Shown: in pieces, positions 1 through 63,390 of the stretch
Layout of the letters: every line of letters begins with the position of its first letter
How positions within the stretch are numbered: position 1 is the first letter of the stretch
NCBI RefSeq assembly: GCF_001724135.1
Contig: NZ_MEDS01000019.1
Location: forward strand, 1 to 63,390
Origin: Comamonas sp. SCN 65-56
GTDB lineage: Bacteria; Pseudomonadota; Gammaproteobacteria; Burkholderiales; Burkholderiaceae_C
Direction of reading: 5' to 3'
Length of the DNA: 63,390 nt
Notes under the pieces: generated by a model
Seen by the model: the letters and a program-made list of their open reading frames with translations, nothing else
Told to the model about the DNA's origin: nothing
Database searches by the model: none
Program-made: the position numbers and the translations under genes

Positions 1-103
1 CCAGGTCGCCGCACAGGTCGGGTACTCGGATGGGGTGACCCTGCGGGCCCTGTTGCGCCGCAAGCTGGGCCGGGGTGTCAGGGAGTTGCGACGCGGTGGG
101 TGA
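1..103 (+). CDS. C-terminal tail of an AraC-family regulator (partial, cut by window edge)
   Basis: The frame starting at base 2 is open to a TGA at 101-103. It encodes about 33 residues that read like the last helix-turn-helix of an AraC/GlxA-type regulator: a VAAQVGYSDG stretch, then LRALLRRKLGRGVREL. Only this DNA-binding tail lies in the window, so the ligand domain and target genes cannot be judged. An IS21-type remnant begins within about 25 bases of the stop codon, so this end of the gene lies at a rearrangement junction. The family call rests on pattern recognition of a short segment. Confidence 0.6.
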   Translation, partial: QVAAQVGYSDGVTLRALLRRKLGRGVRELRRGG

Positions 104-127
104 CCAAAGGCGTTTGGTGCATGTACG

Positions 128-616
128 GCTGTGGCTGAGCTTGGTGTGGGCCACTTGCAGCTTGGTGCGCTCGCCGCCGATGACGGCCCAGTCTTCGCTC
201 CAGTCGAACTGGAACGCTTCACCGGCACCGAAGGTCAGGGGCACGAAGGTGCCTCGGCCAGTGGTTCGCTCGGCTTCCTGCCGTTTGGCCTGCCAGACAC
301 GTGCAAAGGCGGCCACGCGGTTGTACGAACCGTCGTAGCCCAGAGCGGCCAGGTCGGCGTGCATCTGCTTGACCGTGCGCCGCTGTTTGCGCGATTTGCC
401 GGCCTCAGTCTTGAGCCAGCCTGACAGTTTGTCTGCGAAGGGGTCGAGCTTGCTGGGGCTCACGCGCTTGGCATAGCGCGGCTCGACCGTATCGGCCCGA
501 AGGTACTTCTTGATGGTGTTTCGAGACAGCCCGGCTCGCCGCGCTATCTCGCGCAGGGACAGATGCTCTCGCAGTGCCCAACGCCTGATGACACTCAATG
601 TCGCCACGTCAATCAC
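128..616 (-). pseudogene. istA: istA transposase fragment (IS21 family), 3' part missing
   Basis: Reading leftward from a GTG at 616, about 163 residues match the start of IS21-type transposases. First comes an N-terminal helix-turn-helix (LSLREIARRAGLSRNTIKKYL), then RRTVKQMHADLAALGYDGSYNRV. The start of the DDE catalytic core follows, with FDWSEDW carrying the first catalytic Asp. After KLSHSR the sequence stops resembling the family, so the second and third acidic residues are missing and the enzyme cannot be active. The frame stays open to the window edge by chance, across the antisense of the AraC tail. Confidence 0.8.
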
Positions 617-721
617 TCCTGTACTCCTGCCACTAAAAGCAGCAGGTTAGGGTTCTTACGTGGGTCAGATTTGGATGGAAATTACCCGTGCAGGTGGGTC
701 AGTTCTGGGTGGAAATCAACA
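128..721 (-). mobile_element. Truncated IS21-family element
   Basis: The right end has the family's multiple terminal repeats: two direct copies, one at 662-684 and one at 696-718, both reading GGGTCAG..TGG.TGGAAATYA. The end near 721 reads TG on the outgoing strand, as IS21 ends do. From there the 5' part of istA runs leftward and is lost near 128. No istB and no left terminal repeat are present. The element interrupts a LysR gene on its right and abuts an AraC gene tail on its left. This suggests insertion followed by a deletion or recombination that removed the left half. Confidence 0.8.
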
Positions 722-1537
722 GCCATCGCCCAGATCGAGGAAGACTTGGGCGCCCTGTTGTTTGAGCGCAAGGCCCGCGGCATGGCGCTGACGCACACCG
801 GCCACCAGTTCCTGCGCCATGCGCAGCAGATCGAAGTGGCGATGCGCAATGCCCGCGACGCGCTGGCATCGCGCCCGCACGCCGTCACCGGCAGCCTGAA
901 CATCGGCGTCTCCAACCTGATGGTGGGCTACTACCTGCCGTTTTTGCTCGAGCGCTTTCGCCGCGTCTTTCCACGCATCGAGGTGCACATCACCGAAGAC
1001 CGGCGCGACTATCTGGAACACCTGCTGGTCAGCGGCGAGCTCGACGTGGCGCTGATCGCGGTGTCCCAGTTGCAGAACTTTCGCGCCCTGGAGACCGAAA
1101 CCATCCTGCGCTCAGGATGGCGCGTCTGGTGCCCGGTCAATCACCGGCTGGCCGATGAGAAGCAGATCGATGCCGACGCCCTGGTGCGCGAATCCCTGAT
1201 CCTGCTGGAGTCGGACGAACTCGGAGAGACGACGACTGGGCTGTAGCACCATGCGCAGACCGACCCGCGCGTGCTGATCCGCACCTCGTCGGTGGAGGCG
1301 GTACGCAGCCTGGTGGCGACCGGTGCCGGGGTCACGGTGCTGCCCGACATGCTGTATCGCCCCTGGTCGCTGGAAGGTGACCGGCTGGAGGTCCGGCAGC
1401 TGCTGCAGCCCCTGCCCGATCTCGAAGTAGGCCTGGCCTGGTGCAAGGGCGCGGTGCTGCCCGAGGCGCTGGAGAACTTCCTCACCGCCGTGCGCCCGAC
1501 GCTGGGGAGCACGCAGCAGGCCTACGGCAGCAAATAG
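722..1537 (+). pseudogene. LysR-family regulator remnant (5' end lost to IS21, internal amber codon)
   Basis: From the IS end the frame reads AIAQIEEDLGALLFERKARG. This is the end of a LysR helix-turn-helix, followed by a LysR substrate-binding domain (LNIGVSNLMVGYYLP, ELDVALIAVS). The first 25-35 residues and the start codon are missing. A TAG at 1244-1246 interrupts the domain. Downstream the same frame continues with LIRTSSVEAVRSLVATGAGV and ends at 1535-1537. The TAG probably replaced a TGG Trp codon. The two lesions together make this a dead gene. Its former target is unknown. It converges on alkB with one base between the stop codons. Confidence 0.8.
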
Positions 1538-1538
1538 A

Positions 1539-2192
1539 TCACCCCGCCTTGCGAAAGGTGAAATTGATGCGCTCGTTGCCGGTAAGTAGGTGCGCCATCG
1601 CGCGCACCGGCGCAATGCCGTGATGGCGCAATCGGTCCACTCCACCCCAGACTGCCACGTCACCATGAAACAACGGGATGCGCTGCGTACGATCGCTGCG
1701 CTGCAAACCACCCCAGAGGAATTCGGCTGAAACGCCCAGCGATACGGAAACGATGGGCTGCGCAAAATCGCGCTCGTTCTTGTCCTGGTGCAGCGTCAGG
1801 CGGCTGCCGGGGCGGTAGCGATTGATGAGGCAGGCATCGGGCGCGAAACCGGCAAAGCCCGCCTCGGCCGCGGCCTCGCTGGCCAGCCGCATGAACACCG
1901 CCGGCATGGCCGGCCACGGCAGGCCGGTATCCGGGTCGTCACCGCGATAACGGTAGCCGGCGCGACTGCTGGTCCAGCCCAGCGGCCCGCAATTGGTCAG
2001 CGGCACCGACATGGTCTGGCCGCCCGGCGTCACCATGTGGCGAAACGGCGCCTGCGCCACCACCTGCTGCAACTGCGGCCAGAGCTCGTCCATCAGCGCC
2101 AGCGCAAAGCCGCGCAACACCACGGACTGCGAGCCGAGCCGGGTCGTGCTGCCGGCCAGCGGGTGGTCTTCGGCAAACAGATCGCTCGTCAT
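1539..2192 (-). CDS. alkB: AlkB-type alpha-ketoglutarate- and Fe(II)-dependent DNA repair dioxygenase
   Basis: AlkB removes 1-methyladenine and 3-methylcytosine from DNA by oxidative demethylation. The 217-residue protein matches the family length. It carries the substrate and cofactor signature: NRYRPGSRLTLHQDKNE with iron ligands H135 and D137, the third ligand His at about 191 (RLRHHGI), and the oxoglutarate-binding Arg stretch NERINFTFR near the end. PLTNCGPLGW at 64-73 matches the substrate-side loop of E. coli AlkB. The gene is monocistronic, with an A-type repeat directly upstream. No Ada box was recognised, so control by the adaptive response is not shown. Confidence 0.93.
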   Translation of the reverse strand: MTSDLFAEDHPLAGSTTRLGSQSVVLRGFALALMDELWPQLQQVVAQAPFRHMVTPGGQTMSVPLTNCGPLGWTSSRAGYRYRGDDPDTGLPWPAMPAVFMRLASEAAAEAGFAGFAPDACLINRYRPGSRLTLHQDKNERDFAQPIVSVSLGVSAEFLWGGLQRSDRTQRIPLFHGDVAVWGGVDRLRHHGIAPVRAMAHLLTGNERINFTFRKAG

Positions 2193-2204
2193 GAAATTTT
2201 GACG

Positions 2205-2252
2205 AAATCAGGTTCTAGCGCTTGTCAGCAAAGCGCAAACAGCTATGAATTC
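2205..2252. repeat. Dispersed repeat A, copy 1 (intergenic)
   Basis: This copy contains the core TCTAGCGCTTG, a 4-5 base loop, an AAGCGC return arm and the trailing CAGCTAT shared by the other A copies near 15.76, 40.35, 41.41 and 56.86 kb. It lies between alkB and the last gene of the ABC transporter operon (both leftward), about 10 bases downstream of the latter's neighbour region. It can form a GCGCTT/AAGCGC hairpin. There is no U-tract, so it is not an obvious terminator. Confidence 0.75.
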
Positions 2253-2260
2253 AGGACTAT

Positions 2261-2977
2261 TCAAACACCCAGATACTCGGGCAGCGTCGTGTCTTCGAGC
2301 ATGGTTTCCGCATCGCCCTGCAGTACCACCTGGCCTTTTTGCAGTACCAGCGCGCGGTTGCTGCGACTCAGCACCCGGTGCCAGTCGCGGTCGACGATCA
2401 GCACCGCCATGCCAGCGCACTTGATCTCGTCGATCACGCGCCAGATCTCATGCACGATGAGCGGCGCCAGGCCTTCGGTGGCCTCGTCCAGGATGACCAG
2501 CTCGGGGTGCGTCATCAGCGCCCGGCCGATCGACAGCATCTGCTGCTCGCCGCCCGAGAGCAACGCACCCAGCTGGTCGATGCGCTCCGACAGGCGCGGG
2601 AAGGTCTGCAGCACGCGCTCCATGGTCCAGTCGGCGCGGCCATCGCGCCCCGGACGCTCGGCCATGATGAGGTTCTCGCGCACCGTGAGGTTGCCGAACA
2701 CCCCGCGTCCTTCCGGCACATAGGCCACGCCCAGGCGCGCCACCTCATGCGGTTTGGCGCGCGAAATATCCTGGTCGAACAGGCGAATGCTGCCCTCGCG
2801 CTGCGCCACATGGCCCAGCAGCGAGCGAATCAGCGTGCTCTTGCCCATGCCATTGCGCCCCAGCAAACCCACGGTTTCGCCCTGGCGGATTTCCAGATCG
2901 ACACCATGCAGCACATGGCTGCTGCCGTACCACGCATGCAGGCCCTGCGCCTGCAACATCACTTTGGTTTGCGTCAT
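2261..2977 (-). CDS. livF: Branched-chain/aromatic-acid-type ABC transporter ATPase, LivF type
   Basis: This is the second ATP-binding subunit of a HAAT-family importer, 238 residues. It has a Walker A motif (GRNGMGKST), an ABC signature (LLSGGEQQMLSIGRAL) and a Walker B/D-loop (LVILDEATEGLAP). The last is typical of LivF, as is the YVPEGRGVFGNLTVRENL Q-loop region. Its ATG overlaps the livG stop (ATGA), indicating translational coupling. It is the last gene of the leftward benzoate operon. The symbol denotes the family. Linkage to benzoate-CoA ligase suggests benzoate or a related aromatic acid as substrate, which is inference. The D-loop region has VDRD where many LivF proteins have VEQN after the H-loop segment. 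Confidence 0.88.
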   Translation of the reverse strand: MTQTKVMLQAQGLHAWYGSSHVLHGVDLEIRQGETVGLLGRNGMGKSTLIRSLLGHVAQREGSIRLFDQDISRAKPHEVARLGVAYVPEGRGVFGNLTVRENLIMAERPGRDGRADWTMERVLQTFPRLSERIDQLGALLSGGEQQMLSIGRALMTHPELVILDEATEGLAPLIVHEIWRVIDEIKCAGMAVLIVDRDWHRVLSRSNRALVLQKGQVVLQGDAETMLEDTTLPEYLGV

Positions 2978-3726
2978 GCATCGTGCCCCAGATAAGCCTC
3001 GCGCACATCGGCATTGGTGCGGATGTCGTCGGGCGTGCCGGTGGCGATCACCGAGCCGTTGACCATCACCGTGATGCGGTCGGCGATGCGAAACACCGCG
3101 TCCATGTCGTGCTCCACCAGCAAGATCGCGTGGTCCTTCTTCAAGGCGTCCAGCAGCGCCAGCATGCGCTCGGTCTCCTCGGCGCCCATGCCGGCCAGCG
3201 GCTCGTCGAGCAGCAGCACCTTGGGCGCGGTGGCCAGGCACATGGCGATCTCCAGCTGGCGCTTCTGGCCATGGCTGAGCAGCCCGGCCTCGCGCTGCAG
3301 CACCTCGCCCAGGCCCACCCGCTGCGCCACCTCGCGCGCAATGCGCTGCGTCGGGCCGCGCGATTGGGCGTCGTGCCACCAGGCCCAGGGCGTCTGGTAA
3401 CGCGCCTGCGCCGACAGGCGGCAGTTTTCCTGCACCGTGAAGCTGGGGTAGATGGTGTTGCGCTGGTAGCTGCGCCCCAGGCCCGCGCGTGCCCGCCGTG
3501 GCTGCGACCACTGCGTCACGTCCTGGCCCAGCAGTTCGATCTGGCCGCTGCTGGGCGGAAATTCGCCCGAGAGCAGGTTGATCAGCGTCGATTTGCCTGC
3601 GCCATTGGTGCCGATCACCGCATGCACGGCGCCGCGAACCAGCTCCACGCTGACGCCGTTGACCGCGACCAATCCACCCCAGCGCCGCGTCAGCGCGCGC
3701 CCGCGCAACAGAATTTCGCCGCTCAT
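2974..3726 (-). CDS. livG: Branched-chain/aromatic-acid-type ABC transporter ATPase, LivG type
   Basis: First ATP-binding subunit, 250 residues. It has a Walker A motif (GTNGAGKST), a signature of the LivG form (LSHGQKRQLEIAMCLA) and a Walker B motif (VLLLDEPLAGMGAEE). The H-loop is in LLVEHDMDAVFRIADRI. The chosen ATG lies inside the livM stop (ATGA overlap). A longer in-frame extension exists upstream but would run deep into livM, so the overlap start fits better. Its stop likewise overlaps livF. Together with LivF it would power uptake through the LivH/LivM channel. Confidence 0.9.
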   Translation of the reverse strand: MSGEILLRGRALTRRWGGLVAVNGVSVELVRGAVHAVIGTNGAGKSTLINLLSGEFPPSSGQIELLGQDVTQWSQPRRARAGLGRSYQRNTIYPSFTVQENCRLSAQARYQTPWAWWHDAQSRGPTQRIAREVAQRVGLGEVLQREAGLLSHGQKRQLEIAMCLATAPKVLLLDEPLAGMGAEETERMLALLDALKKDHAILLVEHDMDAVFRIADRITVMVNGSVIATGTPDDIRTNADVREAYLGHDA

Positions 3727-4745
3727 GCCTGCGCCTCCTCGCTGTCGGGCGCGTGCTTGTCGCGCTTGCGCGCCGCGTGCAGCCGCCATTGGTGCGGGAT
3801 GCCGACCAGGCCACGCGGCATGAAGGCCACGCAGGCAATCACCACCAGCCCCAAGCCCAAATGCCAGTGCTTGGCGGCCTCACCCAGCAGCGCTTCGGAC
3901 TTGAACAACTCCTGCAGCAGCGAAAACGCAAACGCACCGATCAGCGCACCGCGCAGATGGCCAAGACCACCCAGAATGATCATCACCAGCACACCCGCGC
4001 TCAAATGCCAGCTCAAGAGCTCGGGGCTCACAAAACCGTCCTTGATCGCGAACAGGAACCCGGCCCAGCCGGAGATCGCGCCCGAGATCGTGAACGCCGC
4101 GAGCTTGTACGGGTAGACCGAAAACCCGGTGGCGCGCATGCGCTGCTCGTTGACGCGGATGCCGGCCAGCGCGCGGCCAAACGGCGAGCGCAGCAGCAGC
4201 GCGAGAAACGCAAACACCAGCAGCAGACTGAACCAGATGAAGCCGTACAGGTGCGCGGCGTTGCCCAGATCGAGCAGCCCGAGCACCGGCTTCACGTACA
4301 GGTAGATGCCATCGGTGCCGCCACCGAGCTCGGTGTCGTGGATCACGTAATACGCCATCTGCGCGAACGCCAGCGTGACCATGATGAAGTACACGCCCTT
4401 GGTGCGCAGCGACAGCGCGCCCACGGCCAGTGCATACAGCGCCGCCAGCAGCATGGACAGCGGCAGCGCCACCAGCAGCGAGGGCACGGCGTTGTCGGCC
4501 GGCGCCAGCAGCACCGCCGCATACGCGCCTATGCCGAAAAACGCCGCCTGGCCAAAGCAGACCAGTCCAGTGCTGCCCACCAGCAGTTCAAGCGCCACCG
4601 CCAGAATGGCGTAGATCATGAGCTTGGCCACCAGATCGGCGCCATACGCGCCAGATACCAGCGGCCACAGCGCCAGCAGCAGAAACACGGCGGCGACAAA
4701 CACATGCTTGCCGCCCAAGGGGGAGGAACGGGGCGTGGCGCTCAT
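3723..4745 (-). CDS. livM: ABC transporter permease, LivM type
   Basis: Hydrophobic 340-residue inner-membrane protein with several long membrane segments (VFVAAVFLLLALWPLV, LMIYAILAVALELLVG, IWFSLLLVFAFLALLL). It has the LivM landmark GLVCFGQAAFFGIGAY and the cytoplasmic EAA-like loop around IRVNEQRMRATGFSVYPYKL. It pairs with the LivH-type protein encoded just upstream, whose stop overlaps its ATG. The basic C-terminal tail (HAARKRDKHAPDSEEAQA) is cytoplasmic in the usual topology. It belongs to the benzoate operon by position and coupling. Confidence 0.9.
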   Translation of the reverse strand: MSATPRSSPLGGKHVFVAAVFLLLALWPLVSGAYGADLVAKLMIYAILAVALELLVGSTGLVCFGQAAFFGIGAYAAVLLAPADNAVPSLLVALPLSMLLAALYALAVGALSLRTKGVYFIMVTLAFAQMAYYVIHDTELGGGTDGIYLYVKPVLGLLDLGNAAHLYGFIWFSLLLVFAFLALLLRSPFGRALAGIRVNEQRMRATGFSVYPYKLAAFTISGAISGWAGFLFAIKDGFVSPELLSWHLSAGVLVMIILGGLGHLRGALIGAFAFSLLQELFKSEALLGEAAKHWHLGLGLVVIACVAFMPRGLVGIPHQWRLHAARKRDKHAPDSEEAQA

Positions 4746-5608
4746 GGCTTGAACAATCCATCCGGGCGCCACAGCAGCACGGCCGCCATCAGCACATAAA
4801 CCAGCACGCCCGCCGCCTGCGGCAGCAGCACCTTGCCAAAGGTATCGACAAAGCCGATCAACAGCGCCGCCACCAGCGCGCCGCGGATCGAGCCTATGCC
4901 GCCGATCACCACCACGACGAAGCAGATGATGAGCACCGATTCCCCCATGCCCGGGTAGACGCTGGAAACCGGCGCCGCGATCATGCCGGCGAACGCCGCC
5001 AGCGCCACGCCGACGGCGAAGACGATGCGGTAGAGCAGCGAGATGTCTATGCCCAGGCTCTGCACCATCTCCCGATTGGCCGTGCCGGCGCGAATTCGCA
5101 TGCCCAGGCGCGTGCGGGTGAACACCCACCACATGCCCAGCGCCAGGAAAACGCAGCAGGCGCTGATGAACAAGCGATACACCGGGTAATTCATCACGTC
5201 GCCCAGCTCGATCGAGCCCGCAAGCCACGGCGGTGCCTGCACGCCATGCACGTCGTTGCCCACGAGAATGCTGCGCAGTTCCTCGAACACCAGAATCAGG
5301 CCATAGGTCATCAGGACTTGCTGCAGGTGATCGCGCTCATAGAGGAAGCTGAAGAAGGCCCACTCGAGCACGTAGCCGAGCACGACCGAGAGCACCACGC
5401 CGACCGTCAGGGTGACGAAGAAACTACCGCCAAAAAGTGGCGCCAGCCCATACGCCATGTAGGCGCCGATCATGTAGAAGCTGCCGTGCGCCAGGTTGAT
5501 CACGCCCATGATGCCGAAGATCAGCGTCAGACCGGAGGCGACGAGAAACAGCAGCAGCCCGTACTGCAGAGAGTTCAGGCACTGGATGAGAAAGGTTGGA
5601 AGGTCCAT
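4742..5608 (-). CDS. livH: ABC transporter permease, LivH type
   Basis: 288-residue membrane protein beginning MDLPTFLIQCLNSLQYG, the usual LivH start. The family hallmark LIFGIMGVINLAHGSFYMIGA comes next, and the C-terminal half has the EAA-type loop and VVVIGGIGSIRGALVAALL. The start was chosen by family alignment. A GTG eight codons upstream is possible, and neither start has a strong Shine-Dalgarno sequence. The gene follows the binding-protein gene after about 60 bases and overlaps livM at its stop. Confidence 0.9.
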   Translation of the reverse strand: MDLPTFLIQCLNSLQYGLLLFLVASGLTLIFGIMGVINLAHGSFYMIGAYMAYGLAPLFGGSFFVTLTVGVVLSVVLGYVLEWAFFSFLYERDHLQQVLMTYGLILVFEELRSILVGNDVHGVQAPPWLAGSIELGDVMNYPVYRLFISACCVFLALGMWWVFTRTRLGMRIRAGTANREMVQSLGIDISLLYRIVFAVGVALAAFAGMIAAPVSSVYPGMGESVLIICFVVVVIGGIGSIRGALVAALLIGFVDTFGKVLLPQAAGVLVYVLMAAVLLWRPDGLFKP

Positions 5609-5671
5609 GCAGACAGTCGCGTGGTGAAACACGTCGGGCGGCCGATCGGCCGCCCGCCCCTGAAAGCCGGA

Positions 5672-6841
5672 TTACATCCGGCAGCCGGTGGCCGGATCGG
5701 CCAGGGCCTTGACCGCCACGCTCTGATAGACGTTTTCGTTGCCGACCACCTTGCGCAAATACATGTCCTGCACCGGATTGTGCGCCTTGGACATCGTGAA
5801 CTTGCCGCGCGGGCTGTCTATCGTCGCCTTGGTCACCGCGGCCGAGAACGCCTTGGCATTCTTCGCGTCACCCTTGGTGGCATTGAGGCCGATCGCCAGG
5901 ATCTGCGCCGCGTCGTAGCCCTGCACCGCGTACACGTCGGGCTGCATCTTGTAGGCCTTGGCATAGGCCAGGCGGAACTCCTTGTCCTTGGGCGCCGGCA
6001 ATTCGTCGGCGTAGTGCAGCGCCGTCAGCAGGCCTTCGGCCGCCGCGCCCTGCGCTTCCAGCGTGCCGTCGGTGACGAAGCCTGCGCCGACCAGCGGAAT
6101 ACTGTCCTTGAGGCCCGCGGCCGCATAGTCCTTGACGAACTTCACCGCGCCACCACCGGCGAAAAAGGTGTAGACCACATCGGGCTTGAGTGACGCGATC
6201 TCGGTCAGCAGCGCCTGAAACTCCACATTGGGGAAGGGCACCGTGAGATCCTTCATGACCTTGCCGCCAGCCTTCTCGAACGCATCCTTGAAGCCCTTGA
6301 CCGACTCGGCGCCGGCGGCGTACTTCCAGGTGATGGTCACCGCCTTCTTGTGGCCCTGCTTGGCGGCCACCTCGCCCATGGCAAAACCCGGCTGCCAATT
6401 GGAGAAGCTGGAGCGGAAGATGTTGGGCGCACACATCGGGCCGGTGACGGCATCAGCGCCAGCGTTCGGGATGATCAGGAGCGTGCCCGATTCCTTGGCC
6501 GCCTTCGCCATCGCCATCGCCACGCCGCTGTGCACCGTGCCGACGATCACGTCCACGTTGTCGCGCTTGATCAGCTTGTTGACGTTGTCGGTGGCCTTGG
6601 ACGGATCGCTCTCGTCGTCGACGCGGATGTATTCGATCTCGCGTCCGGCAATTTTGCCGCCGAGCTGATCCACATACAACCGGAACCCGTTGTCGATCGC
6701 CGTGCCCAGCGCCGCATAGGTGCCGGTCGCGGGCAGCATGAAGCCCACCTTGAGCTTGCCCGCCTGGGCGCGTGCCAGCGGCGCGATGCCCGCCAGCGCC
6801 AGCGATGCCGCGCTCGTCAGAAAGGTCTTGCGATTCATCAT
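5672..6841 (-). CDS. livK: Periplasmic substrate-binding protein of the HAAT-family ABC importer
   Basis: 389 residues with a signal peptide (MMNRKTFLTSAASLALAGIAPLARAQA, cleavage likely after ARA) followed by a Peripla_BP_6 fold: LKVGFMLPATGTYAALG, VDVIVGTVHSGVAMAMAKAA, then PDVVYTFFAGGGAVKFVKDY. Two adjacent ATG codons serve as possible starts, with GAGGAG a few bases upstream. Its place between a benzoate-activating enzyme and the permeases suggests it captures benzoate or a related aromatic carboxylate. The sequence alone cannot fix the ligand. It starts 28 bases after the alpha/beta hydrolase gene, in the same operon. Confidence 0.9.
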   Translation of the reverse strand: MMNRKTFLTSAASLALAGIAPLARAQAGKLKVGFMLPATGTYAALGTAIDNGFRLYVDQLGGKIAGREIEYIRVDDESDPSKATDNVNKLIKRDNVDVIVGTVHSGVAMAMAKAAKESGTLLIIPNAGADAVTGPMCAPNIFRSSFSNWQPGFAMGEVAAKQGHKKAVTITWKYAAGAESVKGFKDAFEKAGGKVMKDLTVPFPNVEFQALLTEIASLKPDVVYTFFAGGGAVKFVKDYAAAGLKDSIPLVGAGFVTDGTLEAQGAAAEGLLTALHYADELPAPKDKEFRLAYAKAYKMQPDVYAVQGYDAAQILAIGLNATKGDAKNAKAFSAAVTKATIDSPRGKFTMSKAHNPVQDMYLRKVVGNENVYQSVAVKALADPATGCRM

Positions 6842-6869
6842 GGTCGTCTCCTCGTCTTTCTATGGAAGA

Positions 6870-7673
6870 TCAGTGGTTGGAAAAAGAATGTTGTTGCACA
6901 AACGCACTGCACGCCGTGATCACGGCGGCAGGCTGGTCACGGTGCGGCGAATGGCCGCAATGATCGATTTCGACCACCTGGGTCTGCGGCACCTGGCGTG
7001 CAATGCTGCGCACATGAGCCAATGTACCGTACTCATCCTGCAGGCCCTGGATGGCCAGGACAGGGCAGCCGATGGCGGCGATCTCTTGCTGGATGTCCCA
7101 GGCGCGAAACGCCGGCGACAGCCAAACCTCATTCCAGCCCCAGAAGGCCGAATCGACGTCGTCGTGGTAGCGCGCCAGACGCTCGCGCAGGCCGCCAGCC
7201 ACATACGCTTCACGCGCCTTCTCGATGCTGTCCACCGAGATCTGCTCCACCATGGTATGAGGCGCGAGCACGATGGCGCCCGCCGCCGGGTGATTGCGTG
7301 CATGCAGCAAGGCAATGGAAGCTCCATCGCTATGACCGAACAACCAGGGCGGCTGCGTCACGCCGACCGCACTGAGAAACGCCGGCAACACCTCGTCGGC
7401 CTGGCGATGCATGAAGTCATTGACCCAATGTTCATCGGCCGCACGCGGCGTGGAGCGGCCATAGCCGGGGCGCGAATACACCAGGCCGCGCCACTGCAGG
7501 GCATCGCACAACTGCGCCGGGAAGTCCTTCCACATCGCCACCGAGCCCAGGCCCTCGTGCAGAAACACCATCAGCGGTGCATCGCGGCGATCCGGCGCGA
7601 GCCACTGGTACTCGATGCGCACCGGACGATCGCGCCAGGCGATCTCGGCAAACCGCGTTTCAGTCTGGCTCAT
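6870..7673 (-). CDS. Alpha/beta hydrolase of the benzoate operon
   Basis: 267 residues with an alpha/beta hydrolase fold. The oxyanion segment is VFLHEGLGSVAMWKDFP, the nucleophile elbow is FGHSDGASIAL (Ser inside G-H-S-D-G), a late acid is probably in the GLQDEYGT segment, and the catalytic His is in HCGHSPHRDQP. The ATG overlaps the stop of the benzoate-CoA ligase gene (ATGA), so the two are coupled. A hydrolase beside a ligase that makes benzoyl-CoA could act as a thioesterase that recycles trapped CoA thioesters, or on a ring-cleavage product. The role is inferred from context only. Confidence 0.85.
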   Translation of the reverse strand: MSQTETRFAEIAWRDRPVRIEYQWLAPDRRDAPLMVFLHEGLGSVAMWKDFPAQLCDALQWRGLVYSRPGYGRSTPRAADEHWVNDFMHRQADEVLPAFLSAVGVTQPPWLFGHSDGASIALLHARNHPAAGAIVLAPHTMVEQISVDSIEKAREAYVAGGLRERLARYHDDVDSAFWGWNEVWLSPAFRAWDIQQEIAAIGCPVLAIQGLQDEYGTLAHVRSIARQVPQTQVVEIDHCGHSPHRDQPAAVITACSAFVQQHSFSNH

Positions 7674-9268
7674 GCGCCAATCGTTTCCATCGCGCGCAGG
7701 CGAAAGCGCTGGATCTTGCCGGTCGCTGTCTTGGGCAACTCCTTCACAAACGCGATCTGGCGCGGGTACTTGTAGGGCGCGAGCTTGTCTTTCACGAAGG
7801 CCTTGAGTTCGTCCTCGGTGGCTTTTTCTCCGTCCTTGAGCACCACAAAGGCCTTGGTCTTGGTCAAACCATCGGCGTCCTGGATGCCGATCACCGCAGC
7901 CTCCAGCACCGCATGGTGCTGCACCAGCGTGGCCTCGACCTCGAAGGGGCTCACATAGATGCCGCTGACCTTGAGCATGTCGTCGCTGCGCCCGCCATAG
8001 GTGTAGGTGCCATCGGGATTGCGGACGTACTTGTCGCCACTCTTGGTCCACGAGCCCCGGAAGGTGTCGCGGCTCTTTTCACGGTTGCCCCAGTACATCA
8101 GGGCCGCCGAGGGGCCCTTGATGTAGAGATCGCCCAACTCGCCATCGGGCACGAGCGCACCGTCGTGGTCGCGCAACTCGACCTCATAGCCCGGCACCGG
8201 CCAGCCGGTGGTGCCGTAACGTACGTCGTCGGGCTTGTTGGACAGGAAGATGTGCAGCATCTCGGTCGAGCCTATGCCGTCGACGATCTTGACGCCGAAA
8301 TGCTCGGTGAAGCGCTCGCCCAGATCGCGCGGCAGCGCCTCACCGGCCGAGGACACAAGGCGCAGCGCCACCTGTTCGCGCGTTGGCAGGTGCGGGTTGG
8401 CCAACATGCCGGCAAAACCCGTGGGCGCACCGTAGAACACCGTCGGCTTGACGCCGCCCACACCGCCGGTCATGCGCTTGAACGTCGCCTCCGGCGTCGG
8501 CCGCTCGGCCATCAGAATAGTGGTCGCTCCCACGCCCATGGGAAAGGTCAGCCCATTGCCCAGACCGTAGGCGAAGAACAGCTTTGCGGCCGAGAAGCAG
8601 ACGTCGTTTTCCGCCAACCCGAGGACGCGCTTGGCGTACAGCTCCACCGTCCAGTACGGATTCGCGTGCGAATGCACCGCGCCCTTGGGGCGACCGGTGG
8701 AGCCTGAGGAGTAAAGCCAGAACGCCGGATCGTCGGGATGTGTGGCCGCCGGGTGCGGCAGCGGAGCCTGTGCCGCGAGGAAGGCGTCAAACGCCAGTTC
8801 GCCGAAATCCAATGGCGCGACCGGGCGCGAGACGATCACCTTCTGCACCTCGTGATCTGCCTTTACCAGCGCGCCCTTGATGGCCGGCAGCAGCGCGCCA
8901 CTGGTCAATATCGCCTGCGCGCGCGAGTGCTCCAGCATGTAGGCGTAGTCGTCGGCCGTCAGCAGGGTATTGACTGCCACCGGCACCGCGCCGGCATAGA
9001 TGGCACCGAGAAAGGCCACCGGCCAGTCAGTCACGTCCTGCATCGCCAGCAGAACGCGCTCTTCACGCTTGACGCCCAGCGCACGCAGGCCCGCGGCGCA
9101 CTGGCGCACGCGCTGCTCGAGCGCGCCGTAGCTCAGTTGCTCGGTGTCGTCGATGAAGGCCGCACGCTGGGCGCGCCCCGCATTGACCTGCAGCAGGTGC
9201 GCCGCAAAGTTGAAGATCGTCGGTGGCGCAGCCACCTCAGGTGCGTTGGCGGCCAAATCCGTTGTCAT
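7670..9268 (-). CDS. bclA: Benzoate-CoA ligase (AMP-forming)
   Basis: Converts benzoate, ATP and CoA to benzoyl-CoA, the entry step of the box pathway. 532 residues, as usual. It has the adenylate-forming P-loop (YSSGSTGRPKGAVHSH), the A5 motif (GIGSTEMLHIFLSN, typical of benzoate-CoA ligases), the hinge region GGRSDDMLKVSG, and the C-terminal catalytic Lys in LPKTATGKIQRFRLR. IFNFAAHLLQVNAGR near the N-terminus is also typical of the family. It lies 27 bases after boxD and is coupled to the hydrolase. The substrate assignment follows from family resemblance plus boxABC and boxR nearby. Confidence 0.95.
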   Translation of the reverse strand: MTTDLAANAPEVAAPPTIFNFAAHLLQVNAGRAQRAAFIDDTEQLSYGALEQRVRQCAAGLRALGVKREERVLLAMQDVTDWPVAFLGAIYAGAVPVAVNTLLTADDYAYMLEHSRAQAILTSGALLPAIKGALVKADHEVQKVIVSRPVAPLDFGELAFDAFLAAQAPLPHPAATHPDDPAFWLYSSGSTGRPKGAVHSHANPYWTVELYAKRVLGLAENDVCFSAAKLFFAYGLGNGLTFPMGVGATTILMAERPTPEATFKRMTGGVGGVKPTVFYGAPTGFAGMLANPHLPTREQVALRLVSSAGEALPRDLGERFTEHFGVKIVDGIGSTEMLHIFLSNKPDDVRYGTTGWPVPGYEVELRDHDGALVPDGELGDLYIKGPSAALMYWGNREKSRDTFRGSWTKSGDKYVRNPDGTYTYGGRSDDMLKVSGIYVSPFEVEATLVQHHAVLEAAVIGIQDADGLTKTKAFVVLKDGEKATEDELKAFVKDKLAPYKYPRQIAFVKELPKTATGKIQRFRLRAMETIGA

Positions 9269-9295
9269 GTTGGTTCCCTTCAGACTTGCCGTGGG

Positions 9296-10849
9296 TCAGA
9301 GTGCGCCGAGCACTTCGGGCGCGCCCTGGATGGCCACGCGGCGATGGTAAAAATCAAGGGCGCGCAGACCGCCCAGCTCGGCACCGCCACCGGCGCGCCC
9401 AGGCCCGCCATGCATCGACTGCGGCATGGCGTTGCCATGCCCCGTATGCGTCGTGGCACACGCCGGGCTGACCACATGCACGCGGCCATGCAACGGTGCC
9501 AGTTGCAGCGCAGTGTGCGCCAGCAGCGGCGCGTCATCGCCATACAGCGACGCCACCAGCGAGCCCTGACCGCGTGCCACCTGCGCCACCGCCTGTGCCA
9601 CGTTGGCGTAGGGCAGCAACGTGGCCACCGGGCCGAAGACCTCGACCTCGTGCACCACGGCATTGGCCAGTACGGCATCAGGCGTGGCTAGGCCGAACAG
9701 CGTGGGCCCGACACAGCAGGCCACAGCCGGATCGGCATCGACCAGCGCCGCGCTGCTGCCGTCGTGCAGCACCTGCGCCGCACCGCGCAGGGTGGCGATG
9801 CCCTCACGGATGCTCCCCAGCTGCGCCCGGCTCACAAGCGAGCCCATGCGCACGCTCTCGTTGCGCGGATTGCCCACCACCGTTTTGGCCAGCCGCGCGC
9901 CGACGGCCTGCGCCACCGCATCGAAAGATGCAGCCGGCACGAAGGCGCGGCGGATTGCGGTGCATTTCTGCCCGGCCTTCTGCGTCATCTCACGCGCCAG
10001 CTCCTTCACGAACAAATCGAACGCCGGCGTTCCAGGCGCCGCATCGGGCAGCAGCACGGCGCTGTTGATGCTGTCGGCCTCAATGTTCACGCGCACCGAG
10101 TACTGAGCCACGGCCGGATGGCTGCGCAAAAGCGCGGCAGTATCGGCCGAGCCGGTAAACGACAGCACATCCTGCGGCGCGAGCGCATCCATCAACCCGG
10201 CCGAGCTGCCGCAGACGATGGACAGCGCGCCTGCCGGCAGCACGCCGGCATCGACCACGTCCTTGACCATGCGCTGCGTCAGCCAGGCGGTGGCCGTGGC
10301 GGGTTTGACCACCACCGGCACGCCGGAGAGCAGCGCGGGCGCCGCCTTTTCCCACAACCCCCACGAGGGGAAATTGAAGGCATTGATGAACAGCGCCAAG
10401 CCATCGACCGGCACGCGGATATGGCGCGTGGCAAACGAGCCATCCTTGGCCAGCGATTGCGCCTCGCCATCAGGCAGAAAATGCCCCTCGGGCAGACCCG
10501 CAGCCAGCTTGGCATAGGTGCTGAGCGTGTAGATGGCGCCATCGACGTCGATGCCGGTGTCCGCCTTCACAGTGCCGGAGTTGGCCGTGGATATGTCGTA
10601 GTACGCATCGCGGTTGGCCTGCAGCACCTTGGCCACTGCCACCAGCAATTCACCGCGCTGACGATAGTTCAGCGCGCGCAGCGCGGCCCCGCCCTGTTCT
10701 CGCGCAAACGCAAAGCCGGCGGCCAGATCCAGGCCGGTGGCATCCACGCGCACCAGCTCGTTGCCCAGGACAGGGTCAAACAAGGCCGTGCCGACGCCGC
10801 TGCCAGCCTGCCAACGCCCGCCCAGATAATTGGAAAGAAGCTCAGTCAT
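9296..10849 (-). CDS. boxD: 3,4-dehydroadipyl-CoA semialdehyde dehydrogenase (NADP+)
   Basis: 517-residue aldehyde dehydrogenase of the PaaZ/BoxD type. It has the catalytic Cys in [13 protein letters not shown], the NAD(P)-binding [15 protein letters not shown] segment, and the [26 protein letters not shown] region. In the box pathway it oxidises the semialdehyde made after BoxC ring cleavage to 3,4-dehydroadipyl-CoA. There is no hydratase domain of the PaaZ fusion, as expected for a separate dehydrogenase. It follows the DUF4863 gene after nine bases and precedes the ligase, so it is part of the leftward operon read from the promoter near 11.4 kb. Confidence 0.93.
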
Positions 10850-10858
10850 TGAGTCGCC

Positions 10859-11320
10859 TTACAAGAATTGAATCTGTCCCGCCGGCAGCAGATACAGCAC
10901 CAGCGCGCGCCCGCCGGTCACCGTCGGCGCATGCTGGCTGCCGGGGCCATAGACCACCCAACCGGCACCATGGCCGTCAAACTGCGCGCCGTCGGAAAGC
11001 GGCATCACCAGATCGATCTCGCCGCCCGGATGCACATGCTGCGGCCCGGCGATGGACTCCATGTCCACCACATCCACCGAAAAACCCTGCAGATCGTCCG
11101 CGGGCTTGAAGATGCGGCCGTAGCGGATGCCGCCGCCTTCGCGGTTGCACAGCCAGCCGTCGTGCACGCCCGCCTCGCAGGTGGCCTGCAACTGCCTGAA
11201 ACTGTCCGACAGCGGGCCATGCTCGGTATTGAGCCAATCGGCAAGGCGGCTGTCGAGCGGCTTGCCGGCGATCTGTTGAGCCAAGGCAGCAATCTGGCTG
11301 CGCAGTTGTTCAGCGGTCAT
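10859..11320 (-). CDS. DUF4863 protein, cupin-like, first gene of the leftward benzoate operon
   Basis: 153 residues. The central part carries His/Glu residues spaced as in a cupin metal site (QHVHPGGEIDLVMPL), followed by WVVYGPGSQHAPTVTGG. The N-terminal helix region is MTAEQLRSQIAALAQQIAGK. From memory, this family includes 4-hydroxylaminobenzoate lyase, and homologues sit in many box clusters. Its role in benzoate degradation is not known to me. The start has GGAG six bases upstream. A longer frame exists but lacks such a site and would cross the promoter. It is the first gene after the predicted BoxR-controlled promoter. Confidence 0.85.
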   Translation of the reverse strand: MTAEQLRSQIAALAQQIAGKPLDSRLADWLNTEHGPLSDSFRQLQATCEAGVHDGWLCNREGGGIRYGRIFKPADDLQGFSVDVVDMESIAGPQHVHPGGEIDLVMPLSDGAQFDGHGAGWVVYGPGSQHAPTVTGGRALVLYLLPAGQIQFL

Positions 11321-11378
11321 GAACACTCCAAGTGAGAAGGCTGTGCACCGCCGCTCGTGCTTGCAGTTTGGCGGCAGA

Positions 11379-11392
11379 TGCATTATTGTGCG
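11379..11392. promoter_or_regulatory. Predicted BoxR operator, boxR/boxD intergenic copy
   Basis: The sequence TGCATTATTGTGCG has two TGCR half-sites one helical turn apart. Its 12-base core GCATTATTGTGC recurs in inverted orientation, with one change, in the boxC promoter at 12479-12490. It sits immediately downstream of the leftward -10 box, over the likely start site, where a repressor would block transcription of the DUF4863-boxD-ligase-transport operon. BoxR/BzdR-type regulators are known to bind TGCA-containing repeats. Binding here is inferred. Confidence 0.6.
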
Positions 11393-11398
11393 TTCGTT

Positions 11399-11426
11399 AT
11401 CTTACCCACCACCACCGCTGTGTCAA
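11399..11426 (-). promoter_or_regulatory. Sigma70-type promoter of the DUF4863-boxD-bclA-transporter operon
   Basis: On the leftward strand there is a consensus -35 TTGACA (11421-11426), 16 bases, and a -10 TAAGAT (11399-11404). The start would be near 11392, inside the predicted BoxR site, about 70 bases before the DUF4863 ATG. Confidence 0.65.
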
Positions 11427-11434
11427 GCAATATA

Positions 11435-12412
11435 ATGCCTGAATCAGGGATTTCCCTAGTCTCCGGCACGCCTGAGCCACCCCATTCGGGCGCAAAGCGG
11501 GCCTCGGCCGCCACCAAATTCGCCAAGGAAGGCGACGCTTTTCTGGCGCAGCTGGGTGAGCGCGTGCGCACCTTGCGCTCGCGCCGCGGTTTCACACGCA
11601 AGGCCGTGGCGCATCTGGCCGGTGTCAGCGAACGCCATCTGGCCAACCTGGAGTACGGCCAGGGCAATGCCTCCATCCTGATCCTGCTGCTGATCTCACG
11701 GGCGCTGCAGTGTTCGATGGCCGAGCTGCTGGGCGACGTCACCACCAGCAGCCCCGAGTGGTTGCTCATCCGCGAAATGCTGGCGGGCCGCGACGAGGCC
11801 AGTCTGCACAAGGCGCGCGTGGCCATCGGCGATCTGCTGGGGACTGGCGGCGCGCAAGGCGAGGGCGCACGCCCACGCAGCCACCTGGTGGCGCTGATTG
11901 GCCTGCGCGGCGCCGGCAAGAGCACGCTGGGCAGCCTGCTGGCGCAGGATCTCGGCTTCCCGATGATCGAGCTCAGCCGCGAGATCGAAAAATTCGCCGG
12001 CTGCAGCGTCAGCGAAATCCAGGGGCTCTACGGCCAGGCCGCCTACCGGCGCTACGAGCGCCGGGCCCTGGAAGAGGCCATCCAGATCTACCCCGAGGCG
12101 GTGATCGCCACCCCGGGCGGCATCGTCTCCGATCCAGCCACCTTCAATCTGCTGCTGGCGCACTGCACCACCATCTGGCTCAAGGCCACGCCGGAAGATC
12201 ATATGCGCCGCGTGGCAGCACAAGGCGACATGCGCCCGATGGACGCCAGCCATGAAGCCATGGCCGACCTGCGCTCCATCCTGGCGGGGCGCTCGGCCTT
12301 CTACGCCAAGGCGGAATGGCAGCTCGATACCAGCGCTCAGCCGCAAGAAAAAACCTTTCTTTTGTTGCGCGACAAGGTACGCGCCCTGCTTCAGTTCGCA
12401 CATGCAACATAA
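11435..12412 (+). CDS. boxR: BoxR: benzoyl-CoA-responsive repressor, XRE helix-turn-helix fused to a shikimate-kinase-like domain
   Basis: 325 residues. An N-terminal XRE-type helix-turn-helix (LGERVRTLRSRRGFTRKAVA, then LAGVSERHLANLEYGQGNAS) is joined to a shikimate-kinase-like P-loop domain (ALIGLRGAGKSTLGSLLA, ending near RDKVRALLQ). This architecture is diagnostic of BoxR/BzdR, which repress benzoate genes until benzoyl-CoA binds the kinase-like domain. The ATG at 11435 was chosen because the frame upstream would run through the divergent promoter; an ATG at 11378 is less likely. It is divergent from the boxD operon and directly upstream of boxC, so it can control both. Confidence 0.93.
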   Translation: MPESGISLVSGTPEPPHSGAKRASAATKFAKEGDAFLAQLGERVRTLRSRRGFTRKAVAHLAGVSERHLANLEYGQGNASILILLLISRALQCSMAELLGDVTTSSPEWLLIREMLAGRDEASLHKARVAIGDLLGTGGAQGEGARPRSHLVALIGLRGAGKSTLGSLLAQDLGFPMIELSREIEKFAGCSVSEIQGLYGQAAYRRYERRALEEAIQIYPEAVIATPGGIVSDPATFNLLLAHCTTIWLKATPEDHMRRVAAQGDMRPMDASHEAMADLRSILAGRSAFYAKAEWQLDTSAQPQEKTFLLLRDKVRALLQFAHAT

Positions 12413-12437
12413 GGCAACTCTTTGACACGCACAAAAA

Positions 12438-12451
12438 TGCATTCGACTGCA
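12438..12451. promoter_or_regulatory. Predicted BoxR operator upstream of boxC, distal copy
   Basis: TGCATTCGACTGCA: two perfect TGCA half-sites six bases apart, lying just upstream of the boxC -35 box. Same half-site spacing as the other two predicted BoxR sites. Confidence 0.5.
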
Positions 12452-12459
12452 TATTCCGC

Positions 12460-12488
12460 TTGACATACGCTGATATATGCATAATAAT
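12460..12488 (+). promoter_or_regulatory. Sigma70-type promoter of the boxCBA operon
   Basis: Consensus TTGACA at 12460-12465, 17 bases, then AATAAT at 12483-12488. The -10 box is buried in the proximal predicted BoxR site, so repression by occlusion is plausible. The boxC GTG start is about 38 bases downstream of the expected start site. Confidence 0.6.
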
Positions 12489-12491
12489 GCG
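12478..12491. promoter_or_regulatory. Predicted BoxR operator overlapping the boxC -10 box
   Basis: TGCATAATAATGCG. Read on the other strand, its core GCATTATTATGC differs by one base from the core in the boxR/boxD region (11380-11391). Overlap with the -10 hexamer fits repression. Confidence 0.6.
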
Positions 12492-12532
12492 CTTCATCGC
12501 CCTTGTTGAACCCCTCTCTTTCGGAGCCCGCC

Positions 12533-14197
12533 GTGACGCAGAACCCCACTTTTCGAGTTGAATACCAAACCCATCCCACCCAGTACAAGCACTGGAAGCT
12601 GAGCTTTGATGGCGCGGTTGCCACGCTGTCGGCCGATTTCGCCGAAGACGGCGGTCTGCGTCCCGGCTACAAGCTCAAGCTCAACAGCTACGACCTGGGG
12701 GTCGACATCGAGCTCAACGACGCGCTCAACCGCATCCGCTTCGAGCACCCGGAGGTGCGCACCGTGGTCGTCACCAGCCTCAAGGACAAGGTGTTCTGCT
12801 CGGGCGCCAACATCTTCATGCTGGGCTTGTCCAGCCACGCCTGGAAGGTGAATTTCTGCAAGTTCACCAACGAAACGCGCAACGGCATGGAGGATTCCTC
12901 GCGCCACAGCGGGCTCAAATTCCTCGCTGCCGTCAACGGCGCCTGCGCCGGCGGTGGCTACGAGCTGGCCCTGTCGTGCGATGAAATCCTGCTGGTGGAC
13001 GACCGCTCCAGCAGCGTCAGCCTGCCCGAGGTGCCGCTGCTGGGCGTGCTGCCCGGCACCGGCGGCCTGACGCGCGTGACCGACAAGCGCCACGTACGCC
13101 ACGACCTGGCCGACATCTTCTGCACCACCAGCGAAGGCGTGCGCGGGCAAAAGGCCGTCGATTGGCGCCTGGTGGATGCCATTGCCAAGCCGGCGCAGTT
13201 TGCCGCCAAGGTGGCGGAGCGCGCCCAGGCGCTGGCCGCGCAGAGCGACCGCCCGGCGGGTGCCAAGGGTGTCGAACTCACGCCGCTCAACCGCAGCATC
13301 GAAGCGGATGCACTGCGCTACAGCCACATCAGCGTCGAAATCCAGCGCGAGCAGCGCGTCGCCACCTTCACGGTGCGCGCACCCGAAGGCGCCCAGCCGG
13401 GCGACATCGTCGGCATTGAGGCCGCGGGCAGCCAGTGGTATCCGCTGCAACTCGCTCGCGAGCTCGACGACGCGATCCTGCAGATGCGCACCAACGAGCC
13501 GACCATAGGCACCTGGCTGATCAAGACCAGCGGCAGCCTGGACGCCGTTGCGGCGATGGACAAATCCTTGCTGGCGCACAAGAACCACTGGCTGGTGCGT
13601 GAAACGCTGGGCCTGCTGCGCCGCGTGTTCAGCCGCCTCGACGTGTCCTCGCGCAGCCTGTTCGCGCTGGTCGACGAAGGCTCGTGCTTTGGCGGCAGCT
13701 TTCTCGAACTCGCCTTGGCCTGCGACCGCATCTACCACCTGGCGCTGCCGGATGCGCCCGAGAAGGCACCGAAGATCAGCGTCGGCGAGCTCAATTTCGG
13801 CCAATACCCCATGGCCACCGACCAGAGCCGCCTGGCGCGGCGCTTCTACGACGAAGCCGCGCCGCTTGCCGCCGTGCGCGCACGCATCGGCCAAGCGCTG
13901 GATGCCGATGCCGCGCTGGCGCTGGGCCTCGTCACCAGCGCACCCGACGATATCGACTGGGCCGATGAAACCCGCATTGCCATCGAAGAGCGCGTCGCCA
14001 TGAGTCCCGACGCCCTGACCGGCATGGAAGCCAATCTGCGCTTCAACGGCACGGAGAACATGGTCACCCGCATCTTCGGCCGCCTGACCGCCTGGCAGAA
14101 CTGGATCTTCCAGCGCCCCAACGCCGTCGGCGAGAAGGGTGCGCTCAAGGTCTACGGCAAGGGCGACAAGGCCGCCTTCGACTGGAACCGCGTCTGA
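12533..14197 (+). CDS. boxC: 2,3-epoxybenzoyl-CoA dihydrolase (ring-cleaving)
   Basis: BoxC hydrolyses 2,3-epoxybenzoyl-CoA, opening the ring to dehydroadipyl-CoA semialdehyde and formate. 554 residues with two crotonase-like halves. The first has VFCSGANIFMLGLSSHAWKV, AAVNGACAGGGYELALSCDE and LPEVPLLGVLPGTGGLTRV. The second has EGSCFGGSFLELALACDR. The GTG start is preceded by GGAG six bases upstream, and the frame begins VTQNPTFRVEYQTHPTQYKHW, as in known BoxC. An upstream TTG in frame lacks a ribosome site. It is the first gene of the boxCBA operon. Confidence 0.95.
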   Translation: MTQNPTFRVEYQTHPTQYKHWKLSFDGAVATLSADFAEDGGLRPGYKLKLNSYDLGVDIELNDALNRIRFEHPEVRTVVVTSLKDKVFCSGANIFMLGLSSHAWKVNFCKFTNETRNGMEDSSRHSGLKFLAAVNGACAGGGYELALSCDEILLVDDRSSSVSLPEVPLLGVLPGTGGLTRVTDKRHVRHDLADIFCTTSEGVRGQKAVDWRLVDAIAKPAQFAAKVAERAQALAAQSDRPAGAKGVELTPLNRSIEADALRYSHISVEIQREQRVATFTVRAPEGAQPGDIVGIEAAGSQWYPLQLARELDDAILQMRTNEPTIGTWLIKTSGSLDAVAAMDKSLLAHKNHWLVRETLGLLRRVFSRLDVSSRSLFALVDEGSCFGGSFLELALACDRIYHLALPDAPEKAPKISVGELNFGQYPMATDQSRLARRFYDEAAPLAAVRARIGQALDADAALALGLVTSAPDDIDWADETRIAIEERVAMSPDALTGMEANLRFNGTENMVTRIFGRLTAWQNWIFQRPNAVGEKGALKVYGKGDKAAFDWNRV

Positions 14198-14202
14198 TCA
14201 AG

Positions 14203-14275
14203 GGGAGGTTTGACGTTGAGCGTTGAGCGTTTGGCGTGAACCTCCCTTTTCCGCAATAAACGCTCAACGCCCAAC
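14203..14275. promoter_or_regulatory. boxC-boxB spacer with two mutually exclusive hairpins (attenuator-like) and heptamer repeats
   Basis: Hairpin 1 pairs 14203-14210 (GGGAGGTT) with 14239-14246 (AACCTCCC) and is followed by TTTT, so it resembles a weak intrinsic terminator. Hairpin 2 pairs 14215-14232 with 14258-14275 over 18 positions, with one G-T wobble. Its left arm lies in the loop of hairpin 1 and its right arm downstream, so both cannot form normally. The arms of hairpin 2 are built of heptamers (GTTGAGC, GTTTGGC, and the inverse GCTCAAC, GCCCAAC). The structure is visible in the sequence. A regulatory role is inference. Confidence 0.5.
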
Positions 14276-14310
14276 CTGCAACGCAATTCCTACCTTCCAA
14301 GGAGCATCTC

Positions 14311-15735
<1,425 letters not shown>

Positions 15736-15740
15736 TGTAT

Positions 15741-15789
15741 AAAAATGGCTGCAGCGCTTGCCAGTCAAGCGCTGGCAGCTATTTTTTTT
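15741..15789 (+). terminator. A-type repeat forming a strong hairpin plus T8 between boxB and boxA
   Basis: GCTGCAGCGCTTG, the loop CCAGT, then CAAGCGCTGGCAGC gives a stem of about 13 pairs. Eight T residues follow immediately, the layout of an intrinsic terminator. The core AGCGCTTG/CAAGCGCT and the trailing CAGCTAT identify it as a copy of dispersed repeat A. Its place inside the box operon suggests partial termination or mRNA stabilisation, so that boxA is expressed below boxB. This is inference. Confidence 0.65.
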
Positions 15790-15806
15790 GAAGTTAGGAG
15801 ATGAAT

Positions 15807-17108
15807 ATGGGCATGCCTGAAACTGCACTCATCAAGCAGCACCTGATCGACCCGGAAATCTGCATCCGCTGCGGCGCCTGCGAGGCGGCCTGCCCGATCG
15901 ACGCCATCACCCATGACGACCGCAACTACGTCGTCGACGTCAACATCTGCGAGCACTGCATGGCCTGCGTGCCGGTCTGCCCCACGGGCGCGATCGACAA
16001 CTGGCACAACGTGCCGCGCTCGCTCGCCTATACGCTGGAGCAGCAGTTCAGCTGGGACCAACTCCCGGCGCTGCTGACCGAAGCCCAGCTGGCCGAGTTC
16101 GGCGCAGCCGACATGGCCATCGACGCGCCGCTGACGCAAAAGGAAGAAGCGGCGCAGGTAGCGGCGGCGGCCGAACCCGATCCCTCGGGCGAGACGCCGT
16201 TTGATTCCAGCGCCTACAACTCGACCCTGCCGCCCTGGTCCGGCGCGCATGCCTACACCAACCTCTACGGCCCGCGCGCCGCGCAAAAGACCGCCACCGC
16301 CACCGTCACCGGCACGCTGCGCGTGACCGAGGTGGGCAAGGAGTACGACACGCACCACATCGTGCTTGATTTCGGCGCCATGCCGTTCCCGGTCCTCGAA
16401 GGCCAGTCCATCGCCGTGCTGCCACCGGGCCTGGACGCCCGCGGCAAGCCGCACGTGCCGCGCCAGTACAGCATTGCCAGCCCGAGGAACGGCGAGCGCC
16501 CGGGTTTCAACAACATCAGCCTGACGATCAAGCGCGTGCTGCAGGACTACGACGGCAACCCGGTGCGCGGCGTCGCCAGCAACTACATGTGCGACCTCAA
16601 GGTGGGCGACAAGGTCGAGATCATCGGCCCCTTCGGCAACAGCTTTCTGATGCCCAACCACCCCAAGAGCCACATCGTGATGATCTGCACCGGCACCGGC
16701 AGCGCACCGATGCGCGCCATGACCGAATGGCGCCGGCGCCTGCGCAAGAGCGGCAAGTTCGAAGGCGGCAAGCTGATGCTGTTCTTCGGTGCGCGCACCA
16801 AGGAGGAACTGCCCTACTTCGGCCCTTTGCTGAGCCTGCCCAAGGATTTCATCGACATCAACTTCGCCTTCAGCCGCACGCCGGACGCGCCCAAGAAATA
16901 CGTGCAGGACCTGATGCGCGAACGCGCGGCCGACCTGGCGCCGCTGCTTGCCGACCCCAACGCCTATTTCTACGTCTGCGGCCTCAAAAGCATGGAGGAA
17001 GGCGTGATGCTTACCCTGCGCGACGTGGCCGTGCAAGCCGGGTTGAACTGGGACGAGATCGGCGGCGCACTCAAGCGCGAAGGCCGCCTGCATCTGGAAA
17101 CCTACTGA
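15807..17108 (+). CDS. boxA: Benzoyl-CoA 2,3-epoxidase reductase subunit (NADPH:ferredoxin-type)
   Basis: BoxA passes electrons from NADPH through FAD and two 4Fe-4S clusters to BoxB. About 433 residues. The N-terminus carries two ferredoxin motifs (CIRCGACEAACPID and CEHCMACVPVCPTG). A linker rich in Ala/Glu/Pro follows, then an FNR domain with the FAD motif RQYSIASPRNG, the NADP-binding GTGTGSAPMRAM and a C-terminal aromatic Tyr. The ATG at 15807 sits six bases after AGGAG. An ATG two codons earlier abuts that site and is a less likely start. The stop overlaps the next gene (TGATG). Confidence 0.95.
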   Translation: MGMPETALIKQHLIDPEICIRCGACEAACPIDAITHDDRNYVVDVNICEHCMACVPVCPTGAIDNWHNVPRSLAYTLEQQFSWDQLPALLTEAQLAEFGAADMAIDAPLTQKEEAAQVAAAAEPDPSGETPFDSSAYNSTLPPWSGAHAYTNLYGPRAAQKTATATVTGTLRVTEVGKEYDTHHIVLDFGAMPFPVLEGQSIAVLPPGLDARGKPHVPRQYSIASPRNGERPGFNNISLTIKRVLQDYDGNPVRGVASNYMCDLKVGDKVEIIGPFGNSFLMPNHPKSHIVMICTGTGSAPMRAMTEWRRRLRKSGKFEGGKLMLFFGARTKEELPYFGPLLSLPKDFIDINFAFSRTPDAPKKYVQDLMRERAADLAPLLADPNAYFYVCGLKSMEEGVMLTLRDVAVQAGLNWDEIGGALKREGRLHLETY

Positions 17109-17905
17109 TGGACACGCTGCAGATCACCCACCCAGCGCCTGGCGTGGCCCAGGTGCTGATGAACCGCCCGGCGGTCTTCAACGCGTTCGACGAGGCCATG
17201 ATCGGCGAACTCGACACCGCCTTTGCACAACTGGCGCAGGACAACGCGGTGCGCGTCATCGTGCTCGCGGGCAGTGGCAAGCACTTCAGCGCCGGGGCCG
17301 ATCTGCAGTGGATGCAGCGCGCCTCGCTCGCCGACCACGACTGGAACCTGCAGGATGCGCGGCGCTTTGCCGCCATGCTGTCGCGCATCGAGCAAAGCCC
17401 CAAGCCCACCATCGCGCGCATCCAGGGTGCGGCACTCGGCGGTGGCGTGGGCCTGGCCTGCGCCTGCGACATTGCGATCGCCGCCGACAACGCCAGCTTT
17501 GCCGTCAGCGAAGCCAAGTTCGGCATCATCCCCTCGGTCATCGGGCCCTATCTGCTGAACGCCGTCGGGCGGCGGCAGGCGCGACGCCTGGCGCTCACCA
17601 CCACACGCATCCAGGCCGGCGAGGCGCTGGCCATCGGCATGGTGCAGCAGGTCGTGGCGCTGGATGCGCTCGATGCGGCCGTGCAGCAGGCCGTGGCGGA
17701 TTTGCTGATTGGCGGCCCGCAGGCCCAGGTGGAAATCAAGCGGCTGTACGATCAGCTCCCCCGCGGACCGGTAACGGCCGAGGCACGCGAGCTGACGGCG
17801 CAGACCATCGCCCGCGTGCGCGGCACGGATGAAGCGCGCGAAGGCTTCACCGCCTTCCTCGCCAAGCGCGCCGCCTCCTGGAATCCACACCACACAGCAC
17901 AATGA
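17108..17905 (+). CDS. Enoyl-CoA hydratase/isomerase family protein downstream of boxA
   Basis: 265-residue crotonase. Oxyanion-hole segments are HFSAGADLQWMQR and QGAALGGGVGLACACD. The acid segment is AVSEAKFGIIPSVIGPYLL. The GADLQWM and PKPTIARIQG patterns resemble methylglutaconyl-CoA hydratases, and the LiuC paralogue near 47.5 kb shares them. Here, coupled to boxA by a TGATG overlap and to a 3-hydroxyacyl-CoA dehydrogenase, it more likely acts on dehydroadipyl-CoA or a related intermediate. Substrate not provable from sequence. Confidence 0.85.
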   Translation: MDTLQITHPAPGVAQVLMNRPAVFNAFDEAMIGELDTAFAQLAQDNAVRVIVLAGSGKHFSAGADLQWMQRASLADHDWNLQDARRFAAMLSRIEQSPKPTIARIQGAALGGGVGLACACDIAIAADNASFAVSEAKFGIIPSVIGPYLLNAVGRRQARRLALTTTRIQAGEALAIGMVQQVVALDALDAAVQQAVADLLIGGPQAQVEIKRLYDQLPRGPVTAEARELTAQTIARVRGTDEAREGFTAFLAKRAASWNPHHTAQ

Positions 17906-19380
17906 CCACCAGCAAGCAAGACATCCTCCTGATCGGCGTCGGCGTCATGGGCCAGGGCATCGCCCAGGTCGCGGCGCAGGCCGGGCACCGCGTGTTCCTC
18001 TTCGACACCTTCGAAGGCGCCGCGGTCAAGGCACGCGAGAAGATCGCCACCACCTTCACCAAGCTGGTCGAAAAAGCCAAACTCACGCAGCAGGACGCCG
18101 ATGCCACACTGGCGCGCTTGCTGCCCATCCAGACTCTCGCCGAAGGCAAGACCGCTCTGCTCGCGATTGAAGCGGTTGTCGAGCGCCTCGATGTCAAACA
18201 CAGCCTGTTCCAGCAGCTCGAAGACCTGCTGCCCGAAGGTGCGATCCTGGCCACCAACACCTCGTCGATCAGCGTCACCGCCATCGGTGCCGGTCTCAAG
18301 CGCCCCGAGCGCCTCGTCGGCATGCACTTCTTCAACCCCGCGCCGCTGATGAAGCTGGTCGAAGTTGTGCACGGCCTGCGCACCGATAAGGCCATCGCGG
18401 CCGAGGTCGAGCAACTCGCGCGCGCCTGGGGCAAGACCCCCGTGCATGCACGCAGCACGCCGGGCTTCATCGTCAACCGCATCGCCCGCCCCTACTACGC
18501 CGAGGCGCTGATGCTGCTGCAAGAGCAGGCGCTGGCGCCTGAAGCGCTCGATGCCGTGCTGCGCGCCGCGGGCTTTCGCATGGGCCCGTGCGAGCTGATG
18601 GACCTGATCGGGCTCGATACCAACTACGCCGTCACCAAGACTGTGTTCGAGGCCAATTTTTATGACCGGCGCTTCACCCCCAGCCTGGTCCAGCGCGAGC
18701 TGGTCGAGGCCGGCCAGTTCGGGCGCAAGAATGGTCGCGGTTTCTACGTCTACCCTGAAGGCGCACCAGCACTGGCTCCCTGCCCGGTGGCGCCGCCCGC
18801 TGCAGGCAGCACGGTGGTCGTGCATGGCAGCGGCACGGTGGCCGATGCACTGGCGGTTGCCGCCAAGGGCTTCACCGTCTCGCGCGTGCCCACGAGCAAT
18901 TGGGTCGGTCTGCAGTTGGGCAGTCTGCAACTGCGCCAGACCGATGGCCGCTCCGCCTGGCAGATCGCCCGCGCCGAAGGCCTGGCGCAGCTTGCCGTCT
19001 TTGACGAATTGCCAACGGTGGCGGGGGGCGCCATCGCCTTTGCCACCACCGGCGCAGCCAGCGCTGCGCATGCCGCCGGGGTGCTGCAGGCGCTGGGCTG
19101 GCAGCCAGTGCCGATGCAGGATGCCCCCGGCCTTGTCGTCGCCCGCACGCTTGCCATGCTGGTCAACGAAGCGGCCGACGCCGTGCAGCAAGGCGTGTGC
19201 ACGCCCGACGGCGCCGACGCCGCGATGAAGCTGGGCGTGAACTACCCCGCAGGCCCGTTCGAGTGGCTGCAGCGGCTGGGCCGCTCCCGCGTCATCGGGC
19301 TGATCGAGGCGCTGGACGCCTGCTACCGCGGCGAACGCTACCGCATCAGCCCCTGGCTGCAGCGTGCAGGTGCGGCATGA
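17902..19380 (+). CDS. 3-hydroxyacyl-CoA dehydrogenase, PaaH/PaaC type
   Basis: 492 residues. A Rossmann fold begins at [20 protein letters not shown] (Gly-rich NAD site), with [20 protein letters not shown]. The catalytic His is in [18 protein letters not shown] first C-terminal helical domain starts at [20 protein letters not shown] second copy near the end ([36 protein letters not shown]) makes this the long two-domain form seen in phenylacetate pathways, where it oxidises 3-hydroxyadipyl-CoA. Both ends overlap neighbouring genes (ATGA). It would complete beta-oxidation of the box product to 3-oxoadipyl-CoA, which is inference. Confidence 0.9.
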
Positions 19381-20147
19381 GCATCTGCATCGAACCCACC
19401 ACCGCTGGCGTGGTCGAGGTCGTCTTCGGCCCGGCCGGTGAGCTGCCCGTCTGCACCAGCGCCGACCACACGCGCCTGGCCACGCTCTGGGGTGAGCTGG
19501 CCCAAGACCCGCAATGCCGCGTGATCCTCGTGCGCAGCGAAGGCAAGGGCTTTTCCGCTGGCGGCGACATGGCACTGCTCCAAGACATGCTGGAAAGTGA
19601 AGCCAAGCGCATGCGCGTGATGCACGAGGCCCGCGCCATCGTGCAAGGCATGATGGATTGCGACCTGCCCATCATCAGCGCCATCCACGGCGCGGCTGCG
19701 GGCGCCGGTGCGGCCGTCGCGCTGATGGCCGACATCTCGATCGCCGCCGAGAACGCCAAGATCATCGACGCGCACACCAAGCTCGGCGTCGCTGCGGGCG
19801 ACCATGCGGCCGTCATCTGGCCACTGCTCTGCGGCATGGCCAAGGCCAAATACCACCTGCTCACCTGCCAACCGGTGACGGGGGCCGAAGCCGAGCGCAT
19901 CGGCCTTGTCAGCCTGGCCGTGCCCCAGGGCGAACTGCTGGAGCGCGCCCGCGCCACCGCGGCCGAGCTTGCAGGCGGCAGCCGCGCCGCGCTCGGCCAC
20001 ACCAAGCGCAGCCTGAACCACTGGCTGCGCGCCGCCTGGCCGGCGTTCGAGCATTCGCTGGCGCTGGAATTCCTGGGTTTTGCCGGCAGCGACGCACGCG
20101 AAGGCGTAGCGGCCTTCACCGAAAAGCGCCCGGCGCGCTTTGCCTGA
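19377..20147 (+). CDS. Second enoyl-CoA hydratase/isomerase of the box-linked operon
   Basis: 256-residue crotonase with [16 protein letters not shown] and [19 protein letters not shown] as oxyanion-hole segments. In the usual acid region it has [21 protein letters not shown], which lacks a clear catalytic Glu pair. It may therefore be an isomerase or have another crotonase activity rather than a classical hydratase. ATGA overlap with the preceding dehydrogenase gene. The MaoC-like gene follows after 14 bases. Confidence 0.83.
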
Positions 20148-20161
20148 AAGGCGCAGCAGCC

Positions 20162-20587
20162 ATGAAATACGCAGAATTTGAGGTCGGCCAGGTGCTGCAC
20201 GCAGGCCCCTACACGGTCACCGAGCCGGAAATCCTCGCCTTCGCCAAACAGTGGGATCCACAGTGGTTTCACACCCAGCCCGAGGCGGCGGCCACGGGCC
20301 CCTTCAACGGCCTGATCGCGAGCGGCTGGCACACCTGCGGCATTGCCATGCGCCTGGCCGTCGACGCCTTCCTGGCTGGTTCCGAATCCTATGTCTCCCC
20401 CGGTCTGGACAACATCCGCTGGCTGCACCCGGTGCGCCCCGGCGACACGCTGCGCCTGGCCATCACCATCGTTGAAAAACGCACTACGAAATCAGGCCTT
20501 GGCCTGCTGCGCTGGGACTGGGAGATGGCCAATCAGAAGGGCGATCTGGTGCTGGAAATCAAGGCGGCGAATCTGTTCAAGATCTGA
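20162..20587 (+). CDS. MaoC-like hotdog-fold hydratase
   Basis: 141 residues with the MaoC motif. [17 protein letters not shown] is the hydratase-2 signature region, with Asp and His in the catalytic positions. [19 protein letters not shown] is followed by [16 protein letters not shown]. Such proteins hydrate enoyl-CoA thioesters with R stereochemistry. Last gene of the rightward box-linked operon. No strong terminator was seen before the convergent TPR gene 45 bases on. Confidence 0.85.
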
Positions 20588-20632
20588 TACGGCTTTGCAT
20601 TCAAACGCAGAACGCGGCGGGAAGCTGCAGAT

Positions 20633-22210
20633 TCACAGCGCCTTGAGCTTGGTGTCTATCTTCGCGCGAAGAGCGGCATCGGTCACGGCCCGTGACGCAA
20701 ACTCCAACACCTTGCGCGCCTCATCCTTACGCTGGTCGGCCAGATACAGGTCGCCCAGTTTGAGCCATGCCCCGGCCGCACCGTTGGCGTCACCATTCGC
20801 CTCCTGAACCCGCGCCAGGGTATCGAGCACGGTGGTGTTGTCCGGCGCTGATTTCTCTGCCCGGCGCGCCAGCGAGAGCGCCTCGGGCTTCTTGCCCGCA
20901 TTCAAGCGCAGCAACGCCAGGTTATTCAAGCTCTGCCAATGCGACGGCGCATTCTTGATGGCCTGCTCGTAGTGTTTGGCGGCCGCTGCCTTGTCGCCCG
21001 AGCCTTCTTCAAGCATGCCGACCATGAAGGCCGCGTCTGCATCACCGGGCGCCAGCTCCAGCCGCTTGCGCGCCTGCTCCAGGGCTCCCCGCGTGTCTCC
21101 AAGGCGCAGCAACACCATGGTCATGTTGGCACGCAACACCGGGCTGTTGGGCGTTTGCTCGCTGGCGCGTGCAAAGACATCACGGGCTTTTTCATACAAA
21201 CCCATGCTCGCATAAAGCTGCCCCGCTCTTCCAAGCGTGTCGGTGTCGGGCTGGCGCTGCGGCTGCACCAGCTGCTCGAGCCGCGCCTGTGCCGCCTTCC
21301 CCGAGCCTGCCAAGGCTTCGCTGGCTGCAAGCTCGATTTGCGGTGCAGGGTCCTTGGGTGCCAGCCTGGCGGCCTCGGTCAGGGTCTTGATGGATGCGTC
21401 AAGGCGATCCAGCGCGCGATAGGCGCGCCCCTGGCCCACCAACGCCGGTACATCCTTGGCAAGGCCTTTCGTTGCCAGTACGGCCTTGAACCGGTCGGCT
21501 GCCTTGGTGGCATTGCCCGTTGCCAGCCAGGCATCACCAAGCACCATGAGGGCCGCAGGTGGAACCGGCTTGGCGTCGCTCGCAGCCTTGTCCCAATAGT
21601 CCAGCAGCTTCAACGCCTGCTCTGGTTGCCCGTTACGCACATACAGGCGCCCCAGATCCACACGCAGTCCGGCGGCTGTCTCGGGCATACCGGCAATGCC
21701 CTTCTTGAGATGCTCTATGGCAGGCTGGAGCGCACCATGCTGCGCCAGATACAGACCGATACGCTGGTTCACCAGTCTGTCATCGGGGGCAGATTTTAGC
21801 GCTTCGCGGTAAAATGAGATCGCCTTTTCCGGCTCTCCCATCGCGGTCGCGATGTCTCCCAGTTTTATCCAGGCCGTGTATTGGCCGGCGTTGAGTTTGA
21901 TTGCCTGCTGCAATGCCTCAATCGCCTGGGGCACCTTGTCCTGCAGCGCCAGCGCCACGCCCAGGACTTCATGGGCGGCGGCTGAGTCAGACGACTCCTT
22001 GATCACCTTGCGTGCCAATTTTTCAGCATCCGCCGACTTGCCCGCCTGGATCAGTTTAAGCGCATCGTCCAGCGGTCCGGGTTGAGCTGCCGGTTTTTTT
22101 GTACCCACCACCGCACCCGTCAAATTTATCGATGCCGCATGTGCCTGCGGCACAAGCAACAACAGGGACATGACAAGTGTCAAAGCCAGAAGCACGCGCG
22201 ATGGGAGCAT
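20633..22210 (-). CDS. Exported TPR-repeat protein
   Basis: 525 residues. A signal peptide (MLPSRVLLALTLVMSLLLLVPQAHA) precedes about ten tetratricopeptide-like repeats, for example AAAHEVLGVALALQDKVPQA, YTAWIKLGDIATAMGEPEKA and LNNLALLRLNAGKKPEALSL. No Cys follows the signal, so it is not a lipoprotein. TPR proteins of this kind are common partners of PEP-CTERM/exosortase surface-protein systems, and the next upstream gene encodes such a sorted protein. A strong terminator separates the two genes, so they need not be co-transcribed. The ATG was chosen by the signal peptide. Confidence 0.8.
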   Translation of the reverse strand: MLPSRVLLALTLVMSLLLLVPQAHAASINLTGAVVGTKKPAAQPGPLDDALKLIQAGKSADAEKLARKVIKESSDSAAAHEVLGVALALQDKVPQAIEALQQAIKLNAGQYTAWIKLGDIATAMGEPEKAISFYREALKSAPDDRLVNQRIGLYLAQHGALQPAIEHLKKGIAGMPETAAGLRVDLGRLYVRNGQPEQALKLLDYWDKAASDAKPVPPAALMVLGDAWLATGNATKAADRFKAVLATKGLAKDVPALVGQGRAYRALDRLDASIKTLTEAARLAPKDPAPQIELAASEALAGSGKAAQARLEQLVQPQRQPDTDTLGRAGQLYASMGLYEKARDVFARASEQTPNSPVLRANMTMVLLRLGDTRGALEQARKRLELAPGDADAAFMVGMLEEGSGDKAAAAKHYEQAIKNAPSHWQSLNNLALLRLNAGKKPEALSLARRAEKSAPDNTTVLDTLARVQEANGDANGAAGAWLKLGDLYLADQRKDEARKVLEFASRAVTDAALRAKIDTKLKAL

Positions 22211-22250
22211 GAAGACCTCTAGGAATGAATTCGCAGGCGGGGCGAACTGC

Positions 22251-22285
22251 AAAAAACAATGGGGCGGCAAAAGCCACCCCATTGT
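22251..22285 (-). terminator. Intrinsic terminator after the VWA protein gene
   Basis: On the leftward strand, CAATGGGGTGGC, the loop TTTT and GCCGCCCCATTG form an 11-12 bp stem (one mismatch or wobble) followed by six T residues. It lies 20 bases past the VWA gene stop and upstream of the TPR gene start. Confidence 0.85.
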
Positions 22286-22305
22286 GCTTCAGAGATTTGT
22301 CCCGA

Positions 22306-23385
22306 TCAGCCGCGGCGGCGACGACGCAGGAAAGAGCCGCTCACACCCAGCGCGCCCAGCAGCATGGGCAAGGCACCCGGCAGCGGTACGGAAGAAACCG
22401 GGGCAGCGGCCACCGTGATGCTGTCCGTCTCCAGCGCTACGCGGCCACCATCGACGAAGGCGCCGACGCCGAAATCAAAGGTGCCGGCAGCTATGCCCGT
22501 GAAGGTCACGTCAAAAGTAAAGACGCGGTCTTCGGAACGATCCCAAGACCCGGTGTAGGAAACCGGGTTGAAGCTCACGCCCACTCCGCCCGAAGAGCCG
22601 ACAAGACCCAGCGAAACGTTGGAATAGGTTGCGAACGAATCTCCTATCGCATCCTTGATCAACTGATCGATGTCTGCACCACTGCTAATAAGGTTGAACG
22701 AGCCTCCGGTGGAAGTGGCGATGGTCGTTGCGGCGTTGCCGGTGCAGTTATTGCCTTCATAGGCGCAAGTGTTATTCATAGCCGACGTGCCGACCACAAT
22801 GACTTTGACGTTGTTGTCGTTCAAGGCCGTGATGGTATTGGCCAAGGTGGGGTAGTCGCCGCCTTCGTGACCCGGTGCATCACCGAACTGGACGATGAAA
22901 CGGTTGGAGCCTTCACGCCAATCCGTGGCCTCTGCCTGCTGCTTGAGAGCAATTAGATTGGCTTCAGGGGTGTCACCGCCGCCACTGGCTCCCCAGGCGT
23001 TGATGCCTGCCTGTACCGCAGACGTGTCGGACGTCAGTGCTTGATTGACCTTGGTGGTGTACGAGTCGAATCTGTCTTTGTATTCACTGGCGCCGAACTG
23101 GGCATCCCCAAACCCTGAGAGACCGCTCATGATGGCGGTCGCATTGGATTTCACCGTGCTGTTGATGCCACCCATCGAACCGGTGGTGTCGGCAATGAAC
23201 TTCACATCCACGAGCGCCGAGGTCGGGCTTCCCTTGGAGATGACCACCGTCTTGGTGATCGTGACGGACTCACCGATACCCAATGTCGTCGAATAGGTCG
23301 ATGGCGAAATGGAATCTGCCATGGCCATGCTGCTGGCCAGTGCAAAGCTGGCCGCCACGCCCAGCATGCGAATAACGTTTTTCAT
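22306..23385 (-). CDS. Exported VWA-domain protein with VPLP-type (PEP-CTERM-like) C-terminal sorting signal
   Basis: 359 residues. A signal peptide (MKNVIRMLGVAASFALASSMAMA) is followed by a von Willebrand A domain with a MIDAS-like motif (DVKFIADTTGSMGGINSTV) and further landmarks RFIVQFGDAPGHEGGDYP and NVKVIVVGTSAMN. The C-terminus is VPLPGALPMLLGALG, a short hydrophobic segment and RRRRRG, the tripartite layout of VPLPA/PEP-CTERM signals processed by exosortases. The chain between is rich in Ser, Thr and Gly, as in surface proteins. No exosortase or polysaccharide genes lie in the window. Its ligand is unknown. Confidence 0.82.
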   Translation of the reverse strand: MKNVIRMLGVAASFALASSMAMADSISPSTYSTTLGIGESVTITKTVVISKGSPTSALVDVKFIADTTGSMGGINSTVKSNATAIMSGLSGFGDAQFGASEYKDRFDSYTTKVNQALTSDTSAVQAGINAWGASGGGDTPEANLIALKQQAEATDWREGSNRFIVQFGDAPGHEGGDYPTLANTITALNDNNVKVIVVGTSAMNNTCAYEGNNCTGNAATTIATSTGGSFNLISSGADIDQLIKDAIGDSFATYSNVSLGLVGSSGGVGVSFNPVSYTGSWDRSEDRVFTFDVTFTGIAAGTFDFGVGAFVDGGRVALETDSITVAAAPVSSVPLPGALPMLLGALGVSGSFLRRRRRG

Positions 23386-23583
23386 GGACGCCTCTCTTGT
23401 GATAGACGGTTGCAATAATGAGGGAGCCAATTCATCCGCACAATAGTTCCATCGGACTAATGTGGTGGTTCGACAGAGTACGTATATCAGTAAATATTTG
23501 AAATGTGTCTGTTTCATTGCTTCTTCATAACCAGACAACCTGCTATACATTCCTTGACGCACCACCCCGTTCAAGAGGCTCCC

Positions 23584-24486
23584 GTGTCCATCCCATCCCT
23601 TCTGAAATCCACCATCGCGGCGCTGGCGTTGGTGGCCGGCACCGCTGTTTTCGCCCAGGGCACGCCCATCAACGCCGCTGCGTTTGACGCACTGGTGGCG
23701 CAAGGCCCCGTGGCCGACGCGGCCACCATCGCATCGAGCACCTGGGCCAGCAAGATCAAGCAGGCCGGCCTGCTGCGCCTGGGCGGCACGCGCACCTCCA
23801 ATCTGTTTTCGCTGCTGAACGAGAAAGACGGCAGGATGCGCGGCTTTGATGCGGGCCTGGCCGACCTCATCGCCCGCTACATCCTGGGCGATGGCGCAAA
23901 AACCCAGTTCACGCAGGTGAACTCTTCCACGCGCGAGCAAATTCTCATCAACGATCAGGTGGACATGGTGATCGCCACCTACTCCATCACTCCCGCGCGC
24001 GCCGAGAAGATCGACTTCGCCGGCCCTTACTACACCTCGCAGGCCGGGGTGCTGGTCAAGGCGGGCAACACCACCATTCAGTCGGTCAACGACCTGGCCG
24101 GCAAAAAAGTGGCGACGCAGGCCGGTTCCACCGGGCCGGCCATCCTGGCGCAATTCGCCCCCAAGGCGCTGGTGCAGGAATTCCAGACCCACCAGGAAGC
24201 GCTGGACGCGCTGCGCCAGGGCCGCGTGCAGGCCTATGTGACCGACTACACGCTGCTGCTCACCGCGATCAGCCTGGGCAGCGGCGACGCCAAGCTGGCA
24301 GGCGCGCCCTTTGGTGCGCCAGACCCCTATGGCATCGGCCTGCCCAAGGGCTCGGACGGCGTGGCCTTCCTCAATGGTTTTCTGAAGAAGCTGGCGGCCG
24401 ACAGCACCTGGGCCAGGCTGTGGACGATCTCCATCGGCGAGCGCACCGGCAGCGCCGCCGTGCCAGCACCGCCAGCCCTGCCCTGA
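23584..24486 (+). CDS. Amino-acid ABC transporter periplasmic binding protein (SBP_bac_3)
   Basis: 300 residues starting at a GTG preceded by AGAGGC. A signal peptide (KSTIAALALVAGTAVFAQG) is followed by the family 3 solute-binding fold: RMRGFDAGLADLIARYILG, DMVIATYSITPARAEKIDFAGPYYTSQAG, then VATQAGSTGPA. The fold resembles glutamate- and polar-amino-acid-binding proteins, but there is an unusual insert of about 25 residues after the signal (INAAAFDALVAQGPVADAAT). It is followed by two permease genes but no ATPase. Confidence 0.85.
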   Translation: MSIPSLLKSTIAALALVAGTAVFAQGTPINAAAFDALVAQGPVADAATIASSTWASKIKQAGLLRLGGTRTSNLFSLLNEKDGRMRGFDAGLADLIARYILGDGAKTQFTQVNSSTREQILINDQVDMVIATYSITPARAEKIDFAGPYYTSQAGVLVKAGNTTIQSVNDLAGKKVATQAGSTGPAILAQFAPKALVQEFQTHQEALDALRQGRVQAYVTDYTLLLTAISLGSGDAKLAGAPFGAPDPYGIGLPKGSDGVAFLNGFLKKLAADSTWARLWTISIGERTGSAAVPAPPALP

Positions 24487-24496
24487 TCCACCGGCA

Positions 24497-25159
24497 ATGG
24501 GCGAGGTTTCCCGGCTGCTGGCCGACTACGGGCCTGCCTTCGGGCAGGCCCTTTGGTTGACCTGGAAGCTCACGGTGCTGTCCTTCGTGCCCGGCTTTTT
24601 GCTGGGCGTGCTGGTGACGGTGCTGCGCCTGCTGCCGCTGCCGCCGCTGCGCTGGGCACTCACCGCCTATGTCGAGGTCTTTCGCAACATCCCCAGCGTG
24701 GCGCTGCTGATTTTCATCGTCTTCGCGCTGCCCGATCTGGAGCTGGTGATCGACTACGAGCCCAGCGTCATCCTGACCCTGGCGCTGGTCGGCTCAGCCT
24801 TCACGGCGGACTATTTGCGCGCCGGTATCGCCACCGTCGCCAGCGGCCAGGTCGAGGCCGCCCTCAGCCTGGGACTGCGGCCGCTGCAGGTCATCACGGC
24901 GGTGGTACTGCCGCAGGCGCTGCGCGCGATGGTGCAGCCCATGACGTCGCTGCTGATCGCGCTGATGCTCTCCACCTCGCTGGCGTCGCAGGTGCCGTTT
25001 CCGGGCCGGGAACTGACCGCGCTGGTCTCCAAAATCGCCACCGATTCGGCCGCCGGCATCCCTGCGTTCGCCATCGCGGCGGCCTTGTATGTATTCAGCG
25101 GCCTGCTCATCGCCTGGGCGGGCGCGGCGCTCGAAAAGAAGCTGCGCATACTGCGATGA
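24497..25159 (+). CDS. Amino-acid ABC transporter permease (first)
   Basis: 220-residue inner-membrane protein of the His/Glu/Gln/Arg (GltJ/GluC) permease class. It has LTWKLTVLSFVPGFLLGVLV as first span, YVEVFRNIPSVALLIFIVF, and the EAA loop AALSLGLRPLQVITAVVLPQALR. Its ATG lies 10 bases after the binding-protein gene, and its stop overlaps the next permease start (ATGA). Confidence 0.88.
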   Translation: MGEVSRLLADYGPAFGQALWLTWKLTVLSFVPGFLLGVLVTVLRLLPLPPLRWALTAYVEVFRNIPSVALLIFIVFALPDLELVIDYEPSVILTLALVGSAFTADYLRAGIATVASGQVEAALSLGLRPLQVITAVVLPQALRAMVQPMTSLLIALMLSTSLASQVPFPGRELTALVSKIATDSAAGIPAFAIAAALYVFSGLLIAWAGAALEKKLRILR

Positions 25160-25947
25160 GCCGCCCGCTGGAAAACCTGCTCTTTGGCGCGCCCAGCCCC
25201 CGGCTGCGGGCCGCTCAACAGGCGACAAGCGCTCTCGCCGCGCTCGCGCTGCTGGCACTGGCCGCGGCCATCGTGCTGCAGTTTCACGCAGCGGGGCAGC
25301 TCGATGCCCGCTTCTGGCAATTCTTCGCCTGGCCAACCACCTGGCCGTTTCTGGCCCAGGGCCTGCTGGGCACGCTGGCGTCCGCCGCCATGGCCGCCGT
25401 CATCGCACTGGCCCTGGGACTGGGGTTGATGCTCGGGCGCGTGGCGCGGCTGCGGCTGCTGCGCTGGCCCAGCGTGGCGGTCATCGAATTGCTGCGCGGC
25501 ACGCCGACGCTGCTGCTGATTTACGTGTGCTTTCTGGTGCTGCCGCAGGCGGGCATCAAGCTCAGCACCTACTGGATGCTGACTTTGCCCATCGCCTTGA
25601 GCGCCGCCGCCGTGGTGGCCGAGGTCTACCGCGCGGGGGTGCTTGCCGTGCCACGCGGCCAAACCGCTGCAGCGCGCAGCTTGGGGCTAAGCGAAGCCCA
25701 GGTGTTTTTTTCCATCGTCTTCCCCCAGGCACTGCGCACCATCATTCCGGCGCTGGTCGCGCAACTGGTCATCGTGGTCAAGGACACCACCTTTGGCTAC
25801 GTCGTCACCTATGGCGAACTGATGCAGAACGCCAAGGTGCTGATCGCCAACTACCACGCGCTGGTGCCGGTGTATCTGGTGGTGGCGCTGCTGTATTGCG
25901 GCGTGAACTACGCGCTCTCCAGGGCGAGCGTGGCGCTGCGCCCATAG
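25156..25947 (+). CDS. Amino-acid ABC transporter permease (second)
   Basis: 263-residue membrane protein of the GltK/GluD class. It has VAVIELLRGTPTLLLIYVCFLVLPQ and the EAA loop AARSLGLSEAQVFFSIVFPQALRTI, then VVKDTTFGYVVTYGELMQ. Its N-terminal half adds an extra span compared with the first permease. The next gene is an unrelated hydrolase, so the importer has no ATPase in this locus and must borrow one. Confidence 0.88.
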   Translation: MSRPLENLLFGAPSPRLRAAQQATSALAALALLALAAAIVLQFHAAGQLDARFWQFFAWPTTWPFLAQGLLGTLASAAMAAVIALALGLGLMLGRVARLRLLRWPSVAVIELLRGTPTLLLIYVCFLVLPQAGIKLSTYWMLTLPIALSAAAVVAEVYRAGVLAVPRGQTAAARSLGLSEAQVFFSIVFPQALRTIIPALVAQLVIVVKDTTFGYVVTYGELMQNAKVLIANYHALVPVYLVVALLYCGVNYALSRASVALRP

Positions 25948-25994
25948 CGCAACCCGCCTGAGCGCGGCATGGCGATTGCGCCTACAGTGGCGCG

Positions 25995-27233
25995 ATGAGC
26001 AGCACACCCATCACCTTCCCCAACGCCCATGGCACACGGCTTGCCGGACGGCTGGACCAACCCGAGGACGCGCCGCGCGGCTGGGCGCTGTTTGCGCATT
26101 GCTTCACCTGTTCCAAGGACAGCCGCGCCGCGGTCTTCATCGCCCGTGCGCTGGTGGAATCGGGTTTTGGCGTGCTGCGCTTTGACTTCACCGGGCTGGG
26201 CGAGAGCGCAGGCGATTTTGCCGAGACGCATTTTTCATCGAACGTGGATGATCTCGTCGCTGCCGCCGACTGGCTGCGCGCGCGCCACGGTGCGCCCGCG
26301 CTCGTGATCGGGCATTCGCTGGGTGGCGCGGCCATCCTCGCGGCAGGCGCGCGCATCCCGGACGCCAAGGCGTTTGCCACCATAGGCGCGCCCTTCGAGC
26401 CCGGGCATGTGACGCACAACTTCGGCGCGCAGCTGCAAACGATAGAAACCGAAGGCCGTGCGACGGTGCAGCTGGGCGGACGCGCGTTCACGATAGACCG
26501 CGCCTTTCTGGACGATGTGCGCGGCCAGCGCCAGGCCGAGCGCATCCGTGCACTGCGCCGCCCGCTGATGGTGCTGCACTCCCCCATCGACACGACGGTG
26601 GACATCAGCAACGCCAGTGGCATCTTTCAGGCGGCAATGCATCCCAAGTCCTTCGTCTCGCTGGACGATGCGGACCACCTGCTTTCACGCCAGGAGGACG
26701 CACGCTACGCCGCCAGCGTGATCGCGGCATGGGCCGCGCGCTATCTGCCAGCGGCGGCACAGCCGCAGCCCGAAAACGCTGTGGCCGCAGATGGCTGGGT
26801 GCATGTGGCCGAGCGCGGCACCGGCGCCTACACCGTGGCAATTGCTGCCGGGCCGCACCACTGGCTGGCCGACGAACCCGCCAGCGTGGGCGGCGACGAC
26901 CTGGGCCCCAGCCCCTACCAGATGCTGAGCGCGGCACTGGGTGCCTGCACCGCGATGACGGTGCGCATGTATGCCAATCGCAAACAGTGGCCACTGACCA
27001 AGGTGAGCGTGGTGCTGCGCCATGAGAAAGTGCATGCCAGCGACTGCGCCGAGTGCGAGACCAAGGCCGGCAAGATCGACCGCATCGAGCGCGCCATCAC
27101 CTTGGAAGGCCTGCTTGACGCCGCGCAGCGCCAGCGCCTGCTGGAAATCGCCGACATGTGCCCGGTGCACCGCACGCTGCATTCCGAGGTACAGGTGGTC
27201 ACGCACGAGGTGGGCACGGGCCTGCCGCAATAG
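25995..27233 (+). CDS. Fused alpha/beta hydrolase-OsmC family protein
   Basis: 412 residues. Residues 1 to about 255 form an alpha/beta hydrolase ([16 protein letters not shown], nucleophile S108 in GHSLGGA, acid in HSPIDTTVD, His in DDADHLLS). Residues about 270-412 form an OsmC domain with the two redox Cys in LGACTAMT and [10 protein letters not shown]. OsmC proteins reduce organic hydroperoxides. The fusion is a known architecture and may de-esterify or de-peroxidise lipid-like substrates. Physiological substrate unknown. It starts 47 bases after the permease gene. Confidence 0.9.
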
Positions 27234-27292
27234 CCGCACGCGCGGCAGAAATCGAGGTACAGGCGTATGCTGGTTTGGTGTGGAGGCACGGC

Positions 27293-27679
27293 ATGAAAAA
27301 CACGATTCCAGCAAGCCATGTACGCATCAAGCGCGCCTACGTGGAACCATCGCCTGATGATGGCGAACGCATTTTGATTGACCGGCTCTGGCCGCGCGGC
27401 GTCAAGAAAGAGGCCTTGCAACTGACCGAATGGAACAAGGATCTTTCGCCCAGCACCGACCTGCGCCACTGGTTCAACCACGAATACGACAAGTGGCCGG
27501 AGTTTCGCCGCCGCTACGCCGCCGAGTTGGCGCAAAGTCCAGAGCATTTCGCCGCCTTGCGTGAGCGCGCACACAAAGGCGTGATCACGCTGGTGTATGG
27601 CGCGCACGACGAAGAAGTGAACAACGCGGTGGCGATGCGCGAATACCTGTTGAGCCCGACGGGCCTCGATGTGCAATGA
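27293..27679 (+). CDS. DUF488 family protein
   Basis: 128 residues with the DUF488 signature: [46 protein letters not shown] and [16 protein letters not shown]. The biochemical function is not established. The ATG at 27293 follows GGAGG; a longer frame would overlap the OsmC fusion gene. A carboxymuconolactone decarboxylase-like gene follows after 13 bases. Confidence 0.85.
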
Positions 27680-27692
27680 ACGGAGAGCAACG

Positions 27693-28046
27693 ATGGACCA
27701 CGCGATTTATCCGAAGTTCGGCGACGCCGACATCGCCCGCAAGCGCCGCGAGCTGGCGCCCAAACAGCTTGAAGGCTTTCGCGCTTTCAGCGCCGCGGCC
27801 TTTGCCGAGGGCGAGCTGGATGCGAAAACCAAGCAGTTGATCGCCGTCGCGGTGGCGCATGTCACGCAGTGCCCGTATTGCATTCGCGGCCACACCGACG
27901 GCGCGCTGAAGGCCGGCGCGACTGAAGGGCAGATCATGGAAGCGATCTGGGTCGCGGCCGAAATGCGCGCGGGCGGCGCCTACGCGCACTCCTCACTGGC
28001 AATTGATCAGATGGCAGCACACCAGGACAAGACGCACCAAGCCTGA
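27693..28046 (+). CDS. Carboxymuconolactone decarboxylase/AhpD-like protein
   Basis: 117 residues. It has the CMD fold and the AhpD-type CxxC in [20 protein letters not shown] with the nearby His, followed by [20 protein letters not shown]. Such proteins act in peroxide defence or as small decarboxylases. The CxxC favours the redox type, which would fit the OsmC fusion nearby. The start at 27693 has CGGAGAG upstream; an ATG eight codons earlier overlaps DUF488. Confidence 0.85.
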
Positions 28047-28055
28047 GCCGCAGCT

Positions 28056-28436
28056 TCAAGCGCGCGGGCTACGCGCTGACGCATCCACCTCCGCAATGCC
28101 ATCGGCATCGCACCCCATGCTCGCCGCGATCCAGCGGCGCACCAGCGCGCGCCAACCGCGCGTGAGCCCGTTGCTGCACCGCTGCACAGCGCGCTCAGCA
28201 TCCTGCAGGACGCCGCAGACATAGCGCCCTGCGCCGTCATCCCAGCGCAGCTTGACGCATGGCCCGGTGGTGCGGCGCGAATACAGCATGCCGAGCGGGC
28301 ACGGTTCGGCCAGGCAGCACAGGCCACAGCCATTGCAGGGCGAACCGACGGGCGGCTTGGGCGGCGCGTTCACATGGCGCCAGGCGCGCTGCCAGCCTGA
28401 AGGCATGGGGCGCGCGGGTTTGTGCAAGGGTGGCAT
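28056..28436 (-). CDS. YkgJ-like cysteine-cluster protein
   Basis: 126 residues. A dense Cys cluster (CNGCGLCCLAEPCPLG) and a further Cys in YVCGVLQDAERAVQRC suggest a zinc or iron-sulfur site of the YkgJ/CxxCxxCC family. The function is unknown. Converges with the preceding gene. The C-terminal half is alpha-helical and Arg-rich. Confidence 0.7.
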   Translation of the reverse strand: MPPLHKPARPMPSGWQRAWRHVNAPPKPPVGSPCNGCGLCCLAEPCPLGMLYSRRTTGPCVKLRWDDGAGRYVCGVLQDAERAVQRCSNGLTRGWRALVRRWIAASMGCDADGIAEVDASARSPRA

Positions 28437-28457
28437 GCTTATTCAGCGCCCTGCCCA

Positions 28458-28733
28458 TCAAAGGCGCTTTTGCGCCGTGTGCAAGATGGTCAGCACCTGC
28501 ACGGTGTTGTCCTTCACGCGATAAACGGCAATGTAGTGCTTGTGCAGCACCAGTTCGCGCGTGCCGTACACCCGACCCGGCCTGCCCAGCGTGTGCTCGC
28601 GCAACAAGTTTAGTTTGTCGCGCAGTTCGCGCACAAAGCTGGCGGCGCGCACCGGATGGTCTTGGGCGATGTAGGTAGCGATCTCATCCAGACGTGCCAG
28701 CGCGCGGCGCGTCCAGCGGATGTCACGCGCCAT
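28458..28733 (-). CDS. parE: ParE/RelE-type toxin
   Basis: 91 residues with the ParE fold signature: [22 protein letters not shown], then [40 protein letters not shown]. ParE toxins poison gyrase. The start overlaps the 3' end of the antitoxin gene by 11 bases, the usual arrangement. Confidence 0.88.
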
Positions 28734-28977
28734 GACGAGCAAAAACCGTGGCGACTTCTTCCTCGCTGGAGAGATCGCCCTGCTCCGCCTGGGCCAGCCC
28801 GGCTTCAATGTCCTGAATCTGCCAGCGCTGTGCGGCAACGTAGCTGCTCAAAGCCTCTACCGTGACGAAACTCTTGGTGCGCGAGGTTGCGCGTGCCAAG
28901 TCTTCAAGCTGCTGGTAGAGCTCGGAAGGCAGGCGCACATTGATGGTACGGCTGGGCAGGGTGGCGGATTCGGTCAT
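28723..28977 (-). CDS. parD: Ribbon-helix-helix antitoxin of the ParDE type
   Basis: 84 residues. The N-terminal beta strand [20 protein letters not shown] is a ribbon-helix-helix DNA-binding unit. The C-terminal acidic tail ([16 protein letters not shown]) would wrap the toxin. ATG at 28977; an in-frame ATG five codons upstream is possible. The operon starts about 70 bases from the end of uvrA and is likely autoregulated. Confidence 0.82.
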
Positions 28978-29045
28978 GGCGGCGCTTTGCATTGGGTGTA
29001 TTACGTTGCATTGTAGAAATGACATTGATCGTCTGCAACGCGTTT

Positions 29046-32000
29046 TCAACGCGCCAGCACTGGCGCCAACGCCTGTCCGGTATGGGTCTTCAGCCGCACC
29101 AATTCCTCGGGCGTACCCGCCGCTACGATGCGCCCGCCGCCCGCGCCGCCTTCGGGGCCGAGGTCGATCACCCAGTCGGCCTCGGCAATCACGTCCAGAT
29201 CGTGCTCGATGACGAGCACGCTGTGGCCGCCATCGACCAGGCGGTGCAGCACGCGAATCAGCTTGTCCACGTCGGCCATGTGCAGGCCGACGGTAGGTTC
29301 ATCGAGCACGTAGAGCGTGCGCGGCGTTTTCTGGCCGCGGCGCGTAACGTCATCGCGCACCTTGGTGAGTTCGGTCACCAGCTTGATGCGCTGCGCCTCG
29401 CCGCCCGAGAGCGTGGGCGAGGGCTGGCCTAGCGTCAGGTAGCCCAGGCCCACGTCTTTCAGGAGTTGCAGCGGGTGCGCGATGGCGGGCATGCTGGCGA
29501 AAAACTGGACGGCCTCATCCACCTCCATGCGCAGCACCTCGCCTATGCTCTTGCCGCGCCAGGTGACGGCCAGCGTCTCGGGGTTGAAGCGCGCGCCGTG
29601 GCAGACCTCGCAGGGCAGTTTCACGTCGGGCAGGAAGCTCATTTCGATGGTGCGCATGCCCTGGCCCTGGCAGGAGGGGCAACGGCCTTCGCCGGTATTG
29701 AACGAGAACCGCGCCGCCCCGTAACCGCGCGCCTTGGCCTCCAGCGTTTCGGCAAAGAGCTTGCGGATCAAGTCCCAGAAGCCGATGTAGGTCGCCGGGC
29801 AGGAGCGCGGCGTCTTGCCGATGGGCGTCTGGTCGACTTCGAGCACGCGATCCACCGATTCGAAGCCCGAGAGGCCGGTGCAGCCGATGAGCGGCGGTGC
29901 CTTGCCCGCATCCATCGCATCGCGCCCTGCTTTGGTCTGGCGCTGGCTAACCCAGGCGGCCACGTTGGCCAGCAGCACGTCGCGCGCCAGCGTGGATTTG
30001 CCGGAACCGGAGACGCCGGTGATGGCGACCAGGCGGTTCAGAGGCACGCGGGCGGTGAGGTGGTGCAGGTTGTGCAGGTGGGCACCATGCACGGTGAGCC
30101 ATGCCTTCACTCCCTCCCCCTCTGGGGCTGAAGGCCGCAGCTCCGGTTCCGCCTGCGCGGAACCGGACGGCCTGAAGAGCGGCGGCGTCTCGCCGCCAGC
30201 ACCGGGGTTGGGGTGGGGGCTAGCAGCTTCCGCATTGATAGCTGCTCGCGCTTGCTGGTCAAGCGTTAGAGGCTGATTTGATTCAAATTCATCATTGGCA
30301 CCGGGTTGGCCCCCACCCCTGCCCTCCCCCAAAGGGGGAGGGAGCAAAACCGGCCGCCGCGCCTGCAAGGGGTGGCGCATCGCATGCAGCAGGTAACGCC
30401 CGGTCTGCGAATCCGCCACGGCCTCGATGTCGGCCACACGGCCCTCGGCGATCAGGCGGCCGCCGCGCTTGCCGGCGCTGGGGCCGATGTCGATCACGTG
30501 CTCCGCGGTGCGGATGGTTTCTTCGTCGTGCTCGACGACGACCAGGGTGTTGCCCTTGTCGCTCAGGCTTTGCAGTGCCCTCAAGAGGATGCGGTTGTCG
30601 CGCGCGTGCAGGCCTATGGTCGGCTCATCGAGCACGTAGCACACGCCCTGCAAATTGCTGCCAAGCTGCGCCGCGAGCCGGATGCGCTGTGCCTCGCCGC
30701 CCGAGAGGCTGGGCGCGCCGCGGTCGAGTGTGAGGTAGGACAGGCCCACCTCTTCGAGGAAGGCCAGGCGGCTCGCTATCTCGGGCAGCAGGTCGCGCGC
30801 GATCTCGGCACCGCGGCCGTCCAATTGCAAGCCCCGCACCCACGCGCGCACGTCGGCCACCGAGAGTTGCGCGATGTCGGTGATGGGCTGGCCCTCGAAC
30901 AGCACCGCGCGCGCCACCGGGTTCAGCCGCGTGCCTTCACAAGTGGGGCACGGCACATCCTCCAGGTCTTCCAGCTCGGGCTCGCCAAAGGTCTTCTCGC
31001 GGCCCAGCTCGCGGTCGGGCTGCATGGACTCGGTGATCACCTTGCGCTGCGCGCGCGTGAGCTGCACGCCGGTGCCCATGCAGTCAGGGCACCAGCCGTG
31101 CTTGCTGTTGTAGGAAAACAGGCGCGGGTCGGGCTCGGCGTAGCTGGTGGCGCAGACCGGGCAGGCGCGCTGAGTGGAAAACACCTGCACGCGGCCTATG
31201 CCCGACGTGGGCCTGCCCTGCGCCAGCGCGGCTTCCAGTCCGTCAAGCTGGCTGATCACCTGCACCACACCCTTGCCCAGCGCCAGCGCCTTTTCCAACT
31301 GCTCGTGCAGCAGGGCTTCATCGGCAGGCAAAACGTCCAGGCTGAACACCGGCAGTTCGATGCTGTGCTCCTTGAAGCGATCGAGGCGCGGAAAGCCCGT
31401 CGTCGGCAGAAACTCGCCATCCACGCGCAGATGCGTGTAGCCGCGCGGGCGTGCCCAGTCGGCGAGTTCGGTATAGACGCCCTTGCGGTTGACGACCAGC
31501 GGCGCGAGCAGGCCGACGTGCTGGCCGCGGTAGTCGCGCAGCACCTGCGCGACGATGCTGTCCACGCTCTGCGGCTGCACAGCAGCGCCGTCGTGGATGC
31601 AGTGCTGCACGCCGAGCTTGACGTAGAGCAGACGCAGAAAGTGCCAGATTTCGGTCGTCGTGCCGACGGTGCTCTTGCGCCCGCCGCGCGACAGACGCTG
31701 CTCGATCGCCACCGTCGGCGGAATGCCGTAGACCGCGTCCACCTCGGGCCGGCCCGCCGGCTGGACGATGGAGCGCGCGTAGGCGTTGAGCGATTCGAGG
31801 TAGCGCCGCTGCCCCTCGTTGAACAGGATGTCGAAGGCGAGCGTGGATTTGCCCGAACCGGAAACGCCGGTGATGACGTTGAACTTGCCGCGCGGGATGT
31901 TGACCGACAGGTGCTGGAGGTTGTGCTCGCGGGCGTTGATGATCTCAATCGCGGTTGGGCGTTGGGGGTTGGGCGTTGGGCGTAAATACCCAGCCTGCAC

Positions 32001-35000
32001 CTCCTGCACGCTGAACGCTGAACGCTGAACGCTGAACGTTTTTTCGTACTCGCGCAGCGCCTGCGCGGTGTATGAGCCCGGGTGCTGGCGCAGCTCCTCG
32101 GGCGGCCCTTCGGCCACCAGCTCGCCACCCGCATCGCCGCCATCGGGGCCGAGGTCGATCACCCAGTCGCTCGCGCGGATCACGTCGAGGTTGTGCTCGA
32201 TCACGATCAGCGAATGCCCGGCATCCAGCAGCTTGCGCAGCGCGCGCATCAGCTTGGCGATGTCGTCGAAGTGCAGCCCCGTGGTCGGCTCGTCGAACAG
32301 GAAAAGCTGCCCCTTGCGTGCCACCGGCTGGTGCGACTTGGCTCGCGCGCGCGCCGCTTCGGCGAGAAAGCCGGCGAGCTTCAGGCGCTGCGCCTCGCCG
32401 CCCGAGAGCGTGGGCACGGGCTGGCCCAGGCGCACGTACTCCAGGCCGACGTCGACGATGGGCGCCAGTGCGCGCTTGACTTCTGCATCGGCGGCAAAAA
32501 GCTGCGCCGCCTCGCTCACCGTGAGCTCAAGCACATCGGCCACGTTGAGCAGCCGCCCGCCGCGCTCCACGCGCACCTCCAGCACCTCGGGGCGGTAGCG
32601 CTGGCCGTTGCAATCGGGGCAGCGCAGATACACATCCGAGAGGAACTGCATCTCCACGTGCTCGAAGCCCGAGCCGCCGCAGGTCGGGCAGCGCCCGTCG
32701 CCGCTGTTGAAGCTGAACTTGGCGGCGTTGTAGCCGCGCTCTCTGGCCAGCGGCGCGGCGGCGAAGACCTCGCGGATGCCATCCCACGCGCCGACGTAGC
32801 TCGCGGGGTTGGAGCGCGCCGTCTTGCCGATGGGCGATTGGTCAACGAAGACCGCGTCGCTCAGAAAGTCCACGCCCAGCAGCCTGTCGTGGCGGCCCGG
32901 TGCCTCCGTGGCGCGGCCAAAGTGGCGCATCAGCGCGGGCGCGAGCACGTCCTGGATCAGCGTGGACTTGCCCGAGCCGGACACACCGGTCACGGTGACC
33001 AGCCGCTGCAGCGGGAACTGCACCGTGAGGTTCTTGAGGTTGTGCTCGCGCGCGCCTTCCAGAATCAGGCGCGGCGTGGACGCCGCCACCAGCCGCTTGA
33101 AGCCCATACCGACGGATTTGCGCGCACCGAGGTAGGCACCGGTCAGCGTGTCGGCCTGGCGCAGCGCATCCACGCTGCCATCGAAGACGATCTGACCGCC
33201 GCGTTCGCCCGGGCCCGGGCCCATGTCGATCACGCGGTCGGCGCAGAGCATCACCGCCGGATCGTGCTCGGCGACGACGAGGGTGTTGCCCGCATCGACC
33301 AGGCGGCGCATCGCCACGTTGATGCGATCCATGTCGCGCGGGTGCAGGCCGATGCTGGGCTCATCGAGCACGAACAGCGTGTTCACCAGCGAGGTGCCCA
33401 GCGCCGTGGTCAGATTGATGCGCTGCACCTCGCCGCCGCTGAGGGTGCGGCTCTGGCGGTCGAGCGTGAGGTAGCCGATGCCCACGTCGCAGAGGTATTT
33501 GAGGCGGGTGGCGATTTCTTCGAGGATTTGCTGGCGCGCTTGGGCATCCGCATTGGCTCCCTCCCCCGCTGGGGCTGAAGGCTGCGGCTCCAGTTCCGCC
33601 TGCGCGGAACTGGACAGCCTGAAGAGCGGCGGCGTCTCGCCGCCAGCACCGGGGTGGGGGTGGGGGCCAGCGGCGCCCACATCCACAAGATCGCCTGAAC
33701 TTGGCACCGTCAGCCCCCACCCCTGCCCTCCCCCAAAGGGGGAGGGAGAAAGAAGCAGCCGCTGCACGAACTGCCGCAACTTCACCAGCGGCAGCATCAC
33801 CAGATCATGCAGGCACAGCCCCGGCAGCGCCTCCAGCTGCGCCCGGCTCCACGCCACCCCCTGTGGCATGAAGCGCGCAGCGGGTGCCAGCACCGCGTCC
33901 GCATCCGCCTTGCTGCCCACGCGCCACAGCAGGCTCTCGGTCTTGAGCCGCGCGCCGCTGCACACCGGGCAAGGGGTGTAGCTGCGGTATTTGGACAGCA
34001 GCACGCGGATGTGCATCTTGTAGGCCTTGGTCTCCAGGTAGGCAAAGAAGCGCTTGATGCCATACCACTGGCGGTTCCAGTTGCCCTCGCGGTAGTCGGG
34101 CGTGCCCTCGATCACCCAGCATTGCTGCGCCTCGGTGAGCTTGTTCCACGGCGTGTCGCGCGGGATGCCCGCGGCCTCGCCGTGGCGCATCAGGTCGTCC
34201 TGGATTTCCTTCCACGCGGGCGTCTGGATCGCCTTGATCGCGCCCGCGCGCAGCGTGCGCTTGTCGTCGGGAATCACCAGCCCCCAATCGACGCCGATCA
34301 CGCGGCCGAACCCCCGGCAGGTCTCGCATGCGCCCACGGGCGAGTTGAAAGAGAACATCGAGGCGATGGGCTCGGCGTAGCGGATGTCGCTCTCCGGGCA
34401 GTGCAGGCCGGTGGAAAAGCGCCAGATTTCAGGCTCGGCCTCGCCCTCCTCCGGCAGCCGGTACACCGCCATGCGCCCGCCGCCGCGCAGCAAGGCCGTC
34501 TCGATCGCCTCGACCACGCGCGCGCGCTCGGCCCTGCCCATGCGAAAGCGGTCGGCCACCACGTCCAGCAGCTTCTTGCCGTCGTGCTCGCGCTCGGCCT
34601 GCACCTTGGTGAAGCCGCTGGCCGACAGCCATTGCTGCATCTGCTCGGGTGTGGTGCCGCCCGGCAGCTCGGCGGCAAAGGTCAGCACGATGCGCGGATC
34701 GCCCGCCTGCGCGCAGCGCGCCTGCAGCTCGGCGTGGATGCTGTCCGCGCTGTCGTGGCGCACGGGCAGCGCGGTCTGGCGGTCAAACAGCCGCCCGGCG
34801 CGCGCGAACAACAGCTTCAGGTGGTCATTGAGCTCCGTCATCGTGCCGACGGTCGATCGGCTGGAGCGCACCGGGTTGGTCTGGTCGATGGCGATCGCGG
34901 GCGGCACGCCCTCCACCTTGTCCACCGCCGGCTTGTCCATGCGGTCCAGGAACTGGCGCGCGTAGGGGCTGAAGGTCTCGACATAGCGCCGCTGCCCCTC

Positions 35001-35147
35001 GGCGTAGAGCGTGTCGAACACCAGGCTGGACTTGCCGCTGCCGCTCGGGCCGGTGACCACCGTCAGCGTGCCGGTGGCGATGTCCAGATCAAGGTTCTTG
35101 AGGTTGTGCTGGCGGGCTCCGCGGATGCGGATGCTTCCCTCGTTCAT
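29046..35147 (-). CDS. uvrA: Double-length UvrA: two complete UvrA units in one chain
   Basis: UvrA is the damage-sensing ATPase of nucleotide excision repair. This chain has 2033 residues, twice the usual 940-1000. It has four Walker A motifs (GPSGSGKS at 33-40 and three GVSGSGKST) and four signatures (TLSGGEVQR, TLSGGEAQRLK, SLSGGEAQRIR, TLSGGEAQRIK). Zinc-finger Cys pairs occur in both halves (CPVCSGARL, CPTCGGSGF, CPDCMG, CPTCEG, CPSCQG). Three segments are foreign: a B repeat at residues about 467-531, heptamer arrays at about 1037-1065 in the linker between halves, and a B repeat with nested A repeat at about 1602-1679. All keep the frame open. ATG at 35147 by family alignment, with GAAGG upstream. 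Confidence 0.9.
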   Translation of the reverse strand: MNEGSIRIRGARQHNLKNLDLDIATGTLTVVTGPSGSGKSSLVFDTLYAEGQRRYVETFSPYARQFLDRMDKPAVDKVEGVPPAIAIDQTNPVRSSRSTVGTMTELNDHLKLLFARAGRLFDRQTALPVRHDSADSIHAELQARCAQAGDPRIVLTFAAELPGGTTPEQMQQWLSASGFTKVQAEREHDGKKLLDVVADRFRMGRAERARVVEAIETALLRGGGRMAVYRLPEEGEAEPEIWRFSTGLHCPESDIRYAEPIASMFSFNSPVGACETCRGFGRVIGVDWGLVIPDDKRTLRAGAIKAIQTPAWKEIQDDLMRHGEAAGIPRDTPWNKLTEAQQCWVIEGTPDYREGNWNRQWYGIKRFFAYLETKAYKMHIRVLLSKYRSYTPCPVCSGARLKTESLLWRVGSKADADAVLAPAARFMPQGVAWSRAQLEALPGLCLHDLVMLPLVKLRQFVQRLLLSPSPFGGGQGWGLTVPSSGDLVDVGAAGPHPHPGAGGETPPLFRLSSSAQAELEPQPSAPAGEGANADAQARQQILEEIATRLKYLCDVGIGYLTLDRQSRTLSGGEVQRINLTTALGTSLVNTLFVLDEPSIGLHPRDMDRINVAMRRLVDAGNTLVVAEHDPAVMLCADRVIDMGPGPGERGGQIVFDGSVDALRQADTLTGAYLGARKSVGMGFKRLVAASTPRLILEGAREHNLKNLTVQFPLQRLVTVTGVSGSGKSTLIQDVLAPALMRHFGRATEAPGRHDRLLGVDFLSDAVFVDQSPIGKTARSNPASYVGAWDGIREVFAAAPLARERGYNAAKFSFNSGDGRCPTCGGSGFEHVEMQFLSDVYLRCPDCNGQRYRPEVLEVRVERGGRLLNVADVLELTVSEAAQLFAADAEVKRALAPIVDVGLEYVRLGQPVPTLSGGEAQRLKLAGFLAEAARARAKSHQPVARKGQLFLFDEPTTGLHFDDIAKLMRALRKLLDAGHSLIVIEHNLDVIRASDWVIDLGPDGGDAGGELVAEGPPEELRQHPGSYTAQALREYEKTFSVQRSAFSVQEVQAGYLRPTPNPQRPTAIEIINAREHNLQHLSVNIPRGKFNVITGVSGSGKSTLAFDILFNEGQRRYLESLNAYARSIVQPAGRPEVDAVYGIPPTVAIEQRLSRGGRKSTVGTTTEIWHFLRLLYVKLGVQHCIHDGAAVQPQSVDSIVAQVLRDYRGQHVGLLAPLVVNRKGVYTELADWARPRGYTHLRVDGEFLPTTGFPRLDRFKEHSIELPVFSLDVLPADEALLHEQLEKALALGKGVVQVISQLDGLEAALAQGRPTSGIGRVQVFSTQRACPVCATSYAEPDPRLFSYNSKHGWCPDCMGTGVQLTRAQRKVITESMQPDRELGREKTFGEPELEDLEDVPCPTCEGTRLNPVARAVLFEGQPITDIAQLSVADVRAWVRGLQLDGRGAEIARDLLPEIASRLAFLEEVGLSYLTLDRGAPSLSGGEAQRIRLAAQLGSNLQGVCYVLDEPTIGLHARDNRILLRALQSLSDKGNTLVVVEHDEETIRTAEHVIDIGPSAGKRGGRLIAEGRVADIEAVADSQTGRYLLHAMRHPLQARRPVLLPPPLGEGRGGGQPGANDEFESNQPLTLDQQARAAINAEAASPHPNPGAGGETPPLFRPSGSAQAEPELRPSAPEGEGVKAWLTVHGAHLHNLHHLTARVPLNRLVAITGVSGSGKSTLARDVLLANVAAWVSQRQTKAGRDAMDAGKAPPLIGCTGLSGFESVDRVLEVDQTPIGKTPRSCPATYIGFWDLIRKLFAETLEAKARGYGAARFSFNTGEGRCPSCQGQGMRTIEMSFLPDVKLPCEVCHGARFNPETLAVTWRGKSIGEVLRMEVDEAVQFFASMPAIAHPLQLLKDVGLGYLTLGQPSPTLSGGEAQRIKLVTELTKVRDDVTRRGQKTPRTLYVLDEPTVGLHMADVDKLIRVLHRLVDGGHSVLVIEHDLDVIAEADWVIDLGPEGGAGGGRIVAAGTPEELVRLKTHTGQALAPVLAR
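30111..30344. repeat. Composite repeat B, copy 1, inside uvrA, with a nested A repeat
   Basis: The left arm (30111-30217) has an outer stem AGGCCG/CGGCCT and an inner stem CCGGTTCCGC/GCGGAACCGG with loop CTGC. The right arm (about 30309-30344) has a CCCTCCCCC/GGGGGAGGG hairpin with loop AAA. The middle holds an A repeat. Translated in uvrA, the arms give PHPNPGAGGETPPLF and PPPLGEGRGGG. About 78 codons are added without a stop. Confidence 0.85.
30234..30290. repeat. Repeat A copy nested inside repeat B in uvrA (inverted orientation)
   Basis: Read on the opposite strand it has the A features AACGCTTG, the loop ACCAG, CAAGCGCGAGCAGCTAT. The plus strand ends GATTTGATTCAAATTC, shared with the diverged copy in liuB. 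It replaces the variable centre of the surrounding B element. Confidence 0.8.
31954..32038. repeat. Two heptanucleotide arrays in the uvrA linker
   Basis: At 31954-31981 there are four units of GTTGGGC (one GTTGGGG). At 32011-32038 there are four perfect units of CTGAACG, followed by a T run. A 29-base spacer lies between. A seven-base unit is not a multiple of three, so loss or gain of one unit would shift the uvrA frame. The encoded linker includes FSVQRSAFSVQ and RPTPNPQRPT. Confidence 0.9.
33557..33748. repeat. Composite repeat B, copy 2, inside uvrA
   Basis: Left arm with outer stem AGGCTG/CAGCCT and inner stem CCAGTTCCGC/GCGGAACTGG. Right arm hairpin CCCTCCCCC/GGGGGAGGG, loop AAA. The middle (about 33671-33712) is unrelated to the middles of copies 1 and 3. 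Translated in uvrA it gives SPSPFGGGQGWG and PHPHPGAGGETPPLFR, about 64 codons. The right arm is read in a different frame from copy 1. Confidence 0.85.
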
Positions 35148-35227
35148 GTGACGGCCTTCACGGAGGTGGGGCCAAAATTCTAGGCGGCGCGGCCCATGTC
35201 GCAAGGATGCAGGGTTATAGGCAGCGC

Positions 35228-35264
35228 TTTATTTCATTTGAAATAAAAACATCGTTTTATTTCA
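35228..35264. promoter_or_regulatory. Palindrome and direct repeat upstream of the Xre/RES operon
   Basis: TTTATTTCATTTGAAATAAA (35228-35247) is a near-perfect palindrome. The half-site TTTATTTCA recurs at 35256-35264, 28 bases on. AT-rich, in contrast to the surroundings, and about 70 bases before the antitoxin ATG, so a likely autoregulatory operator. It could also serve the divergent uvrA. Confidence 0.55.
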
Positions 35265-35331
35265 TGTGATGTTTTTTGCCTGAACCCTGTACCATGTGTC
35301 TATTCATTCATGGTCTTGCAAGGAGCACGCG

Positions 35332-35709
35332 ATGACCGCCACCCAAGCCGTCCAGGCCATCGATCCCCAAGCGGTTCTGACCAAGGCCACCCTGCGCGCG
35401 GCAGACCTGCTGGCCCTGCAGAACACCGACCTGGCAAAGGTGATCGGCGTCAGCACCGCAACGGTCAGCCGCTACCGAAGCGGCACCGCGGAAATCTCCC
35501 CCGCCACCAAGGCCGGCGAACTCGCGCTGCTGCTGGTGCGCATCTTCCGCTCGCTCGATCCGCTGGTCGGCTCGGACACCGAAATGCGCAGGCAGTGGAT
35601 GCACTCGCGCAACAAGGCCCTCGGGGGCATCCCCGCCGAGCTGGTCCTCAAGCCCGACGGCCTGGTCCGCACCCTGGCCTATCTGGACGGGATGCGCGCC
35701 GCCGCATGA
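35332..35709 (+). CDS. Xre/MbcA/ParS-type antitoxin of a RES toxin-antitoxin pair
   Basis: 125 residues. An Xre-like helix-turn-helix (LALQNTDLAKVIGVSTATVSR, YRSG) is followed by the C-terminal toxin-binding MbcA/ParS domain (LVRIFRSLDPLVGSDTEMRRQWMHSRNKALGGIPAEL). An AAGGAG site lies eight bases before the ATG. Its stop overlaps the toxin start (ATGA). Confidence 0.88.
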   Translation: MTATQAVQAIDPQAVLTKATLRAADLLALQNTDLAKVIGVSTATVSRYRSGTAEISPATKAGELALLLVRIFRSLDPLVGSDTEMRRQWMHSRNKALGGIPAELVLKPDGLVRTLAYLDGMRAAA

Positions 35710-36425
35710 CGAAGGCCGGGTGGCAGCCAGGGTGGCTTGACGAAACAGCCACCCATTTGACGGAGCCTGCGGCATGGCGGGGCGTCGAAACGCAGTACGT
35801 CAGTTCCAGCTTGCAACTCGTCGATTCCCATGCCGAACATGACGTGCTCGAAGCGCTTCTCGAAACGAGCAAACCTGCCCTGCCGAGCGTGAAAACCCAA
35901 AGCCAGCACTTCCTGCTCTTCACGCCATTCCGGTATACGCCGCAGCACCCCAGCCGCTTCAGGGCACTTGGGCACCTGGGCATCTGGTACGGTGCGCGCG
36001 AGCTGGAGGCGGCCTGCGCCGAAGTCGCCTACTGGCGCATGCGCTTCATTCTCGACAGCGCGGGGCCGAGTCAACGCAGGCTCACGACCCACCATACTTT
36101 TTTCAAGGCCGCCGTGGAAGGCAAGGGGCTGGACCTGACGTTGCCTCCCTGGAACACTTTTGAGGATGCCTGGAAAAACACCCGGGACTACGCCGAAACA
36201 CAGCGCCTGGCGGCCGCCGCCGAGGCTGCGGGCATTCAGGTCATTCAGTACGCCTCGGTGCGTGCGCCCGGCCGCACCTGCTTTGCCGTCTTCACCCCTG
36301 AAGCCTTGAGCGAGCCCGCGGGAGGACTCGACCCGTCGCGGCAACGATGGACCTGCACGGCCACCCGTGATCGCGTTTTGATGACGCAAGAGGGCGGCGG
36401 CATGCGATTTGCGTGGGACGGTTGA
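35706..36425 (+). CDS. RES-domain toxin
   Basis: 239 residues. The RES domain includes FRYTPQHPSRFRALGHLGIW and YGARELEAACAEVAYWRMR, holding the conserved Arg and Glu, and a late conserved Ser or Asn region around IQVIQYASVRAPGRTCFAVFTPEAL. RES toxins degrade NAD+ or transfer ADP-ribose. It is longer than many RES toxins because of the N-terminal extension WQPGWLDETATHLTEPAAWR. Coupled to the Xre-type antitoxin. Confidence 0.87.
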   Translation: MTKAGWQPGWLDETATHLTEPAAWRGVETQYVSSSLQLVDSHAEHDVLEALLETSKPALPSVKTQSQHFLLFTPFRYTPQHPSRFRALGHLGIWYGARELEAACAEVAYWRMRFILDSAGPSQRRLTTHHTFFKAAVEGKGLDLTLPPWNTFEDAWKNTRDYAETQRLAAAAEAAGIQVIQYASVRAPGRTCFAVFTPEALSEPAGGLDPSRQRWTCTATRDRVLMTQEGGGMRFAWDG

Positions 36426-36447
36426 GGCAGCAGCCACCGCTGCAGCA

Positions 36448-36600
36448 CGGATGCCAGGCCAGTGAAAACCACTCGATCAGCCGCAGCGCCTGCAAAAATT
36501 CAAGCAAAAAACGCTCACCCAAACCCGGAGCCTGATCGGCATACCACCCAGCCGCTTCATCGAGCTCCGCCTGCGCAGGCTCAAGCAGCCGAAGGCTCAT
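36448..36600 (-). pseudogene. Truncated ParE/RelE toxin remnant
   Basis: From an ATG at 36600 the frame reads MSLRLLEPAQAELDEAAGWY and continues to LIEWFSLAWHP, the first half of a ParE-type toxin. It then runs into sequence unlike the family, antisense to the end of the RES gene. The C-terminal strands and active residues are absent. It lies 17 bases after a DUF2442 gene, which may have been its operon partner. Confidence 0.7.
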
Positions 36601-36617
36601 GCGCCAGACGTGCCCAG

Positions 36618-36869
36618 TCACGCGGTTTGCGCGTTTTCCACCAGGCCATGCAGACGCGCGGCAGACAATTCCAGTCCGTTGGGCCAGCACAGCGCACCCG
36701 CGTCGACAAAGCAGCGCGCAAAGCAAGCCGCGTCGCGCAAAGGCTCAAGCAACGGCCCCTGGCGGGTGGCGAGGTAGGCGCCGCCATCAAAAACGCCATG
36801 CACGCCATCGCTGAACACCAGCGCCAGCCGGTGTTTGCCAAATGAAGTGACCTCAAGCAACTTGATCAC
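36618..36869 (-). CDS. DUF2442 family protein (downstream copy)
   Basis: 83 residues with a DUF2442 pattern: VTSFGKHRLALVFSDGVHGVFD, then GPLLEPLRDAACFARCFVDAGALCWPNGLELSAARLH. It starts with GTG, preceded by AAGGAG six bases upstream. The start overlaps the stop of a shortened DUF4160 gene. DUF2442 and DUF4160 genes commonly pair as predicted toxin-antitoxin modules. The function is unproven. Confidence 0.75.
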   Translation of the reverse strand: MIKLLEVTSFGKHRLALVFSDGVHGVFDGGAYLATRQGPLLEPLRDAACFARCFVDAGALCWPNGLELSAARLHGLVENAQTA

Positions 36870-36976
36870 GATCTGCTCCTTGAATGCGGTCCAGATTCAA
36901 CGTGAATGTGTGGCGGCGGATGATCGTCGTGCCACATGCGCACGATGATGCCGAAGAAGATCGCGATGGTGGGCAT
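36866..36976 (-). pseudogene. Shortened DUF4160 gene
   Basis: 36 codons. The N-terminus MPTIAIFFGIIVRMWHDDHP followed by PPHIHVESG is the clear start of a DUF4160 protein. It ends in SRSRS after about half of the usual 75-85 residues. Its stop overlaps the DUF2442 GTG, so coupling to the next gene survives. It is probably an internal deletion that removed the C-terminal half. Confidence 0.65.
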
Positions 36977-36979
36977 GAC

Positions 36980-37231
36980 TCACACCGGCGCGTGCTGCAC
37001 CCTGCGCGTCCGATCGGCTTGCCCTGCGAGCAGACCCTCGACCGAAATGTCTTCATCCAGAGCCTCCCAATGCAGACCGTAGCGGCTCAGCTCGACCTGA
37101 GCGCGTTGCTGCGGATTGGCACCCAGCAGACGCGGAAACCAGGCCAGCGGTGCGGCGATGGTGCGCCCATCGGACAAATCGACCCACAGCATGTCCGCAT
37201 CAAACCGCACGGCTTTAGGCGAAATGGTCAT
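36980..37231 (-). CDS. DUF2442 family protein (upstream copy)
   Basis: 83 residues: MTISPKAVRFDADMLWVDLS, then DGRTIAAPLAWFPRLLGANPQQRAQVEL and GLHWEALDEDISVEGLLAG, the classical DUF2442 sequence. It overlaps the intact DUF4160 gene by 17 bases. This pair is a second, apparently intact module beside the decayed one. Confidence 0.85.
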   Translation of the reverse strand: MTISPKAVRFDADMLWVDLSDGRTIAAPLAWFPRLLGANPQQRAQVELSRYGLHWEALDEDISVEGLLAGQADRTRRVQHAPV

Positions 37232-37457
37232 TCCACGCCCTTTCAATCAAAGTCTGGTTCTCGACCACCAGTTCGCGCAGTTTACGCAAGGTGCTGGCAT
37301 CAAAGCCATCGCTGTCGGCCAGATAGACCTCCGGCGCCAGCCAGAATTTTGCTTCGCCCTCGCCACTGCGTACATGCACATGCATGGCTTCACGCGGATT
37401 GCCTTCGTTGGAGTAGAAGAAAAAGCGAAACGCTTGGTGGCGGAAGATGACAGGCAC
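37215..37457 (-). CDS. DUF4160 family protein (intact)
   Basis: 80 residues with a GTG start. VPVIFRHQAFRFFFYSNEGN, REAMHVHVRSGEGEAKFWL and LRKLRELVVENQTLIERAW match DUF4160. The start lies next to the stop of the restriction-methylation gene (GTGTGACGTG), so all three genes probably share a transcript. A likely toxin-antitoxin partner of DUF2442; which is the toxin is not settled by sequence. Confidence 0.82.
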   Translation of the reverse strand: MPVIFRHQAFRFFFYSNEGNPREAMHVHVRSGEGEAKFWLAPEVYLADSDGFDASTLRKLRELVVENQTLIERAWNDHFA

Positions 37458-37458
37458 G

Positions 37459-40314
37459 TCACACCTCGGGACTTCTGCCGCTTGCTGAGGCCCGCTTGCG
37501 CCCGGCCCTGGCCTTGCCCACCGGCAGCAGGCTGGTGAGCTGCTGGTAGCGTTCAAAGAGAAAGGCCACGCGCTCGGCGTCGCTCTTCCAGGTTTTCTTG
37601 CCGCCGACGAGGGCGTAGGCGGCGTCCACCGCCGCATCCAATTTGTGGTGCGCTTTGAGCAGCACGGGGGGCATGGTCAGCGGGTCGTACAGGTCGGCCA
37701 GGCTGCTGGCGGGGAACTGGGCGCGGGCATCGAGCACGGCTTGCGCAGCGGTTTCGATAGCTGTTTGCGCTTTATGGGCGGGCGTTGGAGGCCGATTTGG
37801 CTCTGATTTTGGCGGTAGATCGGGCCAGGGGAAATTGTTGTAGACAATGGCGGCGGAGTAGCGGAAATCGCTTTTCAATCGGCCGCAGACGGCACGCACC
37901 CAAGCGTTGTGCATGGTGCTGGAGAGCACGCCGAAGTGAAACAGCGTGGCGCCGGGTGCCATCTTGACCAGATTGCTGCACAGGGTTTCGGGCTGCTCAA
38001 AGCCAAACGGGATGAAGGCGCGGCGCTCGGAAGACACTTCCGGCAGCACCAGATAGGGCGCGGCGGGCATGTTCTCCACATGAAAGCGCGTCGGCGTATC
38101 GGCCAGCTTGCGCGTGGGTGCGCTCTTGCTGGCAAGGCGAAAGTTCTTCACTGCCTGCACGCGCTTCAAAGCCTCAGGCATGGCGCGCAGCGCGGCGGGG
38201 GGGCAGTCGCCCAGCCACAGGCACCAGCGTTCGTAACCGTTCAAAAACTCAATCGCGCCCAGCCAGCGCCGGAACCAGAGCGCGCTGGTCGGTTCCCTGG
38301 CGATGAAGGCATCGCGCTCTTCGGTGGTGAACAGGTAGTTGCCGTCGTCGATGGGTTTGTTGCCTATGCCAATCTCGGGCACGGCACAGATCGGCCGACT
38401 GCGCCGGGGCAGCACCACATCGGGCGCATCCACCAGATAGGGATTGATGTTGGCGGCAGGCACCGCCAGCGGCTCGCCCTTGATGTCCTCGTATTCGTAG
38501 ATCACCTTGTCCGGCACGTCTTGCAAACCAAAGCCGACGATGACGCAGTGCACGGCGGCCTTGCCACTGGCCTCGTTGCTCCAACTGAAGGTGCGGTGGG
38601 CGAAGTGGATGTGGATGCCCCGCGCCAGCAGCCAGCCCCAGAGCACGCCAACCTGCTCGCCCTGGGTGATGCTGTTGGTGGAGACGAAGGCGGCGCGCAT
38701 CGCGTGCGCCGCTGGCCCCCACCCCCGCCCTCCCCCAGAGGGGGAGGGAGTTAGATAGCGTGCGGCCTTGACGTACCAGGCGGCGACGAAGTCGAGCAGG
38801 CCGGCGTTGGGGATGCCTTCGAACACCACGCGGGTGTCTTCGCGCTGCGCGTCGTCCATGAACTTGGCGCCGACGAAGGGCGGGTTGCCGAGCACGTAGC
38901 TGCACTGCTCCATTGGCAGTACCTCGTTCCAATCGAGCGTGAGCGCATTGCCATGCACCACGCGCGCGCTGCTCTTGAGCGGGATGCGCGCGAAGTACAG
39001 GCCGAATTCCTCGCTCACGCGCAAATTCATCTGGTGATCGACCAGCCACAGCGCCACCTGCGCGATCTGCGCGGGGAATTCCTCGATCTCGATGCCGAAG
39101 AACTGGTCCACGTCCAGGCTGATGAGCTGGTGCACGTCCAGCGTCTGCTGGCCACTCTGGTAACTGGCGCGCAGCACTTCCAGCTCCAGCAGGCGCAGTT
39201 CGCGGTAGCTGATGACGAGGAAATTTCCGCAGCCGCAAGCCGGGTCGAAGAAGGTCAGCTGGCGCAGCTTCTTGTGGAATTCGAACAGGCGGTTGCGGTT
39301 GTTCCTGACCTTGTGGAACTCGGCCCACAGCGCATCGAGAAACAGCGGCTTGATGAGCTTGAGGATGTTCTCTTCGCTGGTGTAGTGCGCGCCCAGGTTG
39401 CGCCGCGCCCTGGCGTCCATGATGCTCTGGAACAGGCTGCCGAAGATGGCGGGGCTGATGGCCGACCAGTCCAGCGCGCAGGCGTCGAGCAGCGCGGTGC
39501 GCATGTCGGCGTCGAAGTCGGCCAGCGGCAGGGGTTCCTCGAACAAGCGGCCGTTGACGTAGGGGAAAGCGGCAAGCTGCTCGTCCAGGTGCTTGCTGCG
39601 CAGGTGTTCGGGCGTGTTGAGCACCTGAAAGAGCTGGGCCAGGCGCGGGCCCAGGTCGCTGCCGTCGGGCGCGGTGCGTTCTTCCACCCACAGGCGCAGC
39701 GCCTGCGCGGGCTGGAAGATGCCGGTGTCGTCGGCGAACAGGCAAAACAGCAGGCGCACCAGCAGCACCTCCAGCGCATGGCCGCCGTAGCCGCTGGCCT
39801 TGAGCGCGTCGTGCAGCCGCCCCATGCGCTCTGCGGCGTGGATGTTGACCGGGTTCTGCGCGGTGATCTCCTGCATCCGGTAGCCGGCGATGAAGCCGAA
39901 CAGGCGCACGTGCTTGTGCAGGTCGGCCAGGGCAAATTCGGTGGTCTTGCCGCTGGCGAGCTGGTGCACGCGAAAGCGCACGAAGTCGCAGACGATGATG
40001 ATCTGCGGCAGGTCGCGTTCAAGAATGCCGGGGAAGTAGCCCAGCGCCTGGTCGAAGGCGGCATCCAGACTGCGCCCGCGCGACTTCTGCTCCACCAGCA
40101 GCATGCCGGGCCAGAACAAGTCCACAAACCCTTGACCACCACCGTGCTTCTTGACGTTCAGTTCGAAGGTGGCGACGCGCTTGTCGGTGATGCCGAAGAT
40201 CTCGAAGAACGCGATCCAGAAGGGCTTGGCCTCGGAATCCTCATTGGCCGCGTCTTCCCAAGTGCGGCTGAAGGCCAGCGCGCGGGATTTGATTTCGTTC
40301 CAGGACAGGGGCAT
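37459..40314 (-). CDS. MmeI-like bifunctional restriction endonuclease-methyltransferase
   Basis: 951 residues. The N-terminal nuclease has a PD-(D/E)xK site: D65, then E75 and K77 in LLVEQKSRG, the same D-x9-ExK spacing as MmeI. A helical domain follows, then an N6-adenine methyltransferase with motif I FDPACGCGNFLV (D357) and motif IV NPPF at about 477. A C-terminal target-recognition region comes last. Two repeats sit in frame: a B right arm giving LTPSPSGGGRGWG (about residues 522-534) and a diverged A copy giving PKSEPNRPPTPAHKAQ (about 835-853). Both fall between conserved blocks. Whether activity survives them is unknown. Confidence 0.87.
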   Translation of the reverse strand: MPLSWNEIKSRALAFSRTWEDAANEDSEAKPFWIAFFEIFGITDKRVATFELNVKKHGGGQGFVDLFWPGMLLVEQKSRGRSLDAAFDQALGYFPGILERDLPQIIIVCDFVRFRVHQLASGKTTEFALADLHKHVRLFGFIAGYRMQEITAQNPVNIHAAERMGRLHDALKASGYGGHALEVLLVRLLFCLFADDTGIFQPAQALRLWVEERTAPDGSDLGPRLAQLFQVLNTPEHLRSKHLDEQLAAFPYVNGRLFEEPLPLADFDADMRTALLDACALDWSAISPAIFGSLFQSIMDARARRNLGAHYTSEENILKLIKPLFLDALWAEFHKVRNNRNRLFEFHKKLRQLTFFDPACGCGNFLVISYRELRLLELEVLRASYQSGQQTLDVHQLISLDVDQFFGIEIEEFPAQIAQVALWLVDHQMNLRVSEEFGLYFARIPLKSSARVVHGNALTLDWNEVLPMEQCSYVLGNPPFVGAKFMDDAQREDTRVVFEGIPNAGLLDFVAAWYVKAARYLTPSPSGGGRGWGPAAHAMRAAFVSTNSITQGEQVGVLWGWLLARGIHIHFAHRTFSWSNEASGKAAVHCVIVGFGLQDVPDKVIYEYEDIKGEPLAVPAANINPYLVDAPDVVLPRRSRPICAVPEIGIGNKPIDDGNYLFTTEERDAFIAREPTSALWFRRWLGAIEFLNGYERWCLWLGDCPPAALRAMPEALKRVQAVKNFRLASKSAPTRKLADTPTRFHVENMPAAPYLVLPEVSSERRAFIPFGFEQPETLCSNLVKMAPGATLFHFGVLSSTMHNAWVRAVCGRLKSDFRYSAAIVYNNFPWPDLPPKSEPNRPPTPAHKAQTAIETAAQAVLDARAQFPASSLADLYDPLTMPPVLLKAHHKLDAAVDAAYALVGGKKTWKSDAERVAFLFERYQQLTSLLPVGKARAGRKRASASGRSPEV
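37756..37810. repeat. Repeat A copy inside the restriction-methylation gene (diverged)
   Basis: On the plus strand, GATAGCTGTTTGCGCTTTATGGGC, then GGCGTTGGAGGCCGATTTGG, matches inverted repeat A (CAGCTAT end, GCGCTT core, GGCC.ATTT flank) with a partly broken stem. It adds a Pro/Glu-rich stretch to the protein. Confidence 0.6.
38712..38750. repeat. Partial repeat B (right arm only) inside the restriction-methylation gene
   Basis: GGCCCCCACCCCCGCCCTCC through GGGGGAGGGAG, forming the CCCTCCCCC/GGGGGAGGG hairpin with loop AGA, as in copy 3. The left arm is absent. It adds about 13 codons (SPSGGGRGWGP) between a methyltransferase segment and the next conserved block. Confidence 0.8.
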
Positions 40315-40325
40315 GGGTTTTCAAG

Positions 40326-40373
40326 AAAATTGGCCTCTAGCGCTTGCAGGACAAGCGCAAACAGCTATTGTTT
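40326..40373. repeat. Dispersed repeat A, intergenic copy 3
   Basis: TTGGCCTCTAGCGCTTG, loop CAGGA, CAAGCGCAAACAGCTATTG: a seven-pair stem, just upstream of the restriction-methylation gene. Next to it are two TTCCGAAG direct repeats (about 40371-40410). Confidence 0.8.
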
Positions 40374-40536
40374 CCGAAGATAAACATCTCCGCGATTCTT
40401 CCGAAGGTAACCGGAGGCGGTGCTGCTGCGCAAGGTGAATGCCCAGTGTGCTCCAACGATTTCAATGCCAAACAATCCTCTTCGCATCATCGACCGCGCG
40501 CACCCGCAATTTCCATCAGGCGTGATAACATCCGTC

Positions 40537-40833
40537 ATGCCTGCGTCCAAACTCTACGACGATACGCACAAGATTTCCGACAAGCGCGAAAATGGCAGTC
40601 TGCGTCGGGAAGTCTGGGTGGATGAAAAGGGCAAGGTCACACGCTACAACCTGGCCTACATCAACCACCGCTTGCACTCAGGAGACAACGGGCGCGTGGT
40701 TGGCTACGACAACGCCCACGGCTACCACCATCGGCATTACTTCGGTGCGGAGGAGCCCATCGACTTCGTGAGCTTTGAGGACGTGGAAAAACGCTTTGAG
40801 CAAGACTGGATTGCACTGAAAGGCCGCCCATGA
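40537..40833 (+). CDS. TumE-like (DUF6516) putative toxin
   Basis: 98 residues: KLYDDTHKISDKRENGSLRR, WVDEKGKVTRYNLAYINHRL, then GYDNAHGYHHRHYFGAEEPI. The His/Arg-rich centre matches DUF6516/TumE toxins as I remember them. The ATG at 40537 was chosen because the upstream frame has no family resemblance. Its stop overlaps the partner gene (ATGA). Confidence 0.68.
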   Translation: MPASKLYDDTHKISDKRENGSLRREVWVDEKGKVTRYNLAYINHRLHSGDNGRVVGYDNAHGYHHRHYFGAEEPIDFVSFEDVEKRFEQDWIALKGRP

Positions 40834-41204
40834 CCCAACTGACCATCAAGATTGCTACTGAAGACGATTTCTTCAAGCGTGGCCGCCGATTGGCACGTGC
40901 GGCAGACCGCGGCGAGCCTATCCCCGAAGAGCGAATCGTCAGTTTTGAAGATCCGGCCGACGTGATGAAGCTGATGACGGCTACGCGCCTGGCGCTGTTT
41001 CGCGCCGTGAAGGAAACGCCGGGATCGATCACGGAGATTGCCGAACGGCTGCAACGCGACCGCAGCGCGGTCAAGCGCGATCTGGACGAGATGGAGCGCT
41101 TCGGTCTGGTCACGATCGCGGAGAAGGTATTGCCAGGGCATGGGCGCATGAAGGAAGTGCGCGTGACGGCGGCTCGGGTGCAGCTCATGGCGGAAGTGGC
41201 GTAG
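40830..41204 (+). CDS. Helix-turn-helix antitoxin partner of the TumE-like protein
   Basis: 124 residues. The N-terminal part EDDFFKRGRRLARAADRGEP precedes a winged-helix region: LALFRAVKETPGSITEIAER, then LQRDRSAVKRDLDEMERFGLV. This is the usual predicted DNA-binding partner (TumA-like) of DUF6516 proteins. Coupled by ATGA overlap. Lies at the right edge of the defence island. Confidence 0.72.
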   Translation: MTQLTIKIATEDDFFKRGRRLARAADRGEPIPEERIVSFEDPADVMKLMTATRLALFRAVKETPGSITEIAERLQRDRSAVKRDLDEMERFGLVTIAEKVLPGHGRMKEVRVTAARVQLMAEVA

Positions 41205-41385
41205 AGAAATCCGATTGAGCCGCAGGCCACCGTCTCGGCCTGAAACGAGCGCATGACTGCGCTGCGCGCAACTCAGGCTTGAGTCTGCCACCCGCTCCAG
41301 GCCGCCCACTGCCGCACGCCTGTCTTTTGCGGCATGCGCGCGCAGTGGCGCAATGCCTGGCCCAGTGTAGCCCCACTGTTTGATA

Positions 41386-41435
41386 TGAAAATCCAGCTCG
41401 GCGCGCTTCAGACAAGCGCCAACAGCTATGGATTT
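41386..41435. repeat. Dispersed repeat A, intergenic copy 4
   Basis: GCGCGCTTCAGACAAGCGCCAACAGCTATGG with a GCGCTT/AAGCGC stem and the CAGCTAT end, between the TumA-like gene and the end of the DsbA-family gene. The rest of this spacer (41205-41385) shows no gene or clear site. Confidence 0.7.
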
Positions 41436-41441
41436 GTTGGT

Positions 41442-42092
41442 TTACGTCACATCGGGAACGCCCGATAGCAGTTGCCTCGCTGCCTCCCACGCCGGGCCAT
41501 CGAACCAGGCATCGCCATCAAGGAAGACACGCAGCATGGGCAGGCTGTCCAGGCCCCAGAAGAGCTTGTCTTGCACCTCGAACATCGGCACGCCGAACAC
41601 GCCGCGCGCGGCGGCGGTATCGGTGTTCTCGCGCAGCAGGCGCTTGGCACGCTCGCCCGCGCCTTCATCTTGGCGCAGTTGTTCGGCCAGTTGCACCCTC
41701 AGCGCGTCGAGCCGCTGCGGTTCGAGCGCATCCGCGCCGCCCTGCCAGACATGGCGCAGGATGGCGTCTGCGGTGTAGCGGTTGATGCAGCCATCGTCGC
41801 TGCATTCCAGCGCCAGGCGCAAGAGCGGCAGCGGCGGGAAGGGGTGACGTGCGGGCATATCGAGGCCCACGCCCAGGCTGTGTCCCAGCCAGGTGACGTG
41901 GCGGTAGGTCCAGTCGCGCTTGGGGGCGATGCCCGCCGGGCCGGGGTTGCCGTGCTGTTGCAACAGCGCGCCCAGCAGCACCGGGCGGTAGCGCACGCGC
42001 ACGCTCAGGCCCTCAAGGGTGCGCGGCAGTTGCTCGAAGGCGAGCCAGGCGTAGGGGGAGACGAAGTCCAAGTGGAAGGTGATGTCGTGCAT
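41442..42092 (-). CDS. DsbA-family 2-hydroxychromene-2-carboxylate isomerase-like protein
   Basis: 216 residues with a thioredoxin-like GST-kappa/DsbA fold. It opens with HLDFVSPYAWLAFEQLP, where SPY replaces the CxxC motif, as in hydroxychromene carboxylate isomerases. Further on, GVFGVPMFEVQDKLFWGLDS holds the cis-Pro loop (GVP). These enzymes act with glutathione in naphthalene and other aromatic degradation, but many homologues have unknown substrates. No aromatic genes are adjacent. Confidence 0.85.
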   Translation of the reverse strand: MHDITFHLDFVSPYAWLAFEQLPRTLEGLSVRVRYRPVLLGALLQQHGNPGPAGIAPKRDWTYRHVTWLGHSLGVGLDMPARHPFPPLPLLRLALECSDDGCINRYTADAILRHVWQGGADALEPQRLDALRVQLAEQLRQDEGAGERAKRLLRENTDTAAARGVFGVPMFEVQDKLFWGLDSLPMLRVFLDGDAWFDGPAWEAARQLLSGVPDVT

Positions 42093-42155
42093 GGTTACTC
42101 CAAAATTTCAGGCAAAAACCCGTTCAGGCACGCGACTGGCAGCGTGGCAGTGCGA

Positions 42156-42342
42156 CCCCTTCCCCCTTTGGGGCTGAGGGTTGCGGCTCCAGTTCCGCCT
42201 GCGCGGAACTGGACAACCCGAAGCGCGGCAGCGTCCCGCCGCCAGCACCGAGGCGGGGATGGGGGCAGCGCGGCAATCACGGTCGCGGGTCCTGTTCGGC
42301 ATTGCAAGCCCCCACCCTACCCTCCCCCAGAGGGGGAGGGAA
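42156..42342. repeat. Composite repeat B, copy 3, intergenic
   Basis: Left arm with outer stem GGGTTG/CAACCC and inner stem CCAGTTCCGC/GCGGAACTGG, loop CTGC. Right arm CCCTCCCCC/GGGGGAGGG with loop AGA. The centre (about 42262-42307) is unrelated to those of the other copies. It fills most of the spacer between the ybaK-like and DsbA-family genes. Confidence 0.85.
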
Positions 42343-42354
42343 GAAGACCCAAAG

Positions 42355-42858
42355 TCACGCCTTGGGCACCTGCACCACATCGACCACGGGCGCGCCGGTC
42401 AGGCGTTCCAGGTCTTGCGGCTTGAGGCGAAACACCGCATGCGGATGCCCGGCGGCGGCCCAGATTTCGTCAAAGCGCAGCAGATCCCGATCAATCAAGG
42501 TGACCGGCGGCTGGATGAACCCGACGGGCGAGACACCGCCGATGGTGAAGCCCGTCGCGCTCTTGACGAAGTCGGCATCGGCGCGGCCGATGGGGCCGAT
42601 CAGGCTGCTGACCTTTTTCTCGTCCACGCGCCGGTCGCCCGAGGTGATGACGAGCACCGCCGCATCGTCGCTCTTGCGCCGGAAGATGATGCTCTTGGCG
42701 ATCTGGCCGACCACGACGCCCAGCGCACCGGCCGCCTCCTGCGCGGTACGCGCGGAGATGTCGAGCATTTGAGGGGCGTGCGGGTGGCCGACGGCGCTGA
42801 GTGCCGCGACCACGCGCTGCACGCTGTCGTTGGAAGGGAGGGAAGTGGCTTCAGTCAT
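42355..42858 (-). CDS. YbaK/EbsC-type aminoacyl-tRNA deacylase-like protein
   Basis: 167 residues. YbaK/ProX fold: VGQIAKSIIFRRKSDDAAVLVITSGDRRVD with the conserved Lys, then GFTIGGVSPVGF and DEIWAAAGHPHAVFRL. The family hydrolyses mischarged tRNAs such as Cys-tRNA(Pro). The ATG was chosen by alignment; a longer frame exists. Confidence 0.87.
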   Translation of the reverse strand: MTEATSLPSNDSVQRVVAALSAVGHPHAPQMLDISARTAQEAAGALGVVVGQIAKSIIFRRKSDDAAVLVITSGDRRVDEKKVSSLIGPIGRADADFVKSATGFTIGGVSPVGFIQPPVTLIDRDLLRFDEIWAAAGHPHAVFRLKPQDLERLTGAPVVDVVQVPKA

Positions 42859-42904
42859 GGGGCTGACTTTAGGCCAAAGCCGGACCAGCCTCGCGCCTGC
42901 GCCC

Positions 42905-43561
42905 TTACGCCCGGGCCACCCGCCCGACAAAGGCCAGGCTCGCGCCCATCGCCATCAGCACCGCCCCGGCGATGCGGTTTTGCGTGCGCTGCGCACGCGC
43001 CGAATTCATCCACCCGCGCAAGCTCGCGGCCAGCAGCGCGTAGCCGTGCATCACGACGAAATCAACCGTGAGGGTGGTGACCAAGAGCACCAGCAATTGC
43101 GGCGCCAGCGCGCGCGTGGGGACGATGAATTGCGGCAGCACCGCGACCATGAAGACGATGCCCTTGGGGTTGGTGGCGTTGGTCAGCAGGCCACGCAGGA
43201 AGCGCTGGCGCGCACTGAGCAGCGGCGCCTGCGCACTCCGCGATGGGACGGCGTCATCGGCCTCTCTCGCGAAAATCACGGGCGCGCGCCACTGGTGCAG
43301 CCCCAGCCACAGCAGATAGGCCGCGCCCAGCACCTTGACGACGGTGAACGCGGTGCTGGAGGCGAGCAGCACCGCCCCCACGCCCACGCCCGCCACCAGC
43401 AGGATCAGCGCCAGCCCCGCCTGCAAGCCAAGGATGGTGACGCTGGCGCCGCGCACACCCCACGAGAGGCCGTGGCTCATGGAAAGCACCGCGCCCGGCC
43501 CGGGCGAGAGCGCGATGGCGATCGCCGCGACCAGATAGGCAAGCCAGAGATGCCAATCCAT
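42905..43561 (-). CDS. LysE/RhtB-family amino-acid exporter
   Basis: 218-residue membrane protein, about six spans. It has the family N-terminus LAYLVAAIAIALSPGPGAVL, SMSHGLSWGVRGA, and the second-repeat NPKGIVFMVAVLPQFI. Lies 12 bases downstream of liuE, and may export amino acids or homoserine lactones. The substrate is unknown. Confidence 0.88.
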   Translation of the reverse strand: MDWHLWLAYLVAAIAIALSPGPGAVLSMSHGLSWGVRGASVTILGLQAGLALILLVAGVGVGAVLLASSTAFTVVKVLGAAYLLWLGLHQWRAPVIFAREADDAVPSRSAQAPLLSARQRFLRGLLTNATNPKGIVFMVAVLPQFIVPTRALAPQLLVLLVTTLTVDFVVMHGYALLAASLRGWMNSARAQRTQNRIAGAVLMAMGASLAFVGRVARA

Positions 43562-43573
43562 ATGGATCGTCCT

Positions 43574-44482
43574 TCAGCCCGCGCGCTTGTTGAGGATGGC
43601 GACGGCCACGCGCGACTGGGGTTTGCGCCCCAGCACGCCGCTGATGTAGGCCCCGGCGTCCACCAGTTTGTCCAGGTCGATGCCGGTGTCTATTCCCAGC
43701 CCGTGCAGCAGATAGACCACGTCTTCCGTCGCCACGTTGCCGGTCGCGCCCTTGGCGTAGGGGCAGCCGCCCAGGCCAGCGACGGAGGACTGGAAATTCC
43801 ACACACCCAATTGCAGCGCGGCCAGCGTATTGGAGAGCGCCTGGCCGTAGGTGTCGTGAAAGTGGCCGCTCACGTGATCGATGTCGTAGTGCTGAAGCGT
43901 CGCCGCTATCGCGCGCTGCACCTTGAGCGGCGTGCCCACGCCGATGGTGTCGGCCACGTCCACGCGCTGCACGCCTATGCCCTTCATCAAACCGGCAAGG
44001 TAGGCCACCCTCTCGGGGGCGATCTCGCCCTCGTACGGGCAGCCGACGGTGCAGCTCATCGCGCCACGCACCGCGATGCCCGCCGCGCGCGCCGCTTCAA
44101 CGACCGGTGCAAAACGCTCGATGCTCTCGGCGATCGAGCAGTTGATGTTCTTCTGGCTGAAGGCTTCGCTCGCCGCGCCAAACACCACGACCTCGTCGGG
44201 CTTGTCGAGCAGCGCCGCTTCAAACCCCTTCATGTTGGGCGTGAGCACGCTGTAGCGCACGTCCGCGGCGCGCGCGATGCCGCTCATCACCGCATGGTTG
44301 TCGGCCATCTGCGGCACCCATTTGGGGCTGACGTAGCTGGTGACTTCGATCTCGCGCAGACCGGCCGCTTGCAATCGCGCGACGAGGGCGATCTTGTCGC
44401 TGCTCGCGACCGGCTGCTTCTCGTTTTGCAGCCCGTCGCGCGGGCCGACGTCGATGAGGCGGACTTTGGCAGGGTAGTTCAT
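43574..44482 (-). CDS. liuE: Hydroxymethylglutaryl-CoA lyase
   Basis: Splits HMG-CoA into acetoacetate and acetyl-CoA, the last step of leucine breakdown. 302 residues. The divalent-metal and active-site elements are VRLIDVGPRDGLQNEK, SYVSPKWVPQMADN, the HFHDTYGQALSN His-x-His pair, and the catalytic Cys in GLGGCPYAKGATGNVATEDV. The ATG at 44482 has GAAAGG upstream. It follows liuD after about 23 bases. Confidence 0.95.
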   Translation of the reverse strand: MNYPAKVRLIDVGPRDGLQNEKQPVASSDKIALVARLQAAGLREIEVTSYVSPKWVPQMADNHAVMSGIARAADVRYSVLTPNMKGFEAALLDKPDEVVVFGAASEAFSQKNINCSIAESIERFAPVVEAARAAGIAVRGAMSCTVGCPYEGEIAPERVAYLAGLMKGIGVQRVDVADTIGVGTPLKVQRAIAATLQHYDIDHVSGHFHDTYGQALSNTLAALQLGVWNFQSSVAGLGGCPYAKGATGNVATEDVVYLLHGLGIDTGIDLDKLVDAGAYISGVLGRKPQSRVAVAILNKRAG

Positions 44483-44505
44483 CACAAGCCTTTCAACCTT
44501 GGCGA

Positions 44506-46548
44506 TCAGGCCACTTCAAGCTTGAGCAACTCGTCGCCCTCGGCCACCTGGTCGCCCGGCGCATACATCAGCTCGGCCACGGTGCCATCGCTCGGCGCGG
44601 CGATGGTGTGCTCCATCTTCATCGCCTCCATCACCGCCAGCGGCTGGCCCTTGGCCACCTGGTCGCCCGCCTTGACGGCGAACGAGACCACCTTGCCCGG
44701 CATGGGCGCGGTCAGACGGCCGCCCTCTTCCTGCGTGGCGCTGGCCTGCGCCAGTTGGTCGATGACCTCGATGCGCGTCGCGCCCTGCGGTGCGAACACG
44801 GCAAGCCGCCCACCCTGGGCGTACACCGTCACGGTCTCGCGCCGCTCGCCAAAGCGCAGGTCGATCGCCCCGCCCGCGGTGCGCTCGAACACCAGCGCGC
44901 CCTGCACCGCGTCAGCACCCTCGCCCACGCTGAGCGCCAGAGCGCCGCCGTGCGCGTAATGCAGCGTGGCGCTGGCGGGCGCGTCGCCAAACGCCAGCGC
45001 AAAGCGCCGCCGCACGTCGCCGTGCGAATGCCAGCCGTCGCGGCGGCTGAAGGGGTCGGTGGTCTCGCGCGCGCGCTCTTGCAACAGCGTGTGCGCCACG
45101 GCGGCCGCGGCGGCCAGCGGCAGGCCCACGGGCTCCTGGTGGAACAGCACGGCTTTTTCGCGTGCGATCAATGCGGTATCGAGCTGGGCGGTAGAGAACG
45201 CGTGACTGGCCACCGCACGACGCAGGAACTGCAGGTTGGTCGACAGCCCGACGATGTGCGTGGCCGCCAGCGCCGTCTGCATGCGCGCCAGTGCCTCCTC
45301 GCGCGTGCTGCCGTGCACGATGAGTTTGGCGATCATCGAGTCGTAGAACGGGCTGATCGCATCACCCTCGCGCACGCCGTCGTCAAAGCGCACGTGGATG
45401 CCGCTGCCCGAAAGCGCCGCGCGCTCGAAGGCCACGTGCGGCGGCTTGCGATAGACGACGAGCTGGCCGGTGGCGGGCAGGAAATCGTTGTCCGGCGTTT
45501 CGGCGCAGATGCGCGCCTCGATCGCGTGGCCGGTGATGTGCAAGTCTTCCTGCCTGCACGGCAGCGGCTGGCCCGCCGCCACGCGCATTTGCCACTCCAC
45601 CAGGTCCTGGCTGCTGATGGCCTCGGTCACCGGGTGCTCGACCTGCAATCGCGTGTTCATCTCCATGAAGAAGAACTGCATCTGCTCGGGATGCGCGTAG
45701 CCGCCGGGCTGCTCGACAATGAACTCCACCGTGCCCGCGCCGACGTAGTTCACCGCCTTCGCCGCGGCCACCGCCGCCTCGCCCATGCGCTTGCGCATCT
45801 CGGGCAAGAGGCCGGGCGCGGGCGATTCTTCCAGCACCTTCTGGTGGCGCCGCTGCGTGGAGCAGTCGCGCTCAAAAAGGTAAACACAGTTGCCCTGCGT
45901 GTCGCCGAAAATCTGGATTTCGATGTGGCGCGGGTTTTGCACCAGCTTCTCGATCAGCACCGCGTCGTTGGCAAAGCTGTTCATCGCCTCGCGCTTGCAC
46001 GAGGCAAGCGCGTCGGCAAAATCGGCGCTCGCGTACACCTCGCGCATGCCCTTGCCGCCACCGCCCGCGCTGGCCTTGATGAGCACCGGGTAGCCGATCT
46101 TGTCGGCCTCGCGCTGCAGCAGCGCCGGATCTTGGTCTTCGCCCTGATAGCCGGGCACCAGCGGCACGCCCGCCTTGGCCATCAGGCGCTTGGATTCGGC
46201 CTTCAGGCCCATCGCCTGGATGCTTTGCGGCAGCGGGCCGATGAAGACCAGCCCGGCGTCCGCGCAGGCCTGCGCGAAGTGCGTGTTCTCGGAGAGGAAG
46301 CCGTAGCCCGGGTGGATGGCCTGCGCGCCCGTGGCCTTGGCGGCGTCGATGATGGTCTGCCAGCGCAGATAGCTCTCGGCCGGGCTGCTCGCGCCGATGT
46401 GTACCGCCTCGTCGCAGGCGGCCACGTGCTTGGCGCGGGCATCGGCATCCGAATAAACGGCGACGGTCTTCACGCCCATGCGCCGCGCGGTGGCGGCCAC
46501 GCGGCAGGCGATCTCGCCGCGATTGGCAATCAGGATCTTTTTAAACAT
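44506..46548 (-). CDS. liuD: 3-methylcrotonyl-CoA carboxylase, biotin-containing alpha subunit
   Basis: 680 residues with biotin carboxylase (KILIANRGEIACRVAATARR, GGGGKGMREV ATP-grasp loop, MEMNTRLQVEHPVTE), a linker domain and a C-terminal biotinyl domain (MEAMKMEH, biotinylated Lys). It pairs with the liuB product. Its place between liuE and liuC supports the methylcrotonyl-CoA assignment over propionyl-CoA carboxylase. It abuts the DUF4126 gene without a gap. Confidence 0.93.
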   Translation of the reverse strand: MFKKILIANRGEIACRVAATARRMGVKTVAVYSDADARAKHVAACDEAVHIGASSPAESYLRWQTIIDAAKATGAQAIHPGYGFLSENTHFAQACADAGLVFIGPLPQSIQAMGLKAESKRLMAKAGVPLVPGYQGEDQDPALLQREADKIGYPVLIKASAGGGGKGMREVYASADFADALASCKREAMNSFANDAVLIEKLVQNPRHIEIQIFGDTQGNCVYLFERDCSTQRRHQKVLEESPAPGLLPEMRKRMGEAAVAAAKAVNYVGAGTVEFIVEQPGGYAHPEQMQFFFMEMNTRLQVEHPVTEAISSQDLVEWQMRVAAGQPLPCRQEDLHITGHAIEARICAETPDNDFLPATGQLVVYRKPPHVAFERAALSGSGIHVRFDDGVREGDAISPFYDSMIAKLIVHGSTREEALARMQTALAATHIVGLSTNLQFLRRAVASHAFSTAQLDTALIAREKAVLFHQEPVGLPLAAAAAVAHTLLQERARETTDPFSRRDGWHSHGDVRRRFALAFGDAPASATLHYAHGGALALSVGEGADAVQGALVFERTAGGAIDLRFGERRETVTVYAQGGRLAVFAPQGATRIEVIDQLAQASATQEEGGRLTAPMPGKVVSFAVKAGDQVAKGQPLAVMEAMKMEHTIAAPSDGTVAELMYAPGDQVAEGDELLKLEVA

Positions 46549-47259
46549 TCAAGCCACCTTCACTTGAGCCGGAAACAAGCGCCGCAGCACGGCGCGCAAA
46601 AATTTGAACAGCACGACCAGCAGCAGCGCCGACACCGCCAGCGCCACGACCAGCGCCACGGCAAACCACACCGGGTGCGCCGCCGCGAGCCACAGCGCGG
46701 CGACGACGACGCCGTCCTCGAAGAACGACAGCCCCCAGTTGGAAAACGGCTCGGGCGAGACATTGGCCGCCGCGCGCGTCGTCATCTTGGTGGCCAGCGC
46801 CGTGGCCGAGAGCGAACCACCCAGCAGCCCCGCCACCACCGCCATCGTGGCATCGTTCGCGCCGAACACGCTGGCCGCGAGCAGCGCCCCGGCCGGCACG
46901 CGGATGAAGGCGTGGATGCCGTCCCACAGGCTGTCGAGCCAGGGCACCTTGTCGGCAAAAAACTCCACGAACAGCATCAACCCGCTGGCCATGAGCACGG
47001 CCGGGTGCTGCAGCACCGATAGCCCCGAGGGCAGCGCGATCCAGCCCGCCGCGCCCGCCAGGCCGGTGAGGAACACCACCGCGTACAGGCGCAGCCCGCT
47101 GGCCCAGCCCAGCGCCGCGGCCAGCGCCAGCAGGCTGGGCATGTCCATCGTGGCCGTTACACGTGCCGCGCCCTCGGCCACGCCGCGCGCGGTGCCGGGG
47201 TCTACATGCAGCCCCACGGTATGCAGCCACTGCACGATGGAGGGCCAGAGTTGATCCAT
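46549..47259 (-). CDS. DUF4126 membrane protein
   Basis: 236 residues with several hydrophobic helices: LLALAAALGWASGLRLYAVV, FLTGLAGAAGW, MLFVEFFADKVPWLDSLWDG, then GALLAASVFGAND and a last span WFAVALVVALAVSALLLVV. DUF4126 proteins are inner-membrane proteins of unknown role. Embedded in the liu operon between liuC and liuD, possibly with an accessory function there. Confidence 0.85.
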   Translation of the reverse strand: MDQLWPSIVQWLHTVGLHVDPGTARGVAEGAARVTATMDMPSLLALAAALGWASGLRLYAVVFLTGLAGAAGWIALPSGLSVLQHPAVLMASGLMLFVEFFADKVPWLDSLWDGIHAFIRVPAGALLAASVFGANDATMAVVAGLLGGSLSATALATKMTTRAAANVSPEPFSNWGLSFFEDGVVVAALWLAAAHPVWFAVALVVALAVSALLLVVLFKFLRAVLRRLFPAQVKVA

Positions 47260-47294
47260 GGTGGTTTGCTTTGCTCAGGCGGCGTGCTTGGTGC

Positions 47295-48080
47295 TCAACC
47301 CGCCACCCACGAGGGCTTGCGCTTTTGCAGGAAGGACTGCACGCCCTCCTTGCCATCGCTGCTGGCACGGATGTCGGCAATGCCGCGCACGGTTTGCGCG
47401 ATCAGCGCCGCGTTGATCTCGCGCTCGGCCACGTCCTGCACCAGCTTTTTGCATTCGCGCAGCGCGTGGGGGCTGGCATTGCACAGCGCGTGCACCCAGC
47501 CATCGACCACGCCGTCCAGTTGATCGGCCACCACCACCTCGTGCACGAAGCCGATGCGCAGCGCCTCGGCGGCGGTGAAGCGCTCGGCCGTCAAAAAGTA
47601 GCGGTGTGCTGCGCGCGCGCCCATCGCACGGATCACGTAGGGGCTGATGGTGGCCGGAATCAGGCCGAGCTTGACCTCGCTCAGGCAGTAGTGGGCGCTG
47701 TCCGCGCTCACCGCCAAGTCACACGCGGCCACCAGCCCCATGCCGCCGGCGTACACGTCGCCCTGCACGCGCGCGATGGTCGGCTTAGGGCACTCGTACA
47801 TCACACGCAGCATCTCGGCAAGCTGCGCCGCGTCCGCCAGATTTTCGTCGTGCGAATAGTCGGCCATGCGCCGCATCCAGTTCAGGTTGGCCCCGGCGCA
47901 AAACGCCGGCCCCTCGGCGGCGAGCACGATGGCGCACACGTCGGCGCGTGCACCCACGTCCTTGAATGCGGCGGTCAGCTCCGCAATGACCTCATCGCTG
48001 AAGGCGTTGCGGATGTCGGGCCGGGTCAGCGTGATCCGGGCCACCTGGCCGGATTGGGTGATGGAGAGGTTTTCGCTCAT
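47295..48080 (-). CDS. liuC: Methylglutaconyl-CoA hydratase
   Basis: 261-residue crotonase hydrating 3-methylglutaconyl-CoA to HMG-CoA. GPAFCAGANLNWMRRMADYS and the acid segment LSEVKLGLIPATISPYVIRAMG are typical of LiuC, as is ECPKPTIARVQGDVYAGGMG. Flanked by liuD and liuB, so its assignment is firm. A paralogue lies downstream of boxA. The ATG is overlapped by the stop of a tiny ORF. Confidence 0.92.
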   Translation of the reverse strand: MSENLSITQSGQVARITLTRPDIRNAFSDEVIAELTAAFKDVGARADVCAIVLAAEGPAFCAGANLNWMRRMADYSHDENLADAAQLAEMLRVMYECPKPTIARVQGDVYAGGMGLVAACDLAVSADSAHYCLSEVKLGLIPATISPYVIRAMGARAAHRYFLTAERFTAAEALRIGFVHEVVVADQLDGVVDGWVHALCNASPHALRECKKLVQDVAEREINAALIAQTVRGIADIRASSDGKEGVQSFLQKRKPSWVAG

Positions 48081-48166
48081 GGTGCATCCGGGTTTTGCAG
48101 GTAATGGACAAGGTCAAGCTCCGGGCAGGGCCGGGCGAAATGCTGCGCCCAGGTCGGCATGTTCAT
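48077..48166 (-). CDS. Possible 29-residue ORF coupled to vapC and liuC
   Basis: ATG at 48166, overlapping the vapC stop, then 29 codons (MNMPTWAQHFARPCPELDLV, then HYLQNPDAP) and a TGA overlapping the liuC ATG. The ATGA overlaps at both ends would keep ribosomes moving from vapC to liuC. I do not recognise the peptide. It may be a leader, a remnant or chance. Confidence 0.3.
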   Translation of the reverse strand: MNMPTWAQHFARPCPELDLVHYLQNPDAP

Positions 48167-48564
48167 TGCCCCCACACGCGCAGACCGCGGTAACGGGCCA
48201 GCGCGTCGTAGTCACGGTCGCTGTGCAGCAGCAGGTAGCCGTTTTCGATGCAAAAGGCGGCAATCATTACGTCGATGCTGCTGCGAATGGTGATGCCACG
48301 CGCGCGCAGGTGGCGGTAATGCTCGGCGGCGGCCAGTGCGATGTCTTCGCCACCACAAGGTTCGACGCTGAGCGTTTGCAGCAGCAGGCGCGCCTGGCGC
48401 AACGCGCGCTCTTCGCGAAAGCCGCGCAGCACCTCGTAGAGCACCAGGTCGGGCAGGACCAGGCGCGTATGGCCGTCGTCCAGCAGACGACGCAACTCCG
48501 CACGCTGCGCCGTGTCGCGCGCATTGAAAAAATCAATCCAGACGCTGGAATCAACCGCCAGCAT
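48163..48564 (-). CDS. vapC: VapC-type PIN-domain ribonuclease toxin
   Basis: 133 residues. The PIN-domain acidic residues are in MLAVDSSVWIDFFNARD (first Asp), LVLYEVLRGFREE (Glu), SSIDVMIAAFCIENG (Asp) and LLHSDRDYDAL (Asp). It overlaps vapB by 14 bases. VapC toxins cut tRNA or rRNA. Confidence 0.93.
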   Translation of the reverse strand: MLAVDSSVWIDFFNARDTAQRAELRRLLDDGHTRLVLPDLVLYEVLRGFREERALRQARLLLQTLSVEPCGGEDIALAAAEHYRHLRARGITIRSSIDVMIAAFCIENGYLLLHSDRDYDALARYRGLRVWGQ

Positions 48565-48880
48565 GCGACTTGGCTCCCGGCTTGCGCGCCTTGCCACGCA
48601 TTGCCTTGGCGGGCACGGACGGCCTGCTTGCGTAGCCCGCTGCAGGCTCCTGAACACCCATGGGCTCGGCCTGCTGCACCTGCGCATTCAGCGCTACCCA
48701 GTCACTGGCGTCATCGCCCTCCCACTGGAGCTTGCCCTCCCACTTGAGAATTTCGCGGTAGGCCGCCTGACGCGCCAGCAGACGCAGCCCAGCCTCCACC
48801 GTCTCCTTCTTGCTGGTGTAGGGGCCGGCCTGCATGGCTTGGGCGAGCAGGTCATCGTCGATATCGATGTTGGTACGCAT
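48551..48880 (-). CDS. vapB: VapB-type antitoxin
   Basis: 109 residues. N-terminal DNA-binding part MRTNIDIDDDLLAQAMQ, then TSKKETVEAGLRLLARQ (DUF2191/VapB). The Lys-rich C-terminus extends beyond the typical 70-90 residues and overlaps vapC. It lies directly after the operator palindrome and presumably represses its own operon. Confidence 0.88.
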   Translation of the reverse strand: MRTNIDIDDDLLAQAMQAGPYTSKKETVEAGLRLLARQAAYREILKWEGKLQWEGDDASDWVALNAQVQQAEPMGVQEPAAGYASRPSVPAKAMRGKARKPGAKSHAGG

Positions 48881-48919
48881 GATGTGTATAAATCACCTGT
48901 TTCATGCACATGATACACA

Positions 48920-48922
<3 letters not shown>
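48880..48922. promoter_or_regulatory. Inverted repeat upstream of vapBC (operator)
   Basis: Perfect 10-base arms: TGATGTGTAT (48880-48889) and ATACACATCA (48913-48922), separated by 23 bases. One arm touches the vapB ATG and the other contains the liuB stop codon. Confidence 0.65.
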
Positions 48923-50527
<1,605 letters not shown>

Positions 50528-50622
50528 GGCTGACCTCTTTGCTGTTGTGTTGGATGGGAGTGTCGGATTTTTTGGTGGCACGTGTTGCAAACAGGGGCAG
50601 CAGCGGCGGAAGAAAATACCGC

Positions 50623-52344
50623 ATGCACACCGTCGAAATTGTTCTGCTCGTCCTGCTTCTGGGTGCGCTCACCGGCATTGTGGCGCGTTACATCCGCGCG
50701 GTTCCGCTGCCGCTCATCCAGATTGCGCTGGGCGCCCTCATTGCCTGGCCGCAAGCGGGGCTGCACATCACGTTCGACCCCGAGCTGTTCTTGCTGCTGT
50801 TCATCCCGCCGCTGCTGTTTGCCGACGGCTGGCGCATTCCCAAGCGCGAATTCTTCGCCCTGGCACGGCCCATCCTGCTGCTCGCCTTCGGCCTGGTGCT
50901 GTTCACCGTTGTGGGCCTGGGCTACCTGATCCACTGGATGATTCCCGAGATGCCACTCACGGTGGCCTTTGCGCTGGCGGCCGTCATCTCGCCGACCGAT
51001 GCGGTCGCCGTCTCGTCGATCACGCGCAATCTGGGCATGCCCGAGAAGACCATGCACGTGCTCGAAGGCGAATCGCTGCTCAACGACGCATCGGGCCTGG
51101 TGGCGCTCAAGTTCAGCATTGCCGCCACGCTCACCGGCCTGTTCTCGTGGAACGAGGTGGCCAAGGAGTTCACCTGGATGGCCGTGGGCGGCCTGGGTGT
51201 GGGTGCACTGCTGGGCTGGGGCTTTTCGTACGCGCGCGGCACCATCACGCACCGCCTGGGCGACGTGGCGGCCACGCAAATGGTGCTGCTGCTGGTGCTG
51301 CTGCCGTTTGCTGCCTACATCGTCGGCGAGAAGATCGGCGTGTCGGGCATTCTGTCGGCAGTGGCCGCGGGCGTGGCAACCAATTTCGGCGACCTCGAAC
51401 GCAGCAGCTACATCAGCGAGCGCATGCAGACGACCGGCACCTGGAGCATGGTGGAGTCCTCGTTCAACGGCGCCATCTTCCTGCTGCTGGGCCTGCAGCT
51501 GCCATCCATCATTGGCGTGACGCTGCACAAGGCGGGCCACGAGGGCTGGCTTCTGGTGGGCTACGTCGTGGCCATTTCGCTGGCGCTCTTGCTGATGCGC
51601 TGGGTTTGGCTGACGCTGGGCGTGCACCGTGCGCTCTCCCGCGCCCACCACCAGGGCAAGATGACCGAGCGCCCCTCGCCGCTGCTGAACCTGGCGACGA
51701 CCATGGCCGGTATTCGGGGCGCGGTAACGCTGGCCGGTGCGTTGTCCGTGCCCATGGTGCTGAACGAAGGCGTGCCGTTCCCGGCGCGCGACATGCTGAT
51801 TTTTCTCGCCACCGGAACCATCCTCTTCACCCTGGTGCTGGGCTCGATCAGCCTGCCGCTCATCTTGCGCTACCTGCCGCGTACCGCCGAATCGCCCACG
51901 CTGCGCGAAGAGCGCCTGGCGCGCGAGCAGGCCTGTCTGGCCGCCATCACACGGCTGACGCTGACCGAGGAAGAGCTGCAAAAACACGACGCCGAGTGGG
52001 TTGCCATGCGCCAGGAGGTCAATGGCCACCTGACGCAGGAATACCGCACCCGCATTCAGCTGCTCGACGACGGCAGCGGAACAACCTTCACCGTCGAAGC
52101 GCAGCGCGAGGCGCCCGAGGTGGTGCGCCAGCGCAAGCTGCGCTATGTGCTGGAGATCGAGGCACGGCTTGATTGCATACGCGCGGAAAGAGACCGGTAC
52201 TACAGCGAACGCCAGGCGCACCGCATCAACGACGAGTCGCTGCGCAGCCTGGTCAGCGAGCTCGACCTGCAGGAGGTTGCCATGCGCAAGCGCCTGGTCG
52301 TGGCCCGCCGCGCCGCCGGCCTGCCGGTGGGTGGCGACACTTAG
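50623..52344 (+). CDS. Na+/H+ antiporter, CPA1 family
   Basis: 573 residues. About 12 hydrophobic segments, starting [21 protein letters not shown]. The ion-binding motifs are [17 protein letters not shown] and [20 protein letters not shown] (ND motif), and the [19 protein letters not shown] region holds the conserved Arg. A long C-terminal cytoplasmic domain, partly coiled-coil ([20 protein letters not shown]), completes it. The ATG at 50623 begins at the first membrane segment. It is divergent from liuB. Confidence 0.9.
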
Positions 52345-52389
52345 GCGCCTGTCGGACTTATTCAACGCTGCCTTAAACACGCGGACGCT

Positions 52390-54102
52390 TCAGGCCATCG
52401 GCTCGACGCGTAGCTGCAGCTCTTCAACCATGACCTCGCGCATCCTGAACTTCTGGATTTTCCCCGTCACCGTCATCGGAAAGCTGCTCACGAACCGGAT
52501 GTAGCGCGGCACCTTGTAGTGCGCGATCTGGCCCTTGCAAAAGGCGCGGATGTTTTCTTCCGTGGGCTCGGTGCCCTGCTTGGCGATGATCCAGGCGCAG
52601 AGCTCTTCGCCATATTTCTGGTCCGGCACGCCCACCACCTGCACATCCTGCACCATAGGGTGCCGATAGAGGAACTCCTCGATCTCACGCGGGTAAAGGT
52701 TTTCGCCGCCGCGGATCACCATGTCCTTGATGCGACCGACGATGTTCACATAGCCCTCGTCGTCCATCGTCGCCAGATCGCCGGTGTGCATCCAACCGTC
52801 GGCGTCGATCGCTTCGCCCGTCATCGTTTCATCGCCCCAGTAGCCTGCCATGACGGAATAGCCCTTGGTGCAGAGCTCGCCACGCTCGCCGATCGCCACG
52901 GTGGCGCCCGTCTCGGGGCTGACGATTTTGATTTCCAGGTGCGGCTGTACCTGTCCCACCGTGGAGACGCGCTTTTCCAGTGGGGTATCGGTGCTGCTCT
53001 GGCAGCTCACCGGGCTGGTTTCAGTCATGCCGTAGGCGATGGTCACCTCGGCCATGTTCATGTCGCGCTGCACGCGCTTCATCACCTCCACCGGGCAGGG
53101 ACTGCCGGCCATGATGCCGGTGCGCAGGCTGCCGAGGTCGAATTCGGCAAAGCGCGGATGGTCCAGCTCGGCGATGAACATCGTCGGCACGCCGTGCAGG
53201 GCGGTGCATTTTTCGGCCTGCACAGTCTCCAGCACCGAGACCGGATCGAACGCATCGTTGGGGTAAACGATCGCCGAGCCATGCGTGAAGCAGGCCAGAT
53301 TGCCCAGCACCATGCCGAAGCAGTGGTACAGCGGTACGGGAATGCACAGGCGATCCGCCGGCGTGAGTTGCATGCAATCGCCGATGAACAGGCCGTTGTT
53401 CAGGATGTTGCGGTGCGTGAGCGTCGCACCCTTGGGGAAGCCCGTGGTGCCGCTGGTGAACTGGATGTTGATCGGGTCAGTGGCCTTGAGCGTCGCGGCG
53501 ATCGCGTCGATACGCGCATCCTGCGGATCGCCCCGAGCCATCAGACTGGAAAAGCGCAGCGCTCCGGATTGCTCCTCGCCCTGCCCCGCTACATCAATCC
53601 ACACCACAGTGCGCAGATCGGGCAGGCGCGCGGCGTGCAGATCACCCAGCGCGCAGCGGTCCATCTCGGGCGCCAGCTCGCGCAGCATGCCCAGGTAGTC
53701 GCTGGTCTTGAACTGCGCCATGGTCACCAGCGCCTTGCAGCCCACCTTGTTGAGCGCGTATTCCAGCTCCGCCGTACGGTAGGCCGGGTTGATGTTGACC
53801 AGAATCAGCCCCACCTGCGCGGTCGCCAGTTGCATCAGCACCCATTCGGCATTGTTGTGCGACCAGATGCCAACGCGATCGCCGGGCTGCAAACCCAGGC
53901 CCAGCAAGGCGCTGGCAAGGCGCCGCTGCTCCGCATGCAATTGCGCGTAGGTGTAGCGCTGCCCCTGGTGGCGGCTGATGAGCGCATCGCGCGCGGGCTG
54001 GCTCGCCACCTTGTCGCGGAAATAGTCGCCAATGGTCTGCTCTATGAGTGGCGTGGCTTGGCTGCCGCGCGCGTAGCTTTGGCTCAGAGGAATCTGGGTC
54101 AT
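52390..54102 (-). CDS. Fatty-acyl-CoA synthetase-type AMP-binding enzyme
   Basis: 570 residues with P-loop [36 protein letters not shown], hinge [20 protein letters not shown] and catalytic Lys in [17 protein letters not shown]. The length and motifs fit medium- or long-chain acyl-CoA synthetases. AAGGAG lies before the ATG. With the acyl-CoA dehydrogenase and thiolase nearby it suggests a fatty-acid or branched-acid degradation set. The substrate is unknown. Confidence 0.9.
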
Positions 54103-54216
54103 GGTGGGTCTCCTTGGAAAGCGCGATGCGCCGCAAGAATACGTCGCATGCCTGCGCAGATGGCGACAGCAAGGTTGCAATAATTGCCATACCCGTGCAT
54201 GACACCACAGGTTCAC

Positions 54217-55293
54217 ATGTATACACCCACCCTGTTTTCGCTCTCTGCAGGGCCGCGCCCGCCGCCCCGCCGAGGCGGTGCAGCCGCGACGCCCATGGCG
54301 TTCGTGCGTGCCATCATGCAGGTCTACGCGCAGCGTGGGGTGGACCCTGGCGCCGCCCTGCAAGCGGCACAAATTGCGCCAGAACAGGTCAACCAAGAGG
54401 ACGCCCGCATCACCGCCTGGCAGATGGAGGCGCTGTGCGGCGCAGCCATGCACGAACTCGACGACGAGGCGCTGGGCTGGTTCGAGCGGCGCCTGCCCTG
54501 GGGCAGCTACGGCATGCTGGCGCGCGCCTCCATCAGCGCGCCGCACCTGGGCCTGGCGCTGGCGCGCTGGTGTCGCCACCACGGGCTGTTGACGGATGCC
54601 ATCACCCTCTCGCTCAACGAGGACGGCGACCGCGCAGCCATCACCATCATCGAGCACCGGCCCCTGGGCCTGGAGGGCAGCCTGCGCGAGTTTTGCCTGG
54701 TCTCGGTGCTGCGCAACATCCACGGCCTGGCCTGCTGGTTTGTCGATTCGCACCTGCCGCTGCTGGCGACGGAGTTTCCGTTTGACGCACCAACGCACGC
54801 GGCTACGTATGCATTGCTTTTTCCTGGTCAAGCGCGCTTTGGTGCTGCGCAAGCAGCTATCTATTTTGATAAAAACTATCTTGCACTGCCGCTGGCGCGC
54901 GATGAGGCCGCGCTGCGCCAGATGCTGCAGCGCGCGCTGCCACTGACCGTACGGCAGTACCGCCACGAGCGCCTGGTGAGTGCGCGCGTGCGCCAGTTGC
55001 TCGCCGACGAGCCGACCATGCTGCACGGCGCGACCCTGCTGGCCGAGCGGCTGAATCTGTCGCCACGCACGCTGCACCGCCGCCTGCAGCAGGAAGGCAG
55101 CTCGCTGCAGCAGCTCAAGGACGAAGTGCGCCTGGGCCTTGCCAAGCAGCAACTGCGCCACACAAGCCGCCCGATCAAGCTGGTGGCGCTGGCGGCCGGC
55201 TACGCCAACGAAAAGAGCTTCATCCGCGCGTTTCGCGGCTGGACAGGGCTGGCCCCCGCGCAGTGGCGCGCACAGTCACGCAGCGGCGGCTGA
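54217..55293 (+). CDS. AraC-family regulator with arabinose-binding-like domain
   Basis: 358 residues. The N-terminal ligand domain of the OruR/ArgR type has [21 protein letters not shown] and [19 protein letters not shown]. The C-terminal pair of helix-turn-helices is [20 protein letters not shown] and [20 protein letters not shown]. Divergent from the acyl-CoA synthetase gene, so a likely regulator of that gene. The start is uncertain; ATG at 54199 and TTG at 54184 are alternatives. Confidence 0.85.
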
Positions 55294-55698
55294 CGGCGCG
55301 GGATCGTGGACGCCGTCAACGTAATACCAGCGTCCTTGCTCACGCACAAAACGGCTCAGCTCATGCAGGCGCTCGGCCTTGCCACCGGCGGCGCGAAAGC
55401 GGGCGACGAACTCCACCTCGGCACTGGCATCGCCCGTCATGCGATGGCTGCGCACCTGCAAGCCCAGCCATTGGCCGCCACCCTCGAAACGCACGCGCGA
55501 CGGGCGCTTGCTTGCATGCCAGGTCGCCAGCAGATAGCGCTCATCCTCGCGCACGAAGGCGGTGTAGCGCGAGCGCATGAGGCTTTCGGCGTCGGGTGCA
55601 GGGGCATCTTCCCAGTGGGCGATATAACGCCCGCAGCAATCGGCATAGGCCAGCGGCTTGCCGCGAGCGTCCAGCCGTGCGCAAGGGCAGGTACTCAC
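55276..55698 (-). CDS. YchJ family protein (UPF0225)
   Basis: 140 residues. The Cys-rich start VSTCPCARLDARGKPLAYAD, CCGRYI is a SEC-C-like zinc motif. The YchJ body has SLMRSRYTAFVREDERYLLA, TWHASKRPSRV. Begins with a GTG overlapping the acyl-CoA dehydrogenase stop (GTGA). It overlaps the convergent AraC gene end by 18 bases. Confidence 0.85.
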   Translation of the reverse strand: MSTCPCARLDARGKPLAYADCCGRYIAHWEDAPAPDAESLMRSRYTAFVREDERYLLATWHASKRPSRVRFEGGGQWLGLQVRSHRMTGDASAEVEFVARFRAAGGKAERLHELSRFVREQGRWYYVDGVHDPAPSAAAA

Positions 55699-56825
55699 GT
55701 CAGCGCCCGCTGGATCAGGATCTTCTGCACGTCGCTGGTGCCCTCGTAGATCTGGCACACGCGCACGTCGCGGTAGATGCGCTCGACCGGAAAGTCGCTC
55801 ACATAGCCGTAACCGCCCAAGGTCTGGATGGCGGTGCTGCACACGCGCTCGGCCATTTCGCTGGCAAACAGCTTGGCCATGGCCGCCTCTTTCAGGCAAG
55901 GGCGGCCAGCGTCGCGCAGGCTGGCCGCATGCCAGATGAGCTGGCGCGCGGCCTCGACCTGCGTCGCGCAGTCGGCCAGGCGAAAACCCACCGCCTGGTG
56001 GTTGAAGATGGGCTGGCCGAAGCTCTCGCGTTCCTTGCTGTAGTGCAGCGCGCACTCCAAGGCCGCACGCGCCATGCCCACGCTTTGCGCGGCGATGCCG
56101 ATGCGCCCGCCCTCGAGCGCCGAGAGGGCGATCTTGTAGCCTTCGCCCTCGGCGCCAATCAGGTTGGCAGCAGGCACGCGGCAGTTGTCGAAATTGATCT
56201 GTGCCGTATCGCTGCTGTGCTGACCGAGCTTGTCCTCCAGCCGCGCCACCACGTAGCCAGGCGTGTTGGTGGGCACGATGAAGGCGCTCATGCCGCGCTT
56301 GCCTGCGGCCTTGTCAGTGACGGCAATGACGATGGCCACATTGCCGTTCTGGCCAGAGGTGATGAACTGCTTGACGCCGTTGATCACGTACTCGCCACCG
56401 TCTTTCACGGCCGTGGTGCGCAGGGCGGATGCGTCGGAGCCGACATGCGGCTCGGTCAGGCAGAACGCACCCAGCATCTCGCCGCGCGCCAGCTTTGTTA
56501 ACCAATCGCGCTTTTGCGCCTCGCTGCCGTAGCGCATCAGGATGGCGTTGACCGGGCAGTTGGTCACGCTGATCGCGGTGCTGGTGCCGCCGTCGCCAGC
56601 GGCGATTTCTTCCAGCACCAGCGCCAGCGTCAGGTAGTCCAGCCCGGCGCCTGCGTACTCCTCGGGCACGCAAATGCCGTAGGCGCCCAAGGCGGCCAGG
56701 CCCTGGTGCACCTCTTTGGGAAAGTGGTGTTCCTTGTCCCAGCGCGCGGCATGCGGCGTGATCTGCTCGCGCACGAAGTCGCGCACCGCATCGCGGATCA
56801 TTTCCTGGTCGGAGCTCAACAACAT
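55695..56825 (-). CDS. Acyl-CoA dehydrogenase (short/branched-chain type)
   Basis: 376 residues: FAD and substrate elements AFCLTEPHVGSDASALRTTA, YVINGVKQFITSGQNGNVAI, then RIGIAAQSVGMARAALECAL and TLGGYGYVSDFPVERIYRDVRV. The catalytic Glu lies in IYEGTSDVQKILIQRALT, the usual short-chain position. Related to butyryl- and 2-methylbutyryl-CoA dehydrogenases. Linked to the thiolase and acyl-CoA synthetase. Confidence 0.9.
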   Translation of the reverse strand: MLLSSDQEMIRDAVRDFVREQITPHAARWDKEHHFPKEVHQGLAALGAYGICVPEEYAGAGLDYLTLALVLEEIAAGDGGTSTAISVTNCPVNAILMRYGSEAQKRDWLTKLARGEMLGAFCLTEPHVGSDASALRTTAVKDGGEYVINGVKQFITSGQNGNVAIVIAVTDKAAGKRGMSAFIVPTNTPGYVVARLEDKLGQHSSDTAQINFDNCRVPAANLIGAEGEGYKIALSALEGGRIGIAAQSVGMARAALECALHYSKERESFGQPIFNHQAVGFRLADCATQVEAARQLIWHAASLRDAGRPCLKEAAMAKLFASEMAERVCSTAIQTLGGYGYVSDFPVERIYRDVRVCQIYEGTSDVQKILIQRALT

Positions 56826-56835
56826 GATTTATCCA

Positions 56836-56885
56836 ACAAAAGTACCTTTAGCGCTTGTGGATCAAGCGTCAAAAGCTATGCATTC
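56836..56885. repeat. Dispersed repeat A, intergenic copy 5
   Basis: TTTAGCGCTTG, loop TGGAT, CAAGCGTCAAAAGCTATG: a seven-pair stem with one G-T pair, between the thiolase and acyl-CoA dehydrogenase genes. Confidence 0.75.
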
Positions 56886-56894
56886 AAGAGCGCA

Positions 56895-58076
56895 TCAAGG
56901 CAATTCGATGGCCACCGCCGTTGCCTCGCCGCCGCCGATGCACAGCGTCGCCAGACCTTTCTTCAAGCCTCGCGCCTTGAGCGCATGGATCAGCGTCACC
57001 ATGATGCGCGCGCCGCTGGCGCCGATAGGGTGACCAAGCGCGCAGGCGCCTCCATTGACGTTGACCTTCTCGTGCGGCACCTTGAGATCGTGCATCAGCG
57101 CCATCGGCACGACGGCGAAGGCCTCATTCACTTCCCACAGATCGACGTCGGCAACGCTCCAGCCGGCCTTCTTCAGCGCCTTCTCGGTCGCACCGATCGG
57201 CGCGGTGGTGAACCAGTTCGGCTCCTGCGCGTGCGTGGCGTGCGCGACGATTCTTGCCAGAGGCTTGCAGCCCAGCTCGTTGGCGGTGGATGCACGCATC
57301 AGCACCAGCGCCGCCGCGCCATCATTGATGCTGGAGCTGGACGCAGCGGTGATCGTGCCGTCCTTCTTGAACGCGGGCTTGAGTGCGGCGATCTTGTCGA
57401 GCTTGGCCTTGGCCGGGCCCTCGTCGATCGCCACCGTCACCTCGCCCTTGCGCGTGGCAAAGCTCACCGGCGTGATCTCGGCGTCGAACGCGCCGCTCTT
57501 GGCCGCGCGCTGCGCGCGCTGCACGCTCTCGATCGCGAAGGCATCCTGCTGCTCGCGCGTGAAGTGATACTTGGCGGCGCAATCCTCGCCGAAGGTGCCC
57601 ATCGCGCGCCCCGGCTCGTAGGCGTCTTCCAGACCGTCGAGCATCATGTGGTCGTAGACCTTGTCGTGGCCCATGCGGTAGCCGCCACGGCCCTTTTGCA
57701 GCAGATAGGGCGCGCCGGTCATGCTCTCCATGCCGCCGGCCACCATCACATCACGGCTGCAAGCCACCAGCTGGTCGTGCGCAAGGATGGCGCACTCCAT
57801 CCCCGAGCCGCACATCTTGGAAAGCGTCACCGCGCCCACGCTGCGCGGCAGGCCCGCCTTGTGCGCCGCCTGCCGCGCCGGTGCCTGGCCTTGGCCCGCC
57901 ATCAGGCAGTTGCCAAACAGCACCTCATCGACCTTATCGGCCACGATGCCGGCCTGCGCCACGGCCGCCTTGATCGCCGCGCCACCCAGGTCATGCGCAG
58001 CCAGCGTTGAAAAGTCGCCCATGAACGCGCCCATGGGGGTGCGAGCGGCGCCGACGATGACGATGGGGTCTTGCAT
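56895..58076 (-). CDS. Acetyl-CoA acetyltransferase (thiolase)
   Basis: 393 residues. Active-site Cys in TLSKMCGSGMECAILAHDQL, His in GGACALGHPIGASGARIMVT and a second Cys in ATLCIGGGEATAVAIE. QDPIVIVGAARTPMGAFMGD is the biosynthetic/degradative thiolase start. AAGGAG lies eight bases upstream. It could split acetoacetyl-CoA from leucine breakdown, or act in beta-oxidation or polyhydroxybutyrate formation. Confidence 0.93.
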   Translation of the reverse strand: MQDPIVIVGAARTPMGAFMGDFSTLAAHDLGGAAIKAAVAQAGIVADKVDEVLFGNCLMAGQGQAPARQAAHKAGLPRSVGAVTLSKMCGSGMECAILAHDQLVACSRDVMVAGGMESMTGAPYLLQKGRGGYRMGHDKVYDHMMLDGLEDAYEPGRAMGTFGEDCAAKYHFTREQQDAFAIESVQRAQRAAKSGAFDAEITPVSFATRKGEVTVAIDEGPAKAKLDKIAALKPAFKKDGTITAASSSSINDGAAALVLMRASTANELGCKPLARIVAHATHAQEPNWFTTAPIGATEKALKKAGWSVADVDLWEVNEAFAVVPMALMHDLKVPHEKVNVNGGACALGHPIGASGARIMVTLIHALKARGLKKGLATLCIGGGEATAVAIELP

Positions 58077-58081
58077 GATGA

Positions 58082-59025
58082 CTACTCCTTGTGAACAAAT
58101 TTTCGAATTTCTTCCACCGTGTAGGGCGGATTGCGGAAATGCGCCACTGCATGGCAATTGGCACATAAGGGAATCAAGTCTTTCACGGGATCCGTTGCAC
58201 CCGTCGAGCCTTGCGCAGCCAGTGGCCTGACATGATGAACCTGAACATTGTGTTCGGCCACGGCCCCGTACACGGCACCAAAGTTGAATCCGCAGGCCGC
58301 GCAGCTGTAGCCGTGATGATTCAAGCAGGCACGTCTTGCCGCCTGATCTCGCTCGTAGCGCGTTGTCTGAATAGCAATCGGCGGCCTTCGAAATACTCTG
58401 CGACTGATCCATCTTGTTCGGCCGCAACTTCCGCGATGTGTGACACAAATGGTGTTCCGCAAACCGCTTTTGCATACGCGACCAAATCTTCCGAATGCGT
58501 CCGCTTGAAGGGTGTCCCAGACCTGATCTTGCCGGTTGGCGTTTGGAGTGCCGACGAAAGATACGATTCATGTGCTCGCATCAACTTCTCGTAGCAGGGT
58601 CGAATGCTTCCGGGCTGCTTGGCCGCCAGCTTCACGATGTGCTTTGGTGCTGGGATGCTTTTGTAGCTTGCAGGAGCAATACCCAATTGAAGCGACGGAT
58701 TGCCATCACCACTCCACGCCAACACGTCATCGGGCAAAGCACCGTGCGTCAATACCCGCATCGCAATCGCACCACCCTCATAAGGTGGGAATGGCCATCC
58801 AGCGTCGCACGTCAACGCCTCCACCTGACCGACGTTCAACCGAAAGCCGTTGCCTTGCAAAGTAACCGCCCACGCGTCGGGAGCAGTCTGATCGACAAAC
58901 GCAATGGAATCCAGAAGGCACTGCAGGATTTCGCGTCGCATCGCCTCGTCGGCGCAGACCCGCGACATCACAGCCTCTGCACCATCCGCAGAGCCCCAAT
59001 CAAAATCATCTTCCGCCTCGCTCAT
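58082..59025 (-). pseudogene. HNH endonuclease gene with a frameshift, coupled to aceK
   Basis: The ATG at 59025 overlaps the aceK stop (ATGA). The first frame reads [20 protein letters not shown] to EYFEGRRLLF and ends near 58321. In another frame the reading continues IAIQTTRYERDQAARRACLN with a treble-clef HNH domain (HHGYSCAACGFNF, VQVHHVRPL, DLIPLCANCHAVAH) to 58082. One inserted base near 58380 would join them as EYFEGRPIAIQTTRYER, typical of this family. So the natural gene is about 314 codons, broken by one missing base. This is a real mutation or a sequencing error. Confidence 0.75.
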
Positions 59026-60839
59026 CCTTCCACTCCTGACGCATCGTCCCGTACAACGCTAAAGCGACGCTCCGGACCATAGGGGAACACGTCGTAGAGA
59101 TGGCCCTGCTGGATGCGCTCCTTGTGCGCCTGCCAGTATTCTGGCGTCAGCAAGTCGCCATGGTGGCGCAGAAAGCATTCCCGCACCAGCGGGTGGCCCA
59201 GCAGGAAGGGCGCGAAGGTCTCGGGGAAGACGTCGCGCGGCGCCACCGGCCACCAGACTTCGCCCGAGAGTTCATCATCTTCATTGCGCGGTGGCGGCAC
59301 GGCGCGAAACTGGCAGTCGGTGAGGTATTCGATTTCGTCGTAGTCGTAGAACACCACCCTCCCGCCGCGCGTCATGCCGAAGTTCTTCCACAGCATGTCG
59401 CCCGGGAAGATGTTGGCCGCGACCATGTCCTTGATCGCGTTGCCGTATTCGATCACCGCCTGCTCCACCTGCGCGCGGCTGGCGGGGTGATCCAGCCCGG
59501 CGTCGAACGCCTCTTGCAGATAGAGGTTCAGCGGCACCATGCGCCGCTCGATGTAGAGGTGGCGAATGATCACCTCCTGATGACCATCACCGTCGCGGTC
59601 GCTGATCTCGATCTGGCTCGGTGCCTCGCGCAGCAGCTCGGCGATCAATTCATCGGAAAAGCGTTCGCGCGGCAACGCCACCAGGCTGTATTCCAGTGTG
59701 TCGGCCATGCGGCCCACACGATCATGGTGCTTGACCAAAAGGTATTTGGACTGCACCTGCTCGCGCGTCGTATCCTTGGGCGGCGGAAAACGGTCCTTGA
59801 TCAGCTTGAACACATAGGGAAAGCTCGGCAGATCAAACACCAGCATCACCATGCCCTTGATGCCAGGCGCGATGCGCAGCCGGTCGCTCGAATGCTTCAG
59901 GTGCGAGAGAAACTCGCGATAGAACAGCGTCTTGCCCTGCTTGGCCAGGCCGATCGCGTTGTAAAGCTCGGCCACGGGCTTGCGCGGCATCAGGCTGCGC
60001 AGGAACTGGACGTAGGCGCTGGGTACGTCCATGTCCACCATGAAGTACGCACGGGCGAAGCTGAAAAGCGCCAGCAAGTCCTCTTCGCCAAACAGCGCGG
60101 CGTCGATGAACAGGCGGCCATCGTCAGCGTGAAGAATGGGCAGAGCGAATGGCAACTCGGTATAGCCATTGATCAGCTTGCCGACCAGGTAGGCGCCCTT
60201 GTTGCGGTAAAAAAGACTGGCCAGCACCTGTATCTGAAAATTGGCGCGCAGGATCAAGGCGGCTATGCGCGGCTCGATCACCGCATGCACGTAGCCGATG
60301 TCGCGCTCCAGATCCTCAAAGGGGCATTGCAGTTCAAAGTCTTCAATCACCCGGCGCAGCGTCGCCGCCAGTTTTTCGGGCTGCGGGTAGTACGCACGCC
60401 AGCTCGGCCGCGCGCTGGCATCGTCTTCGAGGTATTCGGTGCTCACCGCTGGCCGCACGAAGATGAAGTCGTTGTGAAAGTGCGTGCGGTGCAGGATCTT
60501 GGTCGTGACCGAATTGAAGAAGGTCTCGGCGAGCTCCGGCTGGCGGTGCTCCACCAGCAGGCCGATGTAGTGCAGCTTGATCTGGTGCCAGACAGCCATC
60601 GGCAGGCTACCTGCGTGGTATTCCTTTTCCAGCCGGCGCACGCATTCGCGCACGCGCAGGTCGTAGAACTCGATGCGCTCGCGTTGTGCTCGCTGCTGCC
60701 CGTGCCAATCCTGGGTTTCAAACCGGTGCTTGGCGCGCGCCGACTCGGTTCGAAAAAGGGAATAGTGGCGATTGAAGCCATCGATCATCGCCTTGGCGAT
60801 ATCCCAGGCCTGCGGCGCGTCAAGGCGTTGCGTGACCAT
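59022..60839 (-). CDS. aceK: Isocitrate dehydrogenase kinase/phosphatase
   Basis: 605 residues, full length. AceK switches isocitrate dehydrogenase off by phosphorylation and back on by dephosphorylation, steering carbon to the glyoxylate bypass. Visible landmarks are [20 protein letters not shown] (ATP site), [37 protein letters not shown] and the [20 protein letters not shown] catalytic/metal segment. There are no aceA or aceB genes nearby, so it is not in the enterobacterial arrangement. Useful on acetyl-CoA-yielding substrates such as benzoate and leucine. Confidence 0.95.
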
Positions 60840-60862
60840 GGCCGCGCCGCATCCAACGAGGC

Positions 60863-61525
60863 TCAGCGGCGCTCGCGCGTGCCCACCAGCGCGATCGCGT
60901 CGCGGTAGGCCGCTTCCAGGCCATTGACGCTGGGTATCGTCATCTTCAGGTCGGTGATCAAGCCGTCGCTCAGGCCGTAGCACCAAGCGTGCAGTTCCAG
61001 CTTCTGTCCGCGCGCCCAAGCGTCCTGAATCACCGTGGAATGCGCCATGTTCACCACCTGCTCGATCGCATTGAGCTCGCACAACACATCGTGACGCCAC
61101 TGCACCGGAGTATTCTCCAACAGATCGAGGTGGCGATCGCGCACATCCTGCACGTGGCGAATCCAGTTGTCCGCCAAGCCAATGCGCTGGTTCTCCAGCG
61201 CCGCCAGCACCCCGCCGCAACCGTAGTGGCCGACGATCATCAGGTGCGCCACCTTGAGCTGGTCGACCGCGTACTGCACCACCGAAAGGCAATTCAGGTC
61301 GGTCGGCACAACGACGTTGGAGATGTTGCGGTGCACGAACACCTCGCCCGGCTCCAGGCCCGAGATCTGATTGGCGGGCACGCGGCTGTCAGAACAACCT
61401 ATCCACATGTAGCGCGGCTTTTGCTGCGCCTTCAGATTGGTGAAAAAGCCCGGGCGCTCCTTCTCCATCTGCGCCGCCCATGCGCGGTTGTTCTCGAACA
61501 GGGTGGCAATATTCGTCGTAGGCAT
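60863..61525 (-). CDS. Beta-class carbonic anhydrase
   Basis: 220 residues. The zinc ligands are in [15 protein letters not shown] (Cys, with the Asp-Arg dyad), and [11 protein letters not shown] (His and Cys). Interconverts CO2 and bicarbonate. It lies 24 bases upstream of aceK and downstream of liuA. It could supply bicarbonate for the biotin carboxylase of leucine breakdown, which is inference. Confidence 0.94.
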
Positions 61526-61561
61526 CAAGCCTCTCCTTTGCGTTACGGGCAGAACTGCTGC

Positions 61562-62752
61562 TCAACAGGTTTCCGCGAACAATTCGCGGCCAATCAGCAT
61601 GCGGCGAATCTCGCTCGTGCCCGCGCCGATCTCGTAAAGCTTGGCGTCGCGCCACAGGCGCCCCAGCGGAAATTCGTTGATGTAGCCGTTGCCGCCATGG
61701 ATCTGTATGCCCTCGCCCGCCATCCAGGTGGCCTTTTCGGCGCACCAGAGGATGACGCTGGCGCAGTCCTTGCGCACCTGGCGCACGTGGTCCTTGCCGA
61801 GCATGTCGAGGTTCTTGGCCACGGTGTAGGCAAAGCTGCGCGCCGCCTGCAGCACGGTGTACATGTCGGCCACCTTGCCCTGGATGAGCTGGAACTCGCC
61901 TATGCTCTGGCCGAACTGCTTGCGATCGTGGATGTAGGGGATGACGTTGTCCATCACCGCCTGCATGATCCCGAGCGGCCCGCCGGTGAGTACCGCGCGC
62001 TCATAGTCCAGCCCGCTCATCAACACCTTGGCGCCGTTGTTCACGCCGCCGAGCACATTCTCGGCAGGCACCTCGACGTTCTGAAACACCAGCTCGCCGG
62101 TGTGGCTGCCGCGCATGCCGAGTTTGTCGAGCTTCTGCGCGATCGAGAAGCCCTTCATGCCCTTCTCGATCAGAAAGGCCGTGACGCCGCGCGCGCCCAG
62201 CTCGGGCTCACTCTTGGCATAGACCACCAGGGTGTCGGCATCCGGCCCATTGGTGATCCACATCTTGGTGCCGTTGAGCACGAAGTAGCCACCCTTGTCC
62301 TCGGCGCGCAGCTTCATGCTGATGACGTCCGAGCCCGCGCCCGGCTCGCTCATTGCCAGCGCACCGACGTGCTCGCCCGAGATCAGCTTGGGCAGGTACT
62401 TGGCTTTCTGCGCATCGCTGCCATTACGGTTGATCTGATTCACGCACAGATTGCTGTGCGCGCCGTAGGACAGGCCCACCGAAGCGCTGGCACGCGAAAT
62501 CTCTTCCATCGCGATCATGTGCGCCAGATAGCCAAGGTTGGCGCCGCCATATTGCTCGGGCACCGTGACACCCAGCACGCCCAGCTCGCCCAGCTTGCGC
62601 CAGACGTCCATCGGGAACTGATCGCTGTGATCGATCTCGGCGGCACGCGGCGCGATCTCGGCCTGCGCAAAGTCGCGTACCGCGTCACGCAGCGCATCAA
62701 TGTCTTCACCCAGTTGGAAATTCAAACCGGGCAGCGAATGCAGAACGCTCAT
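61562..62752 (-). CDS. liuA: Isovaleryl-CoA dehydrogenase
   Basis: 396 residues. Acyl-CoA dehydrogenase with [40 protein letters not shown] and [17 protein letters not shown]. The internal Glu of isovaleryl-CoA dehydrogenases is in [26 protein letters not shown] forms the C-terminus. First oxidation in leucine breakdown. Directly downstream of liuR and its operator. The rest of the liu genes lie about 11 kb away. Confidence 0.93.
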
Positions 62753-62793
62753 GAAGTTCTCCTGACGTCGGGCTTGGCCCGCTGAATTGTTTG

Positions 62794-62809
62794 ACGTTTA
62801 CGTAAACGT
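62794..62809. promoter_or_regulatory. Perfect 16-base palindrome between liuR and liuA (LiuR operator)
   Basis: ACGTTTACGTAAACGT, identical to its reverse complement. It overlaps the last base of the liuR TAA and lies about 40 bases before the liuA ATG. It matches the TTTACGTAAA-type sites attributed to MerR-family LiuR in proteobacteria. Confidence 0.75.
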
Positions 62810-63219
62810 TAATTGTCCATGATTTCCTGGCGTTTATCAAGCTGCGCAAGCAGCGCCCGCGCTTCGTGTTCATGGGCACGAATTTCGTCGAGATTGGCCT
62901 GCAGATCCCTCTTCTGCGCTTCGAGCTGCTCGCGGTGCTGGCGCAGCACCTCCAAAAATTTGCGCAGTTGCGCGCCGGTATCACGCGGGCTGTCGTAGAG
63001 GTCGATGATTTCTTTGGCCTGCGTCAATGAAAGACCCAATCGCTTGGCACGCAAGGTTAGCTTCAGCCGCGTGCGGTCACGACCGCTGTAGACACGCGAG
63101 CGCCCTCCGGCGCCGGTACGTTCCGGCCGCAGCAAACCCATGTCTTCGTAGAAGCGGATCGCGCGCGTCGTCAAGTCAAACTCGCGCGCCAGATCGCTGA
63201 TGGTGAACGTAGTACTCAT
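62809..63219 (-). CDS. liuR: MerR-family regulator of leucine/isovalerate degradation
   Basis: 136 residues. MerR helix-turn-helix FTISDLAREFDLTTRAIRFY, EDMGLLRPER, then a long coiled-coil (LEVLRQHREQLEAQKRDLQA) with no metal-binding Cys, as in LiuR. The ATG at 63219 was chosen by the family N-terminus (MSTTFTISDLAREF). Upstream of liuA in the same direction. Confidence 0.88.
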   Translation of the reverse strand: MSTTFTISDLAREFDLTTRAIRFYEDMGLLRPERTGAGGRSRVYSGRDRTRLKLTLRAKRLGLSLTQAKEIIDLYDSPRDTGAQLRKFLEVLRQHREQLEAQKRDLQANLDEIRAHEHEARALLAQLDKRQEIMDN

Positions 63220-63328
63220 GGAGATCGGAGTCGGCGCAGGCATCTTTGCCGTTCCAGTATGCAGTGCAATGCTTCGCGCTTCCCTCTCAAGGGCTGGTCT
63301 GACGTTGATTGTGCCCGCAAAACACGAA

Positions 63329-63360
63329 ACCCCCCGCGGCATGGCTGCTGCGGAGGGTTG
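63329..63360 (-). terminator. Terminator of the rRNA operon
   Basis: On the leftward strand AACCCTCCGC, a loop AGCAGCCATGCC and GCGGGGGGTT form a 10-pair stem with one G-T pair, followed by TTCGTGTTTT. It lies about 10 bases after the end of the 5S sequence. Confidence 0.75.
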
Positions 63361-63371
63361 GTGGTGATGGT

Positions 63372-63390
63372 GCCTGACGATGACCTACTT
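63372..63390 (-). rRNA. rrf: 3' end of 5S rRNA (cut by window edge)
   Basis: The reverse complement AAGTAGGTCATCGTCAGGC is the typical 3' end of betaproteobacterial 5S rRNA (GTGAAAGTAGGTxATCGTCAGGC). Only the last 19 or so bases are inside. The operon is read toward this window, and its terminator lies just beyond. Confidence 0.78.

Follow-up and report, generated by a model that had tools for sequence, protein, structure and literature searches.

Three copies of a composite repeat in the window

A stem-loop recurs at three places in contig NZ_MEDS01000019.1 of Comamonas sp. SCN 65-56 (genome G000), within the 63,390-nt stretch that was analysed here and that we call the window. What is this structure, and how did it come to lie at several sites, two of them inside a gene? 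The original prediction treated it as part of one composite repeat, with every difference between copies matched across the stem and with constant loop and flanks. The sequence confirms the outer stems AGGCCG/CGGCCT, AGGCTG/CAGCCT and GGGTTG/CAACCC in the three copies, the inner stems CCGGTTCCGC/GCGGAACCGG and CCAGTTCCGC/GCGGAACTGG with their loop CTGC, and compensation at all four pairs that differ between copies. The loop is constant as described, but the flanks are not: the bulge reads CAGC at 30.1 kb and CGGC in the other two copies, and the linker reads GAAGCG at 42.2 kb and GAAGAG in the other two. The repeat itself is real, but it is not a single unit. It consists of two nested elements, an outer inverted pair of the BoxC/triplex-motif (TM) type and an inner hairpin module of 76 nt.

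Copy 1 of the whole element occupies 30110-30344 (+), inside the DNA-repair gene uvrA and antisense to it. Its BoxC/TM-type arms (30110-30127 and 30327-30344; inverted repeat I1, 18 nt, 94%) enclose a spacer and the 76-nt module at 30128-30203 (+), which a covariance model matched at 30120-30199 with 101.3 bits. In this module, hairpin I spans 30128-30177, with its outer stem at 30132-30137/30168-30173, the bulge CAGC at 30138-30141, the inner stem at 30143-30152/30157-30166 and the loop at 30153-30156. Hairpin II follows at 30181-30187/30191-30197 with loop TCT. Copy 2 lies at 33557-33748 (+), also inside uvrA and antisense, with arms at 33557-33574 and 33731-33748 (inverted repeat I2, 18 nt, 89%). 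Its 76-nt module at 33575-33650 (+) was matched with 103.9 bits and has hairpin I at 33575-33624 and hairpin II at 33628-33644. Copy 3 is found at 42158-42340 (+; inverted repeat I1, 16 nt, 88%), and its 76-nt module at 42174-42249 (+), the one with outer stem GGGTTG/CAACCC and linker GAAGCG, was matched with 96.7 bits. Open reading frames and Pfam bear out the predicted placement of two copies inside uvrA and the third between genes, here a DSBA-like gene at 41442-42092 (-) and a tRNA_edit gene at 42355-42930 (-).

Folded whole, copy 1 as RNA gave a z-score of -7.57 and copy 2 as DNA a z-score of -7.11, and in each case none of 200 dinucleotide shuffles was as good. In the assembly, the 18-mer GTTCCGCCTGCGCGGAAC has three exact matches, all of them within the window; the covariance model R1 found 10 modules genome-wide. 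Four of the 10 are clustered within about 13 kb on contig C25 of the genome (402-417 kb), and three further ones lie within about 12 kb in the window.

Covariation supports the stems

The structure proved wider than first noted. Hairpin I has at its foot a CT/AG helix with tandem G.A pairs, and a T-A pair stands above its CGGC bulge; a GAAGAGC linker leads to a second, downstream covarying hairpin, hairpin II, with a TCT-type loop. An alignment, A1, was made of 56 copies (55 distinct) from the genus and family, gathered by whole-module similarity with the unpaired bases not fixed; the partial copies L044 and L060, of 58 loci, were left out. RNAalifold on A1 added the CT/AG foot, leaving the tandem GA/GA, and placed the T-A pair over the 4-nt bulge. 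Standard pairs make up 95.4% of the pair cells in the 55 distinct copies. Two-sided changes numbered 222, compared to a mean of 61.9 in shuffles, and were seen at 18 of 23 pairs, compared to 12.7. The covariation score was 0.498 for A1, 0.172 for shuffled alignments and at most 0.103 for slid controls, a comparison that is favoured because the structure was derived from these same sequences.

Covariation was then assessed with a home-made, R-scape-like test, in which parsimony substitutions on a FastTree tree are re-dealt over the columns so that the phylogeny is kept. Ten pairs were significant (E below 0.05) and all 10 are in the proposed stems, four in the outer and six in the inner stem of hairpin I, with none outside the structure. 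This result was obtained with 119 distinct sequences (from 135, among the matches listed only) and 100 null alignments, and it was repeated with 150 distinct sequences (from 171) and 200 null alignments; in the latter run, three of the 10 pairs, all with E below 0.05, fall short of the highest score in any null alignment (138.7). Rows of A1 with an insertion at column 57 or a length other than 53 nt were dropped from both sets. A pattern scan of named genomes, which left 13 stem pairs open and specified several unpaired bases as well as the G next to CTGA on its 5' side, found at least 117 copies in at least 116 loci. Across 100 distinct stem sets, 1193 of the 1300 cells at the open pairs (91.8%) are Watson-Crick, compared to 61.7% after shuffling (maximum 65.1%). 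These tests support the original reading of the covariation as a sign of selected structure in RNA or single-stranded DNA.

Compensatory changes can also arise without selection on structure if one arm of a quasi-palindrome is copied onto the other during replication, and such correction is a known process in bacteria. The differences between copies are mostly Watson-Crick swaps, as this process would leave them. Against it, A1 with its 56 copies shows conservation of the unpaired CGGC bulge, the GA/GA and the GAAG, and mismatches and G.T intermediates occur, with a strand asymmetry. We therefore consider quasi-palindrome correction a very unlikely source of the covariation.

The module is nested in the arm of another repeat

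Each copy in the window is bounded by G/C-rich inverted arms, CTCCCTCCCCCnnnGGGG ... CCCCnnnGGGGGAGGGAG, that are 88-94% complementary. The plain form of this repeat is typically the inverted arm pair CCCTCCCCC-nnn-GGGGGAGGG-nn-GGGGTGGGGGC. In the long copies, the module adds 76 nt within the left arm, as ...CCCCCnnnGGGG^CTGA....CACC^G(A/G)GG..., and all modules of this genome occupy the same place in the host arm.

With the 33.6 kb copy as query, 108 pieces in 41 clusters were found across the genome; since pieces with E up to 10 were used, a few clusters may be chance (one is 17 nt long). Forty of 127 first-look repeat candidates were scored. The majority of the 41 clusters are the plain repeat without the stem-loop. 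Ten carry the module, and all 10 R1 modules fall on a cluster. One plain BoxC/TM-type repeat without the module lies in the window at 38706-38750 (+), in frame in an MmeI-like restriction-modification reading frame (37459-40314, -).

The window also holds a second dispersed repeat family, AGCGCTTG..CAAGCGC..AGCTAT, at 2190-2246, 15726-15782, 40312-40368 and 56823-56879. A likeness to this family is also seen in the spacer of copy 1 (about 30237-30290), so copy 1 may be a triple nest.

Filled and empty sites in uvrA

The uvrA gene of the window (29046-35204, -) encodes 2052 aa, and its two composite copies are in frame and antisense. It was aligned across nine genomes of the genus, one of which (G007) has only a partial gene. 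At the 33.6 kb site, the module is present in the window genome, and the plain repeat without it is found in G001, G003, G005 and G008; G003 has the same TM-type repeat with a nearly identical spacer, and only the module is absent. At or near the 30.1 kb site, G001 and G003 have a plain TM-type repeat and G008 a shortened one. A third uvrA site has the module in Comamonas badia (G001) and the plain repeat in G003, G005 and G008. Each of the three module sites is a 25-residue gap in G003. In this alignment, no such repeat was found at these uvrA linkers in G004 and G006.

The orthologous sites of sister species hold the outer repeat in its plain form, so a gain of the module at these sites is most likely, and the uvrA pattern is best explained by its having entered an older insertion repeatedly. 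Loss in several sisters is formally possible as an alternative. Each module adds a net 25 stop-free codons to a linker where the plain repeat was already present, and this accounts for its tolerance by uvrA.

The double-length uvrA (2052 aa) is a feature of the Comamonas genus, and its linkers resemble an insertion hot spot. In G005, the uvrA open frame reaches up to 2212 aa, with several in-frame repeat insertions. A second uvrA-like match, with an open frame of about 1000 aa, is present on contig C6 of the genome. In-frame placement is also seen in another locus, L201 (2-2263, +), where a module lies between a GTP_EFTU domain and a C-terminal domain of a 754-aa open frame that we read as CysN-like.

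A hairpin ending in a G run as the proposed insertion target

Flanks were counted in the 114 of 117 scanned copies with enough flanking sequence. GGGG stands immediately 5' of CTGA in 110 of them, the last G being fixed by the search pattern, and 109 have a CCC...GGG stretch within 45 nt. The tighter arrangement CCCC-N1-8-GGGG is found in 89 of the 114, compared to 9.4% of the 6948 GGGG sites in the same loci. The right boundary of the module is less constant, with one or two G absent at some junctions. At three present/absent comparisons no target-site duplication was evident; because the junctions are G-rich, with G runs on both sides that could hide a short duplication, such a duplication would look the same as the site itself. 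By inspection, the module (CTGA...CACC) is without terminal inverted repeats, unlike a MITE; it is the outer TM-type pair that has inverted arms.

The host repeats are of several kinds. Besides the TM type, there is one ending in CTCAGGGGG, and another, starting CCGGGCCGCCCCAAG and ending GTGGGGG, was seen, among the loci retrieved, at 21 distinct places carrying the module and at 10 lacking it; there are others. Hosts were sorted by simple motifs, which left 26 of 80 unsorted among the matches listed.

These hosts bear on whether the module moves by itself. It could have spread solely by recombination or template switching between host repeats, that is, by gene conversion, with no transposition of its own. 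Short and almost identical arms of the host repeat abound in the genome (41 clusters), the modules of the genome sit at the same place in the arm, and the local flanks at uvrA are retained, as conversion would predict. The module is also found in unlike host repeats that have little in common beyond CCCCnnnGGGG, for which homologous conversion is not a ready explanation. Spread by this route alone is possible, though on the unlikely side.

Distribution

The module is present in six of the nine genomes of the genus. A DNA search found it in 59 of 299 family genomes, and R1 found it in at least 95 of the 299, in 59 of 141 genera; the figure of 95 is a lower bound because 15 candidates were scored per genome and the filters were stricter. 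Among 300 genomes of the order, six had matches, four of them in the same family. The two beyond the family are L306, with a partial likeness to the core, and L307, which does not look module-like to us. Named hosts include Comamonas badia, Acidovorax, Polaromonas, Rhodoferax, Curvibacter, Hydrogenophaga, Variovorax and Ottowia. A few scan records carry labels of other groups, such as Bradyrhizobium, Methyloversatilis and a gammaproteobacterium; these are all metagenome bins, and the labels are as given. R1 had 26 hits in Polaromonas P2-4, 12 in Hydrogenophaga taeniospiralis and 10 in Acidovorax radicis.

Relation to known repeats

The original prediction knew no named family for the structure. 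With respect to Rfam 15 this stands: there were no matches in the window at the gathering score, and of the two matches in eight loci (E up to 1), neither was at the module. Otherwise it needs amending: the layout of the outer arms is that of BoxC/TM, and for the module the probable name is Betaproteobacterial Repeat Element (BRE; Hot et al. 2011), a match made by description and not by sequence. According to the excerpted text of that study, BRE is 75-91 bp long, GC-rich and multi-copy, occurs in Comamonadaceae and Bordetella, and is sometimes in tandem or in coding sequence (PMC3110155). The length of the module (76 nt in the window), its multi-copy state in Comamonadaceae and its tandem loci all fit. 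In L090, a tandem pair of modules with the tail GCGGCCTGCAAGG repeats with a period of 85 bp, the span of the BRE at 3605317-3605401 in B. pertussis Tohama I (PMC3110155, same excerpts). A genome labelled Polaromonas sp. JS666 gave six hits with our model, compared to the 29 BRE in the excerpts of PMC3110155, a count made by a different method and possibly on a different strain. The BRE section of that paper (section 14), as excerpted, is silent on secondary structure and covariation as well as on nesting and any target rule.

The TM of E. coli, in Table 1 of the excerpted PMC4666352 (Holder et al. 2015), consists of a hairpin with a C-rich and a G-rich side and, after it, another stretch rich in G, ..GGGGTGAGGG... 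The same arrangement is seen in the outer arms here, ..GGGGTGGGGG.., which like the BoxC/PIT/TM repeats are dispersed and often form an inverted pair; the TM type is assigned here by sequence layout. In sequence the arms depart from the E. coli form, and GGGGGAGGG is present in almost every arm of the genus. Insertion of a module is not described in the excerpts of the BoxC/TM literature (PMC4666352).

Two other kinds of repeat were compared. REP elements, in the excerpts consulted, are short dispersed palindromes associated with RAYT (Y1) transposases (PMC2817692), and they are found inside genes, uvrA included (PMC3733652). By inspection, the A1 consensus has no GTAG. CGTC stands atop hairpin II in variants like those of the window and, in other variants, immediately after it; CGTC is not at the foot of hairpin I and is not clearly an end tag as in CGTC REPs. 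The Bor-1 stem-loop family of Bordetella, in the excerpts of PMC2267715, is an intergenic structured repeat with lengths of 93 and 117 in two species, and the module resembles it, by description only, in being structured and intergenic.

In the open-licence literature, no paper was found with the inner-stem core sequence, and the excerpts on Comamonadaceae repeats, BoxC/PIT, nested MITEs or terminators and BRE held no account of nesting. As far as we searched, three points are new: the statistics on covariation, the nested arrangement and the target next to a hairpin.

The favoured strand is antisense to most of its neighbours

Wobble pairs can point to the strand that folds. In the stems, G.T cells outnumber A.C cells by 55 to 19, with related copies included. 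In a smaller set, among the matches listed, the G.T share was 72% (41 vs 16), compared to 53% expected from the make-up of the columns, and counting by distinct context, also among the matches listed, gave 33 vs 15. The excess of G.T over A.C favours the given strand as the folded one, though it could have other causes.

The gene context of 117 copies was taken from a crude ORF caller: 27 are near an edge, three have no flanking gene, 11 lie in an ORF and 76 between ORFs. In 62 of the 76 intergenic copies, the 3'-side gene is read from the other strand, which makes the folded strand antisense to it; the median distance to the 3'-side gene over the 76 copies is 42 nt. No replication-strand bias was found in the one genome counted, with the origin assumed at coordinate 1 (13 of 26).

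It could be argued that the module is a structured RNA, such as an sRNA, an attenuator or an element of 3'-end processing or termination, with selection acting on the transcript. The covariation, the tandem G.A and the conserved bulge are RNA-like, and many copies are near gene ends. In addition, the probable same element, BRE, lies in the bprJ transcript region of B. pertussis, whose transcripts were detected on Northern blots (PMC3110155, as excerpted). On the other side, the strand favoured by G.T runs antisense to the adjacent gene both in uvrA and in 62 of the 76 copies between ORFs, the module is multi-copy, patchy (six of nine genus genomes) and nested in other dispersed repeats, and no Rfam family matched it in the window or the eight loci. 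We regard an RNA role as fairly improbable. Because the favoured strand is antisense to uvrA and to most neighbours, single-stranded DNA is modestly preferred over neighbouring mRNA as the selected form.

A possible mobile hairpin and the search for its enzyme

We give about an even chance to the reading that the module is a non-autonomous mobile hairpin, likely of single-stranded DNA, that is read by shape and inserts beside an existing hairpin. This reading is favoured here over host-repeat recombination and an RNA role, and the three are not mutually exclusive. The sequences themselves establish the covarying structure, the filled and empty uvrA sites within existing repeats, the recurrent GGGG at the left boundary across host types and the multi-copy spread. 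We infer that a filled site marks a gain, that the module moves directly and is not copied by host-repeat recombination, that its substrate is single-stranded DNA and that an HUH/Y1-like or other structure-reading enzyme acts on it. The working form would be a folded single strand of DNA built as CT, GA, stem, CGGC bulge, stem and loop, closed on the other side by GA and AG and followed by GAAGAGC and hairpin II with its TCT-type triloop. A candidate trans-acting enzyme would read this shape and the few fixed unpaired bases. The module would then settle immediately 3' of a hairpin made of a C run, a loop and a G run (CCCCnnnGGGG^CTGA...) that pre-exists in another dispersed repeat; in the analysed genome, that host would be the left arm of the BoxC/TM-type inverted pair. 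It is a more speculative and rather doubtful proposal that this represents a new class of mobile element, a coding-free strand of about 76 nt that parasitises repeats at CCCCnnnGGGG^, with recognition by shape of element and target alike.

Short dispersed repeats are numerous in bacteria, and the movement of most is not understood. Solid structure, a recurrent hairpin-GGGG target and filled and empty sites make a vaguely known repeat testable. One can ask which strand folds, which enzyme binds it and how generally hairpin-adjacent insertion builds composite elements in many genomes.

A Y1/RAYT partner was sought in 60 relatives, and 39 had a match. Y1_Tnp (PF01797) had no match in the single-contig genome G003, which has four modules, nor in the module-carrying genomes G001 and G008. 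We set aside Y1/RAYT as a linked partner, and we do not reject Y1 as the enzyme of the module in other genera. GTAG REPs without a linked transposase gene exist, so a distant Y1 enzyme is possible. Y1 genes and their surroundings were covered by 35 loci (L092-L126, in some cases more than one per gene), two of which held the module core. A module lies within a few kb of a Y1 gene only in G006 and G012, and the Y1 genes are often single-copy.
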